A stretch of DNA of 64,000 nt from a virus. This document shows positions 1-64,000 of this stretch, piece after piece (within the stretch, counting starts at the first letter, position 1; each line of letters opens with the position of its first letter). The stretch spans positions 1 to 64,000 of the IMG/VR virus record IMGVR_UViG_3300042965_000128; one strand, 5' to 3'. Both the position numbers and the translations under genes were made by a program. The notes under the pieces were generated by a model. It saw only the letters and a program-made list of their open reading frames with translations. It had not been told where the DNA came from and searched no databases.

Positions 1-1
1 C

Positions 2-238
2 CAGTCCGAAGTGCTAGAGAAATTTTTTAGTAATCTCCCGGACTCAAGGGTCCGGGAGGTGAGCTATGGGCCCCTTGAGGGGCTCAAAGCTTATTATTTT
101 GCCGAGGAGGTGGCTCCTCGGCTGGTTTTTAAGCGATTTAAATTTTTTGGTGGAAGTTTTATTAAGGCTCGGGACGAGACTGCTCTTTCAGGAGCGAAGC
201 CTGGCAATGAGGTGTTTGATGGTCCACTTGCTTCTTGA
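2..238 (+). CDS. 3' end of an unknown gene (5' end outside window)
   Basis: The frame is open from the first bases of the window to a TGA at 236-238, giving at least 78 codons with no stop, so this is most simply the C-terminus of a gene that begins upstream. An internal GTG at 11 is the only in-window start and has no good ribosome site. No family is recognised; the visible part mixes hydrophobic and basic residues. The DNA is unusual: three GC-rich hairpins (35-58, about 70-83 and 101-122) lie inside the frame, resembling the in-gene hairpins of the ATPase gene at 8019. It could instead be non-coding structured RNA; coding is favoured only because the frame is open. Confidence 0.4.
   Translation, partial: QSEVLEKFFSNLPDSRVREVSYGPLEGLKAYYFAEEVAPRLVFKRFKFFGGSFIKARDETALSGAKPGNEVFDGPLAS
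35..130 (+). other. Cluster of GC-rich hairpins
   Basis: Three consecutive inverted repeats are visible. Stem 35-43 pairs perfectly with 50-58 (CTCCCGGAC/GTCCGGGAG, 6-nt loop). A shorter one pairs GCCCCT with AGGGGC around 70-83. Stem 101-108 pairs with 115-122 (GCCGAGGA/TCCTCGGC) and is followed by GG and five T, so it could act as an intrinsic terminator. All lie inside the open frame ending at 238. Confidence 0.55.
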
Positions 239-245
239 TTTGTGT

Positions 246-298
246 TGCCGGGGCTTGCGGATCTCAGTGTTAACCCCAGCGCTGCCGCAGCTCCGGCA
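246..298 (+). other. Long imperfect stem-loop between genes
   Basis: Bases 246-255 (TGCCGGGGCT) pair with 289-298 (AGCTCCGGCA) with one G-U pair. After a single-base bulge at 256, 257-260 pair with 285-288, enclosing a 24-nt loop. It lies between the upstream gene (stop 238) and the next start (331). No T-run follows, so a simple terminator is not obvious; a structured 5' leader or small RNA is possible. Confidence 0.4.
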
Positions 299-330
299 GA
301 GTTGTAGGATTAAGATTAAGGGAGGTTGTG

Positions 331-1407
331 GTGAGGCGCAGTAAAGCAGATCTTAATCTGGTTAAAAAGGAAATATGGGGAAAGTTAAAAATGCAGGAGT
401 TTGTGGAAAGGTTGAGGAGGGAGGGTGTGGCGGAATATAGACTCAAAAACTTCTATGCAGATTTTAATCGCTGTAGTGAAGTGGTTGGAATCGTGGCAAA
501 TTTTGTCGGGATTGTGCCGACTTGTAGCCGCCTCGTTGGGTGGAAGGAGTTGCTGGTTTATGAGAATGGTTGCATTAGTTGGTTGAAGAATGGTTATAGA
601 CCTGCGAAGTTCGGTCTGGATTCTGTGTTTACAAAATTGAGGTTCGGTGTCAAATATGAGCGTCTGGAGCTTGAGCATTCTGGAAGGTATATTCTTGGTT
701 TTGATTTTAGAGATGAGACGGTTCGTGAATCATTCATGGGTGTTGATAATCTTATTCGTTTGATGGTCCTTCATTTTGGATATAGATATATAAGGGATCG
801 CTTTTTGATTTCATTACGGATGATGGCAACTGGTTTTCTGCGTAGTTTGGTATATTGGCGGCTGTGGATGGAGAATGTAGATTGGGTGAAGTTAGGTAAT
901 TTGATTCTGGAGTCGGAGTTGGTGCAGAATTATATGCGGCGTCTTTTTGAGATGCGGTTGGAGGGGTGTTCACGGGATGCGGTTGATGTGTCGTTTGATG
1001 AGTGTTATGATGGGTTAGATGGTGTACACTCATGGGTTGTGAAGGTATGCAGGTTGTTGCGGGATGTTTTGTCTATACGGTTAGGTTTGATTAAGTTTGA
1101 GCCAGATCGGCTGGATAAGAGAGTTGCGAATGAGGTTTTCGGTTTGCTTGAGGATATTTTGAGGTTGTGGGGCTTGCCTGTACCTTTGTTGTTTCGGAAG
1201 AGTAAATCAGTTGTGTTTAATATATCGGATGTGTTGTTTTTGAAGATTGATGACTATTTAGCGCAGGAGTATGTTCTGGTTGGTGAATGTGATATTTTGC
1301 ATGCGGTGGCGCATAATCGTGTAGCGAGGTTTCTGGAGGAGCTTGAGGAATTGATTGTAAGGTCTGAAAGGATTTTAAATGAAATAAGAAGGATGGTGAA
1401 TGGATAA
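331..1407 (+). CDS. Unknown protein, about 358 aa
   Basis: No family is recognised. The start is one of two adjacent GTG codons; 331 is preferred because it sits 5 nt behind a GGAGG at 321-325, whereas 328 is too close. The first 20 residues are basic and precede a possible Met start at 390. The chain is alpha-helical in character, with many Leu/Arg/Glu, a long basic-aromatic middle (about 140-190) and no transmembrane segment or catalytic signature. It is followed by a 135-nt gap and the restriction-modification gene. The leader before its ribosome site (GATTAAGATTAA) is repeated before that next gene, hinting at shared expression; a functional link is only a guess. Confidence 0.7.
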   Translation: MRRSKADLNLVKKEIWGKLKMQEFVERLRREGVAEYRLKNFYADFNRCSEVVGIVANFVGIVPTCSRLVGWKELLVYENGCISWLKNGYRPAKFGLDSVFTKLRFGVKYERLELEHSGRYILGFDFRDETVRESFMGVDNLIRLMVLHFGYRYIRDRFLISLRMMATGFLRSLVYWRLWMENVDWVKLGNLILESELVQNYMRRLFEMRLEGCSRDAVDVSFDECYDGLDGVHSWVVKVCRLLRDVLSIRLGLIKFEPDRLDKRVANEVFGLLEDILRLWGLPVPLLFRKSKSVVFNISDVLFLKIDDYLAQEYVLVGECDILHAVAHNRVARFLEELEELIVRSERILNEIRRMVNG

Positions 1408-1501
1408 AAGGTAGGGTGTTGTATCTATGGGCTCTGGTTGAAATGATTAAAAGGTGCTTGATTGGAGGTGTGGTTGCCGGTTGTGGATTGTGGTAGAAAA
1501 T

Positions 1502-1546
1502 ATGAGATTTATGAGGATGATTAAGATTAAAGGAGGTGTGATATGA
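1502..1546 (+). CDS. Possible 14-aa leader peptide
   Basis: A 14-codon frame (start ATG 1502, stop TGA 1544-1546) runs through the ribosome site of the next gene and ends overlapping its ATG at 1543. The arrangement would couple translation of the restriction-modification gene to the leader. There is no clear ribosome site of its own, so it may be coincidence. Confidence 0.25.
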   Translation: MRFMRMIKIKGGVI

Positions 1547-4500
1547 AGAGAAAGTCAGATGATGTGAGGGCAAAGCTCCTCAATTGTTATTTTGGTGAGA
1601 TAAACAGGATTTGGAGTAGAGGTGGTTATAGGGAGGAGAGTTTTTATTATTTGTTGAAGCAGCTCATAGAAGAGTGTTCTAAGGTGTTGGGATTGTCAGG
1701 TATAGGTGTTGTGATATCGCCGAGTGCCTCAACGGGTGGTTCGCCCGACTTTCGTGTTGATAGGGATGGTGTGATAGTTGGGTATATGGAGGCGAAGCTT
1801 CCGGGTGAGGATTTGAGTCGCCTTGAGGATTCTGAACAGATAATGAGATATCGGAATACTTTTCCGAACTTCATATTAACCAATTTTTCAAAGTTTATTC
1901 TTTATAGGAATGGTGAGTGTGTAGATGTGGTTGATTTGGGTTTCCGGTCTGGTGGTAGGGGTTCTGGTGATATGTATGATGTATCGAAGGTGGATTTGTT
2001 TTTTGGTTTGATGGATAAGTTCCTTTCGTTTGAGGTGCCAAAAATAACGGATTCGAATGTGCTTGCGAGGGATCTTGCGAAGCGTACTCGGTGGTTGGTG
2101 GAATTGTTAAGGAAGGAGTTTTTGGAGGGTAATAGGGATCTCAGGAATGTTTATGAAGCGTTGAAGCAGGATATTGATCAGGATTTGTCGGAGGAGAAGT
2201 TTATTGACATTTATGCGCAGACGGTTGCGTATGGGCTTTTTGCGGCGCGGATGGGGATGAGGGGTGGGAATATTACGAGGGAGAGTGCGTGGCGATATAT
2301 TCCAGCGGGTATTCCGGTTGTTAGGGAGATGTTTCATTTGATGAGTGGTCCTGCGTTTCCGGAATCGCCTGGTTGGGTTGTGGATGATATGATAGGTTTG
2401 CTCAGGAATGTTGATGTTGGTTCTATTCTGGCGCAGGTCAGGAGTGCTAAATGGGATGAGGATCCAGTTATTCATTTTTATGAGACCTTTTTGAGCGCTT
2501 ATAATCCTGAGGAGAGGGAGAGGTTGGGGGTGTATTATACGCCTTTGCCTGTGGTAATGTATATAGTGCGGTCTGTTCACAGGCTTTTGAAGGAGCGGTT
2601 TGGTAAGGAGGAGGGGCTTGCTGCGAGGGATGTTACTTTGCTGGATCCCTGTGCGGGGACGCTTACTTTTGTGGTGCAGGCGATAAAGCAGGTATATGAG
2701 GAGTTGAAGAGGCAGAGAAGAGAGGGATTGATGAATTCTTATATTCGTGAGCATATTTTGCAGCACTTTTATGCCTTTGAACTTTTGATAGCGCCTTATG
2801 TGATTGGGCATTTTAAGGTCAATATGGTTTTAGAGGATCTGGGGTATAGGTTTAGAGAAGGTGAGCGGTTTCAATTCTATTTGACGAATGCGCTGGATAT
2901 GAGGGAGCTTAAGCAGAGGAGTTTGTTGATGGGACTTATTGAGGAAGAGAAACAGGCGAAGAGGGTTAAGGAGAGTGTTCCGATTTTGGTAGTGATTGGT
3001 AATCCGCCTTATTCTTTTCAATCGATGAAGAGTGAGTTTATTGATGGGCTTATGGAGAGTTATAAGGAGGATGTGAGGGGTGAGAAGAAGTTGGGTGTGC
3101 TGGAGGATAATTATATTAAGTTTATAAGGTTTGCGCACTGGAAGATAGAGCAGGCTGGGCGGGGGATAATAGGGTTTATCACGAATAATTCTTATCTTTC
3201 CGGGATAATTCATCGTGGGATGAGGCGGAAGCTTTTAGAGACCTTTGATGAGATTTATATTCTTAATCTTCATGGTTCTTCGAGGATTGATGAGCGGCCG
3301 CCTGTGGGAAAGAAGAATGAGAATGTGTTTGATATTCGGCAGGGGGTTGCTATAAGTTTGTTTGTGAAGCTCGAGAATCCGTTGCGGGGGAAGAGGGTAT
3401 ATTATGCGGATTTGTGGGGTTCGCGTGAGGAGAAGTATCGGTATTTGTCTGCGAATGATGCTGGCACTACGAAGTGGAAGCGGTTGCGGGTTGATGAATT
3501 TGAGCGGAGGTTTAAGGCGACGCGGTGGGGTAAAAAGTATCCTTCGGGTTTTAATTTTTTTATCCCTTCGAGTGCAAGGTTATTGCCGAGGTATGGGAAT
3601 TTTTGGGGCTTGGATGAGATTTTTAGTGAGTGGGGTTCTGGAGTTATAACGCGTAGAGATGCTTTGGCTATTGCATTTACAAAGGAAGAGCTGGAGGATA
3701 AGATTCGGTTTTTTGCAGATTCAGGGATATCAGACGAGAGGATAAAGGAAAGATTCGGAGTTAAGGATACATCAGAATGGAGTTTGCGTGTGGCTCGTGA
3801 GAGGGTGAGGCATGAGCGGATTGGGGAGTTGATCAGGGAATATCATTATCGTCCGTGGGATTTTCGTTATATTTATTATTCTGATTCTGTTGTTTCGAGA
3901 TTGAGTAAGGATCGTATGAAGCATCTGGACGGGAGTAATGTTGCTTTGGTTACATCTCGGAAGGTGGAAGGTGATGAGGAGAAAGGGTTTTTTGTGACTC
4001 GCATAATAGGTGATATTGGTATGATTTCGCCCCAGTGCTATTATTTTCCACTTTATCTTTCTCCTGTGGAGGGATTGGAAGAGCCTTCATTTTTGATTAC
4101 TTCTGAAAGGAAGGTTCCAAACTTGAACAAGGAATTTGTAGAGGCTTTAAGTAATGTGTTAGGTAAGATACCCTCTTCGGAGGATATTCTTGGTTATATT
4201 TACGGCGTGTTTTATTCTCCCGTATATGGTGGCCGTTACAGAGAGTTTCTGCGTATGGATTTCCCGAGGATTCCTCTACCTTCCAATCAGGATATATTTA
4301 AAAGGTTGAGTGATATAGGGAGGAGGCTCATCAGGATTCATTTGCTTGAATTTGATGAGAGAGAAGGTCAGTTTTTGCAGATAGGATTTCCGGTGGTTGG
4401 TGAGAATGTGGTGGAGAGGGTTAGGTATGATAGAAAGGGTGAGCGGGTGTATATAAATAGCACGCAGTTTTTTGATGAAGTTCCTGAAGAGGTTTGGGAG

Positions 4501-4659
4501 TATAAGATAGGCGCTGTTCAAGTAATGAAGAAGTTTTTAGAAGGGAGGAAGGGGAGGAAGCTGGATATTTCGGAAATCGAGCATTATATCAGGATGGGGA
4601 GTGCGGTGTGGTTGACAATCCAGCTGCAGAATGAGATTAAGAATATTGATTTTGATTGA
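1543..4659 (+). CDS. Type IIG/ISP-like restriction-modification enzyme
   Basis: A single 1038-residue chain that appears to combine DNA cleavage and N6-adenine methylation. The N-terminal part has a PD-(D/E)xK-type nuclease signature: Asp69 in a PDF context, then Glu83-Ala-Lys85. Residues about 200-310 are a helical linker. The methyltransferase core has motif I (LLDPCAGT, 366-373) and motif IV NPPY at 487-490. The C-terminal 400 residues would be the target-recognition region. No helicase domain and no separate specificity subunit are seen, which fits type IIG rather than type I. Start ATG 1543 follows AAAGGAGGTG. In a phage it may protect its own DNA while attacking competitors. The exact subtype is inferred. 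Confidence 0.85.
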   Translation: MKRKSDDVRAKLLNCYFGEINRIWSRGGYREESFYYLLKQLIEECSKVLGLSGIGVVISPSASTGGSPDFRVDRDGVIVGYMEAKLPGEDLSRLEDSEQIMRYRNTFPNFILTNFSKFILYRNGECVDVVDLGFRSGGRGSGDMYDVSKVDLFFGLMDKFLSFEVPKITDSNVLARDLAKRTRWLVELLRKEFLEGNRDLRNVYEALKQDIDQDLSEEKFIDIYAQTVAYGLFAARMGMRGGNITRESAWRYIPAGIPVVREMFHLMSGPAFPESPGWVVDDMIGLLRNVDVGSILAQVRSAKWDEDPVIHFYETFLSAYNPEERERLGVYYTPLPVVMYIVRSVHRLLKERFGKEEGLAARDVTLLDPCAGTLTFVVQAIKQVYEELKRQRREGLMNSYIREHILQHFYAFELLIAPYVIGHFKVNMVLEDLGYRFREGERFQFYLTNALDMRELKQRSLLMGLIEEEKQAKRVKESVPILVVIGNPPYSFQSMKSEFIDGLMESYKEDVRGEKKLGVLEDNYIKFIRFAHWKIEQAGRGIIGFITNNSYLSGIIHRGMRRKLLETFDEIYILNLHGSSRIDERPPVGKKNENVFDIRQGVAISLFVKLENPLRGKRVYYADLWGSREEKYRYLSANDAGTTKWKRLRVDEFERRFKATRWGKKYPSGFNFFIPSSARLLPRYGNFWGLDEIFSEWGSGVITRRDALAIAFTKEELEDKIRFFADSGISDERIKERFGVKDTSEWSLRVARERVRHERIGELIREYHYRPWDFRYIYYSDSVVSRLSKDRMKHLDGSNVALVTSRKVEGDEEKGFFVTRIIGDIGMISPQCYYFPLYLSPVEGLEEPSFLITSERKVPNLNKEFVEALSNVLGKIPSSEDILGYIYGVFYSPVYGGRYREFLRMDFPRIPLPSNQDIFKRLSDIGRRLIRIHLLEFDEREGQFLQIGFPVVGENVVERVRYDRKGERVYINSTQFFDEVPEEVWEYKIGAVQVMKKFLEGRKGRKLDISEIEHYIRMGSAVWLTIQLQNEIKNIDFD

Positions 4660-4723
4660 AAGGAGATGGTTGAATAGATATGGGTTGATTTATAAGTTTT
4701 TGATATCAAAGTTTTAAAATCAC

Positions 4724-4752
4724 TTGACAAAGGTCAAATTTTTTGGTATAAT
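4724..4752 (+). promoter_or_regulatory. Consensus sigma-70 promoter P1
   Basis: A perfect -35 TTGACA (4724-4729), 17-bp spacer and perfect -10 TATAAT (4747-4752). The ATG of the next gene begins 7 nt after the -10, where transcription would start, so the mRNA should be leaderless. Sequence around it (AAAATYACTTGACAAAGGT) is nearly repeated at P2 (7949-7977). Confidence 0.85.
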
Positions 4753-4758
4753 AGGGGT

Positions 4759-4941
4759 ATGGAGATAAAAAATAAAAAAATTAACAGGAAATTTTTAGGA
4801 GATTGGATCCTGGTGAGTTCACTTGGTTTGCTGAGTGATAATGCGTATGTTGATTCTTCTCTAATTCCGGTTCGTGAGTATTGGAGAAAGTTGAAGGAAG
4901 TATTGAATAGTTTGGTTGAATTTTTAGATGGGGGTGAGTAA
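4759..4941 (+). CDS. Small protein (60 aa) from a leaderless transcript
   Basis: No family is recognised. ATG 4759 has no ribosome site and coincides with the predicted start point of promoter P1, so translation would begin on a leaderless mRNA. The N-terminus is very Lys/Asn/Ile rich and A-rich at DNA level, like the start of the short frame behind P2. The middle is mildly hydrophobic and the C-terminus acidic. Its TAA (4939-4941) overlaps the ATG of the next gene, so the two are probably co-translated. It may be a real product or mainly a device to deliver ribosomes downstream. Confidence 0.6.
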   Translation: MEIKNKKINRKFLGDWILVSSLGLLSDNAYVDSSLIPVREYWRKLKEVLNSLVEFLDGGE

Positions 4942-5438
4942 TGAAGATAAAGATAAAAGGTGTTTTGAATTGGACAATTGGCCAGCAGGGAGGGGTGGGT
5001 TATCCTCCTCTGCTGGTTAAAATTGGGAAGGGGAAGTGGTTGTGGGTGGAGGGGTCCCGTGACCATGGGGGAATTATCTGTGGAAAATGTTCAGAAGAGT
5101 TTGGGAGAGAAGTGGCTTGCATCAGGGAAGCTGTTCCTCTACTGACGAGGCAAAATCTGAAGGTAGGAGATTGGGAGTATATCACATGGGAGGAGTTTAA
5201 GGTTATGGTAAAAGAGCAATTTGGAATAAATGGAGAGAGTAATCTTACTCCTGATGAGTTGGCTGTGAAGAAGTGCCTGGAGGCACGATTAAGCTTGTAT
5301 GAGTTGAGAAGGGCAATTGATCTGCATGTTGAGTATGAGAAGAAGATAGATGAGGTCGTGGAAATGCTAAGGAGATTATCACAGGAGTGTTATCGAGGAA
5401 AATTTAAGGTTAGAATTAAAAATAAAACAAGGAGGTGA
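4941..5438 (+). CDS. Unknown protein, 165 aa
   Basis: No family is recognised. Residues 1-65 look beta-rich and contain a C-x2-C pair (about residues 47-50, ICGKC), possibly metal-binding. Residues 95-150 are helical and charged, and the tail is basic. The start overlaps the upstream stop (TAATG). The DNA carries a stem at 4982-4988/5010-5016 (CCAGCAG/CTGCTGG) shortly after the start and a smaller one at 5273-5277/5282-5286, features shared with other genes of this block. Second gene of the P1 block; probably early and regulatory or host-directed by position only. Confidence 0.7.
   Translation: MKIKIKGVLNWTIGQQGGVGYPPLLVKIGKGKWLWVEGSRDHGGIICGKCSEEFGREVACIREAVPLLTRQNLKVGDWEYITWEEFKVMVKEQFGINGESNLTPDELAVKKCLEARLSLYELRRAIDLHVEYEKKIDEVVEMLRRLSQECYRGKFKVRIKNKTRR
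4982..5016 (+). other. Hairpin just inside the 5' end of a gene
   Basis: CCAGCAG (4982-4988) pairs with CTGCTGG (5010-5016), with further G-rich/C-rich pairing possible inside. It begins about 40 nt after the start codon at 4941. Confidence 0.45.
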
Positions 5439-5442
5439 TAGG

Positions 5443-6294
5443 ATGGTAGTAACAAGGCAGGAGAGGTTTCCTTTGGCAGGGTGGTTCCTCTACTGGAACT
5501 GCCCTGAGGGGAGGGTGAGGTGGGAAGATGTTGAGAGGGTGCTATGTTCAAGGGGAATTAAGGTGTTGCGAGCCAGCGGGAGGAGGTTTGTTGAGGATGT
5601 GCTGCAGAGGTTTAAAGAGGAAGTTGATTTGGTATGGCGAGTTGTGAAGGAAGAAACGGATGGTAGAATTTTTTGGAGGTTTTATAGTGGTAGGGTGAAG
5701 ATCAAGGATGAGCTAAAGGTGTCGGCTTGTAATTTCATAGTTGATGAGGATAGGAATGTCAAGGTTGAGAGGTTGCCGAACGGTTTAGAAGAGAAGTTTA
5801 GGAGGATTATTGATGAGTTGAAGGACACAGAGTCTGGTGGTTGGGTGAGCTGGCAGATTGTCAGGTATCTGCTTGATAATTTGTCAGCGATTCGTGTGAG
5901 GAAGGATGGAGGGTTGTATTTCGTTCCGGTTAGAAAGGAATCGGAGCTTACGGTTTTGGAGAATGCGATGAGGGAATTAGGATTTACGGTTTTCAAAATT
6001 GGTGTTATTGATGAGGAGAGGACAAGAGAATTGATCTGGAAGGTGCTTGCTGAAGAGGTTTCGGAGTTTGAAACAGAGGTTAAGGAATATGTGAAGAGGC
6101 TTGCGGATGGTGGCAGGTTCAAGGAGAGTGGTTTTGAATCGAGGCTTGAGGCTGGTAGGAAGCTGAGAGAGAAGCTTCTGGTTTATAAGGAGTATGGAGA
6201 GGAAGCTCTAAAAAAGCTGGCGGATTCGCTTGAGGCACTTGAGCGGGAGCTCCTTGCAGCGAAGTTGGAGTATGCTCTGCAGGAGGGGGAGTGA
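5443..6294 (+). CDS. Unknown protein, DUF6744-like
   Basis: 283 residues. The middle (about 130-165) reads as a segment ending in a GGLYFVPV-type motif after an AIRVR strand, which recalls the DUF6744 family of uncharacterised proteins; this is recognition from memory and not certain. Residues 190-283 are strongly helical and charged, likely coiled coil. No catalytic motif is seen. ATG 5443 follows AAGGAGGTGATAGG with good spacing. A 12-bp RNA stem with two G-U pairs lies at 5477-5506 soon after the start. It lies third in the P1 block, overlapping the next gene by TGATG. Confidence 0.65.
   Translation: MVVTRQERFPLAGWFLYWNCPEGRVRWEDVERVLCSRGIKVLRASGRRFVEDVLQRFKEEVDLVWRVVKEETDGRIFWRFYSGRVKIKDELKVSACNFIVDEDRNVKVERLPNGLEEKFRRIIDELKDTESGGWVSWQIVRYLLDNLSAIRVRKDGGLYFVPVRKESELTVLENAMRELGFTVFKIGVIDEERTRELIWKVLAEEVSEFETEVKEYVKRLADGGRFKESGFESRLEAGRKLREKLLVYKEYGEEALKKLADSLEALERELLAAKLEYALQEGE
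5477..5506 (+). other. Hairpin just inside the 5' end of a gene
   Basis: CAGGGTGGTTCC (5477-5488) pairs along its whole length with GGAACTGCCCTG (5495-5506) if two G-U pairs are allowed; loop of 6 nt. It begins 34 nt after the ATG at 5443. Confidence 0.5.
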
Positions 6295-6755
6295 TGGTGC
6301 TGGAATTGGATAGAAAGAAGAGGATTTTGAATACATACGAGGCGATGTGCAATATTATTGGTATTAATTTCAGGGATTTTGGGTTTGTGGCACCTGTAGT
6401 TTTTTTGTTATCCGAGGAATATGGAATTCAGTTTTATAATGTATATGAGGCGTGGGATAATGGTTTGACAATGGAGGATATTATTTATGCTGTTCGTAAT
6501 CTGATCAAGAAACTTGATGCTTGTGCGGTGATATTCGTGCAGGAAGTGAGATTGGTTGAGGAAGGTGTTGAGAAGAGGCAGGTGGTTGCGAGAGTTGAGT
6601 TCTGTGGGGATGATGGCACGGTTTCTGGGGTTGAAACTATTTTTGAGCTCGATACAGAGCATAGGGAGGTCAGATCGGTTAATCGTGCTGAAATCAGTGA
6701 TTTTATGTTTTTTGGAGTTTCGGAAAAGGTTGATTTGAGGGGAGGTTTAAATTGA
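6294..6755 (+). CDS. Unknown protein, about 153 aa
   Basis: No family is recognised. ATG 6294 overlaps the upstream TGA; a GTG three bases earlier is in frame but less likely. The protein is acidic, with a helical first half (residues 1-75) and a beta-rich second half (80-150) of alternating hydrophobic and charged residues. No membrane segment or catalytic motif is seen. It ends overlapping the TTG start of the next gene, so it belongs to the same translationally coupled block. Confidence 0.65.
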   Translation: MVLELDRKKRILNTYEAMCNIIGINFRDFGFVAPVVFLLSEEYGIQFYNVYEAWDNGLTMEDIIYAVRNLIKKLDACAVIFVQEVRLVEEGVEKRQVVARVEFCGDDGTVSGVETIFELDTEHREVRSVNRAEISDFMFFGVSEKVDLRGGLN

Positions 6756-7885
6756 ATCTGAAAGCAGTTGAAGTTACTGAATTGGAAGTTTTGAATCACT
6801 GGCTAGATAGGTTAGGGAGGATTTCGGAAGTTTTGGGTGATGGTGGGGGAATTGTTTCGGTTTTTGATCCGAAAACTGTGCGTTATAGAAAGGTTGTTGA
6901 AATAAGGAGAAGGGTGGAGAGTTATATTGAACGGTGGCTTCCTCGTTTTGAAGTGGATGAGGGCTCGGAGGTTGAGGATTTTATTCGGGAGCGAGTATTG
7001 GAGACATTTTCTGGGGAATGTTTGGCATTTTTGAGGAATAAGGATTTTGTTTGGACCAGAGGATCCCCGTTCGGTATAGATATCAAGTTGATAGAGGGTG
7101 GAGTTGACACTGGTTTTTCTCTTTTTGATGTGTGGCTTGAGTATTGTTTGAAGGATTATTGTCGTGCCTCAGAGCGGGATATAAGTGAGCTAGTGGCTGT
7201 TACTTTTCCGATTAAGAAGGCGGTTCATCTGTTGAGGAATCTGGTTGCCCCTCATAATGATGTGCTGAAGCGTTGTTTTTTGAGTTCCTTCGGTGAGGTT
7301 TGCTCAAAGCTTATAGAAGATGCGCTGGAAGGGAGAGGGGTGAAGGATGTTGAATGTGTGGATGTAACTGAATTTTTGAAAGATGTGATTCTGGAGTGGA
7401 TTAAGTGGTATATTTCGGAGTGTATTTTGGAGAGGATAGGAGTTGTGAAGGGCAAGAAGTTTGAAATGGTGGATGTATCCGTGATTGATAAGCTGGTTGA
7501 TTTGTTTCCTTATTTGTCGGAGTTTTTGATAAGGTTCAAGGAGATGGCAAGGGTTGGTTCATTAAGAAGCTTCAGGATTGTAAGTGTTAACTATGATGGG
7601 AAGGTGGTAATGAAGGCAATAGTTTTAGCGGGTGGTGAGGAAAAATCATACGGTGATTTTTTTGGATTTTTAACACCTGTAATTGAGAGCGTTCAGGAGG
7701 ATGAGTGGTGGAGTGGCTGTAGTTATGTTGCTGCTTATTATGAGCAACTGATCGATCAGATTGTAAAGAATTCTTATGATGAGGGGAGGCTGATACAGTT
7801 CTTTGATGTGCTCAAGGTTCATATTGATGAGCGCATAGAGAATTTGAAGAGGATTTTGTGTTCGGGTTTTGAGGTTGTAAAATGA
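6752..7885 (+). CDS. Unknown protein, 377 aa, TTG start
   Basis: No family is recognised. TTG 6752 overlaps the upstream TGA and follows GGGGAGGT (6739-6746) at good spacing; no better ATG lies nearby. The product is helical, rich in Val/Glu/Ile, with several Trp and Cys, no transmembrane segment and no enzyme signature that I can identify. It is the last gene of the P1 block. The 60 nt between its stop and promoter P2 show no T-tailed hairpin, so read-through into the P2 block is expected. Confidence 0.65.
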   Translation: MNLKAVEVTELEVLNHWLDRLGRISEVLGDGGGIVSVFDPKTVRYRKVVEIRRRVESYIERWLPRFEVDEGSEVEDFIRERVLETFSGECLAFLRNKDFVWTRGSPFGIDIKLIEGGVDTGFSLFDVWLEYCLKDYCRASERDISELVAVTFPIKKAVHLLRNLVAPHNDVLKRCFLSSFGEVCSKLIEDALEGRGVKDVECVDVTEFLKDVILEWIKWYISECILERIGVVKGKKFEMVDVSVIDKLVDLFPYLSEFLIRFKEMARVGSLRSFRIVSVNYDGKVVMKAIVLAGGEEKSYGDFFGFLTPVIESVQEDEWWSGCSYVAAYYEQLIDQIVKNSYDEGRLIQFFDVLKVHIDERIENLKRILCSGFEVVK

Positions 7886-7948
7886 GGTTTAGCTGCTTTG
7901 AAGTTGCTGAAGGGGTGTGTGGAGTTAAGGTCAGGTTTACAAAATTAC

Positions 7949-7977
7949 TTGACAAAGGTTTAGTTTTATGGTATAAT
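7949..7977 (+). promoter_or_regulatory. Consensus sigma-70 promoter P2
   Basis: A perfect TTGACA (7949-7954), 17-bp spacer and perfect TATAAT (7972-7977). The flanks nearly match P1. An ATG lies exactly 7 nt after the -10, as at P1, again predicting a leaderless start, here of an 11-codon frame leading into the ATPase gene. Confidence 0.85.
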
Positions 7978-7983
7978 ATACGC

Positions 7984-8019
7984 ATGAAAGTAAAAATAAA
8001 AAACAAGGAGGTGCAGTGA
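7984..8019 (+). CDS. Putative 11-aa leaderless leader peptide
   Basis: ATG 7984 is at the predicted transcription start of P2. The frame (MKVKIKNKEVQ) crosses the AAGGAGGTG ribosome site and stops at TGA 8017-8019, overlapping the ATG of the ATPase gene. Its A-rich, Lys-rich opening resembles the leaderless gene behind P1. It probably works as a coupling or loading peptide rather than as a product. Confidence 0.4.
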   Translation: MKVKIKNKEVQ

Positions 8020-9050
8020 TGACGGAAGTAGGGAGAAAAAATTATGGCCCGACCGTTACGGTCGGACAGGCGAAGAGGATTTTAGGCTCCCTGCTAAGCA
8101 AGGAGCCCAGGGAGGTTCCCTCTGTGTTTTTATGGGGACCTCCGGGTATAGGAAAGTCGTCTCTTGTAAAACAGGTTGCTGAAGAAAAGGGAATCGGGAT
8201 AATAGACCTTAGGCTTTCACTTCTTGACGCCATTGATTTGAGGGGGATTCCCTCTGTTAAAGATGACAAATGCTTCTGGACAAGACCTCCGTTCCTTCCA
8301 GCTGAGGGAAAAGGAATTTTATTTCTTGATGAACTTAACACAGCTTCCCCATCGGTTCAGAACAGCGCCTTACAGCTTGTGCTGGACAGAAGGGTAGGGG
8401 AGCATAAGCTTGGTGATGGATGGTATATTGTAGCAGCGGGAAATAGGAGAGAGGATAGCTCCCTCGTCTTTCAGCTCGCAGATCCACTTCTTTCGAGGTT
8501 TGTTCATTTAGAGGTTAATGTCAATGTGGATGAGTGGCTGAGTTGGGCGATTAGGAATGAGATTGACGAAAGGGTTGTTGGTTTTATTAAATTCCGTCCT
8601 GAGCTATTGCTCAGGGTGGAGTCAGGGAAGAGACAGAGCATTAACTTCCCATGCCCGCGGGCATGGGAGTTTTGTTCAAAGTTAATATCAAGCGGAGTTG
8701 ACCCGGTTATGGCGGCGGAGAGTTCGGTTGGTTTAGGTGCTGCGGCAGAGTTTGCGGGTTATATTGAGGTTTATTCAAAGCTTCCTCCAGTTGAAAAGGT
8801 TTTGAGTGGGGAGGTGGAATTTCCGCAGGAGTTGGAGCCGAGCGCAATATGTGCGCTTGGCGCATCCTTGGTGTCGCACGCAAAGAGTCAAAAGGATGTT
8901 GATAGGATACTGGAGATTGTGTTATCCTTTAAGAGAAGAGAGTTCGGAGTGTATATTTTGAAGCTTCTATATGCCAAAGACAAGGAGAAGGCCAAGAAGA
9001 GTTCGAAGTGGGATACTGTCGCTAAGCGCTATTTGGAGGTGATAATATGA
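8019..9050 (+). CDS. MoxR-type AAA+ ATPase
   Basis: 343 residues. Walker A is GPPGIGKS at 40-47, Walker B is ILFLDE at 100-105, followed by an NTASPSVQ helix. A sensor-1-like AAGN and an arginine-containing DPLLSRF segment follow, and residues about 200-343 form a helical lid and C-terminal domain. MoxR ATPases remodel proteins together with VWA-domain partners, and the next gene is such a partner, overlapping by 4 nt. ATG 8019 is chosen over GTG 8016 because AAGGAGGTG ends 5 nt upstream. The gene holds at least five strong inverted repeats and is richer in C than its neighbours, suggesting different origin or selection on RNA structure. Substrate unknown. Confidence 0.9.
   Translation: MTEVGRKNYGPTVTVGQAKRILGSLLSKEPREVPSVFLWGPPGIGKSSLVKQVAEEKGIGIIDLRLSLLDAIDLRGIPSVKDDKCFWTRPPFLPAEGKGILFLDELNTASPSVQNSALQLVLDRRVGEHKLGDGWYIVAAGNRREDSSLVFQLADPLLSRFVHLEVNVNVDEWLSWAIRNEIDERVVGFIKFRPELLLRVESGKRQSINFPCPRAWEFCSKLISSGVDPVMAAESSVGLGAAAEFAGYIEVYSKLPPVEKVLSGEVEFPQELEPSAICALGASLVSHAKSQKDVDRILEIVLSFKRREFGVYILKLLYAKDKEKAKKSSKWDTVAKRYLEVII
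8049..8107 (+). repeat. Two inverted repeats inside the ATPase gene 5' end
   Basis: CCGACCGT (8049-8056) is followed after one base by its perfect complement (8058-8065). Then GGCTCC (8085-8090) pairs with GGAGCC (8102-8107) with inner TGC/GCA pairing. A weaker AGGGA/TCCCT pair follows at 8109-8121. Confidence 0.55.
8598..8668 (+). repeat. Hairpin plus 22-bp perfect palindrome in ATPase gene
   Basis: CCTGAGC (8598-8604) pairs with GCTCAGG (8609-8615) around a 4-nt loop. At 8648-8667 the 20-base sequence CCCATGCCCG CGGGCATGGG is a perfect palindrome, extended by T/A to 8647-8668 and by a further ACT/AGT pairing after a one-base bulge. A palindrome of this length within codons is very unlikely by chance. 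Confidence 0.65.
8837..8861 (+). repeat. 10-bp hairpin inside ATPase gene
   Basis: GCCGAGCGCA (8837-8846) pairs with TGCGCTTGGC (8852-8861) with one G-T pair and a 5-nt loop. Confidence 0.5.
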
Positions 9051-10459
9051 AAAAGGTTGGGAGAATATGTATTGAAAAAGCGATATCAAATCTCCTTCTG
9101 GATTCACCCTTTTTCGGAAGCTTGATTTTGGAAGCGGAGCTGAAGGAGACTGAGGAAGTTCCTACGGCGGCGGTTGACGGAAGGGGAAAAATCTTTGTCA
9201 ATCCGAGATATGTAGAGAGGCTTCAGGTTTCGGAAGTTCAGGGTTTGCTGGCGCATGAGGCTTTACATCTTGCTCTTTTGCACTTCGTGAGAGAGAGTGG
9301 TAGAGATAAGCGGAGGTGGAATATAGCAGCCGATTTGGCGGTCAATTCGATATTGGCGGAGAAGCGTTTCGCATTGCCGCCGGGAGGGATTTTCCCGCGG
9401 GATTTCGGATTTGAGGATGGTTTAAGCGCTGAAGAATATTATCGTCTGCTTGAGAAGTTACCACCGCCTCCACAGCCTCCTCCGGGTGGTGAGGGTGAAG
9501 AAGAAGGTGAGGGTGGTAATGGTGGTGGAGGTAGGAGGAGGAGTGAGGGGTTTGATGAGCACAGGATTCCTCCACGAGCGGGTTCTGGTAATGGAGGTGG
9601 AAAGGAGGATGGTTCGGAAGGTGGGCAATCGGGGAAGGATCCTCATCAGAAGGATGATAGTGGTGAGGGTAGAGATGTAGGAGAGAGACATGGTGAGGGT
9701 GGTAAGAAGGATGGGGGTAAGGGAGGAAATGAGCATGGTGATGGGGAGGATGGGAAAAAGGATAAGGATAGAGATGGAGTTCAGGCAGATAATGAGTATG
9801 AGGAAAGGGGACTTACGGAAGAAGATATCAGAAAAATTGAGGCTAAGTGGAAAAGGGCGGTTGCAAGGGCGATGTCGATTAGGAAGAGAGGGGAGCTTCC
9901 AGGTTGGTTTGAGCAGATGATTTGTGAGTTATTTGAACCAAAGCTGAACTGGAGGTTCATACTCAGAGAATTTATTGCGGACAATTGTGTGATATCTGGT
10001 GTGGATTGGACGAGAAGGGATAGGAGGTTCCAGGATGTGTATTTACCTTCACGGAGAGAGAAGGTAGTTAAGTTCGCAATAGCGGTTGACACTTCCGGTT
10101 CGATTTCGGATAAGGAGCTCGCGGCGTTTTTCTCGGAAGTGAATGCGATTTTAGGTTCAAATGGAGCATACGATATAATTTTGATACAGTGTGATGCGGA
10201 TATTACGAGTGTGAAGGAAATTGCTTATCCAGATACAATTGATTGGAGTGAGATCAGGATTGTTGGTAGAGGGGGAACGGATTTCAGGCCGGTGTTCAGG
10301 TATCTTGAGGACCATAATGACAATAGGCCGCTGGTGTATTTTACTGACCTTGAGGGTGTTTTTCCTGAGGCGACACAGCGTAAGGTTTTGTGGGTTGTGG
10401 TTGGTAGAAAGAAGGAGGTTCCCTTTGGTGAGGTGGTGGAACTGGAGGTGGAGTCATGA
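9047..10459 (+). CDS. VWA-like protein with metallopeptidase domain (MoxR partner)
   Basis: 470 residues. The N-terminal domain has a zincin motif HEALH (70-74) followed by a WNIAADLAVN segment (91-100), as in the DUF2201 putative metallopeptidase/VWA-like family. Residues about 140-250 are a low-complexity Gly/Glu/Lys/Asp-rich linker. The C-terminal domain is VWA-like with a MIDAS motif DTSGS at 348-352 and later conserved Asp and Thr residues. Such proteins act with MoxR ATPases, whose gene is immediately upstream and overlaps by 4 nt. They probably form a chaperone-like or protein-remodelling pair; peptidase activity is not proven by the motif. ATG 9047 lies within the upstream stop region after GGAGGTG. 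Confidence 0.85.
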   Translation: MKKVGRICIEKAISNLLLDSPFFGSLILEAELKETEEVPTAAVDGRGKIFVNPRYVERLQVSEVQGLLAHEALHLALLHFVRESGRDKRRWNIAADLAVNSILAEKRFALPPGGIFPRDFGFEDGLSAEEYYRLLEKLPPPPQPPPGGEGEEEGEGGNGGGGRRRSEGFDEHRIPPRAGSGNGGGKEDGSEGGQSGKDPHQKDDSGEGRDVGERHGEGGKKDGGKGGNEHGDGEDGKKDKDRDGVQADNEYEERGLTEEDIRKIEAKWKRAVARAMSIRKRGELPGWFEQMICELFEPKLNWRFILREFIADNCVISGVDWTRRDRRFQDVYLPSRREKVVKFAIAVDTSGSISDKELAAFFSEVNAILGSNGAYDIILIQCDADITSVKEIAYPDTIDWSEIRIVGRGGTDFRPVFRYLEDHNDNRPLVYFTDLEGVFPEATQRKVLWVVVGRKKEVPFGEVVELEVES

Positions 10460-10947
10460 GTGAGACCGTGAATGTGAAGAGATTTAGTTTTCCTATTTTG
10501 AGTTTGCGGGATTCGGATCTGGTTATATCAGTTTTAGCGGAATGGGTGATTTTGCGGTTGGAGGAGCTTGTATTCTCAGAGAGGTTAAGTTTTAGTTTTC
10601 GGGAGGGGTCTGTGTGTTACGAGGTTAGTAAGAGGGAATATTATGCGTCTATAGAATATGTGGTTGAGGTGGATGGCAGGAAGGAATTGTGGATTAAAAT
10701 GGAGAAGGGGAAGGAGAGGGTGAGCAATTTTATATTAGGGGAGGGAGGGATAGGCCTTTTGCCGTTTGATGAGGTGGTTTCGAGGATTGAGGCGATGTTG
10801 AATAAGATTTCGGAAGCTGTGATTGCAGCTGATGAGGAAATGGGGCGTGTGAGGGAGGTGCTTGCGGGGGATTCTCGTTTCAAGGATGCTTTTAGTAGGG
10901 TATTTGAAAAAAGATTAGGGGTGATGAATGAAGAAGGGAGAAGTTAA
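10456..10947 (+). CDS. Small protein, paralog family A member 1
   Basis: 163 residues, no known family. Family A shows an N-terminal strand-helix (F.FPI.SL then a LV..VLA.W helix), a beta-rich middle, a helix with the pattern DEVVSRIE, and a C-terminal signature of RVREVL, a D.RF turn and FE.RL. This member matches the next two genes over its whole length. The ATG overlaps the upstream TGA (ATGA), linking it to the ATPase/VWA pair. Function unknown; by context it may be an adaptor or client of that pair, which is inference. Confidence 0.7.
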   Translation: MSETVNVKRFSFPILSLRDSDLVISVLAEWVILRLEELVFSERLSFSFREGSVCYEVSKREYYASIEYVVEVDGRKELWIKMEKGKERVSNFILGEGGIGLLPFDEVVSRIEAMLNKISEAVIAADEEMGRVREVLAGDSRFKDAFSRVFEKRLGVMNEEGRS

Positions 10948-11425
10948 GAAGGGAGAGGTCAGGAAATTTAGGTTCCCGATCGGCAGTCTGAGCAATGCAG
11001 GATTGGTGATGGATGTGTTAGCGGGATGGTTTGTTGAGACGCTGGAAAGGTTGTGTGAGGGGAAGTTTGCATTTGTTTGTTTTGAGGACGGTGTATCTTC
11101 GAAGTGGTATGTCAGGAGCAATCGAAATTTAGTTCACAGGGTTTATGAGTATGAAGTTATATGTGATGGTGACAGGTGGGTGGTGGTAGTATTGAGTGAG
11201 AAGGGTGATTGTAAGGAGTTTTATATTAGGGGTAAGAAAGTGATGGAGATGGAATTTGAGGAGGTGGTTTCGCAGGTTGAGAGTATACTGGGTGTGATTC
11301 GTGAGGCAGTTGAGGTGAGGGAGAAGGAGTCCGAGCGTGTTGGTAAGATTCTTTCGGAGGATGAACGTTTTGCAGATATATTAAGGAGAATATTTGAGTG
11401 CAGGTTGGGGGGTAACGATGGTTAG
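10928..11425 (+). CDS. Small protein, paralog family A member 2
   Basis: 165 residues; starts 20 nt inside the previous gene. After a Lys-rich opening it carries the family features: FRFPIGSL, a helix with VLAGWF, an EEVVSQVE helix and a C-terminal segment of ESERVGKIL, DERFAD and FECRLG. Full-length alignment with the genes on either side indicates tandem duplication followed by divergence. Confidence 0.7.
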   Translation: MKKGEVKKGEVRKFRFPIGSLSNAGLVMDVLAGWFVETLERLCEGKFAFVCFEDGVSSKWYVRSNRNLVHRVYEYEVICDGDRWVVVVLSEKGDCKEFYIRGKKVMEMEFEEVVSQVESILGVIREAVEVREKESERVGKILSEDERFADILRRIFECRLGGNDG

Positions 11426-11441
11426 GAAAGGAGATGAAGTT

Positions 11442-11900
11442 ATGAAGCGGGATGATTATATGATATCGATTTCGTTATTGAAGGATAAGAATTTAATAGT
11501 CAGGATGTTGATGGAGCGTGTTTATTTAGCTGCTAAAAAGTTATTGACAAAGGAGATGCGGTTAGATTTTGTGGTGAAGGTGCGTGGTGGTTCGAAGGAG
11601 GCGCGTGTGCAGTTGAGTAGTTTGCGTCCGGGTCAATTGCAGCTGGTTATGACGATAGGTGATGATGTGTTGACTTTTTCGAGGAGTGAAGGTGGGATGA
11701 GTTTAGCCTTGAATAATAGGGATATTGAGTTGTATACTTTTGATGAAGCGTTGGTGGTTGTGGACAGTGCGGTTGAGTTGCTTGAGGTTGCGCATGTTCT
11801 GGTTGAAAAGGAGTCGGAGCGTGTGAGGCGTATTTTGTTTGAGGATGATCGGTTTGCTGGGGTTCGTGATTTGCTTGTTTCTGAAAAGTTAGAGCGATGA
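11442..11900 (+). CDS. Small protein, paralog family A member 3
   Basis: About 152 residues. ATG 11442 is chosen because AAAGGAG lies about 8 nt upstream; ATG 11418 is an in-frame alternative. It keeps the family A plan: an N-terminal ISISLLKDKNLIVRML helix, a beta-rich middle, a FDEALVVVD helix and a C-terminal segment of ESERVRRIL and DDRFAG. It overlaps the next gene by ATGA. Confidence 0.65.
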   Translation: MKRDDYMISISLLKDKNLIVRMLMERVYLAAKKLLTKEMRLDFVVKVRGGSKEARVQLSSLRPGQLQLVMTIGDDVLTFSRSEGGMSLALNNRDIELYTFDEALVVVDSAVELLEVAHVLVEKESERVRRILFEDDRFAGVRDLLVSEKLER

Positions 11901-12343
11901 GGGCGCTGGTAGGAGAGAGTATGGCTCATAAGGTGAGTGATGGAGGGTTGGTTAATGTGATTGAGGAGCTTGTGGTTGAGGCGAGGTTGGGTGATATGAG
12001 TATGGGTTGGGTATTTGAGCAGTTATTTGGGAGGGAATTTGAGGTGAGGAGAAGGTTTACGCTGGATGACTTGCGTTTGGCATTTCCTCTGCTTTATGGT
12101 TGTGCTGTTTGGAAGCCCGTACTGGGAGATATGGTATCTTCTCCGGAGCTTGTATGTGTGTTTTATAATGAATACAGGGATGTGCTGGATTTGGTTTTTC
12201 TGGATGGGAGGAGGTATTTTGTAGGTGAGGTGGTATTTCCTGTTGACCTGGATGGGTTTGTGCATCTGTGTCGGGAGTTTTTAAAGTTTATAGAATGTGT
12301 GGGAAATGAGTCTGTGGAATCTGGAGGGTTGAAATGCTGTTGA
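11897..12343 (+). CDS. Small protein, paralog family B member 1
   Basis: 148 residues, no known family. Family B is defined by an N-terminal helix (L.VEARL), then WVF.QLF, a basic stretch, L.DLR and a P-L turn, followed by a beta-rich half and a terminal helix. Related genes are at 12461 and 14422. ATG 11897 overlaps the upstream TGA; ATG 11921 behind GGAGAG is an alternative start eight residues later. Confidence 0.65.
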   Translation: MRALVGESMAHKVSDGGLVNVIEELVVEARLGDMSMGWVFEQLFGREFEVRRRFTLDDLRLAFPLLYGCAVWKPVLGDMVSSPELVCVFYNEYRDVLDLVFLDGRRYFVGEVVFPVDLDGFVHLCREFLKFIECVGNESVESGGLKCC

Positions 12344-12459
12344 GAAGGAATTTGGTTATGGTTTTTGATGCTGGTAATATGGTTTTGATGTTTCTGCATG
12401 GTAGAATTTTTTTGATCAGGATTAAGGAGGGATTATGGAAGTTTCAAAAGGAGGTGTGA
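12334..12459 (+). CDS. Small hydrophobic ORF, 41 aa
   Basis: A 41-codon frame fills the apparent gap between the two family B genes: ATG 12334 overlaps the end of the upstream gene, has GGAGGG about 6 nt before it, and ends at TGA 12457-12459, two bases from the next ATG. The product is basic at both ends with a hydrophobic Val/Leu/Met/Phe centre that could sit in a membrane. The tight fit supports it being real; no homologue is recognised. Confidence 0.5.
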   Translation: MLLRRNLVMVFDAGNMVLMFLHGRIFLIRIKEGLWKFQKEV

Positions 12460-12460
12460 T

Positions 12461-12883
12461 ATGGGTGTATTGCCACAGAGGTTGAGGGATAAGCTGGAGA
12501 GGCTATTGGTTGAGGCGAGGCTTGAGGGACTCGATTTTAAGTGGGTTTTTGGTCAGCTTTTCAGGATGGGGTTCGATCTTGCATGTGATCTTCGGTTGAG
12601 TGATTTGAAGAATTATTATCCTTTTTTGTGGAGAAATCTCAAGCCTGAAGGGTTCAGGTTGCCGGTTTTTATTGATGAGCCTCGGTGGAGGGCCCGGCTT
12701 GATAACGTGGTGTATGATCGTGTGAGTGGGGATTGGTATTTGAATGTTATTATTGAATACAGGAGATATAAGATGAGGTTAGATTTTCCACGTGAAGAAT
12801 CTGAGTTTATGCGTGTATGTGAGGACTTTTACAGGTTGGTGATGGAGTGTAGTCGGGTAGGTAGTTGGGTGTTGCGGGGGTGA
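12461..12883 (+). CDS. Small protein, paralog family B member 2
   Basis: 140 residues. ATG 12461 follows AAAAGGAGGTGTGAT. It has the family B order: KLERLLVEARLEG, KWVFGQLFRMGF, LSDLKNYYPFLW, then a beta-rich segment and a final helix with an EFMRVCEDFYRL pattern. Function unknown. Confidence 0.7.
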   Translation: MGVLPQRLRDKLERLLVEARLEGLDFKWVFGQLFRMGFDLACDLRLSDLKNYYPFLWRNLKPEGFRLPVFIDEPRWRARLDNVVYDRVSGDWYLNVIIEYRRYKMRLDFPREESEFMRVCEDFYRLVMECSRVGSWVLRG

Positions 12884-12884
12884 G

Positions 12885-13295
12885 ATGCGGGATGTGATTT
12901 TGAGTCTGGAGATGGATCTGGAGAGGGTGAGAGGTGCGGGTAATTTGTTGTGTTTGGTTGATCGGAGGGATGTGTGTGTTTTTTTGATTGATGAGGATGG
13001 TAGGTTTGTGCACGATGTGTTGAATTTCCGGTTTGATTTTGAGGTGCCTGTCCTCGTCAGGGTTTGGTTTTATTCCTCTACGGAGGGTGAGTTTGAGGTG
13101 CGGTTAGGGAATGGTTTGTTGCATGGTATGTTGAGTGGTGAGCGGCTGGAGGTGATTAAGCGGATAGTTGGTTCGGCGTGTGGTGATTGGGAGAGGGAGC
13201 TGGCGCGTATTCGTGAGTATGTTGTGAGTTCGGGTCGGCTGGATGGGGCGTTGAAGTGTGTATTTGAAGGGGTGCTTGAGCGGAGTGTGGAATGA
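12885..13295 (+). CDS. Small protein with family A-like C-terminus
   Basis: 136 residues; ATG two bases after the previous stop. The N-terminal two thirds are beta-rich with repeated LVDRRDVCVFLIDE-type strands. The last 30 residues (ELARIREYV, SGRLDGALK, VFEGVLERS) match the C-terminal signature of family A, suggesting an exchanged or shared tail. No enzyme motif is seen. Confidence 0.65.
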   Translation: MRDVILSLEMDLERVRGAGNLLCLVDRRDVCVFLIDEDGRFVHDVLNFRFDFEVPVLVRVWFYSSTEGEFEVRLGNGLLHGMLSGERLEVIKRIVGSACGDWERELARIREYVVSSGRLDGALKCVFEGVLERSVE

Positions 13296-13807
13296 TTAAT
13301 GAGTATAAGGTCAGAGTGTTGTTTGATTTACCGCATGATATCAGGCGTGTGGTGGATGCGTATGTTTTGCAGCGGTTGATGTTGCTTATTAGGAAGGGGA
13401 AGCCTGAGCGTTTCGATGATATTAAGATTGTGGGTTTTCCTGGTGAGATCATTGCGAATCTGGTGTTTAGTCTTGATGAGGGTAAGAGGGAGGGGTTGAG
13501 GCGTATTTTGTCGGGTGATTGTTTGGTTTTGGAGTATAGTGATGTTTTGAGCAGGCGTAAGGTGGATTTAGCATCGGTTGTTGATGAGGCGGATGAGTTA
13601 TATGTTCGTATACTGGGTAGTGAGCCCTTGCGTTCGTTGTTTTGTCTGGTGAAGTATGAGGGAGGAAAGGATAGTATCCTCGCATTTTTTGAGCTCATTG
13701 ATTTGTTTGTGCATGTGGTTAGTCTTGAGGCGTTCAAGTATAATCTTGACATAGTTGATTCGCTGGTTGCGGTTTTGTGTGGTCAGGATAAAGAGGTTCC
13801 AGTATGA
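13292..13807 (+). CDS. Small unknown protein, distant family A relative
   Basis: 171 residues; the ATG overlaps the upstream TGA. The opening (YKVRVLFDLPHD, then a VVDAYVLQRLMLL helix) parallels the N-terminal strand-helix of family A, but the C-terminal signature is absent. The rest is helical. It sits in the overlapping gene chain, and its function is unknown. Confidence 0.6.
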   Translation: MINEYKVRVLFDLPHDIRRVVDAYVLQRLMLLIRKGKPERFDDIKIVGFPGEIIANLVFSLDEGKREGLRRILSGDCLVLEYSDVLSRRKVDLASVVDEADELYVRILGSEPLRSLFCLVKYEGGKDSILAFFELIDLFVHVVSLEAFKYNLDIVDSLVAVLCGQDKEVPV

Positions 13808-14343
13808 AGGTATATGATGGGTACCTGATTCGTGATTTTCTTGAGGAGCTGACTGGTGATATTGAGCGGTATGTGAGTATAAGGCTCAGGGAACTTGATG
13901 ATATTGTGAGGGGTAGGAAGAGGGGTTCGGTTGTGTTCACTGATGATCGATTGGGTGTGTTTGGTATGGAGAGGGTGTATGTGGAGTATGAGTATGCTGG
14001 TGGTTGTGGCGTGAGGTGGAAGGGGATGGCTTATCCTTCTAACGTTGTGTGGGCGGTGACTGAAAGGCTTATTCAGGAGTTTGTGAAGGAGGAGGATAGG
14101 AAGGGGATAAATAATGTTATAGGCTTTTTGCTTTGGTGTGTTAATAATGGTCTGGAGCTGGGTAGAGTTTTAGGTATATATAGGGAGCGGATAGATTTAT
14201 TTGTGTCGTTGGTGGCGGAGGCGCTTAGAGTGGAAGAAGAGGTAGTTGAGGGGTTGAGGCGTGAGTATGAGGAAACGGGTATGTGGAAGGAGGTTGCCTC
14301 AGCGAAGGTGGAAGAGGTGCTTGATAGGTCTGTGCGGGGATGA
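13804..14343 (+). CDS. Small unknown protein, family A-like tail
   Basis: 179 residues; ATGA overlap with the previous gene. The N-terminus (LIRDFLEEL, DIERYVSIRLREL) resembles family A. The last 35 residues (GLRREYEETG, VASAKVEEVLDRS) resemble the shared C-terminal signature. The middle is helical with a GFLLWCVNNG segment. It is the last gene before the strong inverted repeat at 14347. Confidence 0.6.
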   Translation: MKVYDGYLIRDFLEELTGDIERYVSIRLRELDDIVRGRKRGSVVFTDDRLGVFGMERVYVEYEYAGGCGVRWKGMAYPSNVVWAVTERLIQEFVKEEDRKGINNVIGFLLWCVNNGLELGRVLGIYRERIDLFVSLVAEALRVEEEVVEGLRREYEETGMWKEVASAKVEEVLDRSVRG

Positions 14344-14346
14344 ATT

Positions 14347-14399
14347 CGTGCCGGATGAGTAGAGTTTTTCCTCCTTGTTTTGCTCGCTCATCCGGCACG
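14347..14399 (+). repeat. 13-bp perfect inverted repeat between genes
   Basis: CGTGCCGGATGAG (14347-14359) pairs perfectly with 14387-14399 around a 27-nt T-rich loop. It occupies nearly the whole gap between two genes. No T-run follows the stem, so it is not a standard terminator. An operator, an RNA-stability or processing hairpin, or a recombination site are possible. Confidence 0.6.
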
Positions 14400-14421
14400 T
14401 GAATATGATTAGGGTGCCGAT

Positions 14422-14841
14422 ATGAGTGTATTGCATGCGGGTAGGATTGTTAATCGTGTGAGGAGGTTGCTCGTTGAGGAAGTGCTTGAGTGTGATGGGA
14501 GCAATGTTTTTGCGAATGTGCTGGGGAGGGTGGTGCGACATGGGTTCAGGCTTAAAGATGGTTTATCGGTTGATGATTTGCGGAGTAGATATCCAGCGCT
14601 GCATGCGGCTGTATGTGATGACTTGTGTTCGTTGCCCGAGGGTGTGCAGTTGGTAGCGGTGGAGCGGGTGGAGGGATTTTTTGGTGTGTTGTGGTATTTT
14701 GTTTTTCTCGGTGAGGGTGTGCGTTATCATCTGCCGATGGTTTTGCCTTCTGATATGAAGCAATTTAGTGCGCTTGTGCTGGAATTTTTGCGATTTCGTG
14801 CGGATAACAGGAGGTTGAGGGGTAGTTGTGGACAGCGGTGA
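14422..14841 (+). CDS. Small protein, paralog family B member 3
   Basis: 139 residues. It has the family B plan in diverged form: RVRRLLVEEVLEC, NVFANVLGRVVRHGF, LSVDDLRSRYPAL, then a beta-rich part with a GVLWYFVFLG strand and a helical, basic tail. ATG 14422 follows a weak AGGGTG. Function unknown. Confidence 0.65.
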   Translation: MSVLHAGRIVNRVRRLLVEEVLECDGSNVFANVLGRVVRHGFRLKDGLSVDDLRSRYPALHAAVCDDLCSLPEGVQLVAVERVEGFFGVLWYFVFLGEGVRYHLPMVLPSDMKQFSALVLEFLRFRADNRRLRGSCGQR

Positions 14842-14867
14842 TGCTGGAGTGTCTGGGTTGGTAAGTT

Positions 14868-15410
14868 ATGTTGCATCTTGAGCAGGAGATAGATCGTATT
14901 ATTTTTGAGGGATATCTGGAGGGGGACTATGTTGGGTTGGTCACGAGGTCGATTGTGGAGATGAGAAGGTATTTGAAGTTTGTTTATAAGATTATTCATG
15001 GTGAGGTTGTTGTGGAGATTGGTAAGGATACATCTATGTATGAGGCGGTGATGGATGTAGCTGGTTGTCTGGAGGGGACATCTTTTGATGGTGTTTCTAA
15101 GAAAGCGTTGAATTATCTGAAAAGGGTTCGACGTGATCTGGATAAGGATCATGAAAAGATTTTGTATAGGTTGAAGCGGAGGTGGGTGTTAAGATGGCAC
15201 TTTTTCTTTTTGCACGATAATGGTTATGTGAGTCTATCTTTCTGGTTATTGCCCGCGAGTAGTTTGATTAAGAGTTATTATTTGGGCAGTCAGCGGAAGC
15301 GGCATTTTGTGATCAGAAGCGGATTGATATCGTTGAGGCATAATGAGAAGGCTGTGCTGGATTCATTTATGCGGGTTGTGCGTGATTTGAATGAGCGTGG
15401 TTGGCAATGA
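14868..15410 (+). CDS. Unknown protein, 180 aa
   Basis: No family is recognised. The N-terminal helix (HLEQEIDRIIFEGYLEG) loosely recalls the family B opening. The middle is basic and helical (85-115), followed by an aromatic-rich stretch. ATG 14868 has GG-rich upstream bases but no strong ribosome site. It ends overlapping the next small frame. Confidence 0.6.
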   Translation: MLHLEQEIDRIIFEGYLEGDYVGLVTRSIVEMRRYLKFVYKIIHGEVVVEIGKDTSMYEAVMDVAGCLEGTSFDGVSKKALNYLKRVRRDLDKDHEKILYRLKRRWVLRWHFFFLHDNGYVSLSFWLLPASSLIKSYYLGSQRKRHFVIRSGLISLRHNEKAVLDSFMRVVRDLNERGWQ

Positions 15411-15571
15411 ATACTGGGTGGACTGGGATTGAGGGTTTCAATGCTATATTTGTGGGGATGCCGGGACGGTATTTTGTAAGGGAGTGGGGTGAAGGCAGGT
15501 TGAATGTGAGCTGGTTGGAACGGATAGCTGGATATTATAGTGGTTGTAATGCTTGTTTCCTCGAAGTTTAA
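15407..15571 (+). CDS. Small ORF, 54 aa
   Basis: ATG 15407 overlaps the upstream TGA (ATGA), the same coupling used through this array. The 54-residue product contains several Gly and Trp and two Cys near its end (CNAC). No family is recognised. Support is the overlap and the in-frame length; it closes the P2 block. Confidence 0.45.
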   Translation: MNTGWTGIEGFNAIFVGMPGRYFVREWGEGRLNVSWLERIAGYYSGCNACFLEV

Positions 15572-15746
15572 TTAGGGTTTGAGGTGGAGTTGATTTCTGA
15601 GGTGCAGTGAGGTGACGACTCGTGTGGTTTGTTGTTGCTTCGGTTGCTTAATTTTAGAAAGTGGATAATGCTTGATTAAATTTTTTGAATTGGTTAAATT
15701 TTCGAAAGGAAAGGTGATAAGTTGAAGCAAACTTGATGGGATTGGT
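15572..15746 (+). other. 175-nt intergenic stretch
   Basis: No gene is visible. It is AT-rich toward its end. TTGATT at about 15672 with TTAAAT 16 nt later is a weak promoter candidate. It separates the small-protein array from the adhesin gene. Confidence 0.3.
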
Positions 15747-17123
15747 ATGGGTTATCGTTTTGAAGAGGATAAGGTTCAGCCTGTAGTAATTGTTGAGCCG
15801 AGGTCGGATGGTTTTTCTGCGTTTGAGCATGATGATTATGTGATAAGCACCTATGCTTATTATACCTCGTTACCGGGAGGGCAACGGCTGGAAATACCGT
15901 TTGTGGTGCCTGTGAGTTATTTTTATCCTGAGGTAGATCTTATGGTTGTTGGTCCGGGGAGTGGTGTGGATGAGTTGGTTCAGCCCTTTGTTGTTGATGA
16001 GGATAATGTGTATTCATTTGTGGTGCCATTTAGGGGTTTATCGGTTTTCACGCTGATTGATGATTTTGAGGGGTATGCGGATACTGGTGCGTTGCGTGCG
16101 GTGTGGGTTCCGAGTGATGTGGCGAATACGCCTAATACGCTTGTTGTTGGTGATTCGTTTGGTAGCAAGTTTATGCGTATACAGACGACGAAGAATAATT
16201 CGGTTGGTGATTCTGTGCGCAGGACTTTTAGTTCTGTGCAGGACTGGTCGCAGTATACTGGGGTTCGGTTTCGTGTATTGTGTAATACGAATGCTTTTAT
16301 GCAGTTTCGTATAATTGATGAGGCAGGTTCGATAGTGTATGTAAGTATACCGCAGTATGGGAGTGTAACGAGTGCATATTTTCCTTTTACATCTTTTACA
16401 AAGGTTGGTGCTAATTTTGTTGATTTGAGTCGGGTTCAGGCGATTGAGTTTTATTGTGCGAATGATTCGCAGGTGACTAGTCTTCAGGTTGATGATATAT
16501 ATGTGGTGCGTATGCCGAACTTGATTTTGAAGTATCAGCTGGGTGAGGTGCAGTTATCGCCCTCGTTTAATTTTGTGCCGCTTTTGTTTGATGATGGTTC
16601 AGCGTATAAGGAGCTGGTTGTTACTGTACTGGATGTGACGGGCACGGTGTTAGATATATCGTTTGGTGTTTGGGATAGGAGTAAGGTATTGGATAGGAGT
16701 AAGGTGTATGGTGTGCGTTTCTTTGATTTTAGTGAGCAGGGTTTTGTGGGTGTTAATAATATGTCTTCGTTGCGTGCGCGGGTTTTGTCAGGTGGGGTGT
16801 GGGTTGGACTGGATAAGAATGTTGCATTTATGTTGACATCGGAGTTGCGTAGCAGGTTGAAGCGGTTGTTGTATTATGAGGTAACCCCGAATAATTTTCC
16901 TATTGGTTCGGGCACTGTGTCTGGTTTTTTGGTGAAGGATGGGCGTGTGGTTCGTTCATTATTCAATAATCAGGTCGGTTTAAGTTTTTATCCGAAGGAG
17001 GTGTGTTCTGATTTGATAAGGGATGAGCGTTTTGTTGTTGAGCTATGTCCTTTTCAGCCGCTGGATAGGTGGGTTCTGTTGAATGTGCGTTTGAATTTCA
17101 GGGTTGAACGGAGGATAGAATGA
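15747..17123 (+). CDS. Adhesin-like protein with CBM/jelly-roll domain
   Basis: 458 residues. Residues about 92-260 read as a beta-sandwich carbohydrate-binding-like domain: DDFEGYADTGALRAVW, a region on ordered change in a bound state (FRVLCNTNAFMQFRI) and a closing SLQVDDIYVV strand, as in CBM-type domains of bacterial glycosidases. The flanks are beta-rich and Val/Ser/Gly-rich. There is no catalytic motif and no signal peptide, so a virion surface protein that binds host glycans is the best guess. ATG 15747 has only a weak upstream GGGATTGG. It overlaps the next gene by ATGA. Confidence 0.6.
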   Translation: MGYRFEEDKVQPVVIVEPRSDGFSAFEHDDYVISTYAYYTSLPGGQRLEIPFVVPVSYFYPEVDLMVVGPGSGVDELVQPFVVDEDNVYSFVVPFRGLSVFTLIDDFEGYADTGALRAVWVPSDVANTPNTLVVGDSFGSKFMRIQTTKNNSVGDSVRRTFSSVQDWSQYTGVRFRVLCNTNAFMQFRIIDEAGSIVYVSIPQYGSVTSAYFPFTSFTKVGANFVDLSRVQAIEFYCANDSQVTSLQVDDIYVVRMPNLILKYQLGEVQLSPSFNFVPLLFDDGSAYKELVVTVLDVTGTVLDISFGVWDRSKVLDRSKVYGVRFFDFSEQGFVGVNNMSSLRARVLSGGVWVGLDKNVAFMLTSELRSRLKRLLYYEVTPNNFPIGSGTVSGFLVKDGRVVRSLFNNQVGLSFYPKEVCSDLIRDERFVVELCPFQPLDRWVLLNVRLNFRVERRIE

Positions 17124-17788
17124 TAGAGTTGACGTGGGGTGAATTTAGGAATTTGATTCTGGCACATGACTTGTTGCGTTGTGTCAATTATGTAGATCTT
17201 GGTAGGTATTATTTGTTGTGGGTTTCGGTTGAGAATGTTTTATTCAGGTGTCAGGTATATAAGAATTCATTTGAGGCTTCTGAGTTTGAGGCGTTGCGTG
17301 ATAGGATCCCGGTTCAGGAGCGTTTTGATGAGGTTGGGCATAGGGTTATAGCGCGGGGTTTGGGTGTTTTGCCGGGTAATACGGTTTGGGCGGGTGCGAT
17401 GAATGGTCTGGATTTCAGGTTTGGTATTATTGCGGGTGTAGAGAACTTTTTTGATATGCAGCTGGATAGGGATAGGTTTTTGTGGGGTGGTCGCTACGTG
17501 ATAGTGGATGAAGCCGCGATAAATGTGAATGATTATATTGAGTTGAGTATAATTGATAAGGATAATGTGCTTGGGTTGTTTGATGTGTATGGTGTGCCAC
17601 CGGGTGGTTTTCTTGAGCTTAAAAAGTTTGTAAGGAAGTGGTGGGTGTATAAGACACCGGTATTTGAATTTGTGAGTGAGGATGCTACATATTTGCCTCA
17701 GGGTCTTTATATCAGGTGTGGGTATCGGAGTTTTGGAACGGTTGATAATACACTGTTATTTACACTTTACTTTTTTGAAGATGTTTGA
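17120..17788 (+). CDS. Probable virion or adhesin-associated protein, 222 aa
   Basis: No family is recognised. Beta-rich, aromatic and poor in Lys, like the preceding adhesin; the ATG overlaps its stop. Two Gly-rich turns (GLGVLPGN, YGVPPGGFLEL) separate strand-rich segments. By position and composition it probably belongs with the adhesin as a structural or attachment protein. Confidence 0.5.
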   Translation: MIELTWGEFRNLILAHDLLRCVNYVDLGRYYLLWVSVENVLFRCQVYKNSFEASEFEALRDRIPVQERFDEVGHRVIARGLGVLPGNTVWAGAMNGLDFRFGIIAGVENFFDMQLDRDRFLWGGRYVIVDEAAINVNDYIELSIIDKDNVLGLFDVYGVPPGGFLELKKFVRKWWVYKTPVFEFVSEDATYLPQGLYIRCGYRSFGTVDNTLLFTLYFFEDV

Positions 17789-17814
17789 TAAGGTTGAGAG
17801 TGTGAGGTTTAAAG

Positions 17815-17997
17815 ATGGCTGATAAGGTGGTGGTAGCAGTGGTTAATGCGAGTGGTGAGGTGGTGAAGGGTGGTGTGCAGGATGGTAAGATCGTGGGTGT
17901 TTTAGAGGATGCTAATGTTGAGAAGCGGAAGGTGGAGAGGAAAATAGATACGCTGATCAGTGAGGTGGTCAAACAAAGGACTGCTGGTAAGGGTTAG
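17815..17997 (+). CDS. Small protein, 60 aa
   Basis: ATG 17815. The first half repeats Val/Gly strand patterns (KVVVAVVNASGEVVKGG), the second is a charged helix (NVEKRKVERKIDTL). No family is recognised. It may be an accessory of the preceding surface proteins. Confidence 0.5.
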   Translation: MADKVVVAVVNASGEVVKGGVQDGKIVGVLEDANVEKRKVERKIDTLISEVVKQRTAGKG

Positions 17998-18114
17998 AGT
18001 TGATGGGTTGGAGAGATTTAAAATGTGGGGAATGTGGTTTAATTTAGGCGGAGATTTAATTATAGGCTCTATTTGATTTAAAATTGATTAGAGAAGATTG
18101 AAGGGGTGATAGTG

Positions 18115-18354
18115 ATGGCTGATAGAGGTCTTGAGGGCAAGATCAGAAGAGTTGATATTAAGTTGGATGGTGCGATATCTTATGCGAGGCAATCGCTTGG
18201 TGAACTTGATGATGCGATAGATGTTCTAAAGGTTCTTGTTTCTGCTGGTTATGTGAGTGGTGGTCGGGTGCGGAGGCTTGAGAGGCTGGCGCATGATTTG
18301 CATTCGGTCATTGAGAAGCTGGAGGAGTTTTCCGATGAGTTTATGGAATTTTGA
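18115..18354 (+). CDS. Small helical-hairpin protein
   Basis: 79 residues. Two amphipathic helices flank a turn LVSAGYVSGGRVRRL, the pattern shared by a dispersed set of phage genes here. ATG 18115 is chosen over GTG 18106 (AAGGGG about 8 nt upstream). Probably oligomeric coiled coil; function unknown. Confidence 0.6.
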   Translation: MADRGLEGKIRRVDIKLDGAISYARQSLGELDDAIDVLKVLVSAGYVSGGRVRRLERLAHDLHSVIEKLEEFSDEFMEF

Positions 18355-18374
18355 ATTTTGGTTGGGTAGTAGAG

Positions 18375-18761
18375 ATGATGAGGGTTAATAGGGTTATAAG
18401 CCGGTTGTATGGTATTTTGCGTGGCGATTTGAAGCGTTATGCCTCTACGGTTTATATTCTTAATACGCCTGTTTTGACGGATTGGGGTGAGTATGTTTTT
18501 CGTCCGATAAGCGTTGATGAGGCGCTTGAGTTGTTGGAGGGTGGTTTTGTTTCGGCGGTTGGGCATGAGGGGACAGCACAGATTCTGTCACAACTGCTCG
18601 GTGTGAAGGTTCCTGTGAGTCGGATTCAGATAAGGATGAATGTTGGTGATAAGGCGTTGGTTTTTAGGGTTTTAACGAGGTTACCTGAGGGGAAGGTTTT
18701 GACAGAGGAGGAGTTAAGGAAGCTTCCGTGGACGATTGGGTTGTTGGAGCGTGTGCGGTGA
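18375..18761 (+). CDS. DUF1874 family anti-CRISPR ring nuclease (AcrIII-1-like)
   Basis: 128 residues. Residues 25-128 match the DUF1874 fold (YddF, STIV B116, SIRV1 gp29): VYILNTPVL, then FVSAVGHEGTAQILSQLLG, then RIQIRMNVGDKALVFRVL and TRLPEGKVLT. In the AcrIII-1 members of this family a His and an Arg...Glu pair destroy cyclic tetra-adenylate and so silence type III CRISPR signalling; the equivalents here are His64, Arg102 and Glu105. An extra basic N-terminal stretch of about 25 residues precedes the domain. Start ATG 18375 or 18378; a TTG at 18351 is possible. It overlaps the next, membrane-protein gene. Phage-encoded counter-defence is the likely role. Confidence 0.88.
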   Translation: MMRVNRVISRLYGILRGDLKRYASTVYILNTPVLTDWGEYVFRPISVDEALELLEGGFVSAVGHEGTAQILSQLLGVKVPVSRIQIRMNVGDKALVFRVLTRLPEGKVLTEEELRKLPWTIGLLERVR

Positions 18762-18994
18762 TGTTTGGTTGGAATATTAGGGAGAGGTTTATTGGTTTTT
18801 TGAAGTCGTTGGTAGAGGTGGTCAGGCGTGATGACGTAGTTAGTTTGGCTTTTGGTTGTCTCTTTGTTTTGCTGGGATTCGTGGGAGTTTTGTTGAATGC
18901 AGAAGGGTTGATTTCGAGATTGCTATCTCTGGTTTATTGTATTGTGATGATTGTGGGAGTGTGGCTCGTTTTTAACAGTTTAGGGAAGGGATGA
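18761..18994 (+). CDS. Small membrane protein, holin-like
   Basis: 77 residues. A basic N-terminal amphipathic segment is followed by two hydrophobic stretches (about 27-46 and 51-72), separated by a short polar loop, typical of small holins. ATG 18761 overlaps the stop of the DUF1874 gene (TGATG). The following gene starts within its stop. Holin identity rests on topology and neighbours only. Confidence 0.5.
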   Translation: MFGWNIRERFIGFLKSLVEVVRRDDVVSLAFGCLFVLLGFVGVLLNAEGLISRLLSLVYCIVMIVGVWLVFNSLGKG

Positions 18995-19392
18995 GGAGAT
19001 ATTTTTTTGTGCTTTATAAGAATCCGTCAAGCATTGATGATAGAGAGAATTATGTGGTTGTTTCGCCTGGAGAGTTATTGCTGGCGGTTGGATGGGTGCG
19101 GGCGATTATTTCCACAATTGCGATTTTGAGAATGGACTTTGAAGCAATCACTTTAAAGCCCTTCATTATTGCTGAGAAGGTTCTTTCAACGAGAATGTTT
19201 GTTCATGAATTCACACATTTGAGGCAACAAGAAGATGATGGACTGATAAAATTCTGTATCAAGTATCTGTGGGAGTGGTTTAAAAATTTCTTTTTCAAAA
19301 AAGAGACAAGGTTTAATTTTTTTGAGTCTTATTGGAATATATCTTATGAGGTTGAGGCGAGGGAGGCAGCAGAGAATTTTCAGAGGGCATGA
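18991..19392 (+). CDS. HExxH zinc-peptidase-like protein
   Basis: 133 residues. VHEFTHLRQQ (71-80) is a zincin HExxH motif (His72, Glu73, His76). A later YEVEAREAAENF segment can supply the third acidic ligand, as in small phage and prophage HExxH proteins. A hydrophobic stretch near 29-46 may be buried or membrane-associated. It sits between a holin-like gene and an NlpC/P60-type hydrolase with 4-nt overlaps, suggesting a joint role in envelope processing. From about 19090 the DNA is noticeably richer in A and C than neighbours. Confidence 0.6.
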   Translation: MRRYFFVLYKNPSSIDDRENYVVVSPGELLLAVGWVRAIISTIAILRMDFEAITLKPFIIAEKVLSTRMFVHEFTHLRQQEDDGLIKFCIKYLWEWFKNFFFKKETRFNFFESYWNISYEVEAREAAENFQRA

Positions 19393-19970
19393 GAGTGGGA
19401 TATTTGGTTGAGGGTGCGATAGGTTTTTCAAGTTCGCCTTCGTGGATTAGCAGGGTGATAAGGTGGTTTACGAGGTCGAGGTGGTCGCATTGTTTTGTTG
19501 TTTGGAAGGTGACTGGACCTGACGATGATGATATTCTTTTGGTAGAGGCGGGTGAATTTCAGGTTCAGATAGTTACATTAGGAAAGTATATGAGAGGAAA
19601 TTACGAATTTGAGATTTTAGATGTATCTTCGTTGATAAATTCAGAAAAGAAAAAAGAAGCGGATAAAAAGTTAGTGTCAAAAGTTGAAACGCTTTATGGC
19701 TGGCTACAATTGATAGGATTTGGAATTGTTATTTTGTTAAGAAAGTGGTTTGGCTGGAAGAGTAAGAAAAATATCTGGGGGCGGGGCAAAATCTGTTCAG
19801 AAGTTGTTGCGGAGTATTTGATTGATTGCGGAATTGATTACAAAAGTTTATGCGGTGACAAGGATATAAATTTAATCTCACCAGAGGATATATATAAGTT
19901 CTTGGAATCAAGGAATTGTGATGTTATAATGTTTAAAAGATTTAACAAAAAAAGTAATAGGAGGTGCTGA
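19389..19970 (+). CDS. Permuted NlpC/P60 (YiiX-like) cysteine hydrolase
   Basis: 193 residues. The order of catalytic residues is circularly permuted: His34 in WSHCFVV comes first and Cys136 in GKICSEVVAEYL comes later, as in YiiX/YebB-type papain-like amidases. A hydrophobic segment (about 104-117) lies between. Such enzymes cut amide bonds in peptidoglycan or lipoproteins, so a lysis or wall-modifying role fits. The ATG overlaps the upstream peptidase gene. The base composition is more A-rich than surrounding genes. Confidence 0.7.
   Translation: MRVGYLVEGAIGFSSSPSWISRVIRWFTRSRWSHCFVVWKVTGPDDDDILLVEAGEFQVQIVTLGKYMRGNYEFEILDVSSLINSEKKKEADKKLVSKVETLYGWLQLIGFGIVILLRKWFGWKSKKNIWGRGKICSEVVAEYLIDCGIDYKSLCGDKDINLISPEDIYKFLESRNCDVIMFKRFNKKSNRRC
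19902..19930 (+). promoter_or_regulatory. Possible sigma-70 promoter
   Basis: TTGGAA (19902-19907), 17-bp spacer, perfect TATAAT (19925-19930), 42 nt before the next start codon. It lies inside the end of the upstream gene; the -35 matches only four of six positions. Confidence 0.35.
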
Positions 19971-19971
19971 T

Positions 19972-20202
19972 ATGGCGAGAGAAGAAAGGATGAAAGAGTT
20001 GGTGGTAGGGAGGTTTAGGAGTGCCCTGAATATACTCTGGGATGCTCTTGAGTTGTTTGAAACTGCCGCGGAGGGTTTAGAGGATTTAGTGGATGAAGAT
20101 CCTATAGGTTACAGGGCAAGGTATGAGAGGATAAGGGAGGATCTGAGAAGGATTTGGGACGCGGGAGAGAGGATAGAGAGGGAAATTAGGCGTTTAAGGT
20201 AG
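19972..20202 (+). CDS. Small helical-hairpin protein
   Basis: 76 residues, highly charged (Arg/Glu), two helices around a short DEDPIGYRARYERI turn. The leader AATAGGAGGTGCTGAT is nearly the same as that of several other members of the set. No transmembrane segment. Confidence 0.6.
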   Translation: MAREERMKELVVGRFRSALNILWDALELFETAAEGLEDLVDEDPIGYRARYERIREDLRRIWDAGERIEREIRRLR

Positions 20203-20213
20203 TGGGTGTGGTG

Positions 20214-20501
20214 ATGGATAGGACTCTGGCGCGGTTGCTTCATTTTTTATCTGAGAGGTCGTTTGAGCGGCTTCGTGATAGGGTATATGCATTGAAAGAG
20301 TTTTTAATGGATAAGATGCTAGGTGAGCTCGCAGGTTATGTTAAGGAGTTTAAGAGCGTTTTATCAAAAGATGAATATCAGACTTTGATTAAGTTTTTTA
20401 TGGATTTTGAGGATGTGGTTAAGGAGGATCTGGAAGAACTTTTGAATGATGTTGAAGCACTTTTGAAGAGGCTGGATAAGATAACTGGTTTCAAGCGTTG
20501 A
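20214..20501 (+). CDS. Small helical-hairpin protein
   Basis: 95 residues. Helix, turn FKSVLSKDEYQTL, helix; Leu/Asp/Glu heptads in the second half indicate coiled coil. ATG 20214 is preferred to GTG 20202, which overlaps the preceding stop. Same set as 18115 and 22803. Confidence 0.6.
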   Translation: MDRTLARLLHFLSERSFERLRDRVYALKEFLMDKMLGELAGYVKEFKSVLSKDEYQTLIKFFMDFEDVVKEDLEELLNDVEALLKRLDKITGFKR

Positions 20502-20548
20502 TCGGTTGTTTGAATTAATTCGGTTTGTTGTGGTGATTTAAATTAAAA

Positions 20549-20749
20549 TTGATTGAGACCGAGGGGATTAAGTATATTGGTTCCAAGGAAAGATTACTGC
20601 CTTATATTTTGGATTTTGTTCGGCGGTTGCGTCCTCGTGTGGTGCTTGATGCGGTGGGCGAATGGGTGGGTAAGGGGAATGCTGGTGATAAGGAATTTTT
20701 GTTTTTTGTTGAGAATGTAGTCGCTGATGGAAGGGATCAGACGAATTGA
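20549..20749 (+). pseudogene. Remnant of a D12-class adenine methylase N-terminus
   Basis: The translated frame opens with KYIGSKERLLPYIL, the typical start of D12 (Dam-type) methylases, and a VVLDAV strand, but the Gly-rich SAM loop and all later motifs are absent and the frame ends after about 66 codons. TTG 20549 has no good ribosome site. It overlaps the following methyltransferase gene by 23 nt. An intact D12 gene is present at 33730. Most likely a decayed gene fused next to a replacement. Confidence 0.5.
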
Positions 20750-21705
20750 TACTGATGAGGAGCTGCGTTCGAGGTTGCTATCCTTGTGTCGTTTGAGTTA
20801 CGGTGATATTTGGGTGGATGCGGTTAGGGGTCACAGGGTGGGTGTTCTGGATGCTACTAAATTGGAGGATGTGCAACGGATTATGGGTGGGGAAAAAGGC
20901 GCGGTTGGTATTGAATGACCCGCCCTATAATTTGGTGGTTGGTAATGCTAAAAGTGCGTATCTTTTCAAGGTTGATATTGGGGCTTATTTAGAATTTTCA
21001 CGGGGGTGGATCCAAAATGCTGTTTATGTCATGGATGCTGATTCGCATTTGTATATATGGGTGGGTGCAGATTACAGGGATGGTTTTCAGCCCCTTCCTG
21101 ACTTAATGATTTTATTGCGTGAGTTTAAGGAGTTGAAGCCGCGGAATTTTATCACGATGCGTAATCAGCGTGGTTATGGGACGCGGCGGAATTGGATGTG
21201 GGTAAGACAGGAACTTCTTTATTATGTTAAGGGTAATCCGGAGTTCTATGTGGATGCGGAATATACTGAAATTCCGAAGATAGTCAGGGGTTATTATAAG
21301 AAAGTAGGAGGTGAGGTTAAGGAGAATTTAGTGCGGAGCAGGTCTAAATTTATAAGAGCGGGGAATGTCTGGGTTGATATACAGCAGGTTTTTTACAGGA
21401 TGGAGGAGAATGTTCCGGGGTGTTATGCGCAGAAGCCGTTGAAGGCGATTGAACGTATAATTCGTTCTGCCACGAAGGAAGGTGAGTTGGTGGTAGATTT
21501 TTTTGCACACTCTGGTACGACGTTGATCGCTGGAGAAAGACTGAAGAGGGTGGTATATACTTTTGATATTGATCCTGTATTTGCTGAAATAACGATAAGG
21601 AGATTGGAGCGTTATAGAAGCACAGGGAAAACGGGCTGGCAGTGGGAGAGTCCCTTTCCTGAGTTAGGTAGTGCTTTTTTAGTTGGATTGGGTGTTTGGG
21701 CTTGA
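20727..21705 (+). CDS. Beta-class DNA methyltransferase, frameshifted
   Basis: Two frames together make one methyltransferase of about 325 residues. The first (from ATG 20727) ends in GVLDATKLEDVQRIMGGEK; the second continues with RLVLNDPPYNLVVG. The break falls at the run of five A at 20893-20897; removing one A restores a continuous reading. Motif IV is DPPY (from 20917) and the SAM motif comes late as DFFAHSGTTL, the beta-class order. Methylation of adenine-N6 or cytosine-N4 in phage DNA is likely. The shift may be a true mutation, slippage during transcription, or a sequencing error in the homopolymer. Confidence 0.7.
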
Positions 21706-21752
21706 TTTTTGGAAAATGCTGGTTTAGGATTTGATTTGTAGATTGATTGCAG

Positions 21753-22418
21753 ATGCGGGCGATGAAGGTGGCATTGGATATAGGTCATTTGTATAAGAGG
21801 AGCAATCCGGGTGATAAGGGAGCATTGTATGAAGGAATTTATGAGGCTGATTTTGTATTTAATTATGTGAGGAAAGCGTATCAATTACTGGAGGGTGAAA
21901 ACGGTATTGAAGTTTATATGTCTGATCCCTTGAAGGGTATTCTGGTTGGTGATTATTGGGAAAGAAGGAGGTGGGTGAATGAGCGGTTTGGTGAGACTGA
22001 TTTGTATCTTCAATGTCACTTGAATAGTGGGAATGGTAATTATGCTTTAGTGATGTGTGTATTGGGTTTTGATTATGATGAGAAGGTTAATAGGGTTAGG
22101 CCAGTTGTTCCAGATGAGCTGGTTGAGATTGAAAGAATGTATGGTCAGGTTTTAGCGATGAATACGCAGAAGTTTTTAGGGCTTCAGGTTAGGGATTTTG
22201 ATGAAGCGAAGGATTTTGTCTGGAGTTTGAAGAGGGGAGAAAGAGGGTATGATATAGTTAAGCAGTTCAAGTGTCCCGCATTTGTCTATGAGCCCTGTTT
22301 TATAGATAACACATATCATTTTGAGAATTTGAAAAGTGGGGTGTGGGTAGAGGCTATAGCGAAGGCTATTTGGAGGTCATGTATTGAAATCAGGGATAGG
22401 ATTAGTTATAATGGGTGA
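21753..22418 (+). CDS. N-acetylmuramoyl-L-alanine amidase (Amidase_3)
   Basis: 221 residues from ATG 21753 (21762 also possible, and neither has a strong ribosome site). The zinc ligands of the Amidase_3 family are in order: His12 in ALDIGH, Glu31 in GIYEADF and His89 in LQCHLNS. The catalytic Glu lies in a late FVYEPCFIDN segment, matching the family's VEPGF..N. The enzyme cuts the bond between muramic acid and L-alanine in peptidoglycan. There is no signal peptide, so release would depend on a holin. A probable endolysin. Confidence 0.85.
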   Translation: MRAMKVALDIGHLYKRSNPGDKGALYEGIYEADFVFNYVRKAYQLLEGENGIEVYMSDPLKGILVGDYWERRRWVNERFGETDLYLQCHLNSGNGNYALVMCVLGFDYDEKVNRVRPVVPDELVEIERMYGQVLAMNTQKFLGLQVRDFDEAKDFVWSLKRGERGYDIVKQFKCPAFVYEPCFIDNTYHFENLKSGVWVEAIAKAIWRSCIEIRDRISYNG

Positions 22419-22451
22419 AGGATTAAGGAATTTAAATAAGGAGGTGCTGTT

Positions 22452-22760
22452 ATGCGTAGATATGGGATGACTTTGGAGGAGTTTGTGGAGGAGATGATAG
22501 CGATGGGGAGGGAGTTGGTTAATATGGGTTATAAGAGGGTGGATGAGTTGAGGCAGTTTTATGGTAAGGTAGATGAATTGAGCAGGTTGCTTGATGAGGC
22601 GCATATTGGTGGTGAGTTGTCGACGCGTGAATATAGAAATTTAAATGAAAGGCTCACGATGATAATGGATATGGTGAAGGATGCGTCCAGTATAGGTAAG
22701 CGTGCTGTGGATGCGTTGAATAAATTTTTAATGGATGTAGGCGGTTTGTTAAAAAAGTAG
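22452..22760 (+). CDS. Small helical-hairpin protein
   Basis: 102 residues. Long N-terminal helix, turn AHIGGELSTREYRNL, second helix ending KKK-type basic tail. Preceded by TTTAAATAAGGAGGTGCTG, a leader shared with 26400 and 19972. Met-rich first helix. Function unknown. Confidence 0.65.
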   Translation: MRRYGMTLEEFVEEMIAMGRELVNMGYKRVDELRQFYGKVDELSRLLDEAHIGGELSTREYRNLNERLTMIMDMVKDASSIGKRAVDALNKFLMDVGGLLKK

Positions 22761-22802
22761 GTTTAGTGAGAAGATTAAAGAATTTTAATAAGGAGGTGTA
22801 GC

Positions 22803-23105
22803 ATGAACGGTGATTTTTTAAGGGACATCGTAAGGAAGTTCAGGGCAGTAGAAGGGCGGTTTGAAAGACATCTACTCGGCATAGTTGACCAGTTTCTGGA
22901 GGAGTTAGAGAGAATGCGTGGTGCAGTGGCTGATGCAGTGCGGAGGGGTGAAATCTCGCGGGATATACGGGAAGATATTTTAGCGACGGTTGATGCGATT
23001 GTTGCTAAGGTAGAAGGTACGGATTCAATTGTCGGTAAGGTTGGGGAAATAAAGAGGTTGATAGAGGAGTTGAAAGATTATATTGAAGAACGTTATGGCG
23101 ATTAG
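22803..23105 (+). CDS. Small helical-hairpin protein
   Basis: 100 residues. N-terminal helix with FRAVEGRFERHLL, turn AVRRGEISRDIREDI, then coiled-coil helix ending in ELKDYIEERYGD. ATG 22803 follows TAATAAGGAGGTGTAGC. One of the clearest examples of the family turn A-x2-G-x-I-S. Confidence 0.65.
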   Translation: MNGDFLRDIVRKFRAVEGRFERHLLGIVDQFLEELERMRGAVADAVRRGEISRDIREDILATVDAIVAKVEGTDSIVGKVGEIKRLIEELKDYIEERYGD

Positions 23106-23197
23106 GGCGGTAACATCGTTTTGTGGTCGTCTGGTCTCTGTGGAGGCAGATGCGGTTTGGTAGTTGGAATTCGATTTAGTATTTTATTTTGGAGTGT

Positions 23198-23455
23198 ATG
23201 ATGGGGCGTTTTGATAAGTTGCGTTTTTTGCTTCAGCAGGCGGGTTTGCTGGATGTGAATAAGTGTTTGCTGGATGTTGATTTATCAAAGTCGTTGAAGT
23301 TGCTCGAGTTGAGTGGTAGTTTGCACTCTTTGTCTGATGATGATTTGCGGGCTTTATATGATTTGGTTGAAGAGGAGATTAGGGATAGGAGGGCGGGTTT
23401 GTATCGGCTTTTGGGTTTGTTGAAGGATGAAATGGCGCGTAGGGGTCTGACATGA
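23198..23455 (+). CDS. Small helical protein upstream of tailspike-like gene
   Basis: About 85 residues from ATG 23198 (GGAG 4 nt upstream; 23201 is also possible). Helical with an SLSDDDLRALYDLVEEEI segment and a basic C-terminal helix. It overlaps the beta-helix gene by ATGA, so it may be its chaperone or assembly partner; this is inferred from position only. Confidence 0.55.
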   Translation: MMGRFDKLRFLLQQAGLLDVNKCLLDVDLSKSLKLLELSGSLHSLSDDDLRALYDLVEEEIRDRRAGLYRLLGLLKDEMARRGLT

Positions 23456-25005
23456 TTGAACAGCTTTTGAAGATATTTGAGTTTGGTGACCGCTGGTATG
23501 TGGATTCGATGAATGGTGATGATGCTAATGATGGTAGGAGTTGGGCTACTGCGAAGCGGACTATACAGAGTGCGATTGATGTGGCGCAGAGTGGTGATAC
23601 GATTTTGATAAGGGGTAGTTTTGATGAGGATATAACGATTTCGTATAAGCAGTTGCGTATCGTGGGTGTGGGTAGTTCGAGCATTAACGGGACATCGGAT
23701 TTGTCAAGACCGATCATAACGGTTGATGGTGGTACTGTGGTTTGTGTTGGTATTAGTTTGGGTGTGGTGGTTAATGCTGATTGTACTTGTATTTTGCTGG
23801 ATGATATTAATCCGGTTGAGAGGGGTGATAAGATAGTAGAGGTTTTTGGTGCGGTTGATTCTTTGGGGGTTGGCAATTGGATTGGTGATCCCTGGAATGC
23901 TGAGGAGTTAACCTCAACGAAGTTAATTGAGAAGTATTCTGCGTCTGTGGCGGTTAAGCCTTCGCCGGGAGATACGACGCTGGTAGTAAATGGTAATATA
24001 GCGGTTGAGCCGTGGTTATCGGTGAGGAAGTTTATGCAGCAGGGTCATGCTTTTTTCCCGATTTATATTACGCGGAGCTATGAGGGAATAACTTATGATG
24101 AGGGTAATGATGTTTCAATTATTTCGGGTATTGATCCACCTTTTACGGCTGATACTTTGCCGGGAGATTGGCCGAAGAATAATATTTATTTGTGTGCGAT
24201 AAGGGTGCATCCTGATAGTTTTGTGGGTTTTCATGCGAGGGGTGAGCAGATAGTTCCTGACAGGCGGAATTTGAAGCATTTGATATCTTCGCAGGGTTTA
24301 ACGCTTTTGAGTGCGATTTTTGTGAGTTGTATGATTCGTGCGTATATAAGTCCTTATATGCAGATTCCTGTTCCTGTGTCGAATTTGATTTTTGATAGTT
24401 GTTGGTTTTGGGGTTTGCAGGATATAGGGCGTTATCTTTTTAATTTTCTTTGTATACCATTTGGTTCATTTGCGGTGCGTGATAGTGTTTTTTTGGTAAC
24501 GGAGGGTTCGGGTATTGCGAAGATAACGGGCTTGTCGGAGGATTTTTTGCGTATGATTGGTGCGCCTTTTACGAAGGATTTTAGGGATTTGCTGGGTGTG
24601 GGAGGGTTTTTCCATAATATAATTGCTAACATATCGTTTGGTAACTTTGATGCGCCTGTGATAAGGGATTGGGTGAGTTCGAAGGTTCCCATATCGAAGC
24701 TTGTGATTGGGCGGGAGGTGTTGTCGGTTGATATGAATACTGGTGAGATTGTTATAGGACCGCTTGAGCTTGCATTGCCGTTTGCTGAGAATTTGTGGGT
24801 AAATGCGTATTATGCGGGCTTGAATTACAGGAATGTTGAGGTTGTGCGTGATGTGGATAGGTGTCCGGCTGGTGATGTTTTGCGTTCGTATAAGGATAAG
24901 GCGGCGCTTGGTAATGTTGCTGCGATTGAGGAGTCGTTGGTGTATGATGTGAGTGCTGTGTTGCAGGGTCTGGTTGCAAAAAAGAGGCTGGAGATTATAA
25001 AATGA
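23452..25005 (+). CDS. Right-handed beta-helix (tailspike-like) protein
   Basis: 517 residues. After a short N-terminal helix, residues about 14-70 carry the typical opening of parallel beta-helix proteins: WYVDSMNGDDANDGRSW, ATAKRTIQSAID, GDTILIRG. Alternating Val/Ile strands and Asn/Gly/Asp turns continue for several hundred residues. This fold is common in phage tailspikes and polysaccharide lyases, so receptor binding or capsule degradation is likely; no catalytic residues can be assigned. It lies away from the tail cluster, in the lysis region, which is unusual. ATG 23452 overlaps the upstream stop. Confidence 0.65.
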   Translation: MIEQLLKIFEFGDRWYVDSMNGDDANDGRSWATAKRTIQSAIDVAQSGDTILIRGSFDEDITISYKQLRIVGVGSSSINGTSDLSRPIITVDGGTVVCVGISLGVVVNADCTCILLDDINPVERGDKIVEVFGAVDSLGVGNWIGDPWNAEELTSTKLIEKYSASVAVKPSPGDTTLVVNGNIAVEPWLSVRKFMQQGHAFFPIYITRSYEGITYDEGNDVSIISGIDPPFTADTLPGDWPKNNIYLCAIRVHPDSFVGFHARGEQIVPDRRNLKHLISSQGLTLLSAIFVSCMIRAYISPYMQIPVPVSNLIFDSCWFWGLQDIGRYLFNFLCIPFGSFAVRDSVFLVTEGSGIAKITGLSEDFLRMIGAPFTKDFRDLLGVGGFFHNIIANISFGNFDAPVIRDWVSSKVPISKLVIGREVLSVDMNTGEIVIGPLELALPFAENLWVNAYYAGLNYRNVEVVRDVDRCPAGDVLRSYKDKAALGNVAAIEESLVYDVSAVLQGLVAKKRLEIIK

Positions 25006-25033
25006 TCAAGAATGGTTTTAAGGAGGTGATAAG

Positions 25034-25351
25034 ATGTTAAGGCGTGGGCAGAAGAATTTGGAGGAGTTGCATGATTTGTTGTTTGATTCTATATTGGAGA
25101 TGATTGATGTGTCGAAGCAGATTCAAGCTGATGCGGAGGAGGTTCGGACTTTGTTTGAGGAGTGTGATGCGATTGCGGAGGATGCGTATAGGAGTGGTGC
25201 TTTGACCCGTTCGGAGAGGGACGAGTTATCGTTTTTCCTTCCGTTTTTGCATGCTGGTGATGTGGCGCGTGAGGGTGGGCAGTTGAACAGGAGTGTTAAG
25301 GATGTTTTGCGTAAATTGAATGTTTATATGGAGCGGCTTAAAAGGAGGTGA
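25034..25351 (+). CDS. Small helical-hairpin protein
   Basis: 105 residues. First helix with LHDLLFDSILEMID heptads, turn AYRSGALTRSERDEL, second helix basic at the end. ATG 25034 follows TTTTAAGGAGGTGATAAG. Four bases separate its stop from the next member's start. Confidence 0.65.
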   Translation: MLRRGQKNLEELHDLLFDSILEMIDVSKQIQADAEEVRTLFEECDAIAEDAYRSGALTRSERDELSFFLPFLHAGDVAREGGQLNRSVKDVLRKLNVYMERLKRR

Positions 25352-25355
25352 TGGG

Positions 25356-25679
25356 ATGTTGAAAAAGGTTGGTGCTGATGTAGGTCGGGACCTGCGTGAA
25401 AAGTTGGATAAACGGGTTTTGCGTGCCGAGGAACTTGTTAAGCGGATAGTTGCGAATGTTAAGCGGTTTGCTCGTATTGTGGATGAGTATGTTGCTTTGG
25501 TGGAGGATGCGGGTGCTCGTGGGCTTATAAATCCGGATGATGAGCATTATTTGGGTTCGGCGTTGCTGGTGTATGCGTTGAGGCATTATAGGGAGCTGGA
25601 GTGGTTGAGCAGGGAATTGCGTGGTGATGTGGAGCGGGCGAAGGCTAAGTTAGCGGGATTCTTTGCAGGTAGAGGGTAG
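25356..25679 (+). CDS. Small helical-hairpin protein
   Basis: 107 residues from ATG 25356, behind AAAAGGAGGTGATGGG. Long basic first helix, turn AGARGLINPDDEHYL, and second helix with ELEWLSRELRGDVERAKAKL. It stands in tandem with 25034, consistent with duplication. Confidence 0.65.
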   Translation: MLKKVGADVGRDLREKLDKRVLRAEELVKRIVANVKRFARIVDEYVALVEDAGARGLINPDDEHYLGSALLVYALRHYRELEWLSRELRGDVERAKAKLAGFFAGRG

Positions 25680-25771
25680 AATTTGCCAGGAATCGGGTTG
25701 TGGAGTTATTTGCGGGTTGGATTGAGGAAGTGATGGAAGAAATTTGAGTTAATGGGAATCTGGAGGTCAGG

Positions 25772-26356
25772 TTGCGTGGGGTTTGGCTCGGGAGTTTAAT
25801 TGGTTTATGTTTGTGGTTGTTGTTTTTTGTTTTGTTTCTGCGGTTTTGTGATGTGTGTTGTAGGGGGCATGATAAGTTAGTTTCTGTGCGGGTGAGTCTG
25901 GATGATATTTTGGTGTCGGATGTAGATGATTTTTTGGATGAGCGTTTGGTTTTGTTGCGGAGTGAGCGTGCGCGTGAGGGTGTGGTTGTATGTGGGAAGT
26001 GGCTTGCTGGATATGTTGAGGACCCGATAGGTTTTGTTCTGAGTATTGCCTGTGTCGAGAGTGATTTGGGGCGTTTGCGTGATGGTCGTGATGGTGAGAT
26101 AGGGTTGATGCAGTTGAGTCCGTATTGGTTGGATCGTTATGGTTTCTTACGGGAGGAGCTTGCGGATGATATGGTTAATGTGTGTTTTGCGGTGGATTTG
26201 TTGAGGGAATATTTTGAGCGGTATGGTGATGTTTTTATGGTGCTGCGGGCATATAATAGGGGTGAGGTCAGGATGTGGAGTGGTCAAAATGAATTGTATC
26301 TGAGGAGGTTTTTCGAATGTGCCGAAAGGGTTGGCTGGCAGAGGAGGGTTGAATAG
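25772..26356 (+). CDS. Membrane-anchored lytic transglycosylase (SLT family)
   Basis: 194 residues. A single N-terminal transmembrane segment (about 6-25) is followed by a soluble SLT domain: catalytic Glu96 in ACVESDLG, the GLMQ motif at 111-114, and a late LRAYNRGE in place of the usual AYNxG. Transglycosylases cut the glycan chain of peptidoglycan. The TTG start at 25772 is supported by GGAGGT 5 nt upstream; the upstream 90 nt hold no gene. It could act in lysis or in DNA entry. Confidence 0.8.
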   Translation: MRGVWLGSLIGLCLWLLFFVLFLRFCDVCCRGHDKLVSVRVSLDDILVSDVDDFLDERLVLLRSERAREGVVVCGKWLAGYVEDPIGFVLSIACVESDLGRLRDGRDGEIGLMQLSPYWLDRYGFLREELADDMVNVCFAVDLLREYFERYGDVFMVLRAYNRGEVRMWSGQNELYLRRFFECAERVGWQRRVE

Positions 26357-26399
26357 TGTTCGGAATTGATTTATTATTAGGTTAAATAAGGAGGTGCTG

Positions 26400-26684
26400 A
26401 TGTCTTTGAGAAGGAAAGGTGGGTTGACCATGCGTGAGAGCGTTAAGTTACTTGAGGAGGCGGCGTGTGCTATTGAGGATGTGGTTGATTTGATAGAGAA
26501 GGCGTTGAGGGGAACGCCGCTGTATGATGATGCGAAGCGGTATTTGATTTCACGTCTGGAGAAGTTGGTGCGCTTGGCTGGTGCTGAGTCCTGGTTGAGC
26601 AGAGGATATTATACGATAGAGAGGATGATAAGGGTTTTTTGGAGGAGTTTGCGGAATAGTTGGTCGTTTATTATAGGAATTTGA
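26400..26684 (+). CDS. Small helical-hairpin protein
   Basis: 94 residues. Helices around a LRGTPLYDDAKRYLI turn; the C-terminal half is basic and aromatic (FWRSLRNSWSF) and may touch the membrane. ATG 26400 follows AAATAAGGAGGTGCTG. A second Met ten residues in is possible. Directly followed by a membrane-protein gene. Confidence 0.6.
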   Translation: MSLRRKGGLTMRESVKLLEEAACAIEDVVDLIEKALRGTPLYDDAKRYLISRLEKLVRLAGAESWLSRGYYTIERMIRVFWRSLRNSWSFIIGI

Positions 26685-26972
26685 GTGGTGGCTGGAATGC
26701 GGGTGTTGAAGAACTTTTTTTGGCGGTTGATTGGTGCGCTGGATGATTATTTGTCATTGAAGGTTCAGTTTTGCGTCGCCTGGATGGTTCTGGTGGTTTT
26801 ATCTGGCTTCAAAACCGTAGTTGTGGTGATTGCAGCGATTTTTGGTATTCTTGCCCTTTATATCAGGGAAATTCAAAAACCTGATTCAAATTTAACGAGG
26901 ATAATAATTGCGTGGTTGACAAAGCAGAATTTTCTTTCTGGCACAGATGTGCCAAAGAAGAATGAGGAGTAA
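26685..26972 (+). CDS. Small membrane protein, holin-like
   Basis: 95 residues, GTG start immediately after the previous stop. Two hydrophobic segments (about 28-43 and 45-62) separated by a very short turn, then a polar tail ending in charged residues, as in small holins. The DNA composition shifts to a more A/C-balanced type here and stays so to about 28850. A TGGCAC/GTGCCA hairpin lies at 26939-26954. Confidence 0.5.
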   Translation: MVAGMRVLKNFFWRLIGALDDYLSLKVQFCVAWMVLVVLSGFKTVVVVIAAIFGILALYIREIQKPDSNLTRIIIAWLTKQNFLSGTDVPKKNEE

Positions 26973-27299
26973 TTGGTGTTGTTAAAAATTAAAAAATACT
27001 GGTATGTCATCGTTGCGGTTTTGGTTATAGCAGTTTTTATTGTATTGAGGGTCGGCGTTGATAAGCAGAAACTTTTTTCAATTATCCAGAAAATTTTGAA
27101 AAAGCGGGATGAGATTGATAAGGAAATTAAGGTTCGTGAGGAGTTAAAAGAGAAGAATATCAAAAAGATTGATGCGGAATATGAAAAGAGGAAGACGGAG
27201 ATTGAGAAGAGAGTTGAGAAGGAATTTCAGGAAGCGAAGGAGAGAGGATTGCTTGATGAACTGGCAATACGATTATTTGGTAATAAAAATAATAAATAG
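26973..27299 (+). CDS. Membrane-anchored coiled-coil protein, spanin-like
   Basis: 108 residues, TTG start directly after the previous stop. One N-terminal transmembrane segment (about 9-26) is followed by a long Lys/Glu coiled coil (35-95). This is the topology of an inner-membrane spanin (Rz-like), though a Lys-rich structural or holin-associated protein is also possible. Confidence 0.5.
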   Translation: MVLLKIKKYWYVIVAVLVIAVFIVLRVGVDKQKLFSIIQKILKKRDEIDKEIKVREELKEKNIKKIDAEYEKRKTEIEKRVEKEFQEAKERGLLDELAIRLFGNKNNK

Positions 27300-27310
27300 G
27301 AGGTGTTGAA

Positions 27311-28105
27311 GTGGCGTATTTAAGATTTGAGGAAGCCGATATTGAATATGTAGCAAGGAAATTGAAGATGGATGAAAGGGATGTTGAAAATCTGCTGGAC
27401 AGCATGGAAGAATTTTCTACATATCAGGATATAGATGAAGTGCTTGAAATATTGGTATCACCACCGACAAAATGGGAGGATTTTGTTGAAGAACTGGATC
27501 TTTATGATTGGACGATAGCGGGATGGGCAGAAGAGGAGTTAAGAAGAAAGTCGGTGTATTATAAAGAAGAAGAGATAGTTGTGATAAGATACACGCCAAG
27601 CGAAATAGCGGATTGGAAGGGTGTGCATTGGATTGGTGATGTTCCTGATGGGGTAATTTATTATTGGGAAACTGTGTTTGTCAAGTTAGATGAAATAGGT
27701 GATTTGTATGTAGTGTTTAGTTACGATGAGAAGCGGGATGAATATAGTTCTGTGTGGTGGACAGCGAGTAAGGAAGAGGCGATACGAAGGGCTAAAATAA
27801 TAGAAAAAGAGGAGAGTAAGAAGGCGAGGGTAGATTTAAAAGTGGTAGAGGAGGCTTTAGATACATTGTGGGTTATTTTTACCGATATAGGTCAGAGAGA
27901 AGGTTATATAAAACGGAAGGATGGAATAAAGGGTGGATGGGAATTTACGAGAGAGTTGACGGCGGATGAAATGAATAGTTGGGAGGAAAGAGCATGGTGG
28001 GAATTCACAAGTAAATTTGGGTGGTTTTATAAGTTGAATGCTGAAGAGGAAGAAAAGTTGTGGGAATTGTTTATGGAAAGAATAGCTGATGAGATTGAAA
28101 TTTAG
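27311..28105 (+). CDS. Unknown acidic protein, 264 aa
   Basis: No family is recognised. GTG 27311 is supported by TAGGAGGTG. It has an N-terminal helical segment of about 45 residues, a central alpha/beta part rich in Trp and Tyr (WKGVHWIGDVPDG, YYWETVFVKL), and a C-terminal region with repeated WE pairs. It has no membrane segment. Composition matches the island from 26.7 to 28.9 kb, and it overlaps the next gene by 17 nt. Confidence 0.6.
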   Translation: MAYLRFEEADIEYVARKLKMDERDVENLLDSMEEFSTYQDIDEVLEILVSPPTKWEDFVEELDLYDWTIAGWAEEELRRKSVYYKEEEIVVIRYTPSEIADWKGVHWIGDVPDGVIYYWETVFVKLDEIGDLYVVFSYDEKRDEYSSVWWTASKEEAIRRAKIIEKEESKKARVDLKVVEEALDTLWVIFTDIGQREGYIKRKDGIKGGWEFTRELTADEMNSWEERAWWEFTSKFGWFYKLNAEEEEKLWELFMERIADEIEI

Positions 28106-28559
28106 TGAAGTTAAAGAGGCGTTGAAAAGGAACTTTAGGATTAGAAATCTTTTTGGTTGGATACTCATTTTTTGTTTGATGCGGGGGCATTTTGTTTTTG
28201 CGGGTGATGAAACCTCGGGTATAATCCCTGTTAAGAAAGGTCAGTCGTTGATTGTTCCGTGGGAGGGGCGACTGGTCAGGCAGGATATCTACGAAAATAT
28301 GGTGAAATGTGGGCTTGAATTACAAGCTGAAAAGGAGAAGTGTAAACTTGATTTAGAGAAATCCGAGAAGATTTGTGAAGAAGAATTGAAGACGAAAGAT
28401 GACATTTGTAATTTGAGGGTGGACGCCGTGAAATATGAGAGGGATTTACTCTTGAAATACACTTCTAAAAGGTGGTATGAAAACTGGTTCATACAATTGA
28501 TTTTTATGGGAGCGTTGACGATAGGTATTGTTTGGGGCGTTTCTTATGCTTATAGATAA
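28089..28559 (+). CDS. Two-ended membrane coiled-coil protein, lysis-associated
   Basis: 156 residues. A signal-like hydrophobic segment (about 21-40) is followed by a polar region, a coiled coil rich in Lys/Glu with regularly spaced Cys (CGLELQAEKEKCKLDLEKSEKIC), and a C-terminal transmembrane segment (about 134-152). The design recalls fused or unusual spanins linking envelope layers, but no homologue is recognised. The evenly spaced Cys may form disulfides outside the membrane. Confidence 0.5.
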   Translation: MRLKFSEVKEALKRNFRIRNLFGWILIFCLMRGHFVFAGDETSGIIPVKKGQSLIVPWEGRLVRQDIYENMVKCGLELQAEKEKCKLDLEKSEKICEEELKTKDDICNLRVDAVKYERDLLLKYTSKRWYENWFIQLIFMGALTIGIVWGVSYAYR

Positions 28560-28586
28560 TTTAACAATTAAAAAGGAGATGTTGAA

Positions 28587-28844
28587 ATGGCAAAGATATA
28601 TGTCAAAAAGATGGATGAGTTAGTAGGCGAGGCGTTGTTTGAGGTGGATAATGTGTCCACCTTGGTGGAAAAAATGGAAGAAGAGACAAGAGAAGCCGGT
28701 GAGGTTTATGGCGTATTACCGCCGTGGGAAAGGAATGAAATTATGGAAAATATTAGAAGAGCGAAGAGATTGACGACGGAGTTATATGATACGATTAAGA
28801 GGATAACTCCTCATCTTACAAGCATTTTGAAACGAACGCTATGA
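28587..28844 (+). CDS. Small helical-hairpin protein
   Basis: 85 residues. First helix acidic, turn AGEVYGVLPPWERNE, second helix basic. ATG 28587 follows AAAAAGGAGATGTTGAA. It differs from other members in its more A-rich DNA, as do its neighbours. Confidence 0.6.
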   Translation: MAKIYVKKMDELVGEALFEVDNVSTLVEKMEEETREAGEVYGVLPPWERNEIMENIRRAKRLTTELYDTIKRITPHLTSILKRTL

Positions 28845-28847
28845 AAT

Positions 28848-28876
28848 TTGATGTGAGTAACAAAATATACTATAAT
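28848..28876 (+). promoter_or_regulatory. Probable sigma-70 promoter
   Basis: TTGATG (28848-28853), 17-bp spacer, perfect TATAAT (28871-28876). It lies in the short gap after a stop codon, 20 nt before an ATG preceded by GGAGGTG, so the transcript would carry a short leader with a ribosome site. Confidence 0.6.
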
Positions 28877-28895
28877 ATGAAACAGGAGGTGTAAA

Positions 28896-29006
28896 ATGAA
28901 AGGTGTAGTAGATTATTACGATGACAGAGAAGGTAAGGTTAAGGCAATGAAGATAGAGCTGAAGTTTGGGAGTTGGTGGGATGAGGACACAGGTTGGTTA
29001 AGATGA
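28896..29006 (+). CDS. Small ORF, 36 aa
   Basis: ATG 28896 follows CAGGAGGTGTAAA just behind the probable promoter. The product starts with MKGVVDYYDDREGKVKAM and ends in a Trp-rich, acidic segment. No family is recognised. The promoter and ribosome site are the main support. Confidence 0.5.
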   Translation: MKGVVDYYDDREGKVKAMKIELKFGSWWDEDTGWLR

Positions 29007-29056
29007 GGCAGTTTGAAATTTGGGACAAAAAGTGTTATATTGAAATAGGAGGTTAA
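29003..29056 (+). CDS. Possible 17-aa ORF (YopX-like opening)
   Basis: ATG 29003 overlaps the previous stop; the peptide MRQFEIWDKKCYIEIGG ends 2 nt before the next start. The opening recalls the first residues of YopX-type phage proteins, so it may be a stub of a longer lost gene. Low confidence. Confidence 0.2.
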   Translation: MRQFEIWDKKCYIEIGG

Positions 29057-29058
29057 AG

Positions 29059-29340
29059 ATGACGACCGAGACGATAGTGCAGATTATTGTAACAGCAATT
29101 CTTTCAGTTATTTTGATAGGTTTGTTAGGTTATTTTTTTAGGCGGATAAACGGGATTTTAGAGAGGAAGATAAATGTGCTTGAGAAGACGATTGAGAAGT
29201 TGAGTGAATCGGTTGCGAAGATGGAGAGTGACATAAAGTTGCTTTTCTTCAGTGTGCGGACGATTGACAAACTTTCGGAAACAATTGATGATATTAAGGA
29301 TAGGGTATCAAGGTTGGAGGGTAGGTATGAGAAAAAGTGA
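29059..29340 (+). CDS. Membrane coiled-coil protein, XhlA-like
   Basis: 93 residues. One N-terminal transmembrane segment (about 8-27) is followed by a coiled coil with strict heptads to the end. The layout resembles hemolysin XhlA-type phage proteins that help holins or anchor lysis complexes, though in XhlA the membrane segment is C-terminal. ATG 29059 follows AGGAGGTTAAAG. Confidence 0.5.
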   Translation: MTTETIVQIIVTAILSVILIGLLGYFFRRINGILERKINVLEKTIEKLSESVAKMESDIKLLFFSVRTIDKLSETIDDIKDRVSRLEGRYEKK

Positions 29341-29569
29341 TGGTGAGTCAAGAGAAAGGATACAGCCTCAGACGGATGAGGAGATAATTGCGGTGCTTGA
29401 GGCGGAGGCGAACAGGTTGATTGAGGAGAATGAAGATATGACGGATACGAAGGTTCAGTTTGTCAGGAAGCATGTGAAGATGTTGAAGGATGCGATAGAG
29501 ATTAAGCAGGCGATTGAGCGGATTGAGAAGAAGTTAGAGGAGAAGGATCGTATTAAGGTTCGGAAGTAG
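29327..29569 (+). CDS. Small charged helical protein, 80 aa
   Basis: ATG 29327 overlaps the end of the previous gene and follows GGAGGG. The product is almost entirely charged helix (Glu/Lys/Ile), likely coiled coil. No family is recognised. Confidence 0.6.
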   Translation: MRKSDGESRERIQPQTDEEIIAVLEAEANRLIEENEDMTDTKVQFVRKHVKMLKDAIEIKQAIERIEKKLEEKDRIKVRK

Positions 29570-29587
29570 GGGCAGGTTATTGGTGAG

Positions 29588-30187
29588 ATGAGGCGGTTGT
29601 ATCGTGGCGAGATAGGGGATGCTATTAAGCGTTTAGGTCAGTTGGTTGAATATGTGGCGGATGATGTGGATTTGGTTCGTGATTTTTCGCATTGTTTAGA
29701 GGAGGTTATTAGGTGTTTGGAGGGTAAGGTTCTTCCTCGTATCAAGTTTGGGGATAGTGTGATAGAGGAGATGGGTGGTAATCCTCGTCGGTTTGCGCGG
29801 CATTTTATGGAATTTTGGTGGAGTGCGGTTGTGGTTCTTTTTTGTTTGATGGGTCTGAGGCGGTCGATATCTTCGGAGCGTGCGTTGGGTGAGTTCAGGC
29901 GGTTGTGGCGTCGGTGGAAGTTATTTATGGATGATGTTGGTGAGCGTTTCAGGTGGAGTGTGGGGTTGTATTGGGGGAAAGAGCGGATTAGGGCGAGGAC
30001 GCTGGGTGAGTTTATAGACAGGTATCCCTTTAAGCATTTGTGGAAGGATGAGTGGGGGAGGGGTTCGGGTTGTGTGATATGTGCTTATGAGTTTGTTCCG
30101 AAGGAGAGGGTTTTTCCCTTGCTTGATTTTACGACATATATGGAGATGCTGAATTCTTTGCGTAATGGAGGGGGATTTGAATCTTAG
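29588..30187 (+). CDS. Unknown protein, paralog of the next gene's C-terminal half
   Basis: 199 residues. Residues about 60-150 align with residues about 250-350 of the next protein: GGNP.RFA..F.EFWW, a helical stretch, then LGEFIDRYPFKHLW. A CVICAYEF segment (two Cys) follows. Hydrophobic VVVLFCLMG around 80 may be buried. No family is recognised. ATG 29588 with weak upstream G-rich bases; overlaps the next gene by 23 nt. Confidence 0.6.
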   Translation: MRRLYRGEIGDAIKRLGQLVEYVADDVDLVRDFSHCLEEVIRCLEGKVLPRIKFGDSVIEEMGGNPRRFARHFMEFWWSAVVVLFCLMGLRRSISSERALGEFRRLWRRWKLFMDDVGERFRWSVGLYWGKERIRARTLGEFIDRYPFKHLWKDEWGRGSGCVICAYEFVPKERVFPLLDFTTYMEMLNSLRNGGGFES

Positions 30188-31424
30188 GCGTTTAGTGTTT
30201 GATGTTTATGTTCTTGAGTATATAAGGCGATTTGATAAAAAGGCGGACTATTTATTTAGGGAGAAGTTATGGGAGCTTGTGGATGTGGTTTTGCGTATGG
30301 TTGTGGATGCGGTTTTAGAGGAGGCGCGGTATTTGTTGGATGCGCCTGGTGTGCGTGGTAAGGCGGCGCTAAAATCTGATTTGAACAGGCTTTTTGAGTT
30401 AGAGGAGGTTGATAGGTTAGATGAATTTTTTGCGCTGGCTAAGGATGTTGCGAGGCGTGCTCGTGAGGCGGGAATGCTTTATTTTTCGCATGGCTGGGAG
30501 GGGGTGGTTGACAAGGCGTTAGAGCTTTTGCGGACGAGTGATTCGTCTACGGCTATGATTTTGGTGGATCAGATTAAGGATATAGCGCATCTGACGGGTA
30601 TGGTTTTGCCTGAATTGTCGAGGGTAGTGAAGGAGATGGAGGGTAAGCGGATAGGTGAGATTGTGAGGGATTGCTCGGATGAGGTCAAACGCATTTATGA
30701 TAAATTGCGATTGGTTTTTCCGGAGGTTCGTGTAGCGCAGTTGAGGATTGAGAAACCTTCTGATTTTGGTAGGGAGGAGGAGCGGGTGATACCTGGTGTT
30801 AAGCCTATGAGGTTGGTGGATATTAAGAAGTGTATAATGGAGGTTACGAGTTGTTTAGATAGTTTGCTGCCGGCTTCGAGATTTGAATTAAGCAGGAGTG
30901 AGGATGAGGGTGGTAATCCTACGGAGTTTGCGGGTATATTTACGCATTTTTGGTATTGTTGTAATGCGGTTTTGACTTTGTTTGAGGAAATAAGTTTCAA
31001 GCCTGGGATGTTGAGTGCGGTTGATGCAGGTGCGTTTCGTGATGCGGTTGTGCGTTACTGGGAACATTTTTTGGAGGAGCGAATAAGGAATTTTGATTCG
31101 AAGATTAGGGTTTTGTGGGCGCGGTGGCAGGTAGATGGTAGGAGGATTACGGATTTTGCGAGTTTTTTGAGGAATTATCCGTATAGTCATTTGTGGGATT
31201 GGGTTAAGGCGGCTGCTGAGTCGCGGTGTTGTGATTGTGTGAAGGAGATGTTGCGTGTGCCTGTGAGGCGTGATATGGATTTGGATCGTTATAGGGACAG
31301 GTTAAGGAGGGTTTTTGCGGTTTTAACGGTGCTTAAGAAGGGTCCGCGTGTGGTAGGTGAGGTTTTGCAGCGGTTGGCGTTTGTTGAGTTCGCTTTAGGT
31401 TCAGGTTATGTTGAGGCGGACTAA
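30165..31424 (+). CDS. Unknown protein, 419 aa
   Basis: No family is recognised. Helical throughout. The C-terminal half carries the segment shared with the preceding gene (GGNPTEFAGIFTHFWY, later FLRNYPYSHLWDW) plus a CC.DC cluster; the N-terminal half is unique. The pair looks like a partial tandem duplication. It overlaps the phosphoesterase gene by 17 nt, so it is co-expressed with the nucleic-acid-processing group, though no catalytic motif is visible. Confidence 0.6.
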   Translation: MEGDLNLRRLVFDVYVLEYIRRFDKKADYLFREKLWELVDVVLRMVVDAVLEEARYLLDAPGVRGKAALKSDLNRLFELEEVDRLDEFFALAKDVARRAREAGMLYFSHGWEGVVDKALELLRTSDSSTAMILVDQIKDIAHLTGMVLPELSRVVKEMEGKRIGEIVRDCSDEVKRIYDKLRLVFPEVRVAQLRIEKPSDFGREEERVIPGVKPMRLVDIKKCIMEVTSCLDSLLPASRFELSRSEDEGGNPTEFAGIFTHFWYCCNAVLTLFEEISFKPGMLSAVDAGAFRDAVVRYWEHFLEERIRNFDSKIRVLWARWQVDGRRITDFASFLRNYPYSHLWDWVKAAAESRCCDCVKEMLRVPVRRDMDLDRYRDRLRRVFAVLTVLKKGPRVVGEVLQRLAFVEFALGSGYVEAD

Positions 31425-32241
31425 GAAGTTTTTGAATGAGGTTTTGGTTCCTCTGGAGGAGGGTGATAGGGGTTTATTTGTGATCCAGCATCATTGGGCT
31501 ACGCAGGAGCATTGGGATTTGCGGTTGGAGTGGCCTGTTGCTGAGGGTGTTGATATTAATGAGGTTTTGGTGAAGGAGTGGGAGGGGAAGGCGGTTGATG
31601 AGGGTGATGTATTGACGAGGGTGAAGCGTAGGGTTTTGCGTAGTTGGGCGATACCGAAGCATCGTTTGCCGAGGAGGGTTGGTGAGCGGTTGATGATGTC
31701 TGAGACTGAGTTGCATCCCTGGGAGTATAAGGATTTTGAGGGTGAGATACCTGAGGGTAAGTATGGTGCGGGTGTTGTTGAGATATATGATTCTGGGGAG
31801 TATGAGGTGCTTGATTATAAGCCTGATGAGGATCGTTTGGTTGTTTATTTGAGGGGTGACAGGATTGATGATGTATTTGCGTTTGTGCCCGCGTTTAGGG
31901 GGGAGGGGAAAGGGAATCAGTGGTTGGTGATAAAGGTTGATAAGCGTAAGTGGCTTAGTAGGGAGGCTTCGGTGGTTGTGGCGGTGCATGGTTTGGCTGG
32001 TAGTTTGTTGCGTCGTGCGATACGTAAGGATTGGACGAGGGAGGGTCTTGAAGAGTTATCGGATAAGGAGTTGCAGATGGATCATTTTTTGTGTCATGTT
32101 GGTGTGCGTGCGATTAGGGAGGGTTCTGGTTTTGGTGATTGGACGATAAAGGAGCTGAAGGAATTGCATGATGCGCTGGTGGAGGAGGCTGCGAGGAGGG
32201 AGTTGGATTGGGGTTTAGAACATGAAACACCTTTAGAGTAG
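31408..32241 (+). CDS. Stand-alone LigD-type 3'-phosphoesterase
   Basis: 277 residues. Residues about 22-180 match the phosphoesterase (PE) domain of bacterial ligase D: FVIQHHWATQEHWDLRLEW with His29, His35, Asp37 and Arg39, then SWAIPK, ETELHPWEY with His103 and Tyr107, and FEGEIPEGKYGAGVVEI. All residues known to form the manganese site of LigD-PE are present. The enzyme trims 3'-phosphates and ribonucleotides to leave 3'-OH ends. The C-terminal 90 residues are helical and of unknown role. No ligase or polymerase domain is attached. ATG 31408 lies inside the previous gene. Confidence 0.88.
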   Translation: MLRRTKKFLNEVLVPLEEGDRGLFVIQHHWATQEHWDLRLEWPVAEGVDINEVLVKEWEGKAVDEGDVLTRVKRRVLRSWAIPKHRLPRRVGERLMMSETELHPWEYKDFEGEIPEGKYGAGVVEIYDSGEYEVLDYKPDEDRLVVYLRGDRIDDVFAFVPAFRGEGKGNQWLVIKVDKRKWLSREASVVVAVHGLAGSLLRRAIRKDWTREGLEELSDKELQMDHFLCHVGVRAIREGSGFGDWTIKELKELHDALVEEAARRELDWGLEHETPLE

Positions 32242-32245
32242 GAAT

Positions 32246-33184
32246 ATGCGTGGAATTTATTTAGTTAAGCCGCATGGGACGTGGTTGATGGAAGGTTATA
32301 AGACGCATGTTATTAAGAAGAAGTATTTTCCTAATATGGTTGGGGTACCACTTGTTTTGGTTGAGGGAGACAAGGCGTTGGGTGTTATAATTCTTGAGGA
32401 GCCTGAGGAGATTGAGGGTTGGGAGGGGTTTAGGCGTACGCGGGAGTTGCACAGGGTATCGGATGAGGAGGCGGTGAGGTGGTGGGGTGATTTTGATGTG
32501 TTGTATTTGTATCCTGTTAGGCGTGTGTTGCGGTATAAGGAGCCGAGGTCGGTTGAGGTGCCTGTGGGTGTTCAGACTTTTATAAGGGATGTGGTTTTCA
32601 AGGAATCTGGTGGTTATTGTTATCCGTCGTGGTTTGAGCGTATTGGTGATTCTGGTGCTGATGCTGTGGAGGAGGTGCGTAGGGTGATAAAGGAGGTGAT
32701 GGATTATGGTGAGTGGGAGAAGTATTTTGAGCGGTTGAGGAGTGTTATTGAGAGAGGTAAGCGGTTGAGGAGTGAGGCGGAGGTGTATTCTTTGATGGAT
32801 TTGTATAATGATTATGAGGGTGAGGGGCTTGTGTGTGTTGATGTAGATGGGACGATTTTTAAAAGAGCGGAATTTCCTTATGTGGGTGAGTTGATGGAGG
32901 GTGCGCGTGAGGCGTTGAGTGAGTTGCGCAGGAGGGGTTATAAGATAGTGATTTGGAGTGGGCGGAATAGTTCGTTGGTGAATACGCCTTTGTTGCGGAG
33001 TATATCTTTGAATCTGGTGAAGGTTGCGTTGGATGTGAATGGTGTTGAGTATGATGCGATTGATTATGGTGAGGCTGGAAAGATACCTTGTGAGATTTAT
33101 ATTGATGACAGGGCGATTGGTTTTAGGGGAGATTGGCGTGCGGTTTTGGAAGAGGTTGAGAGGCTTGAAAAGCTGTCAATATGA
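32246..33184 (+). CDS. HAD phosphatase fused to an N-terminal ASCH/PUA-like domain
   Basis: 312 residues. The N-terminal 120 residues begin GIYLVKPHGTWLMEGYKTH and contain a beta-barrel-like pattern reminiscent of ASCH/PUA domains that bind nucleic acid; this part is tentative. The C-terminal part is a HAD hydrolase: CVDVDGT with Asp199 and Asp201, IVIWSGRN as motif II, and IYIDDRA as motif IV. Polynucleotide 5' or 3' phosphatase activity would fit its position beside the 3'-phosphoesterase. ATG 32246 follows the previous stop by 4 nt. Confidence 0.72.
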   Translation: MRGIYLVKPHGTWLMEGYKTHVIKKKYFPNMVGVPLVLVEGDKALGVIILEEPEEIEGWEGFRRTRELHRVSDEEAVRWWGDFDVLYLYPVRRVLRYKEPRSVEVPVGVQTFIRDVVFKESGGYCYPSWFERIGDSGADAVEEVRRVIKEVMDYGEWEKYFERLRSVIERGKRLRSEAEVYSLMDLYNDYEGEGLVCVDVDGTIFKRAEFPYVGELMEGAREALSELRRRGYKIVIWSGRNSSLVNTPLLRSISLNLVKVALDVNGVEYDAIDYGEAGKIPCEIYIDDRAIGFRGDWRAVLEEVERLEKLSI

Positions 33185-33233
33185 TGGTAGAATTTGGTGA
33201 AATGAGATTTGGAAAATTTTAGGAGGTTTTGAG

Positions 33234-33566
33234 ATGAGGGTAATAAACAGGTCGCCTATGGTTTTGATGGTTGTGAGTAAGGGTGTTACGGTGGCGGTGT
33301 ATCCCGGTCAGGAGATTGAGATAGATATGCCGCACCCGCATAATCAGCGATTGCTTCAGGGTGGGTTGATCAGGGAGGTGGTGCGTGTATCTGATGTTCC
33401 GGTGAGTGTGGAGAAGGGGAAGGAGGTGGGTAGTGATGGGGCAGGTGGATGGGTTAGTGAGAAGGGGGTTTCGGTTGAGGTGAAGGAAGAAGCGGGTGAG
33501 GTTAAGGAGGAGGCAGTTGAAGTTGGGGTGAGTGAGCCGAGAAAGCGGAGAAGGAAGCGAGGATGA
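33234..33566 (+). CDS. Unknown small protein with charged tail
   Basis: 110 residues. The first 55 are beta-rich (MVLMVVSKGVTVAVYPGQEI). The rest is low-complexity Glu/Lys/Val repeat (VKEEAGEVKEEAVEV) ending in a strongly basic PRKRRRKRG tail. ATG 33234 follows TAGGAGGTTTTGAG. No family is recognised; the tail could bind nucleic acid. Confidence 0.6.
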   Translation: MRVINRSPMVLMVVSKGVTVAVYPGQEIEIDMPHPHNQRLLQGGLIREVVRVSDVPVSVEKGKEVGSDGAGGWVSEKGVSVEVKEEAGEVKEEAVEVGVSEPRKRRRKRG

Positions 33567-33729
33567 TGGTCTAATCTATGCTCTATTAAGATTAAGTGGC
33601 TCTGAATTTTGACCGTACACACCTTTATAAACTGGAATTTATGATCTCGCACGTTTGGAGATGGAGATATAGATTGAGTACACTCGTGGTTGGTGTTGAA
33701 GAGGTTTGTTTGTTAGAGCAGGGTGGTTG
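33567..33729 (+). other. Non-coding gap of unusual composition
   Basis: About 160 nt with no convincing frame, tRNA or T-tailed hairpin. It is visibly richer in C and A than its surroundings (ACCGTACACACC). A short ATAAA/TTTAT pairing occurs near 33625. Function not evident. Confidence 0.35.
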
Positions 33730-34572
33730 ATGCGTAGTCCGTTGATGATAGTGGGAGGGAAGCGGTATTTAGCGGAGGAGATAGTTTCGTTGATGCCTTC
33801 GCATGAGGTGTATGTGGATGTGTTTGGGGGTGGAGGGCAGGTTTTGTTTGTGAAGGTGCCTTCGCCGATAGAGGTCTATAATGATATAGATTTTGAATTG
33901 GTTAATTTTTTTAGGGTTTTGCGTGATCCGGTGAAGTTTGAGGAGTTTTATAGGCAGGTGAGTTTGATACCTTATTCGAGGGCTGAGTTTGAGTTTTATA
34001 AGGGTTTGGAGCCGCGGGATGATGTTGAGCGTGCGGTGCGGACGTTTGTTTTGATGGCGCAGAGTTTTGATGGTAGGAAGGTGTCGTGGGGTTATAGTTT
34101 GAGTTCTGATGTGCGGTTATCGCGGCGTTATTTTAACAGGATAAAGGAGTTGCCGTTGATTCATGCGCGTTTGCAGAATGTTTTTATAGAGAATGATGAT
34201 TTTAGGAGGGTTATTGAGCGTTATGATTCGGAGAGGACTTTGTTTTATATGGATCCGCCTTATGTTGAGGAGAGGAGGTGTTCGAAGAGGGTTTATGAGT
34301 TTGAGATGAGTTTGGATGATCATCGTGATTTGGTTGATATGCTTTTGAGGATTAGGGGTATGGTGATTTTATCATGTTATTATCATGATGTTTATGGGCC
34401 TTTGGTTGAGGCTGGTTGGGAGCGTCGTGATTATGAGGTTTTTTGTTGGTCGGTGGCGAAGACTCGTAGGACGGGGATAAGGGGTGAAGGTGCGTTAGCG
34501 GGGCATAAGCGTGTGGAGACGGTGTTGATGAAGTTGAATGGTAGGGGGAAGCAGTTGAGTTTGTGGGGTTGA
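33730..34572 (+). CDS. D12-class DNA adenine methylase (Dam-like)
   Basis: 280 residues from ATG 33730; TTG 33706 is in frame but less likely. The opening MRSPLMIVGGKRYL and motif I VFGGGGQVLF (31-40) are typical of D12 methylases; motif IV is DPPY at 175-178. A KRVETVLMKLN segment closes the fold. It transfers methyl to adenine N6. No cognate nuclease is beside it, so protection of phage DNA from host restriction is likely. It is intact, unlike the remnant at 20549. Confidence 0.88.
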   Translation: MRSPLMIVGGKRYLAEEIVSLMPSHEVYVDVFGGGGQVLFVKVPSPIEVYNDIDFELVNFFRVLRDPVKFEEFYRQVSLIPYSRAEFEFYKGLEPRDDVERAVRTFVLMAQSFDGRKVSWGYSLSSDVRLSRRYFNRIKELPLIHARLQNVFIENDDFRRVIERYDSERTLFYMDPPYVEERRCSKRVYEFEMSLDDHRDLVDMLLRIRGMVILSCYYHDVYGPLVEAGWERRDYEVFCWSVAKTRRTGIRGEGALAGHKRVETVLMKLNGRGKQLSLWG

Positions 34573-34604
34573 GGTGGTAGAATTTGGTTAGAGGTTAGTT
34601 GTGG

Positions 34605-35381
34605 ATGAAGAGGTGTTTGGCCAGTCAGGTTGATGCGGTGCGAGACAGGCTTGCGCCTGATATTTGGTATTGGGATGGTAGGGGGTATGTGTTGCGTCGT
34701 GAGATTTATGAGCAGATATTGTGGTTATTGGAGGATATGTTTGCGCAGTTTGGTGGTTGGAGGGGTTTGGTGAGGCGAGTTTGTGTGGTGGGTAGTTTGA
34801 CGACTTTGCAGTATCATGAGTATACGGATTTTGATTTGAATATAGAGGTTGATAAGCGTGAGTTTGCGCGCAGGTTTGGTTTGGAGTGTGGTGGTGATTT
34901 GTATGGGTGTATGATGAGGCGGTTGTATGGTTGGTTGGAGGGTGTGCCTGTGGAGGGGACGTTAAGGACGTTTAGTTTGCATGTTTATTTTTATCCGTTT
35001 ATTTTGGCGAGTGATAATATATATGTGGTTGATTTAGGTGGTAGGGGAGGAGGGTATTGGAAGAAGGGGATGAATTTGGTGCCGTGGTGGTTTGATCCTG
35101 ATAAGGCGTTTAGGGTGATAAAGTTGCGTGTGGATGCGTTGAAGCGTGTGTTTAGTAGTTTATTGGGTGCTGGATGCAGGGATAGTAGGGTGGTTGCTTA
35201 TTTTAAGGCGTTGGAGTGGTTTTTTAAGGAGTGGAGGCATAGGCGGTTTGTGTTGGCGAATCGTGGGAGGGGTCATTATTTAGCGTATAGGTTTAGTTCG
35301 GATTGGGATAGTGGTAATATAGCGGTGAAGTATTTGGGTGAGTGGGCGAAGCCATATAAGTTGTTGATTAAGAAGGGATAA
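34605..35381 (+). CDS. Nucleotidyltransferase-fold protein
   Basis: 258 residues. VVGSLTTL (Gly63-Ser64) followed by TDFDLNI (Asp75, Asp77) is the GS...DxD signature of the polymerase-beta-like nucleotidyltransferase superfamily. The C-terminal half is helical and basic. Possible roles include adding nucleotides to RNA or DNA ends or modifying proteins; the substrate cannot be told. It follows the methylase and the end-processing genes. ATG 34605 is preferred to TTG 34599. Confidence 0.7.
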   Translation: MKRCLASQVDAVRDRLAPDIWYWDGRGYVLRREIYEQILWLLEDMFAQFGGWRGLVRRVCVVGSLTTLQYHEYTDFDLNIEVDKREFARRFGLECGGDLYGCMMRRLYGWLEGVPVEGTLRTFSLHVYFYPFILASDNIYVVDLGGRGGGYWKKGMNLVPWWFDPDKAFRVIKLRVDALKRVFSSLLGAGCRDSRVVAYFKALEWFFKEWRHRRFVLANRGRGHYLAYRFSSDWDSGNIAVKYLGEWAKPYKLLIKKG

Positions 35382-35385
35382 GGCG

Positions 35386-35631
35386 ATGCGTTTCAGGAAG
35401 GGTGAGAATGTTTCGTTATATGTTTATGGTGATAGTGGGTTGGGATTGGTTGGGAATGTTTTGTATCCTGATGGGGTTTGGCGTATGGGTTTGAGTTTGG
35501 TTGAGTTGGTTGGTTTCTGGAGGGGTGTGTATAAGCTGGATTTGGGTGTTTTAGATGTGGTTGGGTTGTATCTTGTTGAGGTTTTGGGTGGGGGTTATGA
35601 TTTGCGGTTTGGTTTTGTGGTGGAGGATTGA
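35386..35631 (+). CDS. Small beta-rich protein
   Basis: 81 residues, a single Ig-like set of strands (VSLYVYGDSGLGL, LYPDGVW, YLVEVLGG). The pattern resembles the N-terminal domain of the next protein, suggesting duplication of one structural domain. ATG 35386 is 4 nt after the previous stop. Confidence 0.55.
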   Translation: MRFRKGENVSLYVYGDSGLGLVGNVLYPDGVWRMGLSLVELVGFWRGVYKLDLGVLDVVGLYLVEVLGGGYDLRFGFVVED

Positions 35632-35637
35632 TGTTAG

Positions 35638-36477
35638 ATGGAGCGGTATAGTTTGGGAAGTATGGTTTATATTTTAGTGACGCCTCTGGATGAGCAGGGA
35701 AATTATGTGAGTGGTGTTGGTGTTTTGATGGATATTTTGCGTCCGGATGGTGAGGTTGTGCGGAATATACCGTTGGTGGAATCAGGGTTGAGTGGTGTTT
35801 ATTATGCGGTGTATGGTGATACGGATATTTTAGGGGATTATTTGTATGTGGTGTATGCGGTGGATTTTGAGCCTGCGTGTGGTTTATTCAGGGTAGTTTC
35901 AGGGGAGGTTGTATCGGGATACAGGGTTCATATTCGTGCGGTTGATGATGCGGGAAATGGTGTAAGTGGTGTGCTTGTTGGTATTTATAGTGGTGCTGGT
36001 GGTGTGGATCTGGTTTTGATGCGTGTGACTGGTGTGGATGGTTCGGTGGATGTCCAGCTGCCGCAAGGTGAGTATGTTTTAAGGGCCTGGCATGATGGTA
36101 TGTTTTTTGAGGATGTGGTGGTGCGGGTCAATAGTGATATGACTGTGTTGATGTCTGGTATATATGTTGATGTGGGTATGCCGCAGGATGCGCGGTTGAT
36201 TCGTATATATGGTTTTTTAGCGGATCTCGGATTGAGTCTGGATAGGGTGCATAAGGCGGAGGTTTTATTTACGCTTGCGGATGTGCCGCAGTTTGTTGAT
36301 AATACCTTGTTGTTGCGGTTTCCGGTTCGTGCGGTTATAGACAGGCGGACGGGTTTTTTTTATGCGGATGTTGTGCGTGGTATTCGTGTTATAGTTGCGT
36401 GTCCTGATGCGCAGTTTTATCGGTTGATAAGGGTTCCGGATACTGGTTTCGCTGTTAGGTTGCGGGATTTGTTGTGA
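35638..36477 (+). CDS. Two-domain Ig/carboxypeptidase-regulatory-like virion protein
   Basis: 279 residues. An N-terminal beta domain (about 1-90) like that of the preceding gene is followed by a CarboxypepD_reg-like domain (about 98-165: VDDAGNGVSGVLVGIY, DGSVDVQLPQGEYVLRA). The C-terminal 110 residues are unassigned. Such domains decorate phage heads or tails and bind surfaces. ATG 35638. It overlaps the next gene. Confidence 0.6.
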   Translation: MERYSLGSMVYILVTPLDEQGNYVSGVGVLMDILRPDGEVVRNIPLVESGLSGVYYAVYGDTDILGDYLYVVYAVDFEPACGLFRVVSGEVVSGYRVHIRAVDDAGNGVSGVLVGIYSGAGGVDLVLMRVTGVDGSVDVQLPQGEYVLRAWHDGMFFEDVVVRVNSDMTVLMSGIYVDVGMPQDARLIRIYGFLADLGLSLDRVHKAEVLFTLADVPQFVDNTLLLRFPVRAVIDRRTGFFYADVVRGIRVIVACPDAQFYRLIRVPDTGFAVRLRDLL

Positions 36478-36839
36478 TGAAGGCGTTTGATGAGTTTATA
36501 AGGGATATTTTGCGTGGGGGTCTGGTTGAGGTGGAAGGTGCTGGTGATGATGGTGATGGTGGTGATGTTATGCGTTCGGTGGTGGATGGTGTGCGTGTAT
36601 TTGTTGAGTGGTTGCGTTCGTTGAGTGATGATGATTTGATGAGGGTGGTTGATGCGATAAGTTCTTTGATTGAGATGGGTTTGCTTGATACGTTGTTGCG
36701 TGATACGGTGGAGTTCAGGGTATTTATGCTGGTGGCGAAGTTGGTGGTGCTTGAGGTTTGTGCACGTGTGGGGATAGTGCGGTATGGTTTTGAATCTGGT
36801 GAGTTGAGGGTGGATATGCTCGTTGAGTCAGATGCTTGA
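36477..36839 (+). CDS. Small unknown protein, 120 aa
   Basis: ATG 36477 overlaps the upstream TGA. An acidic Gly/Asp stretch (GAGDDGDGGD, about 23-32) precedes a helical region of about 80 residues. No family is recognised. Its last codons overlap a weak promoter candidate. Confidence 0.55.
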   Translation: MKAFDEFIRDILRGGLVEVEGAGDDGDGGDVMRSVVDGVRVFVEWLRSLSDDDLMRVVDAISSLIEMGLLDTLLRDTVEFRVFMLVAKLVVLEVCARVGIVRYGFESGELRVDMLVESDA

Positions 36840-36864
36840 TTAGATTGATTTTTTGTGTTAGTAT
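36836..36864 (+). promoter_or_regulatory. Weak sigma-70 promoter candidate
   Basis: TTGATT (36836-36841), 17 bp, TAGTAT (36859-36864), in front of a run of five small genes. Spacing is ideal, but each box has mismatches. Confidence 0.35.
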
Positions 36865-36893
36865 GTGGTTAGCAGGAATTGGAGGTGTGAGTG

Positions 36894-37190
36894 ATGGATG
36901 AGATAAGGAGCAAGAAGGAGGCGGCGAGTAGGCTTTCTAAGGAGATTGCGAGTATTTCGAAGAACATCTGGATTGCCCTTGCGAATTTGAGTTTTGTTGT
37001 GAACGATATTGAGGATAGGATAAGGCGTAATGAGTTTTTTTTGGGGTCTAAGGCGAATGAAGAGATATTGCGGCATGTGCGCAGGATGCATAGTTTTTAT
37101 GATCGGCAACTTCGTCATGGGTATATTGGGGATTTGTTATGGTATGAGCTGGTTAAGGTTTTGGAAAAGGAATTGGGTGTGAGGCTTTGA
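36894..37190 (+). CDS. Small helical-hairpin protein
   Basis: 98 residues from ATG 36894 behind GGAGGTGTGAGTG. First helix with SRLSKEIASISKNIWIALANL, a turn near RRNEFFLGSKANEEIL, then a basic helix. First of four members in a row ahead of the capsid protease. Confidence 0.6.
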   Translation: MDEIRSKKEAASRLSKEIASISKNIWIALANLSFVVNDIEDRIRRNEFFLGSKANEEILRHVRRMHSFYDRQLRHGYIGDLLWYELVKVLEKELGVRL

Positions 37191-37267
37191 TGGTTGTGGA
37201 TTTTTGGTTGATGTGGTTGAATGGATTGGTTGGTGCGGATGGTTGATATGTTTGGTGATGGATAGAG

Positions 37268-37594
37268 ATGGGTGTGTATACATATAAGTTTAAGAAGTTT
37301 ATAGCAGAGTTGCTTGAGGGTCCGGTGAAAAGGCATTTTACGGAGGTTTATGCGTTGCTGGATGATATTGAGGAATTGTTGAATATTGCTTATGAGGACG
37401 AGGGGATTTTGGGTCCGGGTTATGAGCAGGTGAGGCGGGTGTTTGATGAGATGAAGGGGCGGATTTTTGAGTATGAGGAGATGTTTCAGGAGTTGATGGA
37501 TCTGGCTGAGTCTTTGGAGGAGGAGGCGGAGAGGAAGGAGCGTGAGTGGTTGAAGAGGAAGGAGGAGATGAGGAAGTTGAAGGAGGGTAAATAA
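37268..37594 (+). CDS. Small helical-hairpin protein with charged tail
   Basis: 108 residues. Helix, turn AYEDEGILGPGYEQV, helix, then an extended Glu/Lys/Arg coiled coil to the end. ATG 37268 has only a GATAGAG upstream. The 77 nt before it hold no gene. Confidence 0.6.
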   Translation: MGVYTYKFKKFIAELLEGPVKRHFTEVYALLDDIEELLNIAYEDEGILGPGYEQVRRVFDEMKGRIFEYEEMFQELMDLAESLEEEAERKEREWLKRKEEMRKLKEGK

Positions 37595-37609
37595 TAGGGG
37601 AGGCGCGCG

Positions 37610-37867
37610 ATGACGTGGAGAGATTTTGTGAGTAAGGTTGTGCAGATTATAGATAAGGAGCTTGATTTATTGAAGCGTTTGAATAAGTGGAATACGGATA
37701 TTGAGTTTGATGTGAGGGATGCGCTTAAGCAGGGTAGTGTGAGTAGGCGTGTGCATGATCGGATAGTGCTCGGGTTATGTGGTCCGAAGATTCAGGATGT
37801 TTGGGATATGATAAGGATTTTGGAGGATTTGCGTGATTATATATTGAGGCTTCCCCCGAGGAGGTGA
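37610..37867 (+). CDS. Small helical-hairpin protein
   Basis: 85 residues. Helix with VVQIIDKELDLLKRL, turn ALKQGSVSRRVHDRI, second helix ending in LRLPPRR. ATG 37610 follows GGGGAGGCGCGCG. Same family plan as 22803. Confidence 0.6.
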   Translation: MTWRDFVSKVVQIIDKELDLLKRLNKWNTDIEFDVRDALKQGSVSRRVHDRIVLGLCGPKIQDVWDMIRILEDLRDYILRLPPRR

Positions 37868-37871
37868 AGAG

Positions 37872-38114
37872 ATGAAGAGAGAGGATTTGGTTAAGCGTGT
37901 GGAGGAGAAGGTTGTTATAGAGGAGGAGGTGGTGGAAGAGCTGGAGAGTCTGGAAGATATGCTTGAGAAGGTGATTAATGATGCGTATAATTCGGGTCTG
38001 CTGACAGAGGGTGAGTATGAGGAAATAATGGAGATGATTGATGAAAAGAGGAGAGTTTTGTATGATATCAAGCGGAGAGTGGAAGGTTTAATAGATGTGG
38101 TGGATGAGTTGTAG
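37872..38114 (+). CDS. Small helical-hairpin protein
   Basis: 80 residues; ATG 37872 follows CGAGGAGGTGAAGAG. Very acidic first helix (VEEKVVIEEEVVEELESL), turn AYNSGLLTEGEYEEI, second helix with alternating Arg and Asp. The clearest representative of the turn motif. Confidence 0.65.
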   Translation: MKREDLVKRVEEKVVIEEEVVEELESLEDMLEKVINDAYNSGLLTEGEYEEIMEMIDEKRRVLYDIKRRVEGLIDVVDEL

Positions 38115-38116
38115 TC

Positions 38117-38299
38117 ATGTTTAAGCGTTATTCGGTGGTTGAGGTTCGTGGTGTGAAGCGGGTGAATGTGTTTTGCAGGAAGTGTGGTTTCATACATGAT
38201 GCTTCGGTTGATTGTAAGCTTGAGAGTGTTAAGGTTCTGGAACCTGGAGGGATTAAGATTCGTCGGAATGGGATTAAGGATGATGAGGTTGAGGGGTGA
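38117..38299 (+). CDS. Small putative zinc-binding protein, 60 aa
   Basis: CRKC (about 19-22) followed by H and another Cys (IHDASVDCKLE) could form a small zinc site. The rest is beta-like with Val/Lys. ATG 38117, two bases after the previous stop; its TGA touches the ATG of the capsid protease. Possibly an assembly factor; not recognised. Confidence 0.5.
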   Translation: MFKRYSVVEVRGVKRVNVFCRKCGFIHDASVDCKLESVKVLEPGGIKIRRNGIKDDEVEG

Positions 38300-39226
38300 A
38301 TGATGTTTTTTAGGGTGGCATCTGTTCCGTTTAAGGTGATAGGAGGGTTTGATAAGTTCAGGCGTTATGCTGAGAGTTCTGAAGTAGCGGCTAATTTGAT
38401 AGATACAGCGATTTTTGAGAAGTTGTCGCCTGTTTATAAGATCTCGCCTGATCCTAAGGATTATGGGTTTTTGTCGGCGTTGGCGGTTCGTGCGAATGTT
38501 CCGAATAATAATGGTGATGCGATATCGCGTGAGGAGCTTTTCAGGTATAGGCCGCACAGGGGGTGCAGGACATTTGAGACGTTTATAAACTCGCCATTGC
38601 ATATAAATCATTTTAGTCAGGAGCCTTCGCTTGCGCGTGGTTTCATAATTGATGCGATTTATAATGACCGTGATGAGCCGTTTGAGTTTGTTGAGGTTGT
38701 TGTGGCTGTAGATAAGACGAAGGATCCTTATCTGGCGGATATGTTGTTGAGTGGTAAGATTAATAAGTTTTCGATGGGTTCGCTTGTGGAGGCGATAAAG
38801 TGTAGTTTGAGTAGTTGTGGTAAGGTGGCGCATAGTGAGGATGAGTTGTGTGACCATTTGAAGAGGCAGCGTATGCAGTATGTGAATGGGGAGCTTGTGT
38901 TTGGCTGGAATATAGGTGTTGATTATGAGGAGTTGAGTGTGGTTTCTAACCCTGCGGAGCGGTTTGCGACAACGCGTCATATATTTGGTGGGTTGCCTTC
39001 GCATTTGACGAGTTTTGTGCGGAGTTTACCTGCGCGGACTCGTGTGGGTTTGATGGAGCGGTATGCGGCTGCGCATTCTCGCAGGGGTTTGGTGGTATGG
39101 GCGGACTTGTTTGAGCTTGATGATGCGGATCGTGCGGAGATTGCCGATTTTTTGAGGGTTTATGCGGGTCGTATTCCAGAATCGGTTGTGAGGGCGTTGA
39201 AGAAGGTTTTGTCGGTGGTGGAGTGA
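38300..39226 (+). CDS. Capsid maturation (prohead) protease
   Basis: 308 residues. The pattern matches phage prohead proteases: PNNNGDAISREEL, then TFINSPLHINH with the probable catalytic His, RGFIIDAIY, and GKINKFSMGSLVEA with the probable catalytic Ser. A Cys-rich insert (CSLSSCGK, later CDHL) probably binds zinc, as in several large-phage relatives, and ELSVVSNPAE follows as the conserved end strand. It would cleave scaffold and capsid subunits during maturation. It lies immediately before the scaffold gene, the usual order. Portal would normally precede it but is absent. Confidence 0.8.
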   Translation: MMFFRVASVPFKVIGGFDKFRRYAESSEVAANLIDTAIFEKLSPVYKISPDPKDYGFLSALAVRANVPNNNGDAISREELFRYRPHRGCRTFETFINSPLHINHFSQEPSLARGFIIDAIYNDRDEPFEFVEVVVAVDKTKDPYLADMLLSGKINKFSMGSLVEAIKCSLSSCGKVAHSEDELCDHLKRQRMQYVNGELVFGWNIGVDYEELSVVSNPAERFATTRHIFGGLPSHLTSFVRSLPARTRVGLMERYAAAHSRRGLVVWADLFELDDADRAEIADFLRVYAGRIPESVVRALKKVLSVVE

Positions 39227-39252
39227 GATTTTGCTCGATTTTTGGTTTCGAT

Positions 39253-39281
39253 TTGACTTGGGTGGGTTTTTTGCATATAAT
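39253..39281 (+). promoter_or_regulatory. Sigma-70 promoter for head genes
   Basis: TTGACT (39253-39258), 17-bp spacer, perfect TATAAT (39276-39281), in the 78-nt gap between protease and scaffold. Predicted start near 39288, with AAGAAGGTGG before the ATG at 39305. Confidence 0.75.
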
Positions 39282-39304
39282 TGAATTAAAGGATAAGAAG
39301 GTGG

Positions 39305-40900
39305 ATGATGTTTGATTTAAACAAGAGGCTGGAGAATTTGAAGTTGCGTTATGCTAATGCAGACCCGGTGGGTAGGGATCTGTTGCGTGATATTATTTTG
39401 AATCTTGCTGCGATGAGTGGTCAGCTTGATTCGGTGAGGAAGTGGATGGAGGATGTGGATTTGCAGCGGGTTAGGGCGCAGGAGGAAGAGAAGAGTCCGC
39501 CTGTGGAGGAAGTCAAGCCTGAGCCTGCGCCTGAGAAGGAGCCTGAGGTGGAGCCTGCGGTTGTGCCTGTGGAGGAGAAGTCGCCTGTGGAGCCTGTTGA
39601 GGAGAAGCGAGAGGTTGAGCCTGAGAAGGAGGTGTCTACAGATACGAAGTTGCTTGAGATAAGGGATGCGCTTAAGGATGTTGTGAAGCGGTTGTCGGAT
39701 TTGTGGGAGAAGGTGGAGGATATAGAGGATGCGGTTGCGCAGCATAAGCGTTTGATAGAGCGGATGATGGGTTCGCCTGAAGAGTTTTTGAAGAAGAAGA
39801 AGGAGCTGGAGGAGAAGGATGTGATAACTCCGCAGGAGTTTGGATTAAGATTTTATTCAGATGAGAAGAATGGTCCGGGGAATTATAAATTTCGTATAAG
39901 GAGGAAAGCAATGGCGGAGAATAAAGAGGAGAAAAAAGAGGAGATAAAGGAGGAGGAGAAGAAGGAGGAGGTGAAGGAGGGATCACTTGATCCTACGGCG
40001 AGGAGGAAGAGAAGGCTTGCGCTGTTGAGGAGTGCGCAGGGTGATGAGAAGCCCAGGACGCTGTCGGATTTTTACAAGGTGAAGGAGGATATTGAGAAGA
40101 TGAAGAAGCTGCCGCAGATACCTGAAACGCCTTATGTTACGGAGGAGCAGTTGAGGTCAAGGTTTGAGCGTGAGAAGGAGAAGTATCCGCTGTGGTTGAA
40201 GAAGCTTGCGGCTGATTACGATGCTGACAGGAATGTGTGGTACATATTGCATGATGGCAAGCCCCTTTACGAAGTTTCCTATTCGAAGTCGTTAGCGCCT
40301 ACGGTAGATGATTTTGCGAGCAGGACATTCGGGAAGCTTCTTCTGAAGGATTTTATCCAGCTTGGTGATGAGGAGTTCATCAGGAAGTATGGTGCGAATC
40401 CATGCCCCGGTGAGGGTGAGAAGGAGGAGAAGAAGGAGCCTAAGGAGGAGAAGAAGGAAGGGTTCGAGTTGAGGTTCATGCAGGGTTTAGGGCTCGTGAA
40501 GCAGATGCTGGATAAGAACCTGGTTGATAATCCCTTGAAGGCTGCGCTGTTTGAGGAGATGACGAGGAGGGGTGTGCAGGATCCGGTTTCGATAATTGAA
40601 ACCGCATTCAGGCAGGCCGCGGGAAGGTTTTTTGATACGGTGGTAGCACTTGCGAGGAAGTATGCGGATTTAGATTCGAAGACATTTGCTGAGATTGAGG
40701 CTTTTGTGAAGGAAGCGCGTGTGCAGGAGATTCATGGTGAAGAGGATATGAGTTTTACGGAGAAGGTGGCTGCGCAGGAGTTGAGGAGAAGGGCTGCTGA
40801 AGGTTCAATTCCACTTCTGTCCGATTCGGTTCCTTACGATCCTTTGAGGGAAGCGATTCCGAAGCCACAGAATTGGCAGGCGGTGAGAAAAAATAAATAG
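39305..40900 (+). CDS. Scaffold-like head protein, 531 aa
   Basis: The N-terminal 55 residues form a helical hairpin (LNKRLENLKLRYANADP). Residues about 58-115 are a Pro/Glu/Val/Lys low-complexity stretch. Coiled coil occupies about 118-175. After an internal Met203 with its own ribosome site, the protein is charged (EEKKEE repeats) and ends in a helical, more C-rich-coded region. High charge, coiled coil and position between protease and capsid genes suggest a scaffolding protein, probably cleaved by the protease. ATG 39305 or 39308. Confidence 0.65.
   Translation: MMFDLNKRLENLKLRYANADPVGRDLLRDIILNLAAMSGQLDSVRKWMEDVDLQRVRAQEEEKSPPVEEVKPEPAPEKEPEVEPAVVPVEEKSPVEPVEEKREVEPEKEVSTDTKLLEIRDALKDVVKRLSDLWEKVEDIEDAVAQHKRLIERMMGSPEEFLKKKKELEEKDVITPQEFGLRFYSDEKNGPGNYKFRIRRKAMAENKEEKKEEIKEEEKKEEVKEGSLDPTARRKRRLALLRSAQGDEKPRTLSDFYKVKEDIEKMKKLPQIPETPYVTEEQLRSRFEREKEKYPLWLKKLAADYDADRNVWYILHDGKPLYEVSYSKSLAPTVDDFASRTFGKLLLKDFIQLGDEEFIRKYGANPCPGEGEKEEKKEPKEEKKEGFELRFMQGLGLVKQMLDKNLVDNPLKAALFEEMTRRGVQDPVSIIETAFRQAAGRFFDTVVALARKYADLDSKTFAEIEAFVKEARVQEIHGEEDMSFTEKVAAQELRRRAAEGSIPLLSDSVPYDPLREAIPKPQNWQAVRKNK
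39911..40900 (+). CDS. Nested in-frame scaffold product (internal start)
   Basis: ATG 39911 is in frame with the long gene and is preceded by ATAAGGAGG (39896-39904) with 6-nt spacing, an excellent ribosome site. The product would be 329 residues beginning MAENKEEKK. Base composition changes close to this point. Nested scaffold genes of this kind are known (lambda C/Nu3), so a shorter scaffold made from the same message is likely. Confidence 0.6.
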   Translation: MAENKEEKKEEIKEEEKKEEVKEGSLDPTARRKRRLALLRSAQGDEKPRTLSDFYKVKEDIEKMKKLPQIPETPYVTEEQLRSRFEREKEKYPLWLKKLAADYDADRNVWYILHDGKPLYEVSYSKSLAPTVDDFASRTFGKLLLKDFIQLGDEEFIRKYGANPCPGEGEKEEKKEPKEEKKEGFELRFMQGLGLVKQMLDKNLVDNPLKAALFEEMTRRGVQDPVSIIETAFRQAAGRFFDTVVALARKYADLDSKTFAEIEAFVKEARVQEIHGEEDMSFTEKVAAQELRRRAAEGSIPLLSDSVPYDPLREAIPKPQNWQAVRKNK

Positions 40901-40913
40901 GAGGTGACGAGCA

Positions 40914-41609
40914 ATGATAGATACAAAAAGAAGTAGGGTAGAACAGAGGCCATTTTTCAAGGTAGATCCCACTGCGGTGTGGGAAGCGGGGCAGATAGCA
41001 ACGCTAAAGAATATTGGAGGGGAGACGGTGGTTACATTGCTGACGGATCCTGTGAATGAGGTTCCGCTTGGTGTATTCTGGAGACCGAAGGCAATAACAC
41101 TTACTGAGGCTGTTAAGGAGAGGGTCAAGTTAATTGGAACCGAGAATATTTCGCTTTCACACGCGAATATTGAGGATGCTTCAGAAATTGTGACTGATTT
41201 ATCGGAGGCCACGAGGTATACAAGGGGAACGGATTATACGATTAACTATGTGAATGGGTTGGTTGCGAGGATTGCTACGGGTGGTATTGCTGATGGTCAG
41301 GAAGTTCTTGTGACTTACAGGTATAAGAAGACGGCACAGGAGATAGCGATGCAACCACAGAGGTTTGAGCGTGTTCCTGATGCGACCCTGGGTTCCGGAA
41401 TGGTAACAGTGATAATGGGGCATGCGATTATCTATACTGACCAGTATGATACTTCACAGCAGTATTCGTTGAATGCGGCGTTGTATGTGAATGAGCAGGG
41501 CAGGTTCACTTCTGCGAATACCGGTAGCAGGGTTGTTGGAAAGGTTATAGCGGTGCCAACGGTGGGGTATCCACTGCTTGGTGTTGAATTAAGACCGACG
41601 ATTATTTAA
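40914..41609 (+). CDS. Probable capsid decoration protein
   Basis: 231 residues, beta-rich with Thr/Val strands, no Lys-rich helices. Its place directly between scaffold and major capsid genes, equimolar-looking ribosome site (TAGGAGGTGACGAGC) and better-balanced codon use suggest an abundant virion protein such as a head decoration or stabilising protein. A central GTDYTINYVNGLVARI segment is typical of phage beta-domain repeats. No named family can be assigned with certainty. Confidence 0.55.
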   Translation: MIDTKRSRVEQRPFFKVDPTAVWEAGQIATLKNIGGETVVTLLTDPVNEVPLGVFWRPKAITLTEAVKERVKLIGTENISLSHANIEDASEIVTDLSEATRYTRGTDYTINYVNGLVARIATGGIADGQEVLVTYRYKKTAQEIAMQPQRFERVPDATLGSGMVTVIMGHAIIYTDQYDTSQQYSLNAALYVNEQGRFTSANTGSRVVGKVIAVPTVGYPLLGVELRPTII

Positions 41610-41634
41610 AAATAATGTATAAGGAGGTGTGAAA

Positions 41635-42852
41635 ATGGGAAATCCTTATCTACCAAAAGATATTGAGGAGTTAATACCAAAAAGAAAACCGCAGGTAGGT
41701 TCGCAGACAGAACCTCAGGTTCAGTCTCAGCCTCAGGTTTCTGGGAAGAAGATTGACCCGCTTGAGGTTGAGCAGAAGCTGAGGTGGGTGGATGCGAGGA
41801 CTGGTGAGGAGATTAATCCACCCGCGTTTGGTGGTTATACCAGGGCGGGAACTCCTCGGTATAGTGAAGGCAGGATGTTTACTGATAAGGGTGAGTTGAA
41901 TGCGAGTGATAAGGCGGATGCATGGAGGAATATCCAGCACTTTTTCAACGTGTTGAGTTCTTCGAAGCCGATGTTGATACCGAGGGGGCAGACGCTTGAG
42001 CAGTATATGAGTGTTCTTGCGGAGTATCTGTCGGATCCAACTGGAGTTGGGTTTGCAAGGGTAGGTCAGGAGCTCCTCAATCCTATCAGAGAGGTTATAG
42101 ATTATGAGGGTTGGGCACGAAAAATACTCACCGTGAGACCCGTTCATCGTGGTGAAGTAGTCAAATACGATAGGGATGTGTTTGTGCTTGCCTGGGTGAT
42201 TGGAGAGGATGGTCAGACGCCTGAGAGTGCGGTTGGTGGTGAGCACTTCTATCCGCCTGAATTTGAGGTTACGGCACTTCCTACTCTGGAGCTGAGGAAT
42301 ATCTTTCAGGCACAGTATGATATAATTGCGAGGACACAGGACAGGGCCAGGCAGGCGATTGAGTATCAGGAGGATATGGCTTGTAAGAGACTTCTCGAGA
42401 GGGCAGCAACGACTGTGAATAAGGTGATTGGTTTTTCGGCACTTGATCTCAGTTCGATTGAGCAGTTGAGGCTCCAGGTTGAGAGACACAGGTTAATTGC
42501 TGATAAGATACTTATTAACAGGGCGGAGCTTTCGGATATAATCAATCTGATACCTCAGGTTGACCCTGTTACACAGAGGACATTGTTCATGCTCGGGTAT
42601 GTTGGGCAGATTTACAATATGTCCATCATTGTGAGTGCTGGTGTGAATACATTTGAGGTTGTATTGCCTGGAGAGGTATATGTGGTGACATTGCCCGAGT
42701 ATTTAGGTGGAATGCCTATAAGGGTTGAGTTAACGAGTCAGCCGGTCAATATGTTCTGGACTGGAAGGGCGGCACAGGGTTGGTTCTGGTATTCGTTGCT
42801 GTCGATGATAATAATCAATCCTGCGGGTGTAGCGAAGGGAATAAAAATTTAA
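41635..42852 (+). CDS. Major capsid protein (HK97 fold)
   Basis: 405 residues from ATG 41635 (AAGGAGGTG 6 nt upstream; GTG 41629 is less likely). The N-terminal 100 residues are polar and probably removed by the protease. The rest reads like HK97-fold capsid proteins: LNPIREVIDYEGWARKIL as N-arm, then VFVLAWVIGED, a long spine helix (ARQAIEYQEDMACKRLLERA), NRAELSDIINL and a C-terminal beta segment with SLLSMIIINPAG. Position after protease and scaffold supports this. It would form the icosahedral head. Confidence 0.78.
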   Translation: MGNPYLPKDIEELIPKRKPQVGSQTEPQVQSQPQVSGKKIDPLEVEQKLRWVDARTGEEINPPAFGGYTRAGTPRYSEGRMFTDKGELNASDKADAWRNIQHFFNVLSSSKPMLIPRGQTLEQYMSVLAEYLSDPTGVGFARVGQELLNPIREVIDYEGWARKILTVRPVHRGEVVKYDRDVFVLAWVIGEDGQTPESAVGGEHFYPPEFEVTALPTLELRNIFQAQYDIIARTQDRARQAIEYQEDMACKRLLERAATTVNKVIGFSALDLSSIEQLRLQVERHRLIADKILINRAELSDIINLIPQVDPVTQRTLFMLGYVGQIYNMSIIVSAGVNTFEVVLPGEVYVVTLPEYLGGMPIRVELTSQPVNMFWTGRAAQGWFWYSLLSMIIINPAGVAKGIKI

Positions 42853-42873
42853 GATAAGGTAGGAGGTGTTAAA

Positions 42874-43662
42874 ATGAGAAGAGTATCAAGAGACGAGATA
42901 ATAAGGGAGTTAGATGTATGTGCAGAGATGCTTGAGAAGGAGGGGTTGACTTCGTTTGCGAGGGATATAGACAAGATAACTGCGAGGATAGAGGATGGTG
43001 CGTCGTTGAATGATGTGAGTCATGATATACTGGATGTTCTGCAGAGGCTTGAGGATGTAGCGTATTGGCGTGCTGCTGAGGAAGAAAAGAAAGAGGAGGA
43101 GAAGGAAGAGAAGAAGGAGGCTTGGTTAAGGAGAAGGTATGCTGATGAGGATGAGGAGGAGAAGGAAGAGAAGAAGGAAGCATGGTTAAGGAGAAGGTAT
43201 GCTGATGAGGATGAAGAGGAAGAGGAAAGAAAGGAAGCGAGGAGAAGGGCACTGAGGAGAGCGTTGTTGAGAAGAAGGTTTGCAGAGGAGGACGAAGAAG
43301 AGGAAGAGAGGAAGGAGGCTTGGTTGAGAAGAAGGTATGCTGGTGAGGATGAGGATGAAGAGGAAGAGGAAAGAAAGGAGGCGAGGAGGAGGGCGTTGAG
43401 AAGGGCTCTATTGAGGGCAAGACTCGCTGAGGAAGAAGAGGAGAAAGAAAAGGAGGAGAAGGAAGCGGAGTTCAGACCACGACTGAGATATAGGTTCAGG
43501 AGACCACTATACGAATATGAATATGAACCGCCCTACCGTTACGAGTATGAATACGAGCAACCGTATCGTTACGAATATGAATATGAGCCACCGTATCGTT
43601 ACGAATATGAGTATGAGCCCTTGCCTCGCTTGAGGAGAAGAAGACTGCTCAGGAGGATTTAG
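42874..43662 (+). CDS. Repetitive charged and Tyr-rich protein after the capsid gene
   Basis: 262 residues. The N-terminal 70 form a helical hairpin with an IEDGASLNDVSHDIL turn like the small helical proteins. Then a unit of acidic/Lys run plus AWLRRRYADEDE (or ARRRALRRALLR) is repeated several times (about 75-205). The C-terminal part repeats YRYEYEYEPP about four times, followed by a basic Arg/Leu tail. Such alternating acidic-basic repeats suggest a disordered, multivalent linker, perhaps inside the head or on its surface. ATG 42874 follows TAGGAGGTGTTAAA. No family is recognised. Confidence 0.7.
   Translation: MRRVSRDEIIRELDVCAEMLEKEGLTSFARDIDKITARIEDGASLNDVSHDILDVLQRLEDVAYWRAAEEEKKEEEKEEKKEAWLRRRYADEDEEEKEEKKEAWLRRRYADEDEEEEERKEARRRALRRALLRRRFAEEDEEEEERKEAWLRRRYAGEDEDEEEEERKEARRRALRRALLRARLAEEEEEKEKEEKEAEFRPRLRYRFRRPLYEYEYEPPYRYEYEYEQPYRYEYEYEPPYRYEYEYEPLPRLRRRRLLRRI
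43080..43620 (+). repeat. In-frame tandem repeats within the gene at 42874
   Basis: From about 43080 to 43450 a unit coding for acidic run plus AWLRRRYADEDE recurs, with near-identical DNA in the first two copies. From about 43513 to 43620 a 27-30 nt unit coding for YRYEYEYEPP recurs four times. Copies keep frame, so expansion acts at the protein level. Confidence 0.75.
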
Positions 43663-44004
43663 TTGTTTAGTTTTCGTGTAGTTGCGGAGGTTGCGAGGCT
43701 GGTAGAGAAGGTGATACTGATGAATAAGGAGGAATCGCTCATTAAGGATGTTCTTTTTAATCCGAATTTTCTTTTTCGTTTGAGGGAGGAGTTACCTGAG
43801 TTGCGAGAGGGTGGATTTGTGATAACGATAAGTGAGGTTGATTCGCCTGAGGGCAGGATTGTAGGTGGTAGTATCAGGAAGGATGGTGCGGTTTTTGATC
43901 TTGGTTCGGTTATAATATCGGAGGAAGGTGTGAAGCCACTTGGTGGATTAAGATCATATATGGATTTGATAAGATTTATTTCGAGTGTTGAAGAAAAGGA
44001 TTAA
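43663..44004 (+). CDS. Small unknown protein, TTG start
   Basis: 113 residues. TTG 43663 directly follows the previous stop and has AGGAGG 6 nt upstream; ATG 43720 is an alternative. A helical N-terminus precedes a beta-rich core (GGFVITISEVDSPEGRIVGG). It lies in the head-neck region; role unknown. Confidence 0.55.
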   Translation: MFSFRVVAEVARLVEKVILMNKEESLIKDVLFNPNFLFRLREELPELREGGFVITISEVDSPEGRIVGGSIRKDGAVFDLGSVIISEEGVKPLGGLRSYMDLIRFISSVEEKD

Positions 44005-44021
44005 ATTAAGGGGGTGAAACG

Positions 44022-44642
44022 ATGGAAAGAACAGAGATTAAAAGAGAGGGAGTGGGGAAGAAGGGGTTGATGGAACTTTTTAAGGAGAAGGCACCTATAT
44101 GGGTGCGTAATAATTCTGCGAGGGTGCTGGGTGAGCCTGTGTATATCTTTTTGAGGTTGGGTGATGAGCATCGTTCGGTCAAGGTTGATCCAATCCCGCC
44201 TGGTGATGAGCCTGTTTGTTTAACTGATAAGGTTCCACATAAGTTTTTGGAGGAGTGCACTGACCTGTTCAGGCTGGTTGATAAGGGGATTCTTGAGGTT
44301 GTGATGCCTGAGGATGCGGAGGCTTATTATAGGGCGAATCCGGGGAAGAAGGAGGTGGTGAGGCAGAAGATAAGGAGTTTGATAGAGGCGTCGGAGTCCG
44401 GTGGTGCACGTTTCCAGCAGATGATTGGCAGGACAGTGATGAGGCAGGCACCGGGTGCTGCGGTTACTACTGGTTCTTTTGAGGTTTCGCCGCGTGTGAA
44501 GTGGCTTGTAGCGGCTTATAAGGCGGGTGTTCTATCAAAGGAAGGTTTTAGGGTGGAATTGAGTGCAATATCAGACGCATTGACAGAGGTTGATAAGGAT
44601 TATTTGCGTTCAAATATCAAGGATATTGATGTTTTGGGTTGA
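44022..44642 (+). CDS. Unknown head/neck-region protein, 206 aa
   Basis: ATG 44022 follows GGGGGTGAAACG. Residues 1-95 are beta-rich; 100-135 helical and charged. A Gly/Ala/Thr linker (PGAAVTTGSFEV) precedes a final helical domain. No family is recognised. Position after the capsid suggests a connector or virion component. Confidence 0.55.
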   Translation: MERTEIKREGVGKKGLMELFKEKAPIWVRNNSARVLGEPVYIFLRLGDEHRSVKVDPIPPGDEPVCLTDKVPHKFLEECTDLFRLVDKGILEVVMPEDAEAYYRANPGKKEVVRQKIRSLIEASESGGARFQQMIGRTVMRQAPGAAVTTGSFEVSPRVKWLVAAYKAGVLSKEGFRVELSAISDALTEVDKDYLRSNIKDIDVLG

Positions 44643-44651
44643 TTGTGTGTC

Positions 44652-45152
44652 ATGCCGGAGCTGATGCGTGTGGATGCAAGCACTCCCTTCGGTGAGATAA
44701 GAAGGGAGGTGCTGGAGTGGTATCAGCTCACGGAGGAGGCTGCACGGAATTTGTATAATTCGTTTGAGAGTGTGGATGAGTGTTTGCGGTTTGCAGTTGA
44801 TATTGGGTTGAGGAGTCCTGCGGATTTTTGTGGGAAGATATATGTTCTTGCTTCTGGTGAATTTCCTGTTATAGATGTTGCGAAGCGTGTTTCGGCGACT
44901 GGTGCGTTTAAGCGTTTTTCCGATTTCGTTCAGGGTGTTCTTGACAAATTAAGGAGTGAGCCTTTAAATCCGCAGGTTTTGAGGCAACTTGGTGTTTCGC
45001 AGCAATTTATTGTTGAGGGGATGGAATCTGCGTTACGGTTTGCAAGGGATGAGCAGGATCTGGTTATGATGTTGAATTCGATAACGCCTGAGTTTGGGAA
45101 GCGTCTTTTTTCGGAGTGGGTGGTGAGTGAACGAAGGATGATGGGAGGGTGA
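44652..45152 (+). CDS. Unknown helical neck-region protein
   Basis: 166 residues from ATG 44652; TTG 44643 is possible. All-helical, acidic at first and basic at the end, with PFGEIRREVLEWYQLTEEA near the start. Placement between capsid and tail genes fits a head-tail connector or chaperone. No family is recognised. Confidence 0.55.
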   Translation: MPELMRVDASTPFGEIRREVLEWYQLTEEAARNLYNSFESVDECLRFAVDIGLRSPADFCGKIYVLASGEFPVIDVAKRVSATGAFKRFSDFVQGVLDKLRSEPLNPQVLRQLGVSQQFIVEGMESALRFARDEQDLVMMLNSITPEFGKRLFSEWVVSERRMMGG

Positions 45153-45156
45153 GCTG

Positions 45157-45399
45157 ATGGAAACGAAGGACCTTGCACTTGCGGCATATTTGCGTATGAA
45201 GGGTTTTAAGCTGTGTGATGTCAGGAAGGTGGATGGGGAGTTTGCTTTTCGGTTTGAGGACACTGCGGAGATATATAAGGCGTCGCTTGAGTATGTGAAT
45301 AGTGATTTTGCGCGGTTTGAGGCGGCGATGCGTGGGTTGAAGAAGTTGATACGTTCTTTGAGGGAGCGTGAGGAAGCGAAGGTTAGTAATAGCAGGTGA
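45157..45399 (+). CDS. DUF5659-like small protein
   Basis: 80 residues. The sequence follows the DUF5659 plan: KDLALAAYLRMKGFKL, a beta pair ending in FAFRFED, a YVNSDFARFEAAMRGLKKLI helix and a charged tail. This family is found in bacteria and phages and has no known role. ATG 45157 follows GGGAGGGTGAGCTG. Likely a head-tail assembly accessory by position. Confidence 0.6.
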   Translation: METKDLALAAYLRMKGFKLCDVRKVDGEFAFRFEDTAEIYKASLEYVNSDFARFEAAMRGLKKLIRSLREREEAKVSNSR

Positions 45400-45405
45400 T
45401 GGGTA

Positions 45406-46287
45406 ATGGCACTTTCATTATCTTTAGCGAGGAATGTTCGTGTTTTTCCGAAGGATTTTGATGCGCGTATACGGTTTGAAGTAAGGGACCAGTTTGATCG
45501 GTTAGTAGATTTAGTTGATTGGTTGCTTGTTCTTTATGGTGATAGAGAGAAGGTTGATGAGGATCCTAATAGGGTAGAGCGGGTAGGGGAGGGTGTTTTT
45601 GATTTCAAATATGAAAAGGATAAGTTATCCCGTTTCAGGGAGTTGTTTCTTGAATTAAAGGGGAAGAAGGCGTCGGATCCGGGTGAGGAATTTTTTTATG
45701 TGCATCTTTTTAAGCCGATAACGCCTGTTGTGATGACGCATATAATATATTTGCGTAATCAGATTGATAAGGCGTTGAAGTCTGTGGGTAGGCCGATAGA
45801 TGAATTTTTTAAGCCTGATGATAATGTTATAGCGGTTGATAAGGTCATGGATAGTTTGCCATTTGGGTATAGTGATGAGCATTGTGTTTTGTATCTGGAG
45901 CTGGGTTTGAGTTTGATTAATGCTCGTCCACCTTATACTGCGTTTACGCTTGAGGATTTTCCGTTTGCGGTGGCGGGTATGCTTTTGGTGGATGCGGCGA
46001 CCATAGTGGCGCTTGAGAGTCAGGGTTTGTTTTCGATTGATACTGATTTTGATTATAGTTTGGGTGGGAAGTCATTTGTTGTGAGGCATGCGGATGCTAT
46101 ATCATCCTTTTTGAGGGATATAGCGGAGCGGTTTAACCAGAATCTGCGCATGTTTAAGTCGATGTACAGAACGAAGGGAACGGTGATGGTTCAGGTTCCG
46201 TTCGGTTGGGGATTTGGGCGATTTTTATCTGTTGTGCCGACTGGTTGGTTTGCGCGGTTTGGTTTGGGTGTTACGCGGTTGTATTAG
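45406..46287 (+). CDS. Probable head-tail connector or structural protein
   Basis: 293 residues. Mixed alpha/beta, with helices around 28-45 and 115-130 (THIIYLRNQIDKAL) and a hydrophobic segment (FAVAGMLLVDAATIVAL, about 187-205). The C-terminus is Phe/Gly rich. No named family is recognised; it sits where neck proteins usually lie. ATG 45406 follows GGTGATGGGTA. Confidence 0.5.
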   Translation: MALSLSLARNVRVFPKDFDARIRFEVRDQFDRLVDLVDWLLVLYGDREKVDEDPNRVERVGEGVFDFKYEKDKLSRFRELFLELKGKKASDPGEEFFYVHLFKPITPVVMTHIIYLRNQIDKALKSVGRPIDEFFKPDDNVIAVDKVMDSLPFGYSDEHCVLYLELGLSLINARPPYTAFTLEDFPFAVAGMLLVDAATIVALESQGLFSIDTDFDYSLGGKSFVVRHADAISSFLRDIAERFNQNLRMFKSMYRTKGTVMVQVPFGWGFGRFLSVVPTGWFARFGLGVTRLY

Positions 46288-46306
46288 GTTGGTGAGGCAA
46301 GTGTTG

Positions 46307-46552
46307 ATGCGGGTTATAGCAAGCTTGAGGAGGGTGATGTGGGATATTTATGGTGATAAGACGGTTATAGATAGGTTGGTTAAGGAGTGGTTAGGGAAAA
46401 AGGGTGTTATAGGTATTGGGTTTAAGGAGGTTGAGGGAGAGGCGCACATAGTTTTTTATGTTTTACCACCTTTCAGGAGGGATGATTATCCTTATGAGGC
46501 ATGTGGATATAGAGTGATTGTAGAACCTTCCGGGCCGATTTTTGTTTTGTGA
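46307..46552 (+). CDS. Small neck-region protein
   Basis: About 81 residues from ATG 46307; ATG 46337, close behind GAGGAGGG, is the alternative. The core GVIGIGFKEVEGEAHIVFYV is a compact beta segment. No family is recognised. Confidence 0.5.
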   Translation: MRVIASLRRVMWDIYGDKTVIDRLVKEWLGKKGVIGIGFKEVEGEAHIVFYVLPPFRRDDYPYEACGYRVIVEPSGPIFVL

Positions 46553-46558
46553 GTGGTT

Positions 46559-47437
46559 ATGTGGTGGAAGGCGCCATATCAGAAGTTATTTGCGTCTCGG
46601 GTAATTCCGATAGCGGTTTATAACAATTATAGATTGTTGGAGATTGCGGGTGAGCCTGTGCATGTGCTTGTTAGGGTTCGTGCGGAGTATTGTGCGAAGC
46701 GGTTGGTGAAGGTGGTTGATAGCGGGCAGCTGGAGCGGTATGAGGATCAGCGTGTAGCGGTTTGGTGGGTCTGGCGTTCTGGTGTTGATTATGATGAGGA
46801 ATTTCCTGATATAAGGGATATTGTTGTGCGGGTTGATGGTGTTGAGGGGGTGAATGTATATGCGGTTGAGTTTATGGAGCAGATGCATCATTTTTATGTT
46901 AGAGATGTCAGGGATGATTTAGGGCATAGGGTTGGTATATTTTTCAGGAGGGACATTTTGGATAGCGAGCATAGGATCGAGTGTGCTTATTTCCCTATTC
47001 ATCCTGATTTTGATATTCATACTGGGCAGGTTTATATAGGTGAGTCTGCGTTATCGAAGTATGGGTGGAGGCAACTCCGCTGGAGGACGTATTATAGAGG
47101 GAGGGTTTTGCATGATGTTATAATAGTGGCATTTCCCGATTTGAGGAGGGATTTGGTATTGGATAGGCATGGGTGGGTGCCTGAGTCAAGGTATGATGTG
47201 TGGACGAGTGCGCCGCCTTTTGCACCAATTTTATATGAGCATGATGTGCTGGTGCGGTTGAATGGGTTGCGATATGAGATCAGGAATATGGTGCCGAATC
47301 TGGTGGAGGGTGTTTTGGTGCAGCAGGATTTTGAGGTTAGTGAAATATCGCCCTCAAGTCCTGTTTATGATATTGCTGTTGATTCGTTGAAGGGGACGTT
47401 GAAGGGCTTTCCTGAAAGGAAGGTGTACAGTGGTTGA
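46559..47437 (+). CDS. Unknown structural protein, 292 aa
   Basis: Beta-rich, aromatic and Arg-rich (YEDQRVAVWWVWRSG, YGWRQLRWRTYYRG), with several His pairs. No catalytic motif is convincing. Lies among connector genes and overlaps the next start by 8 nt. ATG 46559 or GTG 46553. Possibly a neck or tail-completion protein. Confidence 0.5.
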   Translation: MWWKAPYQKLFASRVIPIAVYNNYRLLEIAGEPVHVLVRVRAEYCAKRLVKVVDSGQLERYEDQRVAVWWVWRSGVDYDEEFPDIRDIVVRVDGVEGVNVYAVEFMEQMHHFYVRDVRDDLGHRVGIFFRRDILDSEHRIECAYFPIHPDFDIHTGQVYIGESALSKYGWRQLRWRTYYRGRVLHDVIIVAFPDLRRDLVLDRHGWVPESRYDVWTSAPPFAPILYEHDVLVRLNGLRYEIRNMVPNLVEGVLVQQDFEVSEISPSSPVYDIAVDSLKGTLKGFPERKVYSG

Positions 47438-47690
47438 TTATACGCCTATAATCAAAGCATTTGGTGATGCTATTAAGAAGAGGATGAAACAATTATTTGA
47501 GAGTGTTGTGGATGATTTGTTTTTGGAAATGTTGCGTGAATCAGATTTGGATGTTGTGAGGCGTGCTATGAAGAGTGAGGTAGGGCATGGGCGGTATGTG
47601 TTTAAGGTGGGTGGCTTTTTGTTTCATAGAGAGGGTTTTGGTCGCACTGGTATTTTGAAGAAGATGGCTGAAGCATCGGAGGAGAGGTAG
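47430..47690 (+). CDS. Small neck/tail-completion candidate, 86 aa
   Basis: GTG 47430 overlaps the upstream gene. Helical first half (FGDAIKKRMKQLFESVVDDLF) and a Gly/Phe-rich end (YVFKVGGFLFHREGFG). Followed directly by the next start. Confidence 0.5.
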   Translation: MVDYTPIIKAFGDAIKKRMKQLFESVVDDLFLEMLRESDLDVVRRAMKSEVGHGRYVFKVGGFLFHREGFGRTGILKKMAEASEER

Positions 47691-48293
47691 ATGTTTGTTT
47701 CGTTGAGGAATTATTTGATACAGGAGTTTACGATTTTTTTGAAGGCGGTTTTGAGCGCTGTCAGGGATGGTCGTGTTAAGGTGCGGAATTGGGATAATAA
47801 GGTTTTGAGTCTGGATGGTGCTGATGTGTGGGTATCAACTCCGGATTTTTGGGCTCCGCAGCGGACGCCTGCCGTGACGGTTGAGATTTCTTCGGTTACG
47901 GCTGACTTTACGAGTATTGCGAAGGGTTTTTCAAGATTAGAGGAGAATAAGAAGCAGTTTTTGTATCTTGCGAATAGCACTGTTGATTTAACCTGTTTTG
48001 GGCGTTCGGTTCAGGAGCGTGATACGCTCGTTGATTTGGTGAGTTTCTTTTTGATGAGGAGGGACGCGTTTGATTATTTCGGTTCTCGTGGGATACGATT
48101 TGCTGAGGCGGTTCGTGTGTCTGGTATGGGTGAAGAAACTCCTCCTGGGCAGGATTTCAAGATATATTTTGGGAGTTTGTCTGTAGTTGTGAATACGGAG
48201 ACGCACATAGTTGAGGAGGCGCCATATACCTTGAAGGAGGTAGTGGTCGAGTATGTTGGTAGGATTGCGCTTGAGCTTCGTGAAGGTACTTGA
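47691..48293 (+). CDS. Probable tail terminator/completion protein
   Basis: 200 residues, ATG right after the previous stop. Helix (LRNYLIQEFTIFLKAVLSAVRDG), a beta core (TPAVTVEISSVTADF) and a segment of DLTCFGRSVQERDTLVDLVSFFL resembling the small tail-completion proteins that precede sheath genes. Assignment relies on order and general pattern. Confidence 0.5.
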   Translation: MFVSLRNYLIQEFTIFLKAVLSAVRDGRVKVRNWDNKVLSLDGADVWVSTPDFWAPQRTPAVTVEISSVTADFTSIAKGFSRLEENKKQFLYLANSTVDLTCFGRSVQERDTLVDLVSFFLMRRDAFDYFGSRGIRFAEAVRVSGMGEETPPGQDFKIYFGSLSVVVNTETHIVEEAPYTLKEVVVEYVGRIALELREGT

Positions 48294-48380
48294 TAATTAG
48301 GTTGAAAACGGTTAAGATAAGGATAATGGTCGTATTGGATTTAAATTCCATTTTTGATAAAATTTGGAGGAGAGGTTGAT

Positions 48381-50132
48381 ATGGCTACGAGGCTGCCTGG
48401 TGTTGTAGTAAGGATAGTTCCCGATATAGGTAGGCCGACTTTACCTGCTTTTCCGCGTTATGTTTGTGTTATAGGGCAGGGGGAGCACAGGTTGCTTGTT
48501 CGTAATGAGGCGGTGGTGCGTGGTTCAGGTGATGTCGATCTGCTTATGAGTGTTCCGGTGGAGGAAATACTGATGGTTGGTGATTCGCCAGATCGGTCTG
48601 ATTATTTGCTTGATACGGATTATGAGGTTTATGTGCGTGATGGTGTAAGGGTCGGGATAAGGTGGAAGGAGTTAACACCTGCAGTTATAGGACCTGGTGT
48701 AGGTGAACCCTTTGATCTTTCTGTGAAGTATAGACTTGTTTTGGATGTGGACGGGAGAGGGGCGCTGACAATAAGTTTGCCTCAGCGTTCGGATGTTACG
48801 GCGAGTGAGGTTGTGACAGCGATTAATACTGCGCTGGTGAATGATGCGAGGTATGGTGGTGCTTATGGTAGTGTTGCGAGTGCTGTAGATGGGAGGGTGA
48901 AGTTGACTTCGGTGGTTTTAGGTGTGTCCGGTTCGATTACTATTTATCCTGATGCGTTGGGTTGTGAGGAGATAATTTTTGGTGACCTGGATGGTGATGG
49001 TGATACAGGTGGTTTGGAGAGTTTGTATCAGGTGAGGGGTAGCGGAAGGGCGAGACCACAGGAAGGGTATGTTTATTATGTAACATACAGGTATACAGCG
49101 CCTGATGCGACTTATGAGCCGCAGTTGTATTTTGATCTGGGGCCGCTTATGAGGGATCATGGTGAATTATTTTTGGGTGACCCGACGAGGAAGTTGAATC
49201 CGATTGTTGCGATGGCGAAGCTGGCGTTTCAGGATCACCCTGAGCGTATACCCGGGTTGGTTGTGATACAACTTGATTTGCGGAATGCTGCGGATCCTTA
49301 TAATCCAACTATAGATGAGTTGAGGGCGGCGTATAATGCGGTGATTGATAAGCTCGAGCGGATAACATACGGCAAGTTGTATCTCGTTGCTGATACCACG
49401 GATGGTGTGATTATCAATGCACTTTTGAATCATGTTAAGAGGATGAGTAATCCTGAGATTAAGGCGGAGCGTATGTTGATAATTTCTTTGCCTGCGGGTA
49501 GTACTGTTCAGGATTATGTGGAGAAAGCACCGACTTATTTTTCGGAGAGGGTGATGTTGTTTTATCCACCGGAGATTAATGCTACGATAGATGTGAGTTA
49601 TAAGTTTAGGTTGCCTGGGTATTATGGAGGGTTGGTGTATGCAGCGCGTAAGACGGCGCTGCCCGTTGGTAGGCCGATTAATATGGAGCCGCTTGCGAAT
49701 TTAGATCTGGTTGGTAAGCCCCTGACTTATAATGAGAAGAGGGCGTTGCTGGGTGCTGGTGTGGCGGTGATAGATTACTATGGTGGTAGGGTTGTGATAC
49801 TGCATGGTATAACTACGCGGACTGATTTTGTGATATTGGAGGAGGAGAATGTTGTGGATATTGCGGATTATGTTAAGGCGGTGTGGCGTCAGCGATTGGA
49901 GCAGATATTTTTGAATAGGCCGATTGATGAGGGTTTGTTGAGGGATATGGTGGTTTTCTCTGGCACGCTTCTGGATTCGATGGTCAGGGATAGGATTTTG
50001 TCAGATTATAAGGATATTTCGGCTGTTCAGGATGAGTCGGATCCGCGGATGGTTAGGGTTCGTGGAAGGGTTAAGCCTATGTTCCACACGCTTTATATCG
50101 ATGTTGAATTTGTGTTTGCAACTGTGTTATAA
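48381..50132 (+). CDS. Tail sheath protein
   Basis: 583 residues from ATG 48381, behind TTTGGAGGAGAGG; TTG 48354 is in frame but less likely. The opening ATRLPGVVVRIVPD is the usual sheath N-terminus that inserts into the neighbouring subunit, followed by RYVCVIGQGEH. The central part is long and variable, and the C-terminal third has the conserved sheath domain with DYVKAVWRQRLEQIFLNR, and a final MFHTLYIDVEFVFATVL strand. It forms the contractile outer tube. The tube gene follows at once. Confidence 0.82.
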   Translation: MATRLPGVVVRIVPDIGRPTLPAFPRYVCVIGQGEHRLLVRNEAVVRGSGDVDLLMSVPVEEILMVGDSPDRSDYLLDTDYEVYVRDGVRVGIRWKELTPAVIGPGVGEPFDLSVKYRLVLDVDGRGALTISLPQRSDVTASEVVTAINTALVNDARYGGAYGSVASAVDGRVKLTSVVLGVSGSITIYPDALGCEEIIFGDLDGDGDTGGLESLYQVRGSGRARPQEGYVYYVTYRYTAPDATYEPQLYFDLGPLMRDHGELFLGDPTRKLNPIVAMAKLAFQDHPERIPGLVVIQLDLRNAADPYNPTIDELRAAYNAVIDKLERITYGKLYLVADTTDGVIINALLNHVKRMSNPEIKAERMLIISLPAGSTVQDYVEKAPTYFSERVMLFYPPEINATIDVSYKFRLPGYYGGLVYAARKTALPVGRPINMEPLANLDLVGKPLTYNEKRALLGAGVAVIDYYGGRVVILHGITTRTDFVILEEENVVDIADYVKAVWRQRLEQIFLNRPIDEGLLRDMVVFSGTLLDSMVRDRILSDYKDISAVQDESDPRMVRVRGRVKPMFHTLYIDVEFVFATVL

Positions 50133-50133
50133 T
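50104..50133 (+). promoter_or_regulatory. Probable sigma-70 promoter for the tube gene
   Basis: TTGAAT (50104-50109), 18-bp spacer, perfect TATAAT (50128-50133) overlapping the sheath stop codon; the tube ATG is 19 nt downstream with GAGGAGG between. A local promoter would raise tube protein above sheath. Confidence 0.5.
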
Positions 50134-50151
50134 GATTGAGGAGGTTTTGAG

Positions 50152-50595
50152 ATGACGTTGCCACATACAGATACGAGGGTTTTTTATAGCTATGAGATTA
50201 AGATAAGGGGTGAGACGGTTGGTACATTGCAGGAGTTTTCGCCTTCTGCGAGGAAGACGGTTGAGCGTGTCAGGGAGATAAGTTTTGCGCAGGGGACAAG
50301 GGTTAAGGAAATTGTTCCTGGTGTGGTAGACTTCACGGTTACTGTATCGAAACTGATGCTTTATACGAGAAAGTTGACGGAGGTTTTAGGAGGTAAGGAA
50401 ATTCATAGTATTGAGGATATAGTGGAGCCTTTCGAGATATATGAGTATTGTCACAAGCCTGGTGGTGAAACTGAGGTTGTGGTTTATCATGGTTGTCAAA
50501 TAGAGTCGTATGATTATACGGTGAGTGTGAGGGAGACGTTGATTACGGAGAGGGCGACTATACAGGTTGCTTATGTGACGAAGGGTGGAACATAA
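50152..50595 (+). CDS. Tail tube protein
   Basis: 147 residues, beta-rich, of the size and place expected for a myovirus tube protein directly after the sheath. The sequence has FYSYEIKIRGETVGTL, a helix (SIEDIVEPFEIYEYCH) and paired strands (ETLITERATIQVAYV). It forms the inner tube that carries DNA. ATG 50152 follows TTGAGGAGGTTTTGAG. Confidence 0.72.
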   Translation: MTLPHTDTRVFYSYEIKIRGETVGTLQEFSPSARKTVERVREISFAQGTRVKEIVPGVVDFTVTVSKLMLYTRKLTEVLGGKEIHSIEDIVEPFEIYEYCHKPGGETEVVVYHGCQIESYDYTVSVRETLITERATIQVAYVTKGGT

Positions 50596-50671
50596 TAGGA
50601 TTAGATTTATCTGGATGATTTAGGAATTCTGGCTTAGGCCGGCGATAAAATCCGACATAGAGGAGGATCGA

Positions 50672-51199
50672 ATGGTTGAGCAGGTTTCGGGATTGCAGTC
50701 GCTTGTGGATTTTTTGAAGAATTTGGATTTTAAGTCTAAGTTTGTGAATTTGGATTTGAGGTCGTTGTTGATGCGGGGTTATGTTCGTTCAGGGGAGATT
50801 GTTTTGTCGAAGGAGTTGAGGGTTGAGGTGCGTACACTGCTTGTGAATGAGTGGATAAAGTGTAAGGAGGTTTTAGGGCAGTATAGGGATCCGGAGGCGG
50901 GTAATTTTGCGTTTATGGTTGAATATCTTGTATATGCGTTGATAACTGTGAATGGTGTTCAGCCTGTGATGGATATGCATGAGATACAGGAGTTTAGGGA
51001 GAAGCATGGTAGGGAGCCTACGATGGAGGAGCAGATACGGTATGTGTTGATGAATGTGTATCCTCCTTTTGTGGTTGAGCTTTTGTGGATGGTAGCGTGG
51101 AAATTTAAGCAGGATTTTGAGGAAGTTTTTATGCAACGGATTATTAATGAGTTTAGTGCTATTTCGGAGGAGATGAAGCGTGGAGTTGCTAGCGCTTGA
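50672..51199 (+). CDS. Tail assembly chaperone-like protein 1
   Basis: 175 residues, helical, located between tube and tape measure where tail chaperones sit. VNEWIKCKEVLGQYRDPEAG and a terminal helix with FAISEEMKRG. Overlaps the next gene by 20 nt in another frame, recalling the G/GT arrangement, but no obvious slippery heptamer is present, so separate translation from GTG is assumed. ATG 50672 follows AGAGGAGGATCG. Confidence 0.58.
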   Translation: MVEQVSGLQSLVDFLKNLDFKSKFVNLDLRSLLMRGYVRSGEIVLSKELRVEVRTLLVNEWIKCKEVLGQYRDPEAGNFAFMVEYLVYALITVNGVQPVMDMHEIQEFREKHGREPTMEEQIRYVLMNVYPPFVVELLWMVAWKFKQDFEEVFMQRIINEFSAISEEMKRGVASA

Positions 51200-51452
51200 G
51201 GACAAGATACCTTATTGGATGGTGGAGAGTGTGTGTGCAGATTATAGTAAAACACCTGTGGAGCTTATGCAGATGTCTGTGTATCAGATAATGTTGTTGT
51301 TTTTGGCGAAGCGTCGTGCGGATGTGCGTGTGCGGTATTTGGTAGAGGAGATAAAGGCGTGGTTGAATCCTGATGCTTATATGCGGATTATGGAGGTTGA
51401 GCGGAATAAGCGTGTGAATGTGCTTTATATGAAGGAGGCTAGTCGGAAGTAG
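51180..51452 (+). CDS. Tail assembly chaperone-like protein 2
   Basis: 90 residues. GTG 51180 lies inside the upstream gene behind GGAGGAG. Helical, with a segment KTPVELMQMSVYQIMLLFLAKRRAD typical of second chaperones before tape-measure genes. Could be made as a frameshift extension of the upstream protein. Confidence 0.55.
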   Translation: MELLALEDKIPYWMVESVCADYSKTPVELMQMSVYQIMLLFLAKRRADVRVRYLVEEIKAWLNPDAYMRIMEVERNKRVNVLYMKEASRK

Positions 51453-51463
51453 GGTGAGTGGCG

Positions 51464-53674
51464 ATGGCTGAGATTGAGCAGAAAGATGTGATTGCTAACG
51501 TTAGAACGAACCTTGATGAGGTTTTTAAACGGATGGAGGAGGAGCTGAAGAAGATCAGGGTGATGTCTGAGAAGGATGTCAAGGAGTTGGATCGTCGGGA
51601 GAGGTTTATTAAGGAAAGGTGGAGGTATTTGCGGTTGGAAGCGCGTACTTTGCAGGAAATTCTTGGTGTTTTGTATAAGCATGATAGGAGTTTGTTTACA
51701 CAGGTGGATTGGTTGCGGATTATGCATGAGATTAGAGAGCGGTTACTGACTGTGAGTGGTAAGGATTATGCGATATTGGAGCGCACGATGCCTATTTTTG
51801 AGGAGATTACGAAGCAGTTAGGTGTTGCCTCGTATGAAGCAGAGCGATTCACAAGGCAACTTATTTATTCAACTGGTCCCGTGAGGGAGGGTCTTCCGTG
51901 GTATATGCGTATAGGCAGGACTATAAGTAGTATGGCTGAGGGCACGCACAGGTTAACTGCTGCTTCGAGGGTATATGTTACACAGACCGGTGAGGTGGTG
52001 GCTAAGCAGACGCTGAGTGCGTCGTTGTTACAGTCACTTGCGAGTGGTCTTCAGAATATGATCAGGTCGTTGACGAGGGGTTTGGCGTTGTGGGCGGCGA
52101 TTGGTGTTGCGTTGTATGAGATTGTGCAGCGGTCGATCAAGTTTAATGGGGAGTTGAAGGCTATTCAAGCGGGTATGGGGTTGATTGATGAACGGTTCAG
52201 GCTCGGGAATACATATTTGGTGCAGTGGGTTAGGGTGGCGGAGACTATAACACGGTGGACAGGGAGGACGTTAGGTGAGGTGATGGAGTGGGTGGAGAAT
52301 ATTAAGTATTCGGGTATATTGTTGGGCACGTTGGGTAAGAATCTGGATTATGTGTATCATACGGCGACTGCTCTGGAGGCGGTGCAGAGGGCGTTTAATG
52401 TGAATTTGAGTGATGCAGCTTCGATAATACAGCGTTTGCAGTTGAGTTATGGTATGATAGGTGAGGCTGCGGTGGGTTTGGGAAAAAGGGAGGAAATGAT
52501 TGTTTCACAGGCTACTAAGTTTTATTTGGGGCTTGTGAATGCGGCGGCACCGCTTGCGAAGTTGGGTATTCAGACCTCAAAGGTTGTTTCGGATATGGGA
52601 GAGTTGGTGGGATTGGCTGATGAGTATGATTTGAGTGTGCGTGATGTAACCACTTATTACTTGTCATTACTTGCGTTGAAGAAGGAGGATGTTGAGCGTA
52701 GTGGTGCTTTGAGGGATGTATCGCTTGAGACATTGCGGAATTTTACGCAGATGGCGGCGAAGGCCACGAGTATGTCGTTGTCGTGGAAGGTTATGGTTGC
52801 TACGCTTGCGGGTGAGCGTTTCATGAATATAGTGGATCTTGAGAGGCGTTTTATGAATGTGGGTGAGGCGGCAAGTTTGATACAGCGGGCGGCGATGTTC
52901 CCTTTTAGGGTAGGTGTTCTCATGCGGATGGATCCGCAGTGGCAGCGGGCGTTTGGTGAGCAGCTTCGTAAGGGTGATGAGCATGCTATGGCTATTTTGC
53001 GTGCCCTGTATTCATTATATGGTTCCTCCCTGGAGGGCATAGGTATCAATTTTGAGATGTTCAGGGCACTTGCTATTTCGAATTTGACTGGAAGGGAACT
53101 TACTGAGGCGCAGAAGGAGCAATTGAAGAGGATTGAGGAACAGATGAAGTATGCGGAGCGTCCTGTGGAGCTTGGGATGGATATTCTGACGGAGACGAAG
53201 GGTATAAGTGCGTATTTGAATAAGCTGCTTGGTTGGGTAATCAGGGGAGTTATGTTTCTGGGTAGGCTTGCTGGTGTGGAGAAGGCAACGGAAAAAGTTG
53301 AAAGAGGGCTCAAGGCTGCTTCTTCGGAAATGGTGATCGCCTCTTCAGAAAGTGGAAAAGCTTTAGGGAGACGTCTTGAGAGCGTCATAGAGAGTATTGA
53401 GGGAACAGAGGAGCACATGTCTGATCTGGAAGTGCTCTGGGAGGAGTGGAGTAAGACGGAGAGGGAGAGGTGGATAAGTGAACAAAGGGCAAGGGTTGCG
53501 GGAATAGTCGAATCAGCAAGAAAAATTGGTGTAGAGATTAAGATGGAGGCAATAACGGATCCTTATTCGTTGAAAAGGATGTTGGAGGAGATCAAGAGAG
53601 AGCTTGAGAGGAAGATGGCTGCTGTAATGACGAGTGCGACTGCCACAACGGAAAGGGCCATTACTGGGAAGTGA
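51464..53674 (+). CDS. Tail tape measure protein
   Basis: 736 residues from ATG 51464. N-terminal coiled coil (about 1-80), a hydrophobic stretch (about 203-222, RGLALWAAIGVALYEIV) that probably enters the membrane on injection, then a long helical region. The last 130 residues use a more balanced codon set (from about 53280) and end in KMAAVMTSATATTERA. Size, helix content and position after two chaperone genes fit a tape measure, which sets tail length. Short for a large myovirus, suggesting a tail of roughly 100 nm at the usual 1.5 angstrom per residue. Confidence 0.72.
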   Translation: MAEIEQKDVIANVRTNLDEVFKRMEEELKKIRVMSEKDVKELDRRERFIKERWRYLRLEARTLQEILGVLYKHDRSLFTQVDWLRIMHEIRERLLTVSGKDYAILERTMPIFEEITKQLGVASYEAERFTRQLIYSTGPVREGLPWYMRIGRTISSMAEGTHRLTAASRVYVTQTGEVVAKQTLSASLLQSLASGLQNMIRSLTRGLALWAAIGVALYEIVQRSIKFNGELKAIQAGMGLIDERFRLGNTYLVQWVRVAETITRWTGRTLGEVMEWVENIKYSGILLGTLGKNLDYVYHTATALEAVQRAFNVNLSDAASIIQRLQLSYGMIGEAAVGLGKREEMIVSQATKFYLGLVNAAAPLAKLGIQTSKVVSDMGELVGLADEYDLSVRDVTTYYLSLLALKKEDVERSGALRDVSLETLRNFTQMAAKATSMSLSWKVMVATLAGERFMNIVDLERRFMNVGEAASLIQRAAMFPFRVGVLMRMDPQWQRAFGEQLRKGDEHAMAILRALYSLYGSSLEGIGINFEMFRALAISNLTGRELTEAQKEQLKRIEEQMKYAERPVELGMDILTETKGISAYLNKLLGWVIRGVMFLGRLAGVEKATEKVERGLKAASSEMVIASSESGKALGRRLESVIESIEGTEEHMSDLEVLWEEWSKTERERWISEQRARVAGIVESARKIGVEIKMEAITDPYSLKRMLEEIKRELERKMAAVMTSATATTERAITGK

Positions 53675-53677
53675 ACG

Positions 53678-54358
53678 ATGGCAGCTGGAGATTTAATGTT
53701 GATTAAGGTTTTGGACAAGCACGCGTTGGAGGAGGGTGGGACAATTGTTAAGCGGTTTGTGTTTTTGCCTGTTAATCCTTATGCGGTGTCTTTTTCAATA
53801 CCGAAGGTTTATAGTGAGGTTAGGGTTTCTACACCTTTGCGTATAGTGATTCAGGATTGGGGGACGGCTTTGATCGAGATAACTGTCAATGCGGTGACGG
53901 GGCGGATTTTGCCTTTTGCGAAGGCGTTTGAAAGGATTAAGAAGGAGTATCAGGACATAACTTATGAGGATTTGATTTCATTCGCTACTTCGGACGAGGT
54001 TGAACTCTTGATGGGTGAGGATGCTTTGTCGAGAGTTAAAACACTTGAAACGTATTTGTTGGCAGTGCCCACTACGGAGGATGAATTCAGGAAGAAGGTT
54101 GCGGGTGGAGATTTTTTGCGTTTTTCTCGTTTCAGATATCTTATGATGAAGCTTTTGGAGGACATATACATGCGATTTGATGCCAATGAGGATGTGATGG
54201 CATTGGAGTGGATGAAGGGTATTTATTATGGGGTTATGACTAATTTTGAATACAGAATTGCGGTTGAATCGCTGTGGAATATAAGGTATAGCTTTTCATT
54301 TAAGGCGTTTCCTTCGTTTTTTGAGTCTATCGATGTGAAGGAGGGTGTGGTCGTATGA
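53678..54358 (+). CDS. Tail/baseplate protein, first of a duplicated pair
   Basis: 226 residues. Aligns over its full length with the next protein: FVFLPVNPYAVSF, a DWGTALIEITVN strand, TGRILPF, a TYEDLISF segment, then SRFRYLMMKLLEDIYMRFDAN and MEWMK-type helix and a C-terminal beta strand. Such proteins in this place usually link tape measure and hub. No named family is certain. The next ATG overlaps its stop. Confidence 0.6.
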   Translation: MAAGDLMLIKVLDKHALEEGGTIVKRFVFLPVNPYAVSFSIPKVYSEVRVSTPLRIVIQDWGTALIEITVNAVTGRILPFAKAFERIKKEYQDITYEDLISFATSDEVELLMGEDALSRVKTLETYLLAVPTTEDEFRKKVAGGDFLRFSRFRYLMMKLLEDIYMRFDANEDVMALEWMKGIYYGVMTNFEYRIAVESLWNIRYSFSFKAFPSFFESIDVKEGVVV

Positions 54359-55014
54359 GTGATAGGCTTTTTGTGAAGGTTTTTGATAGATGGTCCTTTG
54401 ATAAGGGTATTGTGAAGGAGAAGGTGTTTTTGCCCATCAATCCTTATTCGGTTACATTCAGGACGGGAAGGGTTGTTAATGAGATGCAAACTACAAGGAT
54501 GGGTAGGTTTGTGTTACTGGATTGGGGAGTTGAAATGACGGATATGACGATAGAGTCGCAAACGGGGAGGATTTTACCATTTAACGAGGTCTTCAAGGAT
54601 ATAGGTAGATTTGAGGATTTGACATACATAGACCTTGTGTCTCATCCAATAATGAAATCTGAAAAGAGTTTGCCGTTGGATTTACCTCTTGAGAGGAGAG
54701 TTGAGGAATTGCTTAGCAGGCTTAGGGATGTTTCGGATGATTCGTCTGATATTGAGGAATTTTCAAAATATAGATATTTGTTGGTTAAAGCGTTGGAACA
54801 TGTTTATAGGAATTTCAATGCAAATAATGAGATTATGTGTATGGAGTGGATGAAGAGGAGGTATTTTGGGGTGATTGCGGAGTTTTCGTATGAAATATCG
54901 GTTCTGTCGCTGTGGAACATTAAGTTCTCTTTTAGGTTTAAGTGTTTTCCTCGTGTTTCATTGCTGGATAAGTTTTTGAATACATATAACGAAGAGGTTG
55001 TAAGGAGGCGGTGA
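54355..55014 (+). CDS. Tail/baseplate protein, second of a duplicated pair
   Basis: 219 residues. Shares with its upstream neighbour VFLPINPYSVTFR, a DWGVEMTDMTIES strand, TGRILPFNEVF, YRYLLVKALEHVYRNFNAN and CMEWMKRRYFGV. The central portion is shorter and more acidic. ATG overlaps the previous TGA. It overlaps the hub gene by one base. Confidence 0.6.
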   Translation: MSDRLFVKVFDRWSFDKGIVKEKVFLPINPYSVTFRTGRVVNEMQTTRMGRFVLLDWGVEMTDMTIESQTGRILPFNEVFKDIGRFEDLTYIDLVSHPIMKSEKSLPLDLPLERRVEELLSRLRDVSDDSSDIEEFSKYRYLLVKALEHVYRNFNANNEIMCMEWMKRRYFGVIAEFSYEISVLSLWNIKFSFRFKCFPRVSLLDKFLNTYNEEVVRRR

Positions 55015-56915
55015 TGCGGATTAGAGTAGGAGATCTGGAGCTTGAATATAAGGCACCATTGCCACATTTTAGACCTGATTTTTTAATTGTGTTGCCCTCT
55101 TCGGTTGATATTTTTAGGGGAAGGGAGGAGTGGAGTGATTATTTTGGGGTGTTGGAAGGTGAAATGAAGAAGTGTATCAGATTACTTTCGCCGGATGTTA
55201 TTTCATCGGATGTTGAGGATTTATTGAAGGAGAAGGGGGTCGATGTGTTTTTGGTTTTGCTTAACTCCTTTGTTTCGTCCGTGACTGTTACGAGGTCGAG
55301 AGAAGAGGGTACAGCGCATATAAATTTGGAGTTTCCCAATTATGCGGAGCCGCTGTTTGATAGTGTGAAGCGGGTCCTTGATCAGCCTCTCTCTTCGATG
55401 GTTCCATTGCGGATTTATATGAGGGGGAGATTCGTGAACAGGATGTATCCTGTTTTTACGGGTTATATCACGCATACATCGTATTCTAATAAGGGTGGAT
55501 ATTGGAGTATAACGGTGGATTGCACGGATACATTAAAATTGCTTTCTATAAACCCGATTAATGTTAATCCTGGGATAGCGGAACGAAGGATTTTTGGGAG
55601 GGTTTTTGAGATTGAGGAAGAGAGAAAGGAGATAGGTTTTAAGTTTTCTGCGTGGGCATTTCCCTTTACGAATTTGACACTTGAGGAAACGATAAAATAT
55701 CTTATTGAGGGGACCGCTGGGAAGGGAATAGAGAAGGAGGTGGGTAGGATAGCTATTGATGGGATTGGAACGCTTGAGATGTGGTGGAACCCTATTTTGG
55801 AAACGGATGAGGAGAAGTCGAGTAAGAAGGTTCCTAAACCCCTCAAATATGAGATAAGTCCTTATTCGTTTTTTAAACCTAAGGTTAAGATATGCACGCA
55901 ATATCATATAACTCCTTATAAGTATATGGATCTGGCTACTCGCCAGATGTTCTCTTCTGAGATGGTATCGAGATTGGATGTGATAAGGGAGATAACTGAG
56001 CGGACATTCCATGAATTTTTTGCTGATGAGGTTGGAGATTTTGTTTTGATACCTATGCGATTGAATTATCAGTTTTTGAAGGGTGATTTTGTCGATAAGA
56101 GTGGTTTGGCGCGTTTTCCTTCAAGGGCGGATGTGGATGATGGGACTTATATTTTGATGGATGATGAGTTGTTAAATTTGAATGTATCGTTCTCGGATAA
56201 GGAAGTTTACACTGCGGTTGATGTTTATGGTGAGTATCCATTTGCTACTGGTTCGAATGAGTATGTGGAGTGGGCGATGCGTGGATTTGCGCAGGATCCT
56301 TTTCTTTTGCGGCGTTTGGGTTTGCGCTGGTTGAGGCAGAAGATACCATTGATTAATAATTTGGACCTTCTTTTGCAGAATGATAAAAAAATGTTGGAGA
56401 ATTTACAGAAGCAGCGGGATGACCTCATGGAAATGCTGCAGAAGGAGGGTGATCCAAAAAAGAGGGAGGAAATCGAAAATAAGTTGAGGTTAATTGAGGA
56501 ATTGGTTAATAGCAGTTTGAATGTGAGGAAGAAAAGTGGAGGTGATATACAGGCTCTGTTAAATAGTTTTGCGGATGCGTGGATGAGATTTATTAATAGC
56601 AAGGCTTATTCGGGGTCTGCTTCTTTGATTTTGCGTCCTGAGATGGTGCCTGCTAAACCTGTTTATATACCTGATAGGAAGGAAATTTTTTATATTGATT
56701 CAGTGACGCATACGATAAGTGTAGGTGGGAATGCCACCACGGAGTTATCTTTAATATTCGGGAGAAAGGTGGATGAAACAGTAGATTTTATGGATGATCT
56801 TATGAAGCTTCATAGCCCTGAAAAGATACCAGAGTCAATATGGAAGAATATTGCTACGGTGGCTAAGGAATATGGAAAGAAGAAGGAAGAGGAAGCGAAG
56901 AAGAGGGTTAAATGA
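55014..56915 (+). CDS. Probable baseplate hub protein (gp27/gpD-like)
   Basis: 633 residues from ATG 55014 overlapping the previous stop. The N-terminal third is beta-rich with a segment of LRIYMRGRFVNRMYPVFTGY and YWSITVDCTDTLKLL, typical of hub (late control D-type) proteins. A large coiled coil (about 465-515, MLENLQKQRDDLMEMLQ) is inserted near the C-terminus, and a SVGGNATTELSLIFGR strand ends the hub fold. Lies directly before the spike gene, overlapping by ATGA. The coiled-coil insert is unusual for this family. Confidence 0.65.
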   Translation: MRIRVGDLELEYKAPLPHFRPDFLIVLPSSVDIFRGREEWSDYFGVLEGEMKKCIRLLSPDVISSDVEDLLKEKGVDVFLVLLNSFVSSVTVTRSREEGTAHINLEFPNYAEPLFDSVKRVLDQPLSSMVPLRIYMRGRFVNRMYPVFTGYITHTSYSNKGGYWSITVDCTDTLKLLSINPINVNPGIAERRIFGRVFEIEEERKEIGFKFSAWAFPFTNLTLEETIKYLIEGTAGKGIEKEVGRIAIDGIGTLEMWWNPILETDEEKSSKKVPKPLKYEISPYSFFKPKVKICTQYHITPYKYMDLATRQMFSSEMVSRLDVIREITERTFHEFFADEVGDFVLIPMRLNYQFLKGDFVDKSGLARFPSRADVDDGTYILMDDELLNLNVSFSDKEVYTAVDVYGEYPFATGSNEYVEWAMRGFAQDPFLLRRLGLRWLRQKIPLINNLDLLLQNDKKMLENLQKQRDDLMEMLQKEGDPKKREEIENKLRLIEELVNSSLNVRKKSGGDIQALLNSFADAWMRFINSKAYSGSASLILRPEMVPAKPVYIPDRKEIFYIDSVTHTISVGGNATTELSLIFGRKVDETVDFMDDLMKLHSPEKIPESIWKNIATVAKEYGKKKEEEAKKRVK

Positions 56916-57856
56916 GGTTGGATATTTTGAAAATAAAGCGTGTAGACGTTGAAAAGCTTGTGATGGAGGGTGAATCTTTGAGCACGGGGACATATTACAG
57001 GAATATTTTTATAACGTCGCCTTCCGGTACGCTTTTTGTTCCGAAGCCTTTTGACCCTGAGGGTATGCAGAAGCTAGGTGAGGGTCAACTGGCTGTGGTG
57101 TTGTTTGACGATAATGAGCGACCATTCTGTGTGGGGTATGTGGAGATTAATTTTCCACAGAAGCTCGCTGAGTATTTGGAGCGTAAGGTTCAGCCTGGAG
57201 AGCAATTGATTAAGAATCCAGCCGGGCAGGAGCTATATTTTGACAGGCTTGGTAGTATCAAATTGATACGGAATAGGGATGGTTTTGAGTATGATGCTGG
57301 TGAGCGTAAGTTAAGTTTTATGGGGCAGTTGTGTAGTTTTGTTATTCAGGGATTTGAGATGGTGTTTGGATTGGTGCGGCGTGGTATGATAGGTTTGATA
57401 GAGTTAGGAGATCTTGCGCATGAATTTGTTTTGCGTATTACGCGAAAGTTAACGGGTTTGAGGGTGGTTGAACTTTCGCTTGGTGATTTGTTTGATGAGT
57501 TAGGTATTCCGATTTTGGGTTTGAGGTCTCGTGCGAGGGCATTGTTGAAGGTTTTTAATGATGCTGGTATATCGGTTTCGGAAATATCTATTGATTCGCT
57601 TGGAAATATAAAATTTAAGTTTAGTGAGGTTGGTGGAGAATTCATGAATGCGGAGTTGCAGGGTTTAAAGGCGGAATTGAAGGTGATGGAGTTTGACATA
57701 GGGCAAACGCCTAAAAAGGAGAAGGTTCTTTTAGGTGAGACTTTTTATAACCTTTTTGTGAACCATGTTCATTCTACGCCCATGGGGCCGTCGTCTCCGC
57801 CGACTGTGGTATTGCCGAATGAAGTGGTATTGTCAAAGACAACTAAAACCGATTAA
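56912..57856 (+). CDS. Baseplate spike / gpV-like assembly protein
   Basis: 314 residues. An OB-fold-like domain (about 25-95) contains GEGQLAVVLFDDNERPFCVGYVE, then a helical and beta middle. The end NHVHSTPMGPSSPPT is the hallmark of gpV-type spike proteins (HxH, Pro/Gly-rich). The protein would form the membrane-piercing tip or its holder. It overlaps the hub gene by 4 nt. Confidence 0.72.
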   Translation: MRLDILKIKRVDVEKLVMEGESLSTGTYYRNIFITSPSGTLFVPKPFDPEGMQKLGEGQLAVVLFDDNERPFCVGYVEINFPQKLAEYLERKVQPGEQLIKNPAGQELYFDRLGSIKLIRNRDGFEYDAGERKLSFMGQLCSFVIQGFEMVFGLVRRGMIGLIELGDLAHEFVLRITRKLTGLRVVELSLGDLFDELGIPILGLRSRARALLKVFNDAGISVSEISIDSLGNIKFKFSEVGGEFMNAELQGLKAELKVMEFDIGQTPKKEKVLLGETFYNLFVNHVHSTPMGPSSPPTVVLPNEVVLSKTTKTD

Positions 57857-57866
57857 GGAGGAGGAG

Positions 57867-58127
57867 ATGTTGAGTAAGGATGGTTTAAAGGCGGTTTTGC
57901 TTGAGAAGCTTGAGTCGATGGGTTTTCCACGAACGTATGAGGTGCAGGGTAAGGTTCAGGATACTGGTTTGGAGAAGTTGTGTGATGCTATTGCTTCTGC
58001 GGTTGTGGAGTATATAACGGCGAATGCGGAGGTTCATATTCCTACCGGGACGGTTGTGGTTTCGGTGTCTGGGACTGGTGTTGTTTATACGGTGAATCCT
58101 GCTGATATTGTTTTGAAGGTGGTGTGA
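57867..58127 (+). CDS. Small baseplate-region protein, 86 aa
   Basis: ATG 57867 is chosen because AAGGAGGAGGAG lies just upstream; earlier in-frame codons overlap the spike gene. A helical first half and a beta-rich, Val/Thr end (VHIPTGTVVVSVSGTGVVYTVN). Such small proteins often sit between spike and wedge genes. No family is assigned. Confidence 0.6.
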   Translation: MLSKDGLKAVLLEKLESMGFPRTYEVQGKVQDTGLEKLCDAIASAVVEYITANAEVHIPTGTVVVSVSGTGVVYTVNPADIVLKVV

Positions 58128-58128
58128 A

Positions 58129-58776
58129 ATGCCTGAGATCTGGATGCCGGGGAAGCCTGTATTGCCGACGAAGGAATTTAGGGTCAGGTTACCTGATGGT
58201 AAGGAGGCTGTATTTGCGGGTGCAGAGTGTTTGGCTGACTGGATTGCTTATGTTCTTTGTAGGGCGTTTGGTAAGGATGTTGTTCCTATAACTTATCGGT
58301 CGCTTGATGTTTTGGAAAAGGTGATGATGGCTTATTATGCGTCGGGAAATATAACCGCTATAGTGACTGCGCTTGGTGCAATACCCGGGCTGGAGATGCT
58401 GGAGCGGTATTATAATTTAGTGCTGGAATATGAGCGTATGGCATTGAATATTTATGGGTCTTATGTGAAGTTATTGCAGAGTGCGGTTGAAGATTTTGTT
58501 CAGGTGGTAACGGGGAAATGGCCAGAATTTTTGAAGGAGAATCCGTGGGTGATACAGTGTTCTGGTGTGCAGATGATATTTGAGTTGATAGAGGTGTGGA
58601 CAAACTGGTTGGTGAGTTATGTTGAGGGCTGGGTTTTTACATATAAGCGTGCGTTGAGGTGGTTGGAGCAGCTGGGGGTGCCCTCTATTGTGAATCATCG
58701 TTATTTCACGACGGCGTTGATGGCAATTCGGTATGCGAAAGCGGTTTTACAGCAGGTTTGTCCTGATAAAATATAG
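58129..58776 (+). CDS. Baseplate-region helical protein, 215 aa
   Basis: ATG 58129, one base after the previous stop. Mostly long helices, rich in Tyr/Trp/Val, with an EVWTNWLVSYVEGWVFTYK stretch that is hydrophobic but amphipathic. No family is recognised. Position between spike and gp25-like genes suggests a baseplate component. Confidence 0.5.
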   Translation: MPEIWMPGKPVLPTKEFRVRLPDGKEAVFAGAECLADWIAYVLCRAFGKDVVPITYRSLDVLEKVMMAYYASGNITAIVTALGAIPGLEMLERYYNLVLEYERMALNIYGSYVKLLQSAVEDFVQVVTGKWPEFLKENPWVIQCSGVQMIFELIEVWTNWLVSYVEGWVFTYKRALRWLEQLGVPSIVNHRYFTTALMAIRYAKAVLQQVCPDKI

Positions 58777-58785
58777 GGTGTGGTG

Positions 58786-59478
58786 ATGGATATAGTGGGT
58801 TTGAATGATGTGCGTGTGACGCGTTCGGCACAGGGTTATGACCTCGTTTTGGATGCGAGTGGGCGATTGGGCATTGTTAGAGGGGCGGATAAGCTGATTG
58901 TGCAGGTGTTACGTGCAATTTATAATAGTGAGGTATTAGGTGCGGTTATAAACATGCCTGTGGATTACTTTAGGCGTGACATATTTTATGAAGCGCTTGA
59001 GCGGTTGCGTCGTGTGCAGGTTTTGAAAACGCATGATGAGGAGCCTGACATTAAGGGTTTTAATGTGTATGTATCGGAGGATGGTGTATCTTTCAGGAGA
59101 TTGAATTTGGTGCCGCTTCTCGATGAGTTTGTTTTTGAGGTGGAGAATGAGATTGAGTTGTTTTTCAGGATAGAGGTTGAGTTTAGGGATGGGAGTGCTT
59201 CTTTTTATACAGCGATTAAGGCGAGGGCTACTGAAGATTATAGGAGGCAACGGATGGTTATAACTGACAGGTGGGTTATGCGTGAAGGTAATGGTTTAAT
59301 TCTGTTTAGGTTTAAGCAGAAACGGTTTTTTGTTGCGGATGAGTTGATGCAGGCGGTTGAGTCTATAGTGGTGGGTGGTGGTGATGACCCTCGTGCTCTG
59401 AATGTTGTGGTGAAGATTCGTTCCTTGGGGCATTCGTTACCACAGATTTCGTTGGAATTACAGCGGTTATTACCTTAG
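58786..59478 (+). CDS. gp25/gpW-like baseplate wedge protein
   Basis: 230 residues from ATG 58786; two upstream GTG codons are possible. The first 60 residues follow the gp25-like plan: YDLVLDASGRLGIVRGADKLIVQVLRAIYN. The remainder is beta-rich, then ends with a helix. It lies directly before baseplate J, its usual place. The extra length suggests a fused domain. Confidence 0.58.
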   Translation: MDIVGLNDVRVTRSAQGYDLVLDASGRLGIVRGADKLIVQVLRAIYNSEVLGAVINMPVDYFRRDIFYEALERLRRVQVLKTHDEEPDIKGFNVYVSEDGVSFRRLNLVPLLDEFVFEVENEIELFFRIEVEFRDGSASFYTAIKARATEDYRRQRMVITDRWVMREGNGLILFRFKQKRFFVADELMQAVESIVVGGGDDPRALNVVVKIRSLGHSLPQISLELQRLLP

Positions 59479-59492
59479 TGAGGAGGTGAGGT

Positions 59493-60878
59493 ATGGAGAT
59501 AAGGACGCTTGAGAGCATATTGAGTGATTTGAGGAGGTTGGCGAGGATTTATTATCCCGAGTTTGATACTGGTGAGGGTGCGGTTCTCAATGATTTGCTT
59601 TTCAGGATTCATGCTTATGCCGGGCAATTGTTTCTTGCAGAGATGTCTAAGATTTTGGCACAGATGATGGTAAGTGAGCTGGAAGGCGGTGCGCTGGATG
59701 AGGAGGCGCAGAAGTATGGGTTGGAGCGTAAGCCTGGATTGAAGGCGAAGGGTAAGGTTGTTTTTTACGCTTATGCTCCTCCGCCACCTGCGGGTGTGCG
59801 TATTCCTGCGGGGACACGGGTTTCAACGCGGTTCGGGGTTGGTCAATACTCGTTTGTGACCACGCGGGAGGAAATTTTGATGCCGAGTGATTATGTTATG
59901 GATAGGAGGAGGTATGAGGTGGAGGTTCCGGTTGAAGCGGTTGAGGAAGGCAGAGATTATAATGTTGGTGTTGGTATGATAAGGACTATTGATGTTCCGG
60001 TTGCGGGTATTGATGGTGTTGTTAATTTTGAGCCTGTTGTGGGAGGCACGGATGCTGAGGATGATGCTGAGTTCAGAGATAGGTTATTGCGGCGTATTCT
60101 CGGCAGGAATTTTGGTTCAGTCATAACTTATGAGAGTTTGATTAAGGATAATTTTGATGTGCAGGATGTTCGTGTTTTAGGTCCTGGTCATGAATTTTTC
60201 AGGTTAACTGGTCCGGATGCGGTTGTAATTTTTGAGGAGACGGCTGCGTATTCGGAGAATTTTGTTTATAATCAGGCGCTGAATCCTGAGAGGAGGTTTT
60301 ATTTGCAGAATCAGCCTGTTGTTGAGGTTGTGAGGGTTTTGGTGAATGGTGAGCCTATAGATGATTATGTTTTGGTGAAGGATATGGGTAGCACAAGGGA
60401 TTCAATCTTTGCGAGGGATTATGTGCAGGTTACACGGGCGCTCAGTGATGGGGATGCTGTTTCAATCATCTATAATGGTTCGCTTATAGGACGGATACAG
60501 GAATTTCTGGATAAGGATGATGTGCGTGTTCCTGCTCTGAATTTGTGGGTGCGGTTGGGAAGAAGATATAATGTGAATTTACGACTCCGTGTATCTTTTA
60601 AAAAGGGTTTTGATGTGGTGTCGGAGCGTATTAAAATAAGGGAAGCGTTGAGTTTAATGATGTTGACCTATGATCTTGGTGAGCATATTGATAAGTCGGA
60701 TGTGGTATCGTGTGTGCAGAAGGGTTTTGCGGATGTTGTTATTAGTTCGGTGGATTGGGTTAAGGTAGAGTGGTGGGAGGGCAGGAGTTTGTATGATGAG
60801 GTTCTTGTTGAGGAGAATGAGCGGTTGATAGTTCCCTTTAATGGGTATGTGCGGTTGGGTAATATTGTATTCTTATGA
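59493..60878 (+). CDS. Baseplate J-like wedge protein
   Basis: 461 residues. The order of segments matches gpJ family proteins: an N-terminal helical part (TGEGAVLNDLLFRI), AGVRIPAGTRVSTR, GIDGVVNFEPVVGGTDAEDDAEFRDRLLR as the signature, and a C-terminal arm with LRLRVSFKKGFD. It forms the wedge with gp25-like and tail I proteins. ATG 59493 follows GAGGAGGTGAGGT. Confidence 0.85.
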   Translation: MEIRTLESILSDLRRLARIYYPEFDTGEGAVLNDLLFRIHAYAGQLFLAEMSKILAQMMVSELEGGALDEEAQKYGLERKPGLKAKGKVVFYAYAPPPPAGVRIPAGTRVSTRFGVGQYSFVTTREEILMPSDYVMDRRRYEVEVPVEAVEEGRDYNVGVGMIRTIDVPVAGIDGVVNFEPVVGGTDAEDDAEFRDRLLRRILGRNFGSVITYESLIKDNFDVQDVRVLGPGHEFFRLTGPDAVVIFEETAAYSENFVYNQALNPERRFYLQNQPVVEVVRVLVNGEPIDDYVLVKDMGSTRDSIFARDYVQVTRALSDGDAVSIIYNGSLIGRIQEFLDKDDVRVPALNLWVRLGRRYNVNLRLRVSFKKGFDVVSERIKIREALSLMMLTYDLGEHIDKSDVVSCVQKGFADVVISSVDWVKVEWWEGRSLYDEVLVEENERLIVPFNGYVRLGNIVFL

Positions 60879-60888
60879 GGGATGAGTT

Positions 60889-61926
60889 ATGGCGGATTTA
60901 GATATTAAGGAGGCGCTTGATAAGGTTTTTTGGGATTTGAGTGAAGGCACGGTGGTGTCGCGTGTTTTGGATCTTTTGCAGAAGGGTGTGTATGCACCTA
61001 TTTATGATGACATTTCACGTTTGTATAGGATGTGGTTTCCTCACAAGGCGGAGGATCTCGCAGTTTTTGGAGGCATGTTTAATGTTGCGAATAGGACCGC
61101 TGCGTTTAGTGATTTATTCAGAAGTTTTGAGGTTTATAGGATGAAGGTGCTGGGTTTATGGCTTGCTTCGGTTCATGCGCCGACTTTGCGGGGATTGAAT
61201 TTTATAGGTGGTGCTTTTACAGCGCAACCGATTTTTGTTGAGCGTATTGAGGATGTGTTTGAGGCGGCGTGGTGGTTAGGTGTTTATGAAAATGATATGC
61301 CTAAGGGTTCGTTTTTAGATGGTACGGTTGTGGGGGTTGAGCCATGGTATTTGGATCCGATTTATAAGGAGCCTCGCACCTGGCTTCGTTCGGTGTTTGA
61401 TATGTCTACATGTTTTGTGATTGAGGTTTTTGGTGATAAGGCGAGTGGTGATTTGATATGGAATGATGAGGAGAGGGAGGAATTTGAGTATTGGCTTAGG
61501 CGATTTTTGCCGCCGGTTAAGGTTTATGTCAAGTATTTTGAAAATAGAGAGCCTAATTTGCCTAATAGATACTATCTGTGGGGACTGGGTTATGGTGGAT
61601 CGTTTGCTTTGCATAATATGGAGAGGGTTGCTGATATTTTTTATGTGCTTACTGGTGATGCGGTTCGTGAGGGAAGTGCGAGTTTAGAGACGGAGTTTAG
61701 GGATGTGGAGGATGGGGTGTATGTTTTTTCGATTTTTGATTTTATTTTGTCGGATGTGATGGAGCGACGTATTTTTTATGATACGGGTAGTGGATGGGTG
61801 GAGGTGAAACCTTTTGGTATGATTGTGGTTTCGAATGGTCAGGTGCGTTTTAAGGTGGAGGTTAGTAAAATTTCAAGTATTGAGAATTATAGATTTATAT
61901 CAATGATGGTTAAAGCGAAAGGATAG
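60889..61926 (+). CDS. Tail protein I-like wedge protein
   Basis: 345 residues. It follows baseplate J as tail protein I does in P2-like phages, with helical N-terminal segments (DDISRLYRMWFPHKAEDL) and a WLRRFLPPVKVYVKYFE segment typical of the family. A C-terminal extension of about 90 residues is beta-rich. ATG 60889. Family assignment is mostly by position. Confidence 0.58.
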   Translation: MADLDIKEALDKVFWDLSEGTVVSRVLDLLQKGVYAPIYDDISRLYRMWFPHKAEDLAVFGGMFNVANRTAAFSDLFRSFEVYRMKVLGLWLASVHAPTLRGLNFIGGAFTAQPIFVERIEDVFEAAWWLGVYENDMPKGSFLDGTVVGVEPWYLDPIYKEPRTWLRSVFDMSTCFVIEVFGDKASGDLIWNDEEREEFEYWLRRFLPPVKVYVKYFENREPNLPNRYYLWGLGYGGSFALHNMERVADIFYVLTGDAVREGSASLETEFRDVEDGVYVFSIFDFILSDVMERRIFYDTGSGWVEVKPFGMIVVSNGQVRFKVEVSKISSIENYRFISMMVKAKG

Positions 61927-61938
61927 GAGGTGATAAGG

Positions 61939-64000
61939 ATGAAGAGGTCACGTTATTTTGATGATATGCTTGTTTCGGCGCTTCAATTGAATTATGGTGA
62001 GCAGACTAAGGTTGAGGGTATATTGGAGCGTATTCGTGCGGTTATACAGCGTGGTAGGGTTAGTGGATTGGGATTAGCGTCGGCGCCCGGGAATTTGCTT
62101 GTGATACAGCCTGGTGAGGGGTATACGATGCTCGGTGAGCGGATTTATGTTGAGTCGGAATATACTGTGGCACCGCCTGCTCCACCAAGCGGAGAGAAGT
62201 TTTATTATGTGTACTTGAAGTATAAGGAGGAGGTGGTCAGCGGGACTGAAGCGCCGTTATATGGTGGGGGTACGACTGAGCCGACTGAGATCAAGGATTC
62301 GTTCGAGGTGGTTTTTTCTGAAACAATTGAGAGCAATCCTACGGATAAGATACTTATAGGTAGGATTAAAGTTAATTCGAGCGGTGCGATTCTGGAAATT
62401 AAGGATTATAGGGTTGATTTCCTTAGGTCGCGATTGTCGGTGTCGCAACCTTCACTTATTACGGGTGTGTTTGTTGTGGATGCTGGTTCGCAGATAAGTT
62501 CTGGGACTGGAAGGTTGGAGCTGAGCAGGGATAGTACTGGATATAGATTTCGTTGGAAACGTCCTGGTGGTGAGTGGGGGAATTATAGTCCTTATTTGAC
62601 CAGTGATGGTATTTATAGAGTTGAGGGTGATATACCAGAAACATATTTGAGGGTTAATGTTATTGTTAGTTTGCTCCCTGCTTTGGATGTTGGTGGATCA
62701 ATGGTTGAGGATTTGGTTGTGTATGATATATATGATAGGGTTTCAGCGGGATACTTTGCGGATTTGTTTTCGGGAAAGGATTTAGCGCATAGGTTGATGC
62801 TCGGGAGTGGTATGGTCACGGAGCGGAACCCGCATGGGTTGACCCTTGCAGATTTAGGTGAGCGCGTGGAGGTGCTTTTGCCTGAGCGTGTTACGGGAAT
62901 ATGGAAACGCTCTAACAGGGATTTCTTAAAGGTTCAGAAGGTGAGTGGTTTGCCATCGGCGATACAGATAACGACTGCTGTGGGTGAGGATGCCTATTAT
63001 GTGCGTGGGCGGAGGTTGAATAATATTTCGCCAAGTTTGATTAATCTGAATGATATTTATGGTGGTGATGATGTTTATGAGATTATAGAGGTTTATGTGG
63101 ACGAGAATGGCACCACGAGGACCTCAAAGCGTATGGCATATAGGTCAGGGTTGCGGAATATCAGTAAGATGTATGTGTGTTATGTTGGGGATATACCCGC
63201 GGGTTCCTATGCGGTAGGATTTAAGATTGAGGGTGGGAAGAAGTATATATGTTTTAAGAGGAGTGCTGAGCCCACTGAGCGTGTGCAGTGGAAGGAGGTG
63301 GATGATAATACGGCGGGATATTTTGCATTGGTTAATTCAGATGGATATACGGTATTGGTGAATATTTTACCTCCGCCTAATGCATGGCCAGGTGGAGAGA
63401 CTTATGATGAGTTTGATGTATATGATTTAGTTGATGAATGGGTAAATTTGAAGTTAGCTTCGGTTGTGTTTGATGCAATAACACCCGAGGTCAAGGAGAT
63501 TTATGATATTCGCAGATTTGGAACTACGGGTATGCTTTTTGTGAATGAGGATGCTTTTTCGGATATTGATGCGTCGGTTGCGGAGGGATATCTTGAAGGG
63601 ATGTTTGCGAAGGCGATGACGGATGGTGTTTTGCAGGGGCTCAAGGCATGGAAGAAGAGTGATGATACGGTTGCAATAACTGGTGGGATGATTTTCCTGA
63701 AGGGTAGAAAGATTGAAATTAGTTATAATGAAGTGAGTGGATTTGGTTCTACATATCCGAATGGTTTGTGGTATGTTGGTATAAAGGAGAATGATAAGAC
63801 TGTGGGTGGTTTCGGATGGTTCGTTACGAATGATTTATCTAAATTTGAAAATCAGGTTGGTAGATATGATATGCCTGTTGGAGTTGTTTTAGTTTGCAGT
63901 GTGTATGTTGCGAGTAATGTTATACAATATGTTTTTGATGAGCGTAGGGCAGTTAGCTTCAGGTCTGGGTTTGGTTCACTGCCTCAACCCATAAGGGAAC
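61939..64000 (+). CDS. Large tail fibre or appendage protein (3' end outside window)
   Basis: At least 687 codons from ATG 61939 (TAGGAGGTGATAAGG), still open at the window end. Strand-rich throughout. The first 100 residues carry an LVIQPGEGYTMLGERIYVESE pattern as in DUF4815-type phage tail proteins, and TERNPHGLTLADLG (about 294-307) is the NPHG(L/M)T motif common in them. The section near the end (NVIQYVFDERRAV) repeats the same type. It probably builds a baseplate appendage that contacts the host. Confidence 0.68.
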   Translation, partial: MKRSRYFDDMLVSALQLNYGEQTKVEGILERIRAVIQRGRVSGLGLASAPGNLLVIQPGEGYTMLGERIYVESEYTVAPPAPPSGEKFYYVYLKYKEEVVSGTEAPLYGGGTTEPTEIKDSFEVVFSETIESNPTDKILIGRIKVNSSGAILEIKDYRVDFLRSRLSVSQPSLITGVFVVDAGSQISSGTGRLELSRDSTGYRFRWKRPGGEWGNYSPYLTSDGIYRVEGDIPETYLRVNVIVSLLPALDVGGSMVEDLVVYDIYDRVSAGYFADLFSGKDLAHRLMLGSGMVTERNPHGLTLADLGERVEVLLPERVTGIWKRSNRDFLKVQKVSGLPSAIQITTAVGEDAYYVRGRRLNNISPSLINLNDIYGGDDVYEIIEVYVDENGTTRTSKRMAYRSGLRNISKMYVCYVGDIPAGSYAVGFKIEGGKKYICFKRSAEPTERVQWKEVDDNTAGYFALVNSDGYTVLVNILPPPNAWPGGETYDEFDVYDLVDEWVNLKLASVVFDAITPEVKEIYDIRRFGTTGMLFVNEDAFSDIDASVAEGYLEGMFAKAMTDGVLQGLKAWKKSDDTVAITGGMIFLKGRKIEISYNEVSGFGSTYPNGLWYVGIKENDKTVGGFGWFVTNDLSKFENQVGRYDMPVGVVLVCSVYVASNVIQYVFDERRAVSFRSGFGSLPQPIRE

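Follow-up and report, generated by a model that had tools for sequence, protein, structure and literature searches.

The locus that begins at position 8019 of the window (the 64,000-nucleotide stretch of viral DNA analysed here, part of a record of 71,233 bp) raises the question of whether the small genes lying 3' of a MoxR-VWA pair encode partners of that pair or share with it little more than a promoter. We identified ten tightly packed small genes (s1-s10) 3' of the MoxR and VWA genes, up to approximately 15.4 kb, and the whole locus is likely to constitute one operon behind its own promoter (Table 1). Extended promoter sites with a 12/12 match occur twice in the record (7949-7977 and 4724-4752); the two are identical in 33 of 38 positions and serve the MoxR-VWA operon and the operon immediately upstream of it. 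MoxR starts at the ATG at 8019, with AAGGAGG 5' of the start. A 45-aa ORF (7882-8019) is unlikely to be a gene, as the promoter lies inside it. Overlaps of 4 nt between start and stop codons were observed at MoxR/VWA (9047-9050), VWA/s1, s3/s4, s6/s7 and s7/s8, and s1 and s2 overlap by 20 nt. A gene for a type IIG restriction-methylation enzyme is located just upstream of the locus, and tandem paralogs are present at two further places in the same genome (29588-31424 and 53678-55014).

Table 1. Coordinates of the features of the MoxR-VWA locus in the window.
Feature	Position	Strand	Evidence
Sigma-70 promoter, TTGACA-17-TATAAT with extended -10 (TGGTATAAT)	7949..7977	+	12/12 consensus match
MoxR Shine-Dalgarno AAGGAGG (inside AAAACAAGGAGG, 8000-8011)	8005..8011	+	Sequence; complementary to loop of hairpin 14347-14399
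MoxR-type AAA+ ATPase, 343 aa; Walker A GPPGIGKS, Walker B ILFLDE	8019..9050	+	PF07728 (AAA_5) 1.4e-9; phrog_1297 1.2e-86
DUF2201 protein (metallopeptidase-like and VWA)	9047..10459	+	PF13203 (DUF2201_N) 4.6e-42; PF09967 (DUF2201) 4.7e-24
s1, family A, 163 aa	10456..10947	+	SW z 22.9 to s2, 8.5 to s3; HMM of A
s2, family A, 165 aa	10928..11425	+	SW z and HMM of A; predicted structure
s3, family A, ~160 aa	11418..11900	+	SW z and HMM of A; match to L010 A paralog L2, z 10.5
s4, family B, 148 aa	11897..12343	+	SW z 13.9 to s5, 13.3 to s9
s5, family B, 140 aa	12461..12883	+	SW z; predicted alpha/beta fold (pLDDT 78, pTM 0.74)
s6, orphan, 136 aa	12885..13295	+	Weak C-terminal likeness to A
s7, orphan, 171 aa	13292..13807	+	No Pfam/PHROG/NCBIfam match; no phage match
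s8, orphan, 179 aa	13804..14343	+	No significant match
Hairpin, 13-bp perfect stem, 27-nt loop with CCTCCTTGTTTT (anti-Shine-Dalgarno)	14347..14399	+	Between s8 and s9
s9, family B, 139 aa	14422..14841	+	SW z 14.4 to s5
s10, orphan, 180 aa	14868..15410	+	No match
s11, doubtful 56-aa ORF	15401..15571	+	Coding base periodicity absent

The initial annotation had described a MoxR ATPase and a VWA/metallopeptidase-like partner behind one consensus promoter, followed, with start-stop overlaps, by about eleven small genes. The promoter and the two large genes agree with that description, the latter through their Pfam and phrog_1297 matches, and so do the six overlaps; the chain is broken, however, by three gaps (12343-12461, in which a 41-aa ORF may act as filler, 14343-14422 and 14841-14868), and the number of small genes comes to ten if coding base periodicity, present in s1-s10 and absent in s11, is taken as the guide.

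The genes of the pair are adjacent and on the same strand. The DUF2201 protein is composed of an N-terminal metallopeptidase-like domain (HEALH), a low-complexity linker and a C-terminal VWA domain with a complete MIDAS (DTSGS, GGT, D). The Walker A and B motifs of MoxR are invariant with respect to the L010 homolog (61% identity), as are the motif residues of the DUF2201/VWA protein. Such pairs are common in phages (842 MoxR records and 541 VWA records). The phage MoxR-VWA-metallopeptidase pair was already proposed to be a chaperone pair (PMC7824862), and gp24/gp25 of phage N4 were described as core genes (PMC4193335). A literature search retrieved no experiment on the function of the pair in tailed phages. 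DUF6744, encoded by the upstream gene at 5443, was rejected as a regular companion of the pair, being present in just one of the 19 records searched.

What looks new, then, is the set of small proteins, the pair itself being known. Pairwise comparisons against shuffles revealed two families of paralogs, A (s1, s2 and s3, z = 7.6 to 22.9) and B (s4, s5 and s9, z = 13.3 to 14.4), with no detectable relation between A and B. The start of s3 is likely at 11418, and possibly at 11442. All members of family A contain an invariant aspartate in a D-x-R-F turn that lies between the final two predicted helices, and the model of s2 consists of a helix, a five-strand sheet and a helical hairpin (pLDDT 78, pTM 0.69). 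No significant fold match was retrieved for the A model in the PDB and viral libraries, nor for B in the PDB; for A the only likeness, a weak one, was to uncharacterised proteins from phages EL and PhiPA3. The likeness of s6, s7, s8 and s10 to A and B is within noise, including that of s6 to the C-terminus of A (hhalign P 0.02 among ~26 proteins, not significant after multiple testing). A single family comprising all array genes was therefore rejected, since no match links A to B and these four proteins belong to neither. Neither a beta-propeller nor any recognised effector domain was detected among the array proteins, and PADLOC models, run against MoxR, VWA and the array proteins other than s6, s9 and s10, gave only P-loop-level matches to IetA (E 0.0015 or weaker).

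We looked for carriers of A and B in viral scans with s3, A6, A7 and B as queries, the alignment of all five A proteins being too divergent for this use. The only match was a second phage, G001, in which the same pair (MoxR 61% and VWA 43% identical) is immediately followed by two A paralogs, so that the order MoxR-VWA-A-A is conserved. Beyond these two phages A was not found in 50,697 phage records and in plasmids, and it was never seen without the pair; B had no relatives anywhere in the scans. G001, which is probably podovirus-like, is otherwise almost unrelated to the phage studied here: its GC content is 34%, against 44.5% in the window, and it encodes a T7-type connector, whereas a tail sheath is among the virion genes of the window. 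An endolysin and the N-terminus of a tail fibre are the further genes in common. Family A evolves faster than the pair, yet under purifying selection (dN ~0.39 and dS ~1.7 for the body of the G001 paralogs L1 and L2). The tails of L1 and L2 were considered as a selected C-terminal docking tail; this was rejected, because the two genes share a run of 72 identical nt, stop codon included, with zero synonymous change, which indicates recent DNA conversion and not selection.

The presence of A immediately 3' of the pair in so dissimilar a phage is a hint that A proteins are partners dedicated to this motor, even if a single relative carrying A argues against this reading. We thus tentatively favour, at somewhat less than an even chance, a host-promoter-driven and probably early phage operon in which a MoxR-VWA remodelling machine is encoded with its own dedicated, fast-evolving partner proteins. 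The early timing is suggested by the type and position of the promoter only. Nearly as probable is the alternative that the small genes form an ordinary early-gene island for host takeover or counter-defence, which shares a promoter with the pair and does not interact with it, duplication reflecting an arms race with the host. The four orphans among the ten array genes, the isolation of B and the restriction-methylation enzyme immediately upstream are consistent with such an island, and tandem paralogs are frequent elsewhere in phage genomes, including the two further places in this one. Paralogs beside the pair are also barely above chance: with the window left out, tandem paralogs abut MoxR-VWA in 6 of 30 loci (2.8 expected, P = 0.03), and in 3 of 27 (2.2 expected, P 0.39) when the loci first seen by hand (phiFa, PBS1, phage G, PA5oct and pRHOM17201) are left out as well. 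A general association of tandem paralogs with MoxR-VWA is only weakly supported, and most phages with the pair lack such an array. What the island does not account for is A directly 3' of the pair in two phages with almost nothing else in common.

The claims of the initial annotation on the array itself need to be narrowed. "Paralogous" applies to A and B, which are mutually unrelated, and not to the four orphans; "undescribed" applies to the small proteins and not to the widespread pair (PMC7824862, PMC4193335). The same gene order was encountered in G001 for the pair followed by A-A, and in this only relative found the A genes do not stand alone, whereas no relatives are known for B or the orphan genes; with most phages carrying the pair without the array, a complete module is unproven.

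A quite unlikely, but precedented, explanation is that A and B are virion or tail parts which, as clients of MoxR-VWA, are folded, assembled or trimmed by it during morphogenesis. A role in virion assembly and processing was proposed for the pairs of jumbo phages (PMC7824862), p618-p892 of ATV works with virion proteins (PMC4124505), roseophage RPP1 encodes virion proteins near its homologs of N4 gp24/gp25 (PMC4193335), and one MoxR record of PA5oct bears an ESI-MS/MS note. Here, however, the operon is under a host-type promoter of its own and ~23 kb away from the head and tail genes (~38-62 kb), no array protein has a convincing virion-family match (the sole match is that of s2 to phrog_14592, E 0.004), and the pair is common to two phages whose virions differ, one with a tail sheath and the other a probable podovirus.

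The locus has the two families, the domain order and the MoxR gene beside or near the VWA gene of the phage MoxR-vWA/metallopeptidase pair (phrog_1297 and phrog_1314; N4 gp24-gp25; jumbo group 2.2), most of which lack an array, whereas here six duplicated genes form two new families. ATV p618 (MoxR) and p892 (VWA), tail-development chaperones, likewise combine a viral pair with virus-encoded partners (PMC4124505); those partners are virion proteins, and ATV is described as lacking the metallopeptidase domain (PMC7824862) that is present here. In the CbbQ-CbbO rubisco activases, a MoxR motor works with a VWA protein that acts as an adaptor, its MIDAS binding a carboxylate of the target (PMC4660213); the intact MIDAS and the invariant aspartate of A could by analogy form a putative contact of this kind, but CbbQ-CbbO has a host metabolic target and neither a reported HExxH domain nor a family of small adaptor proteins. 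In MoxR-vWA ternary conflict systems (bpMoxR and others), MoxR and VWA are accompanied by a varying third component encoded nearby (PMC7159879); the MoxR studied here is below the bpMoxR PF20030 cut-off (21.4 against 27 bits) and its array has no beta-propeller partner. Tandemly duplicated small genes are also located beside the pair in Thermus phage phiFa, Bacillus phage PBS1 and Rhodothermus plasmid pRHOM17201, with no detectable kinship of their products to A or B, so that only the arrangement is parallel.

Under the partner reading, the array proteins are possibly target adaptors; that they are interchangeable adaptors, or targets themselves, as the initial annotation suggested, is a hypothesis. 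A hexamer of MoxR would assemble with the DUF2201/VWA protein into one complex, to which family A proteins, and perhaps B, may bind through the VWA domain, possibly via the aspartate of DxRF; at the MIDAS, this residue would mirror the surface carboxylate of rubisco at the MIDAS of CbbO. The regions in which the A and B copies vary could then bind different targets, which would be remodelled by the ATPase or cut by the HExxH domain. Given the host-type promoter and the separation from the late structural genes, such targets are more likely to be complexes of the host or of its defence than parts of the virion. A and B might instead be regulators or inhibitors of the pair, for instance a peptidase switch with copy-specific affinities, with which their presumed co-transcription with the pair and the conserved gene order would agree; we consider this very improbable, as it leaves the need for many divergent copies and unrelated families unexplained.

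A hairpin was also identified between s8 and s9, the only perfect stem of at least 10 bp in the record; 13-bp stems did not occur in 20 shuffles. Its loop is complementary to 8000-8011, the ribosome-binding site of MoxR. The hairpin gave no Rfam match, and a role as intrinsic terminator was rejected, as there is no T-run 3' of the stem. A more elaborate proposal, which we consider unlikely, is that of a motor with an exchangeable specificity cassette: one MoxR-VWA engine and A/B adaptors, each for a different host target, which would move between virion types as a unit and be tuned by pairing of the hairpin loop with the ribosome-binding site.

The pair occurs in hundreds of phages, and the small, always-adjacent A family offers a direct experimental handle on it, with candidates for its binding partners, for a docking residue and for a docking surface. 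If these partners are adaptors, phages would have evolved a protein-remodelling machine with exchangeable adaptors.

The ten small genes that follow the VWA gene, up to 15410, all show coding base periodicity, which is absent in the last ORF, s11 (56 aa). The initial annotation had described one promoter, a MoxR-VWA pair and about eleven overlapping paralogous genes; the promoter, the overlaps joining MoxR, the VWA gene and s1, and ten coding genes were recovered, s11 is doubtful, and paralogy is limited to two families. These are A (s1, s2 and s3; z 7.6-22.9) and B (s4, s5 and s9; z 13-14), delimited by shuffled Smith-Waterman comparisons repeated genome-wide; profile searches found no kinship between A and B and no additional member of either in the rest of the record. 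The alignment of s6 with the A C-terminus is weak (P 0.02 among about 26 proteins) and does not establish kinship, and s7, s8 and s10 had no relatives across all libraries searched. In every pair within A and B pN is below pS, indicating purifying constraint on the two families. In AlphaFold2 models of moderate confidence (pLDDT 78 for each), A comprises one helix, a sheet of five strands and a long hairpin of helices, and B comprises helices, a sheet of four strands and a last helix; neither significantly matches known structures. Three residues are invariant in family A (D, R and F), and its D-x-R-F turn sits between the last two predicted helices. Two more tandem paralog pairs, unrelated to the array, were noticed at 29588-31424 (z 29) and 53678-55014 (z 62). 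The array is followed by a 458-aa gene (15747-17123) with a weak CBM_11 (carbohydrate-binding-module-like) match (E 0.002, below cut-off).

Coordinates of features in the window
Feature	Position	Details
Promoter of the upstream operon	4724-4752 (4714-4752 with flank)	second perfect extended sigma-70 promoter
Promoter of the MoxR operon	7949-7977 (7940-7977 with flank)	perfect extended consensus
MoxR	8019-9050	start ATG 8019; Shine-Dalgarno AAGGAGG 8005-8011
VWA gene	9047-10459	4-nt overlaps with MoxR and with s1 (10456)
Hairpin	14347-14399	13-bp perfect stem, between s8 and s9
Head protease match	38300	
Major head protein match	41629	
Tail sheath match	48354	
Baseplate wedge match	59493	

The window spans positions 1-64000 of a virus record of 71,233 bp, nearly all large ORFs of the window lie on the + strand, and the four structural matches indicate a contractile-tailed phage. 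MoxR matches AAA_5 and phrog_1297 across its full length, with both Walker motifs intact (GPPGIGKS for A, ILFLDE for B). In the VWA protein a low-complexity linker connects a match to the putative metallopeptidase family DUF2201_N (HEALH) with one to the VWA-like DUF2201, in which the MIDAS is complete (DTSGS, GGT, D). Such a pair is ordinary in kind, as MoxR is matched in 842 phage records and VWA in 541; novelty, claimed at first for the entire module, is thus retained for the small proteins only. N4 gp24 and gp25 are among the core genes of N4-like phages (PMC4193335), and in jumbo phages the pair has been described as chaperone and cochaperone, with a metallopeptidase fused to it, and was proposed to act in virion assembly (PMC7824862). 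That A and B are virion parts served by the pair is less likely than the partner and early-island readings given below. In many phage records the DUF2201 protein (phrog_1314) is labelled 'HNH endonuclease', apparently after the PHROG label; Pfam found no HNH domain in that of the window.

The same gene order was sought in related phages and found in the one relative detected, G001 (L010, 35.9 kb; MoxR 61% and VWA 43% identical), where two family A proteins (164 and 188 aa) directly follow VWA. Beyond MoxR-VWA-A-A, the only features common to the two records are an endolysin (45%) and a tail-fibre N-terminus (41 residues), and GC content is 34% in G001 vs 44.5% in the window. G001, whose record is a fragment, is probably podovirus-like, given its T7-type head-tail connector and the lack of a tail-sheath match among ten proteins scanned. 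The block has thus been kept together, or transferred as one, in phages that differ greatly; although a single comparison, this is the strongest evidence for linking A to the pair. The 3' ends of both G001 A genes (13064-13135 and 13646-13717) are identical over 72 nt, stop codon included, and their bodies diverge widely, which points to recent gene conversion or unequal exchange. Upstream of G001 MoxR, the palindrome TGTCAAAAATTTGACA occurs twice (9805-9845), one copy overlapping a TTGACA -35 box; these are likely repressor operators.

The promoters heading the MoxR operon and the operon just upstream (ORFs at 4759, 4941, 5443, 6291 and 6752) are the only 12/12 promoters in the record and are identical at 33/38 positions over the box, which suggests that the two operons are co-regulated as one block and transcribed by host RNA polymerase, probably early. 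That the array is an early-gene island, and not a set of partners, is nearly as likely as the reading we prefer, to which the G001 order lends weight. The 5443-6294 product matches DUF6744 (2.4e-13) and was not found in 18 other MoxR-VWA-carrying records. Just upstream of both operons lies a phage-borne type IIG/ISP-like restriction-methyltransferase (1543-4659, 1038 aa; PADLOC REase_MTase_IIG 5e-214, Pfam Type_ISP_C 2e-70).

The hairpin is the sole perfect one of at least 10 bp in the record (expected at 13 bp: 0 in 20 shuffles), and its right arm is nearly complementary to the s9 start (14412-14425). The loop, CCTCCTTGTTTT, exactly complements AAAACAAGGAGG, which is present on the + strand only in the ribosome-binding sites of MoxR (8000-8011) and gene 5443 (5424-5435); among 67 AAGGAGG sites, 0.02 copies were expected and 2 seen. 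With just two CCTCCTT sites on the + strand, it is unlikely that one falls in this loop by chance. The hairpin could provide translational feedback on the two operon-head genes or just be an mRNA processing hairpin; in a duplex-energy scan several purine-rich sites bound the loop more strongly than both AAAACAAGGAGG sites, which were not singled out as targets.

Tandem paralogs from families with no relation to A or B also adjoin the pair in Thermus phage phiFa (7781-18177; ten genes of four families flanking MoxR and VWA, including every local paralog detected genome-wide), Bacillus phages PBS1 (20706-27363; five genes behind VWA) and G (14293-18850), PA5oct and Rhodothermus plasmid pRHOM17201 (8353-9402). 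With the anchor placed at random within the same loci, 7 of 31 loci had paralogs next to the pair vs 3.1 expected (P 0.012). Dropping the window left 6 vs 2.8 (P 0.03), and dropping the loci noticed by eye as well left 3 vs 2.2 (P 0.39), so that this association is a lead, not a rule.

In CbbO, the VWA MIDAS is able to hold a target carboxylate during MoxR ring action (PMC4660213), and ATV p618-p892 is a viral pair with additional viral partners (PMC4124505). In our preferred reading, family A, perhaps also B, would be dedicated partners, possibly adaptors, steering the MoxR-VWA machine, with the D-x-R-F turn as a candidate MIDAS ligand. The locus is real: a pair of known kind is accompanied by a new, linked and duplicated family of putative partners.
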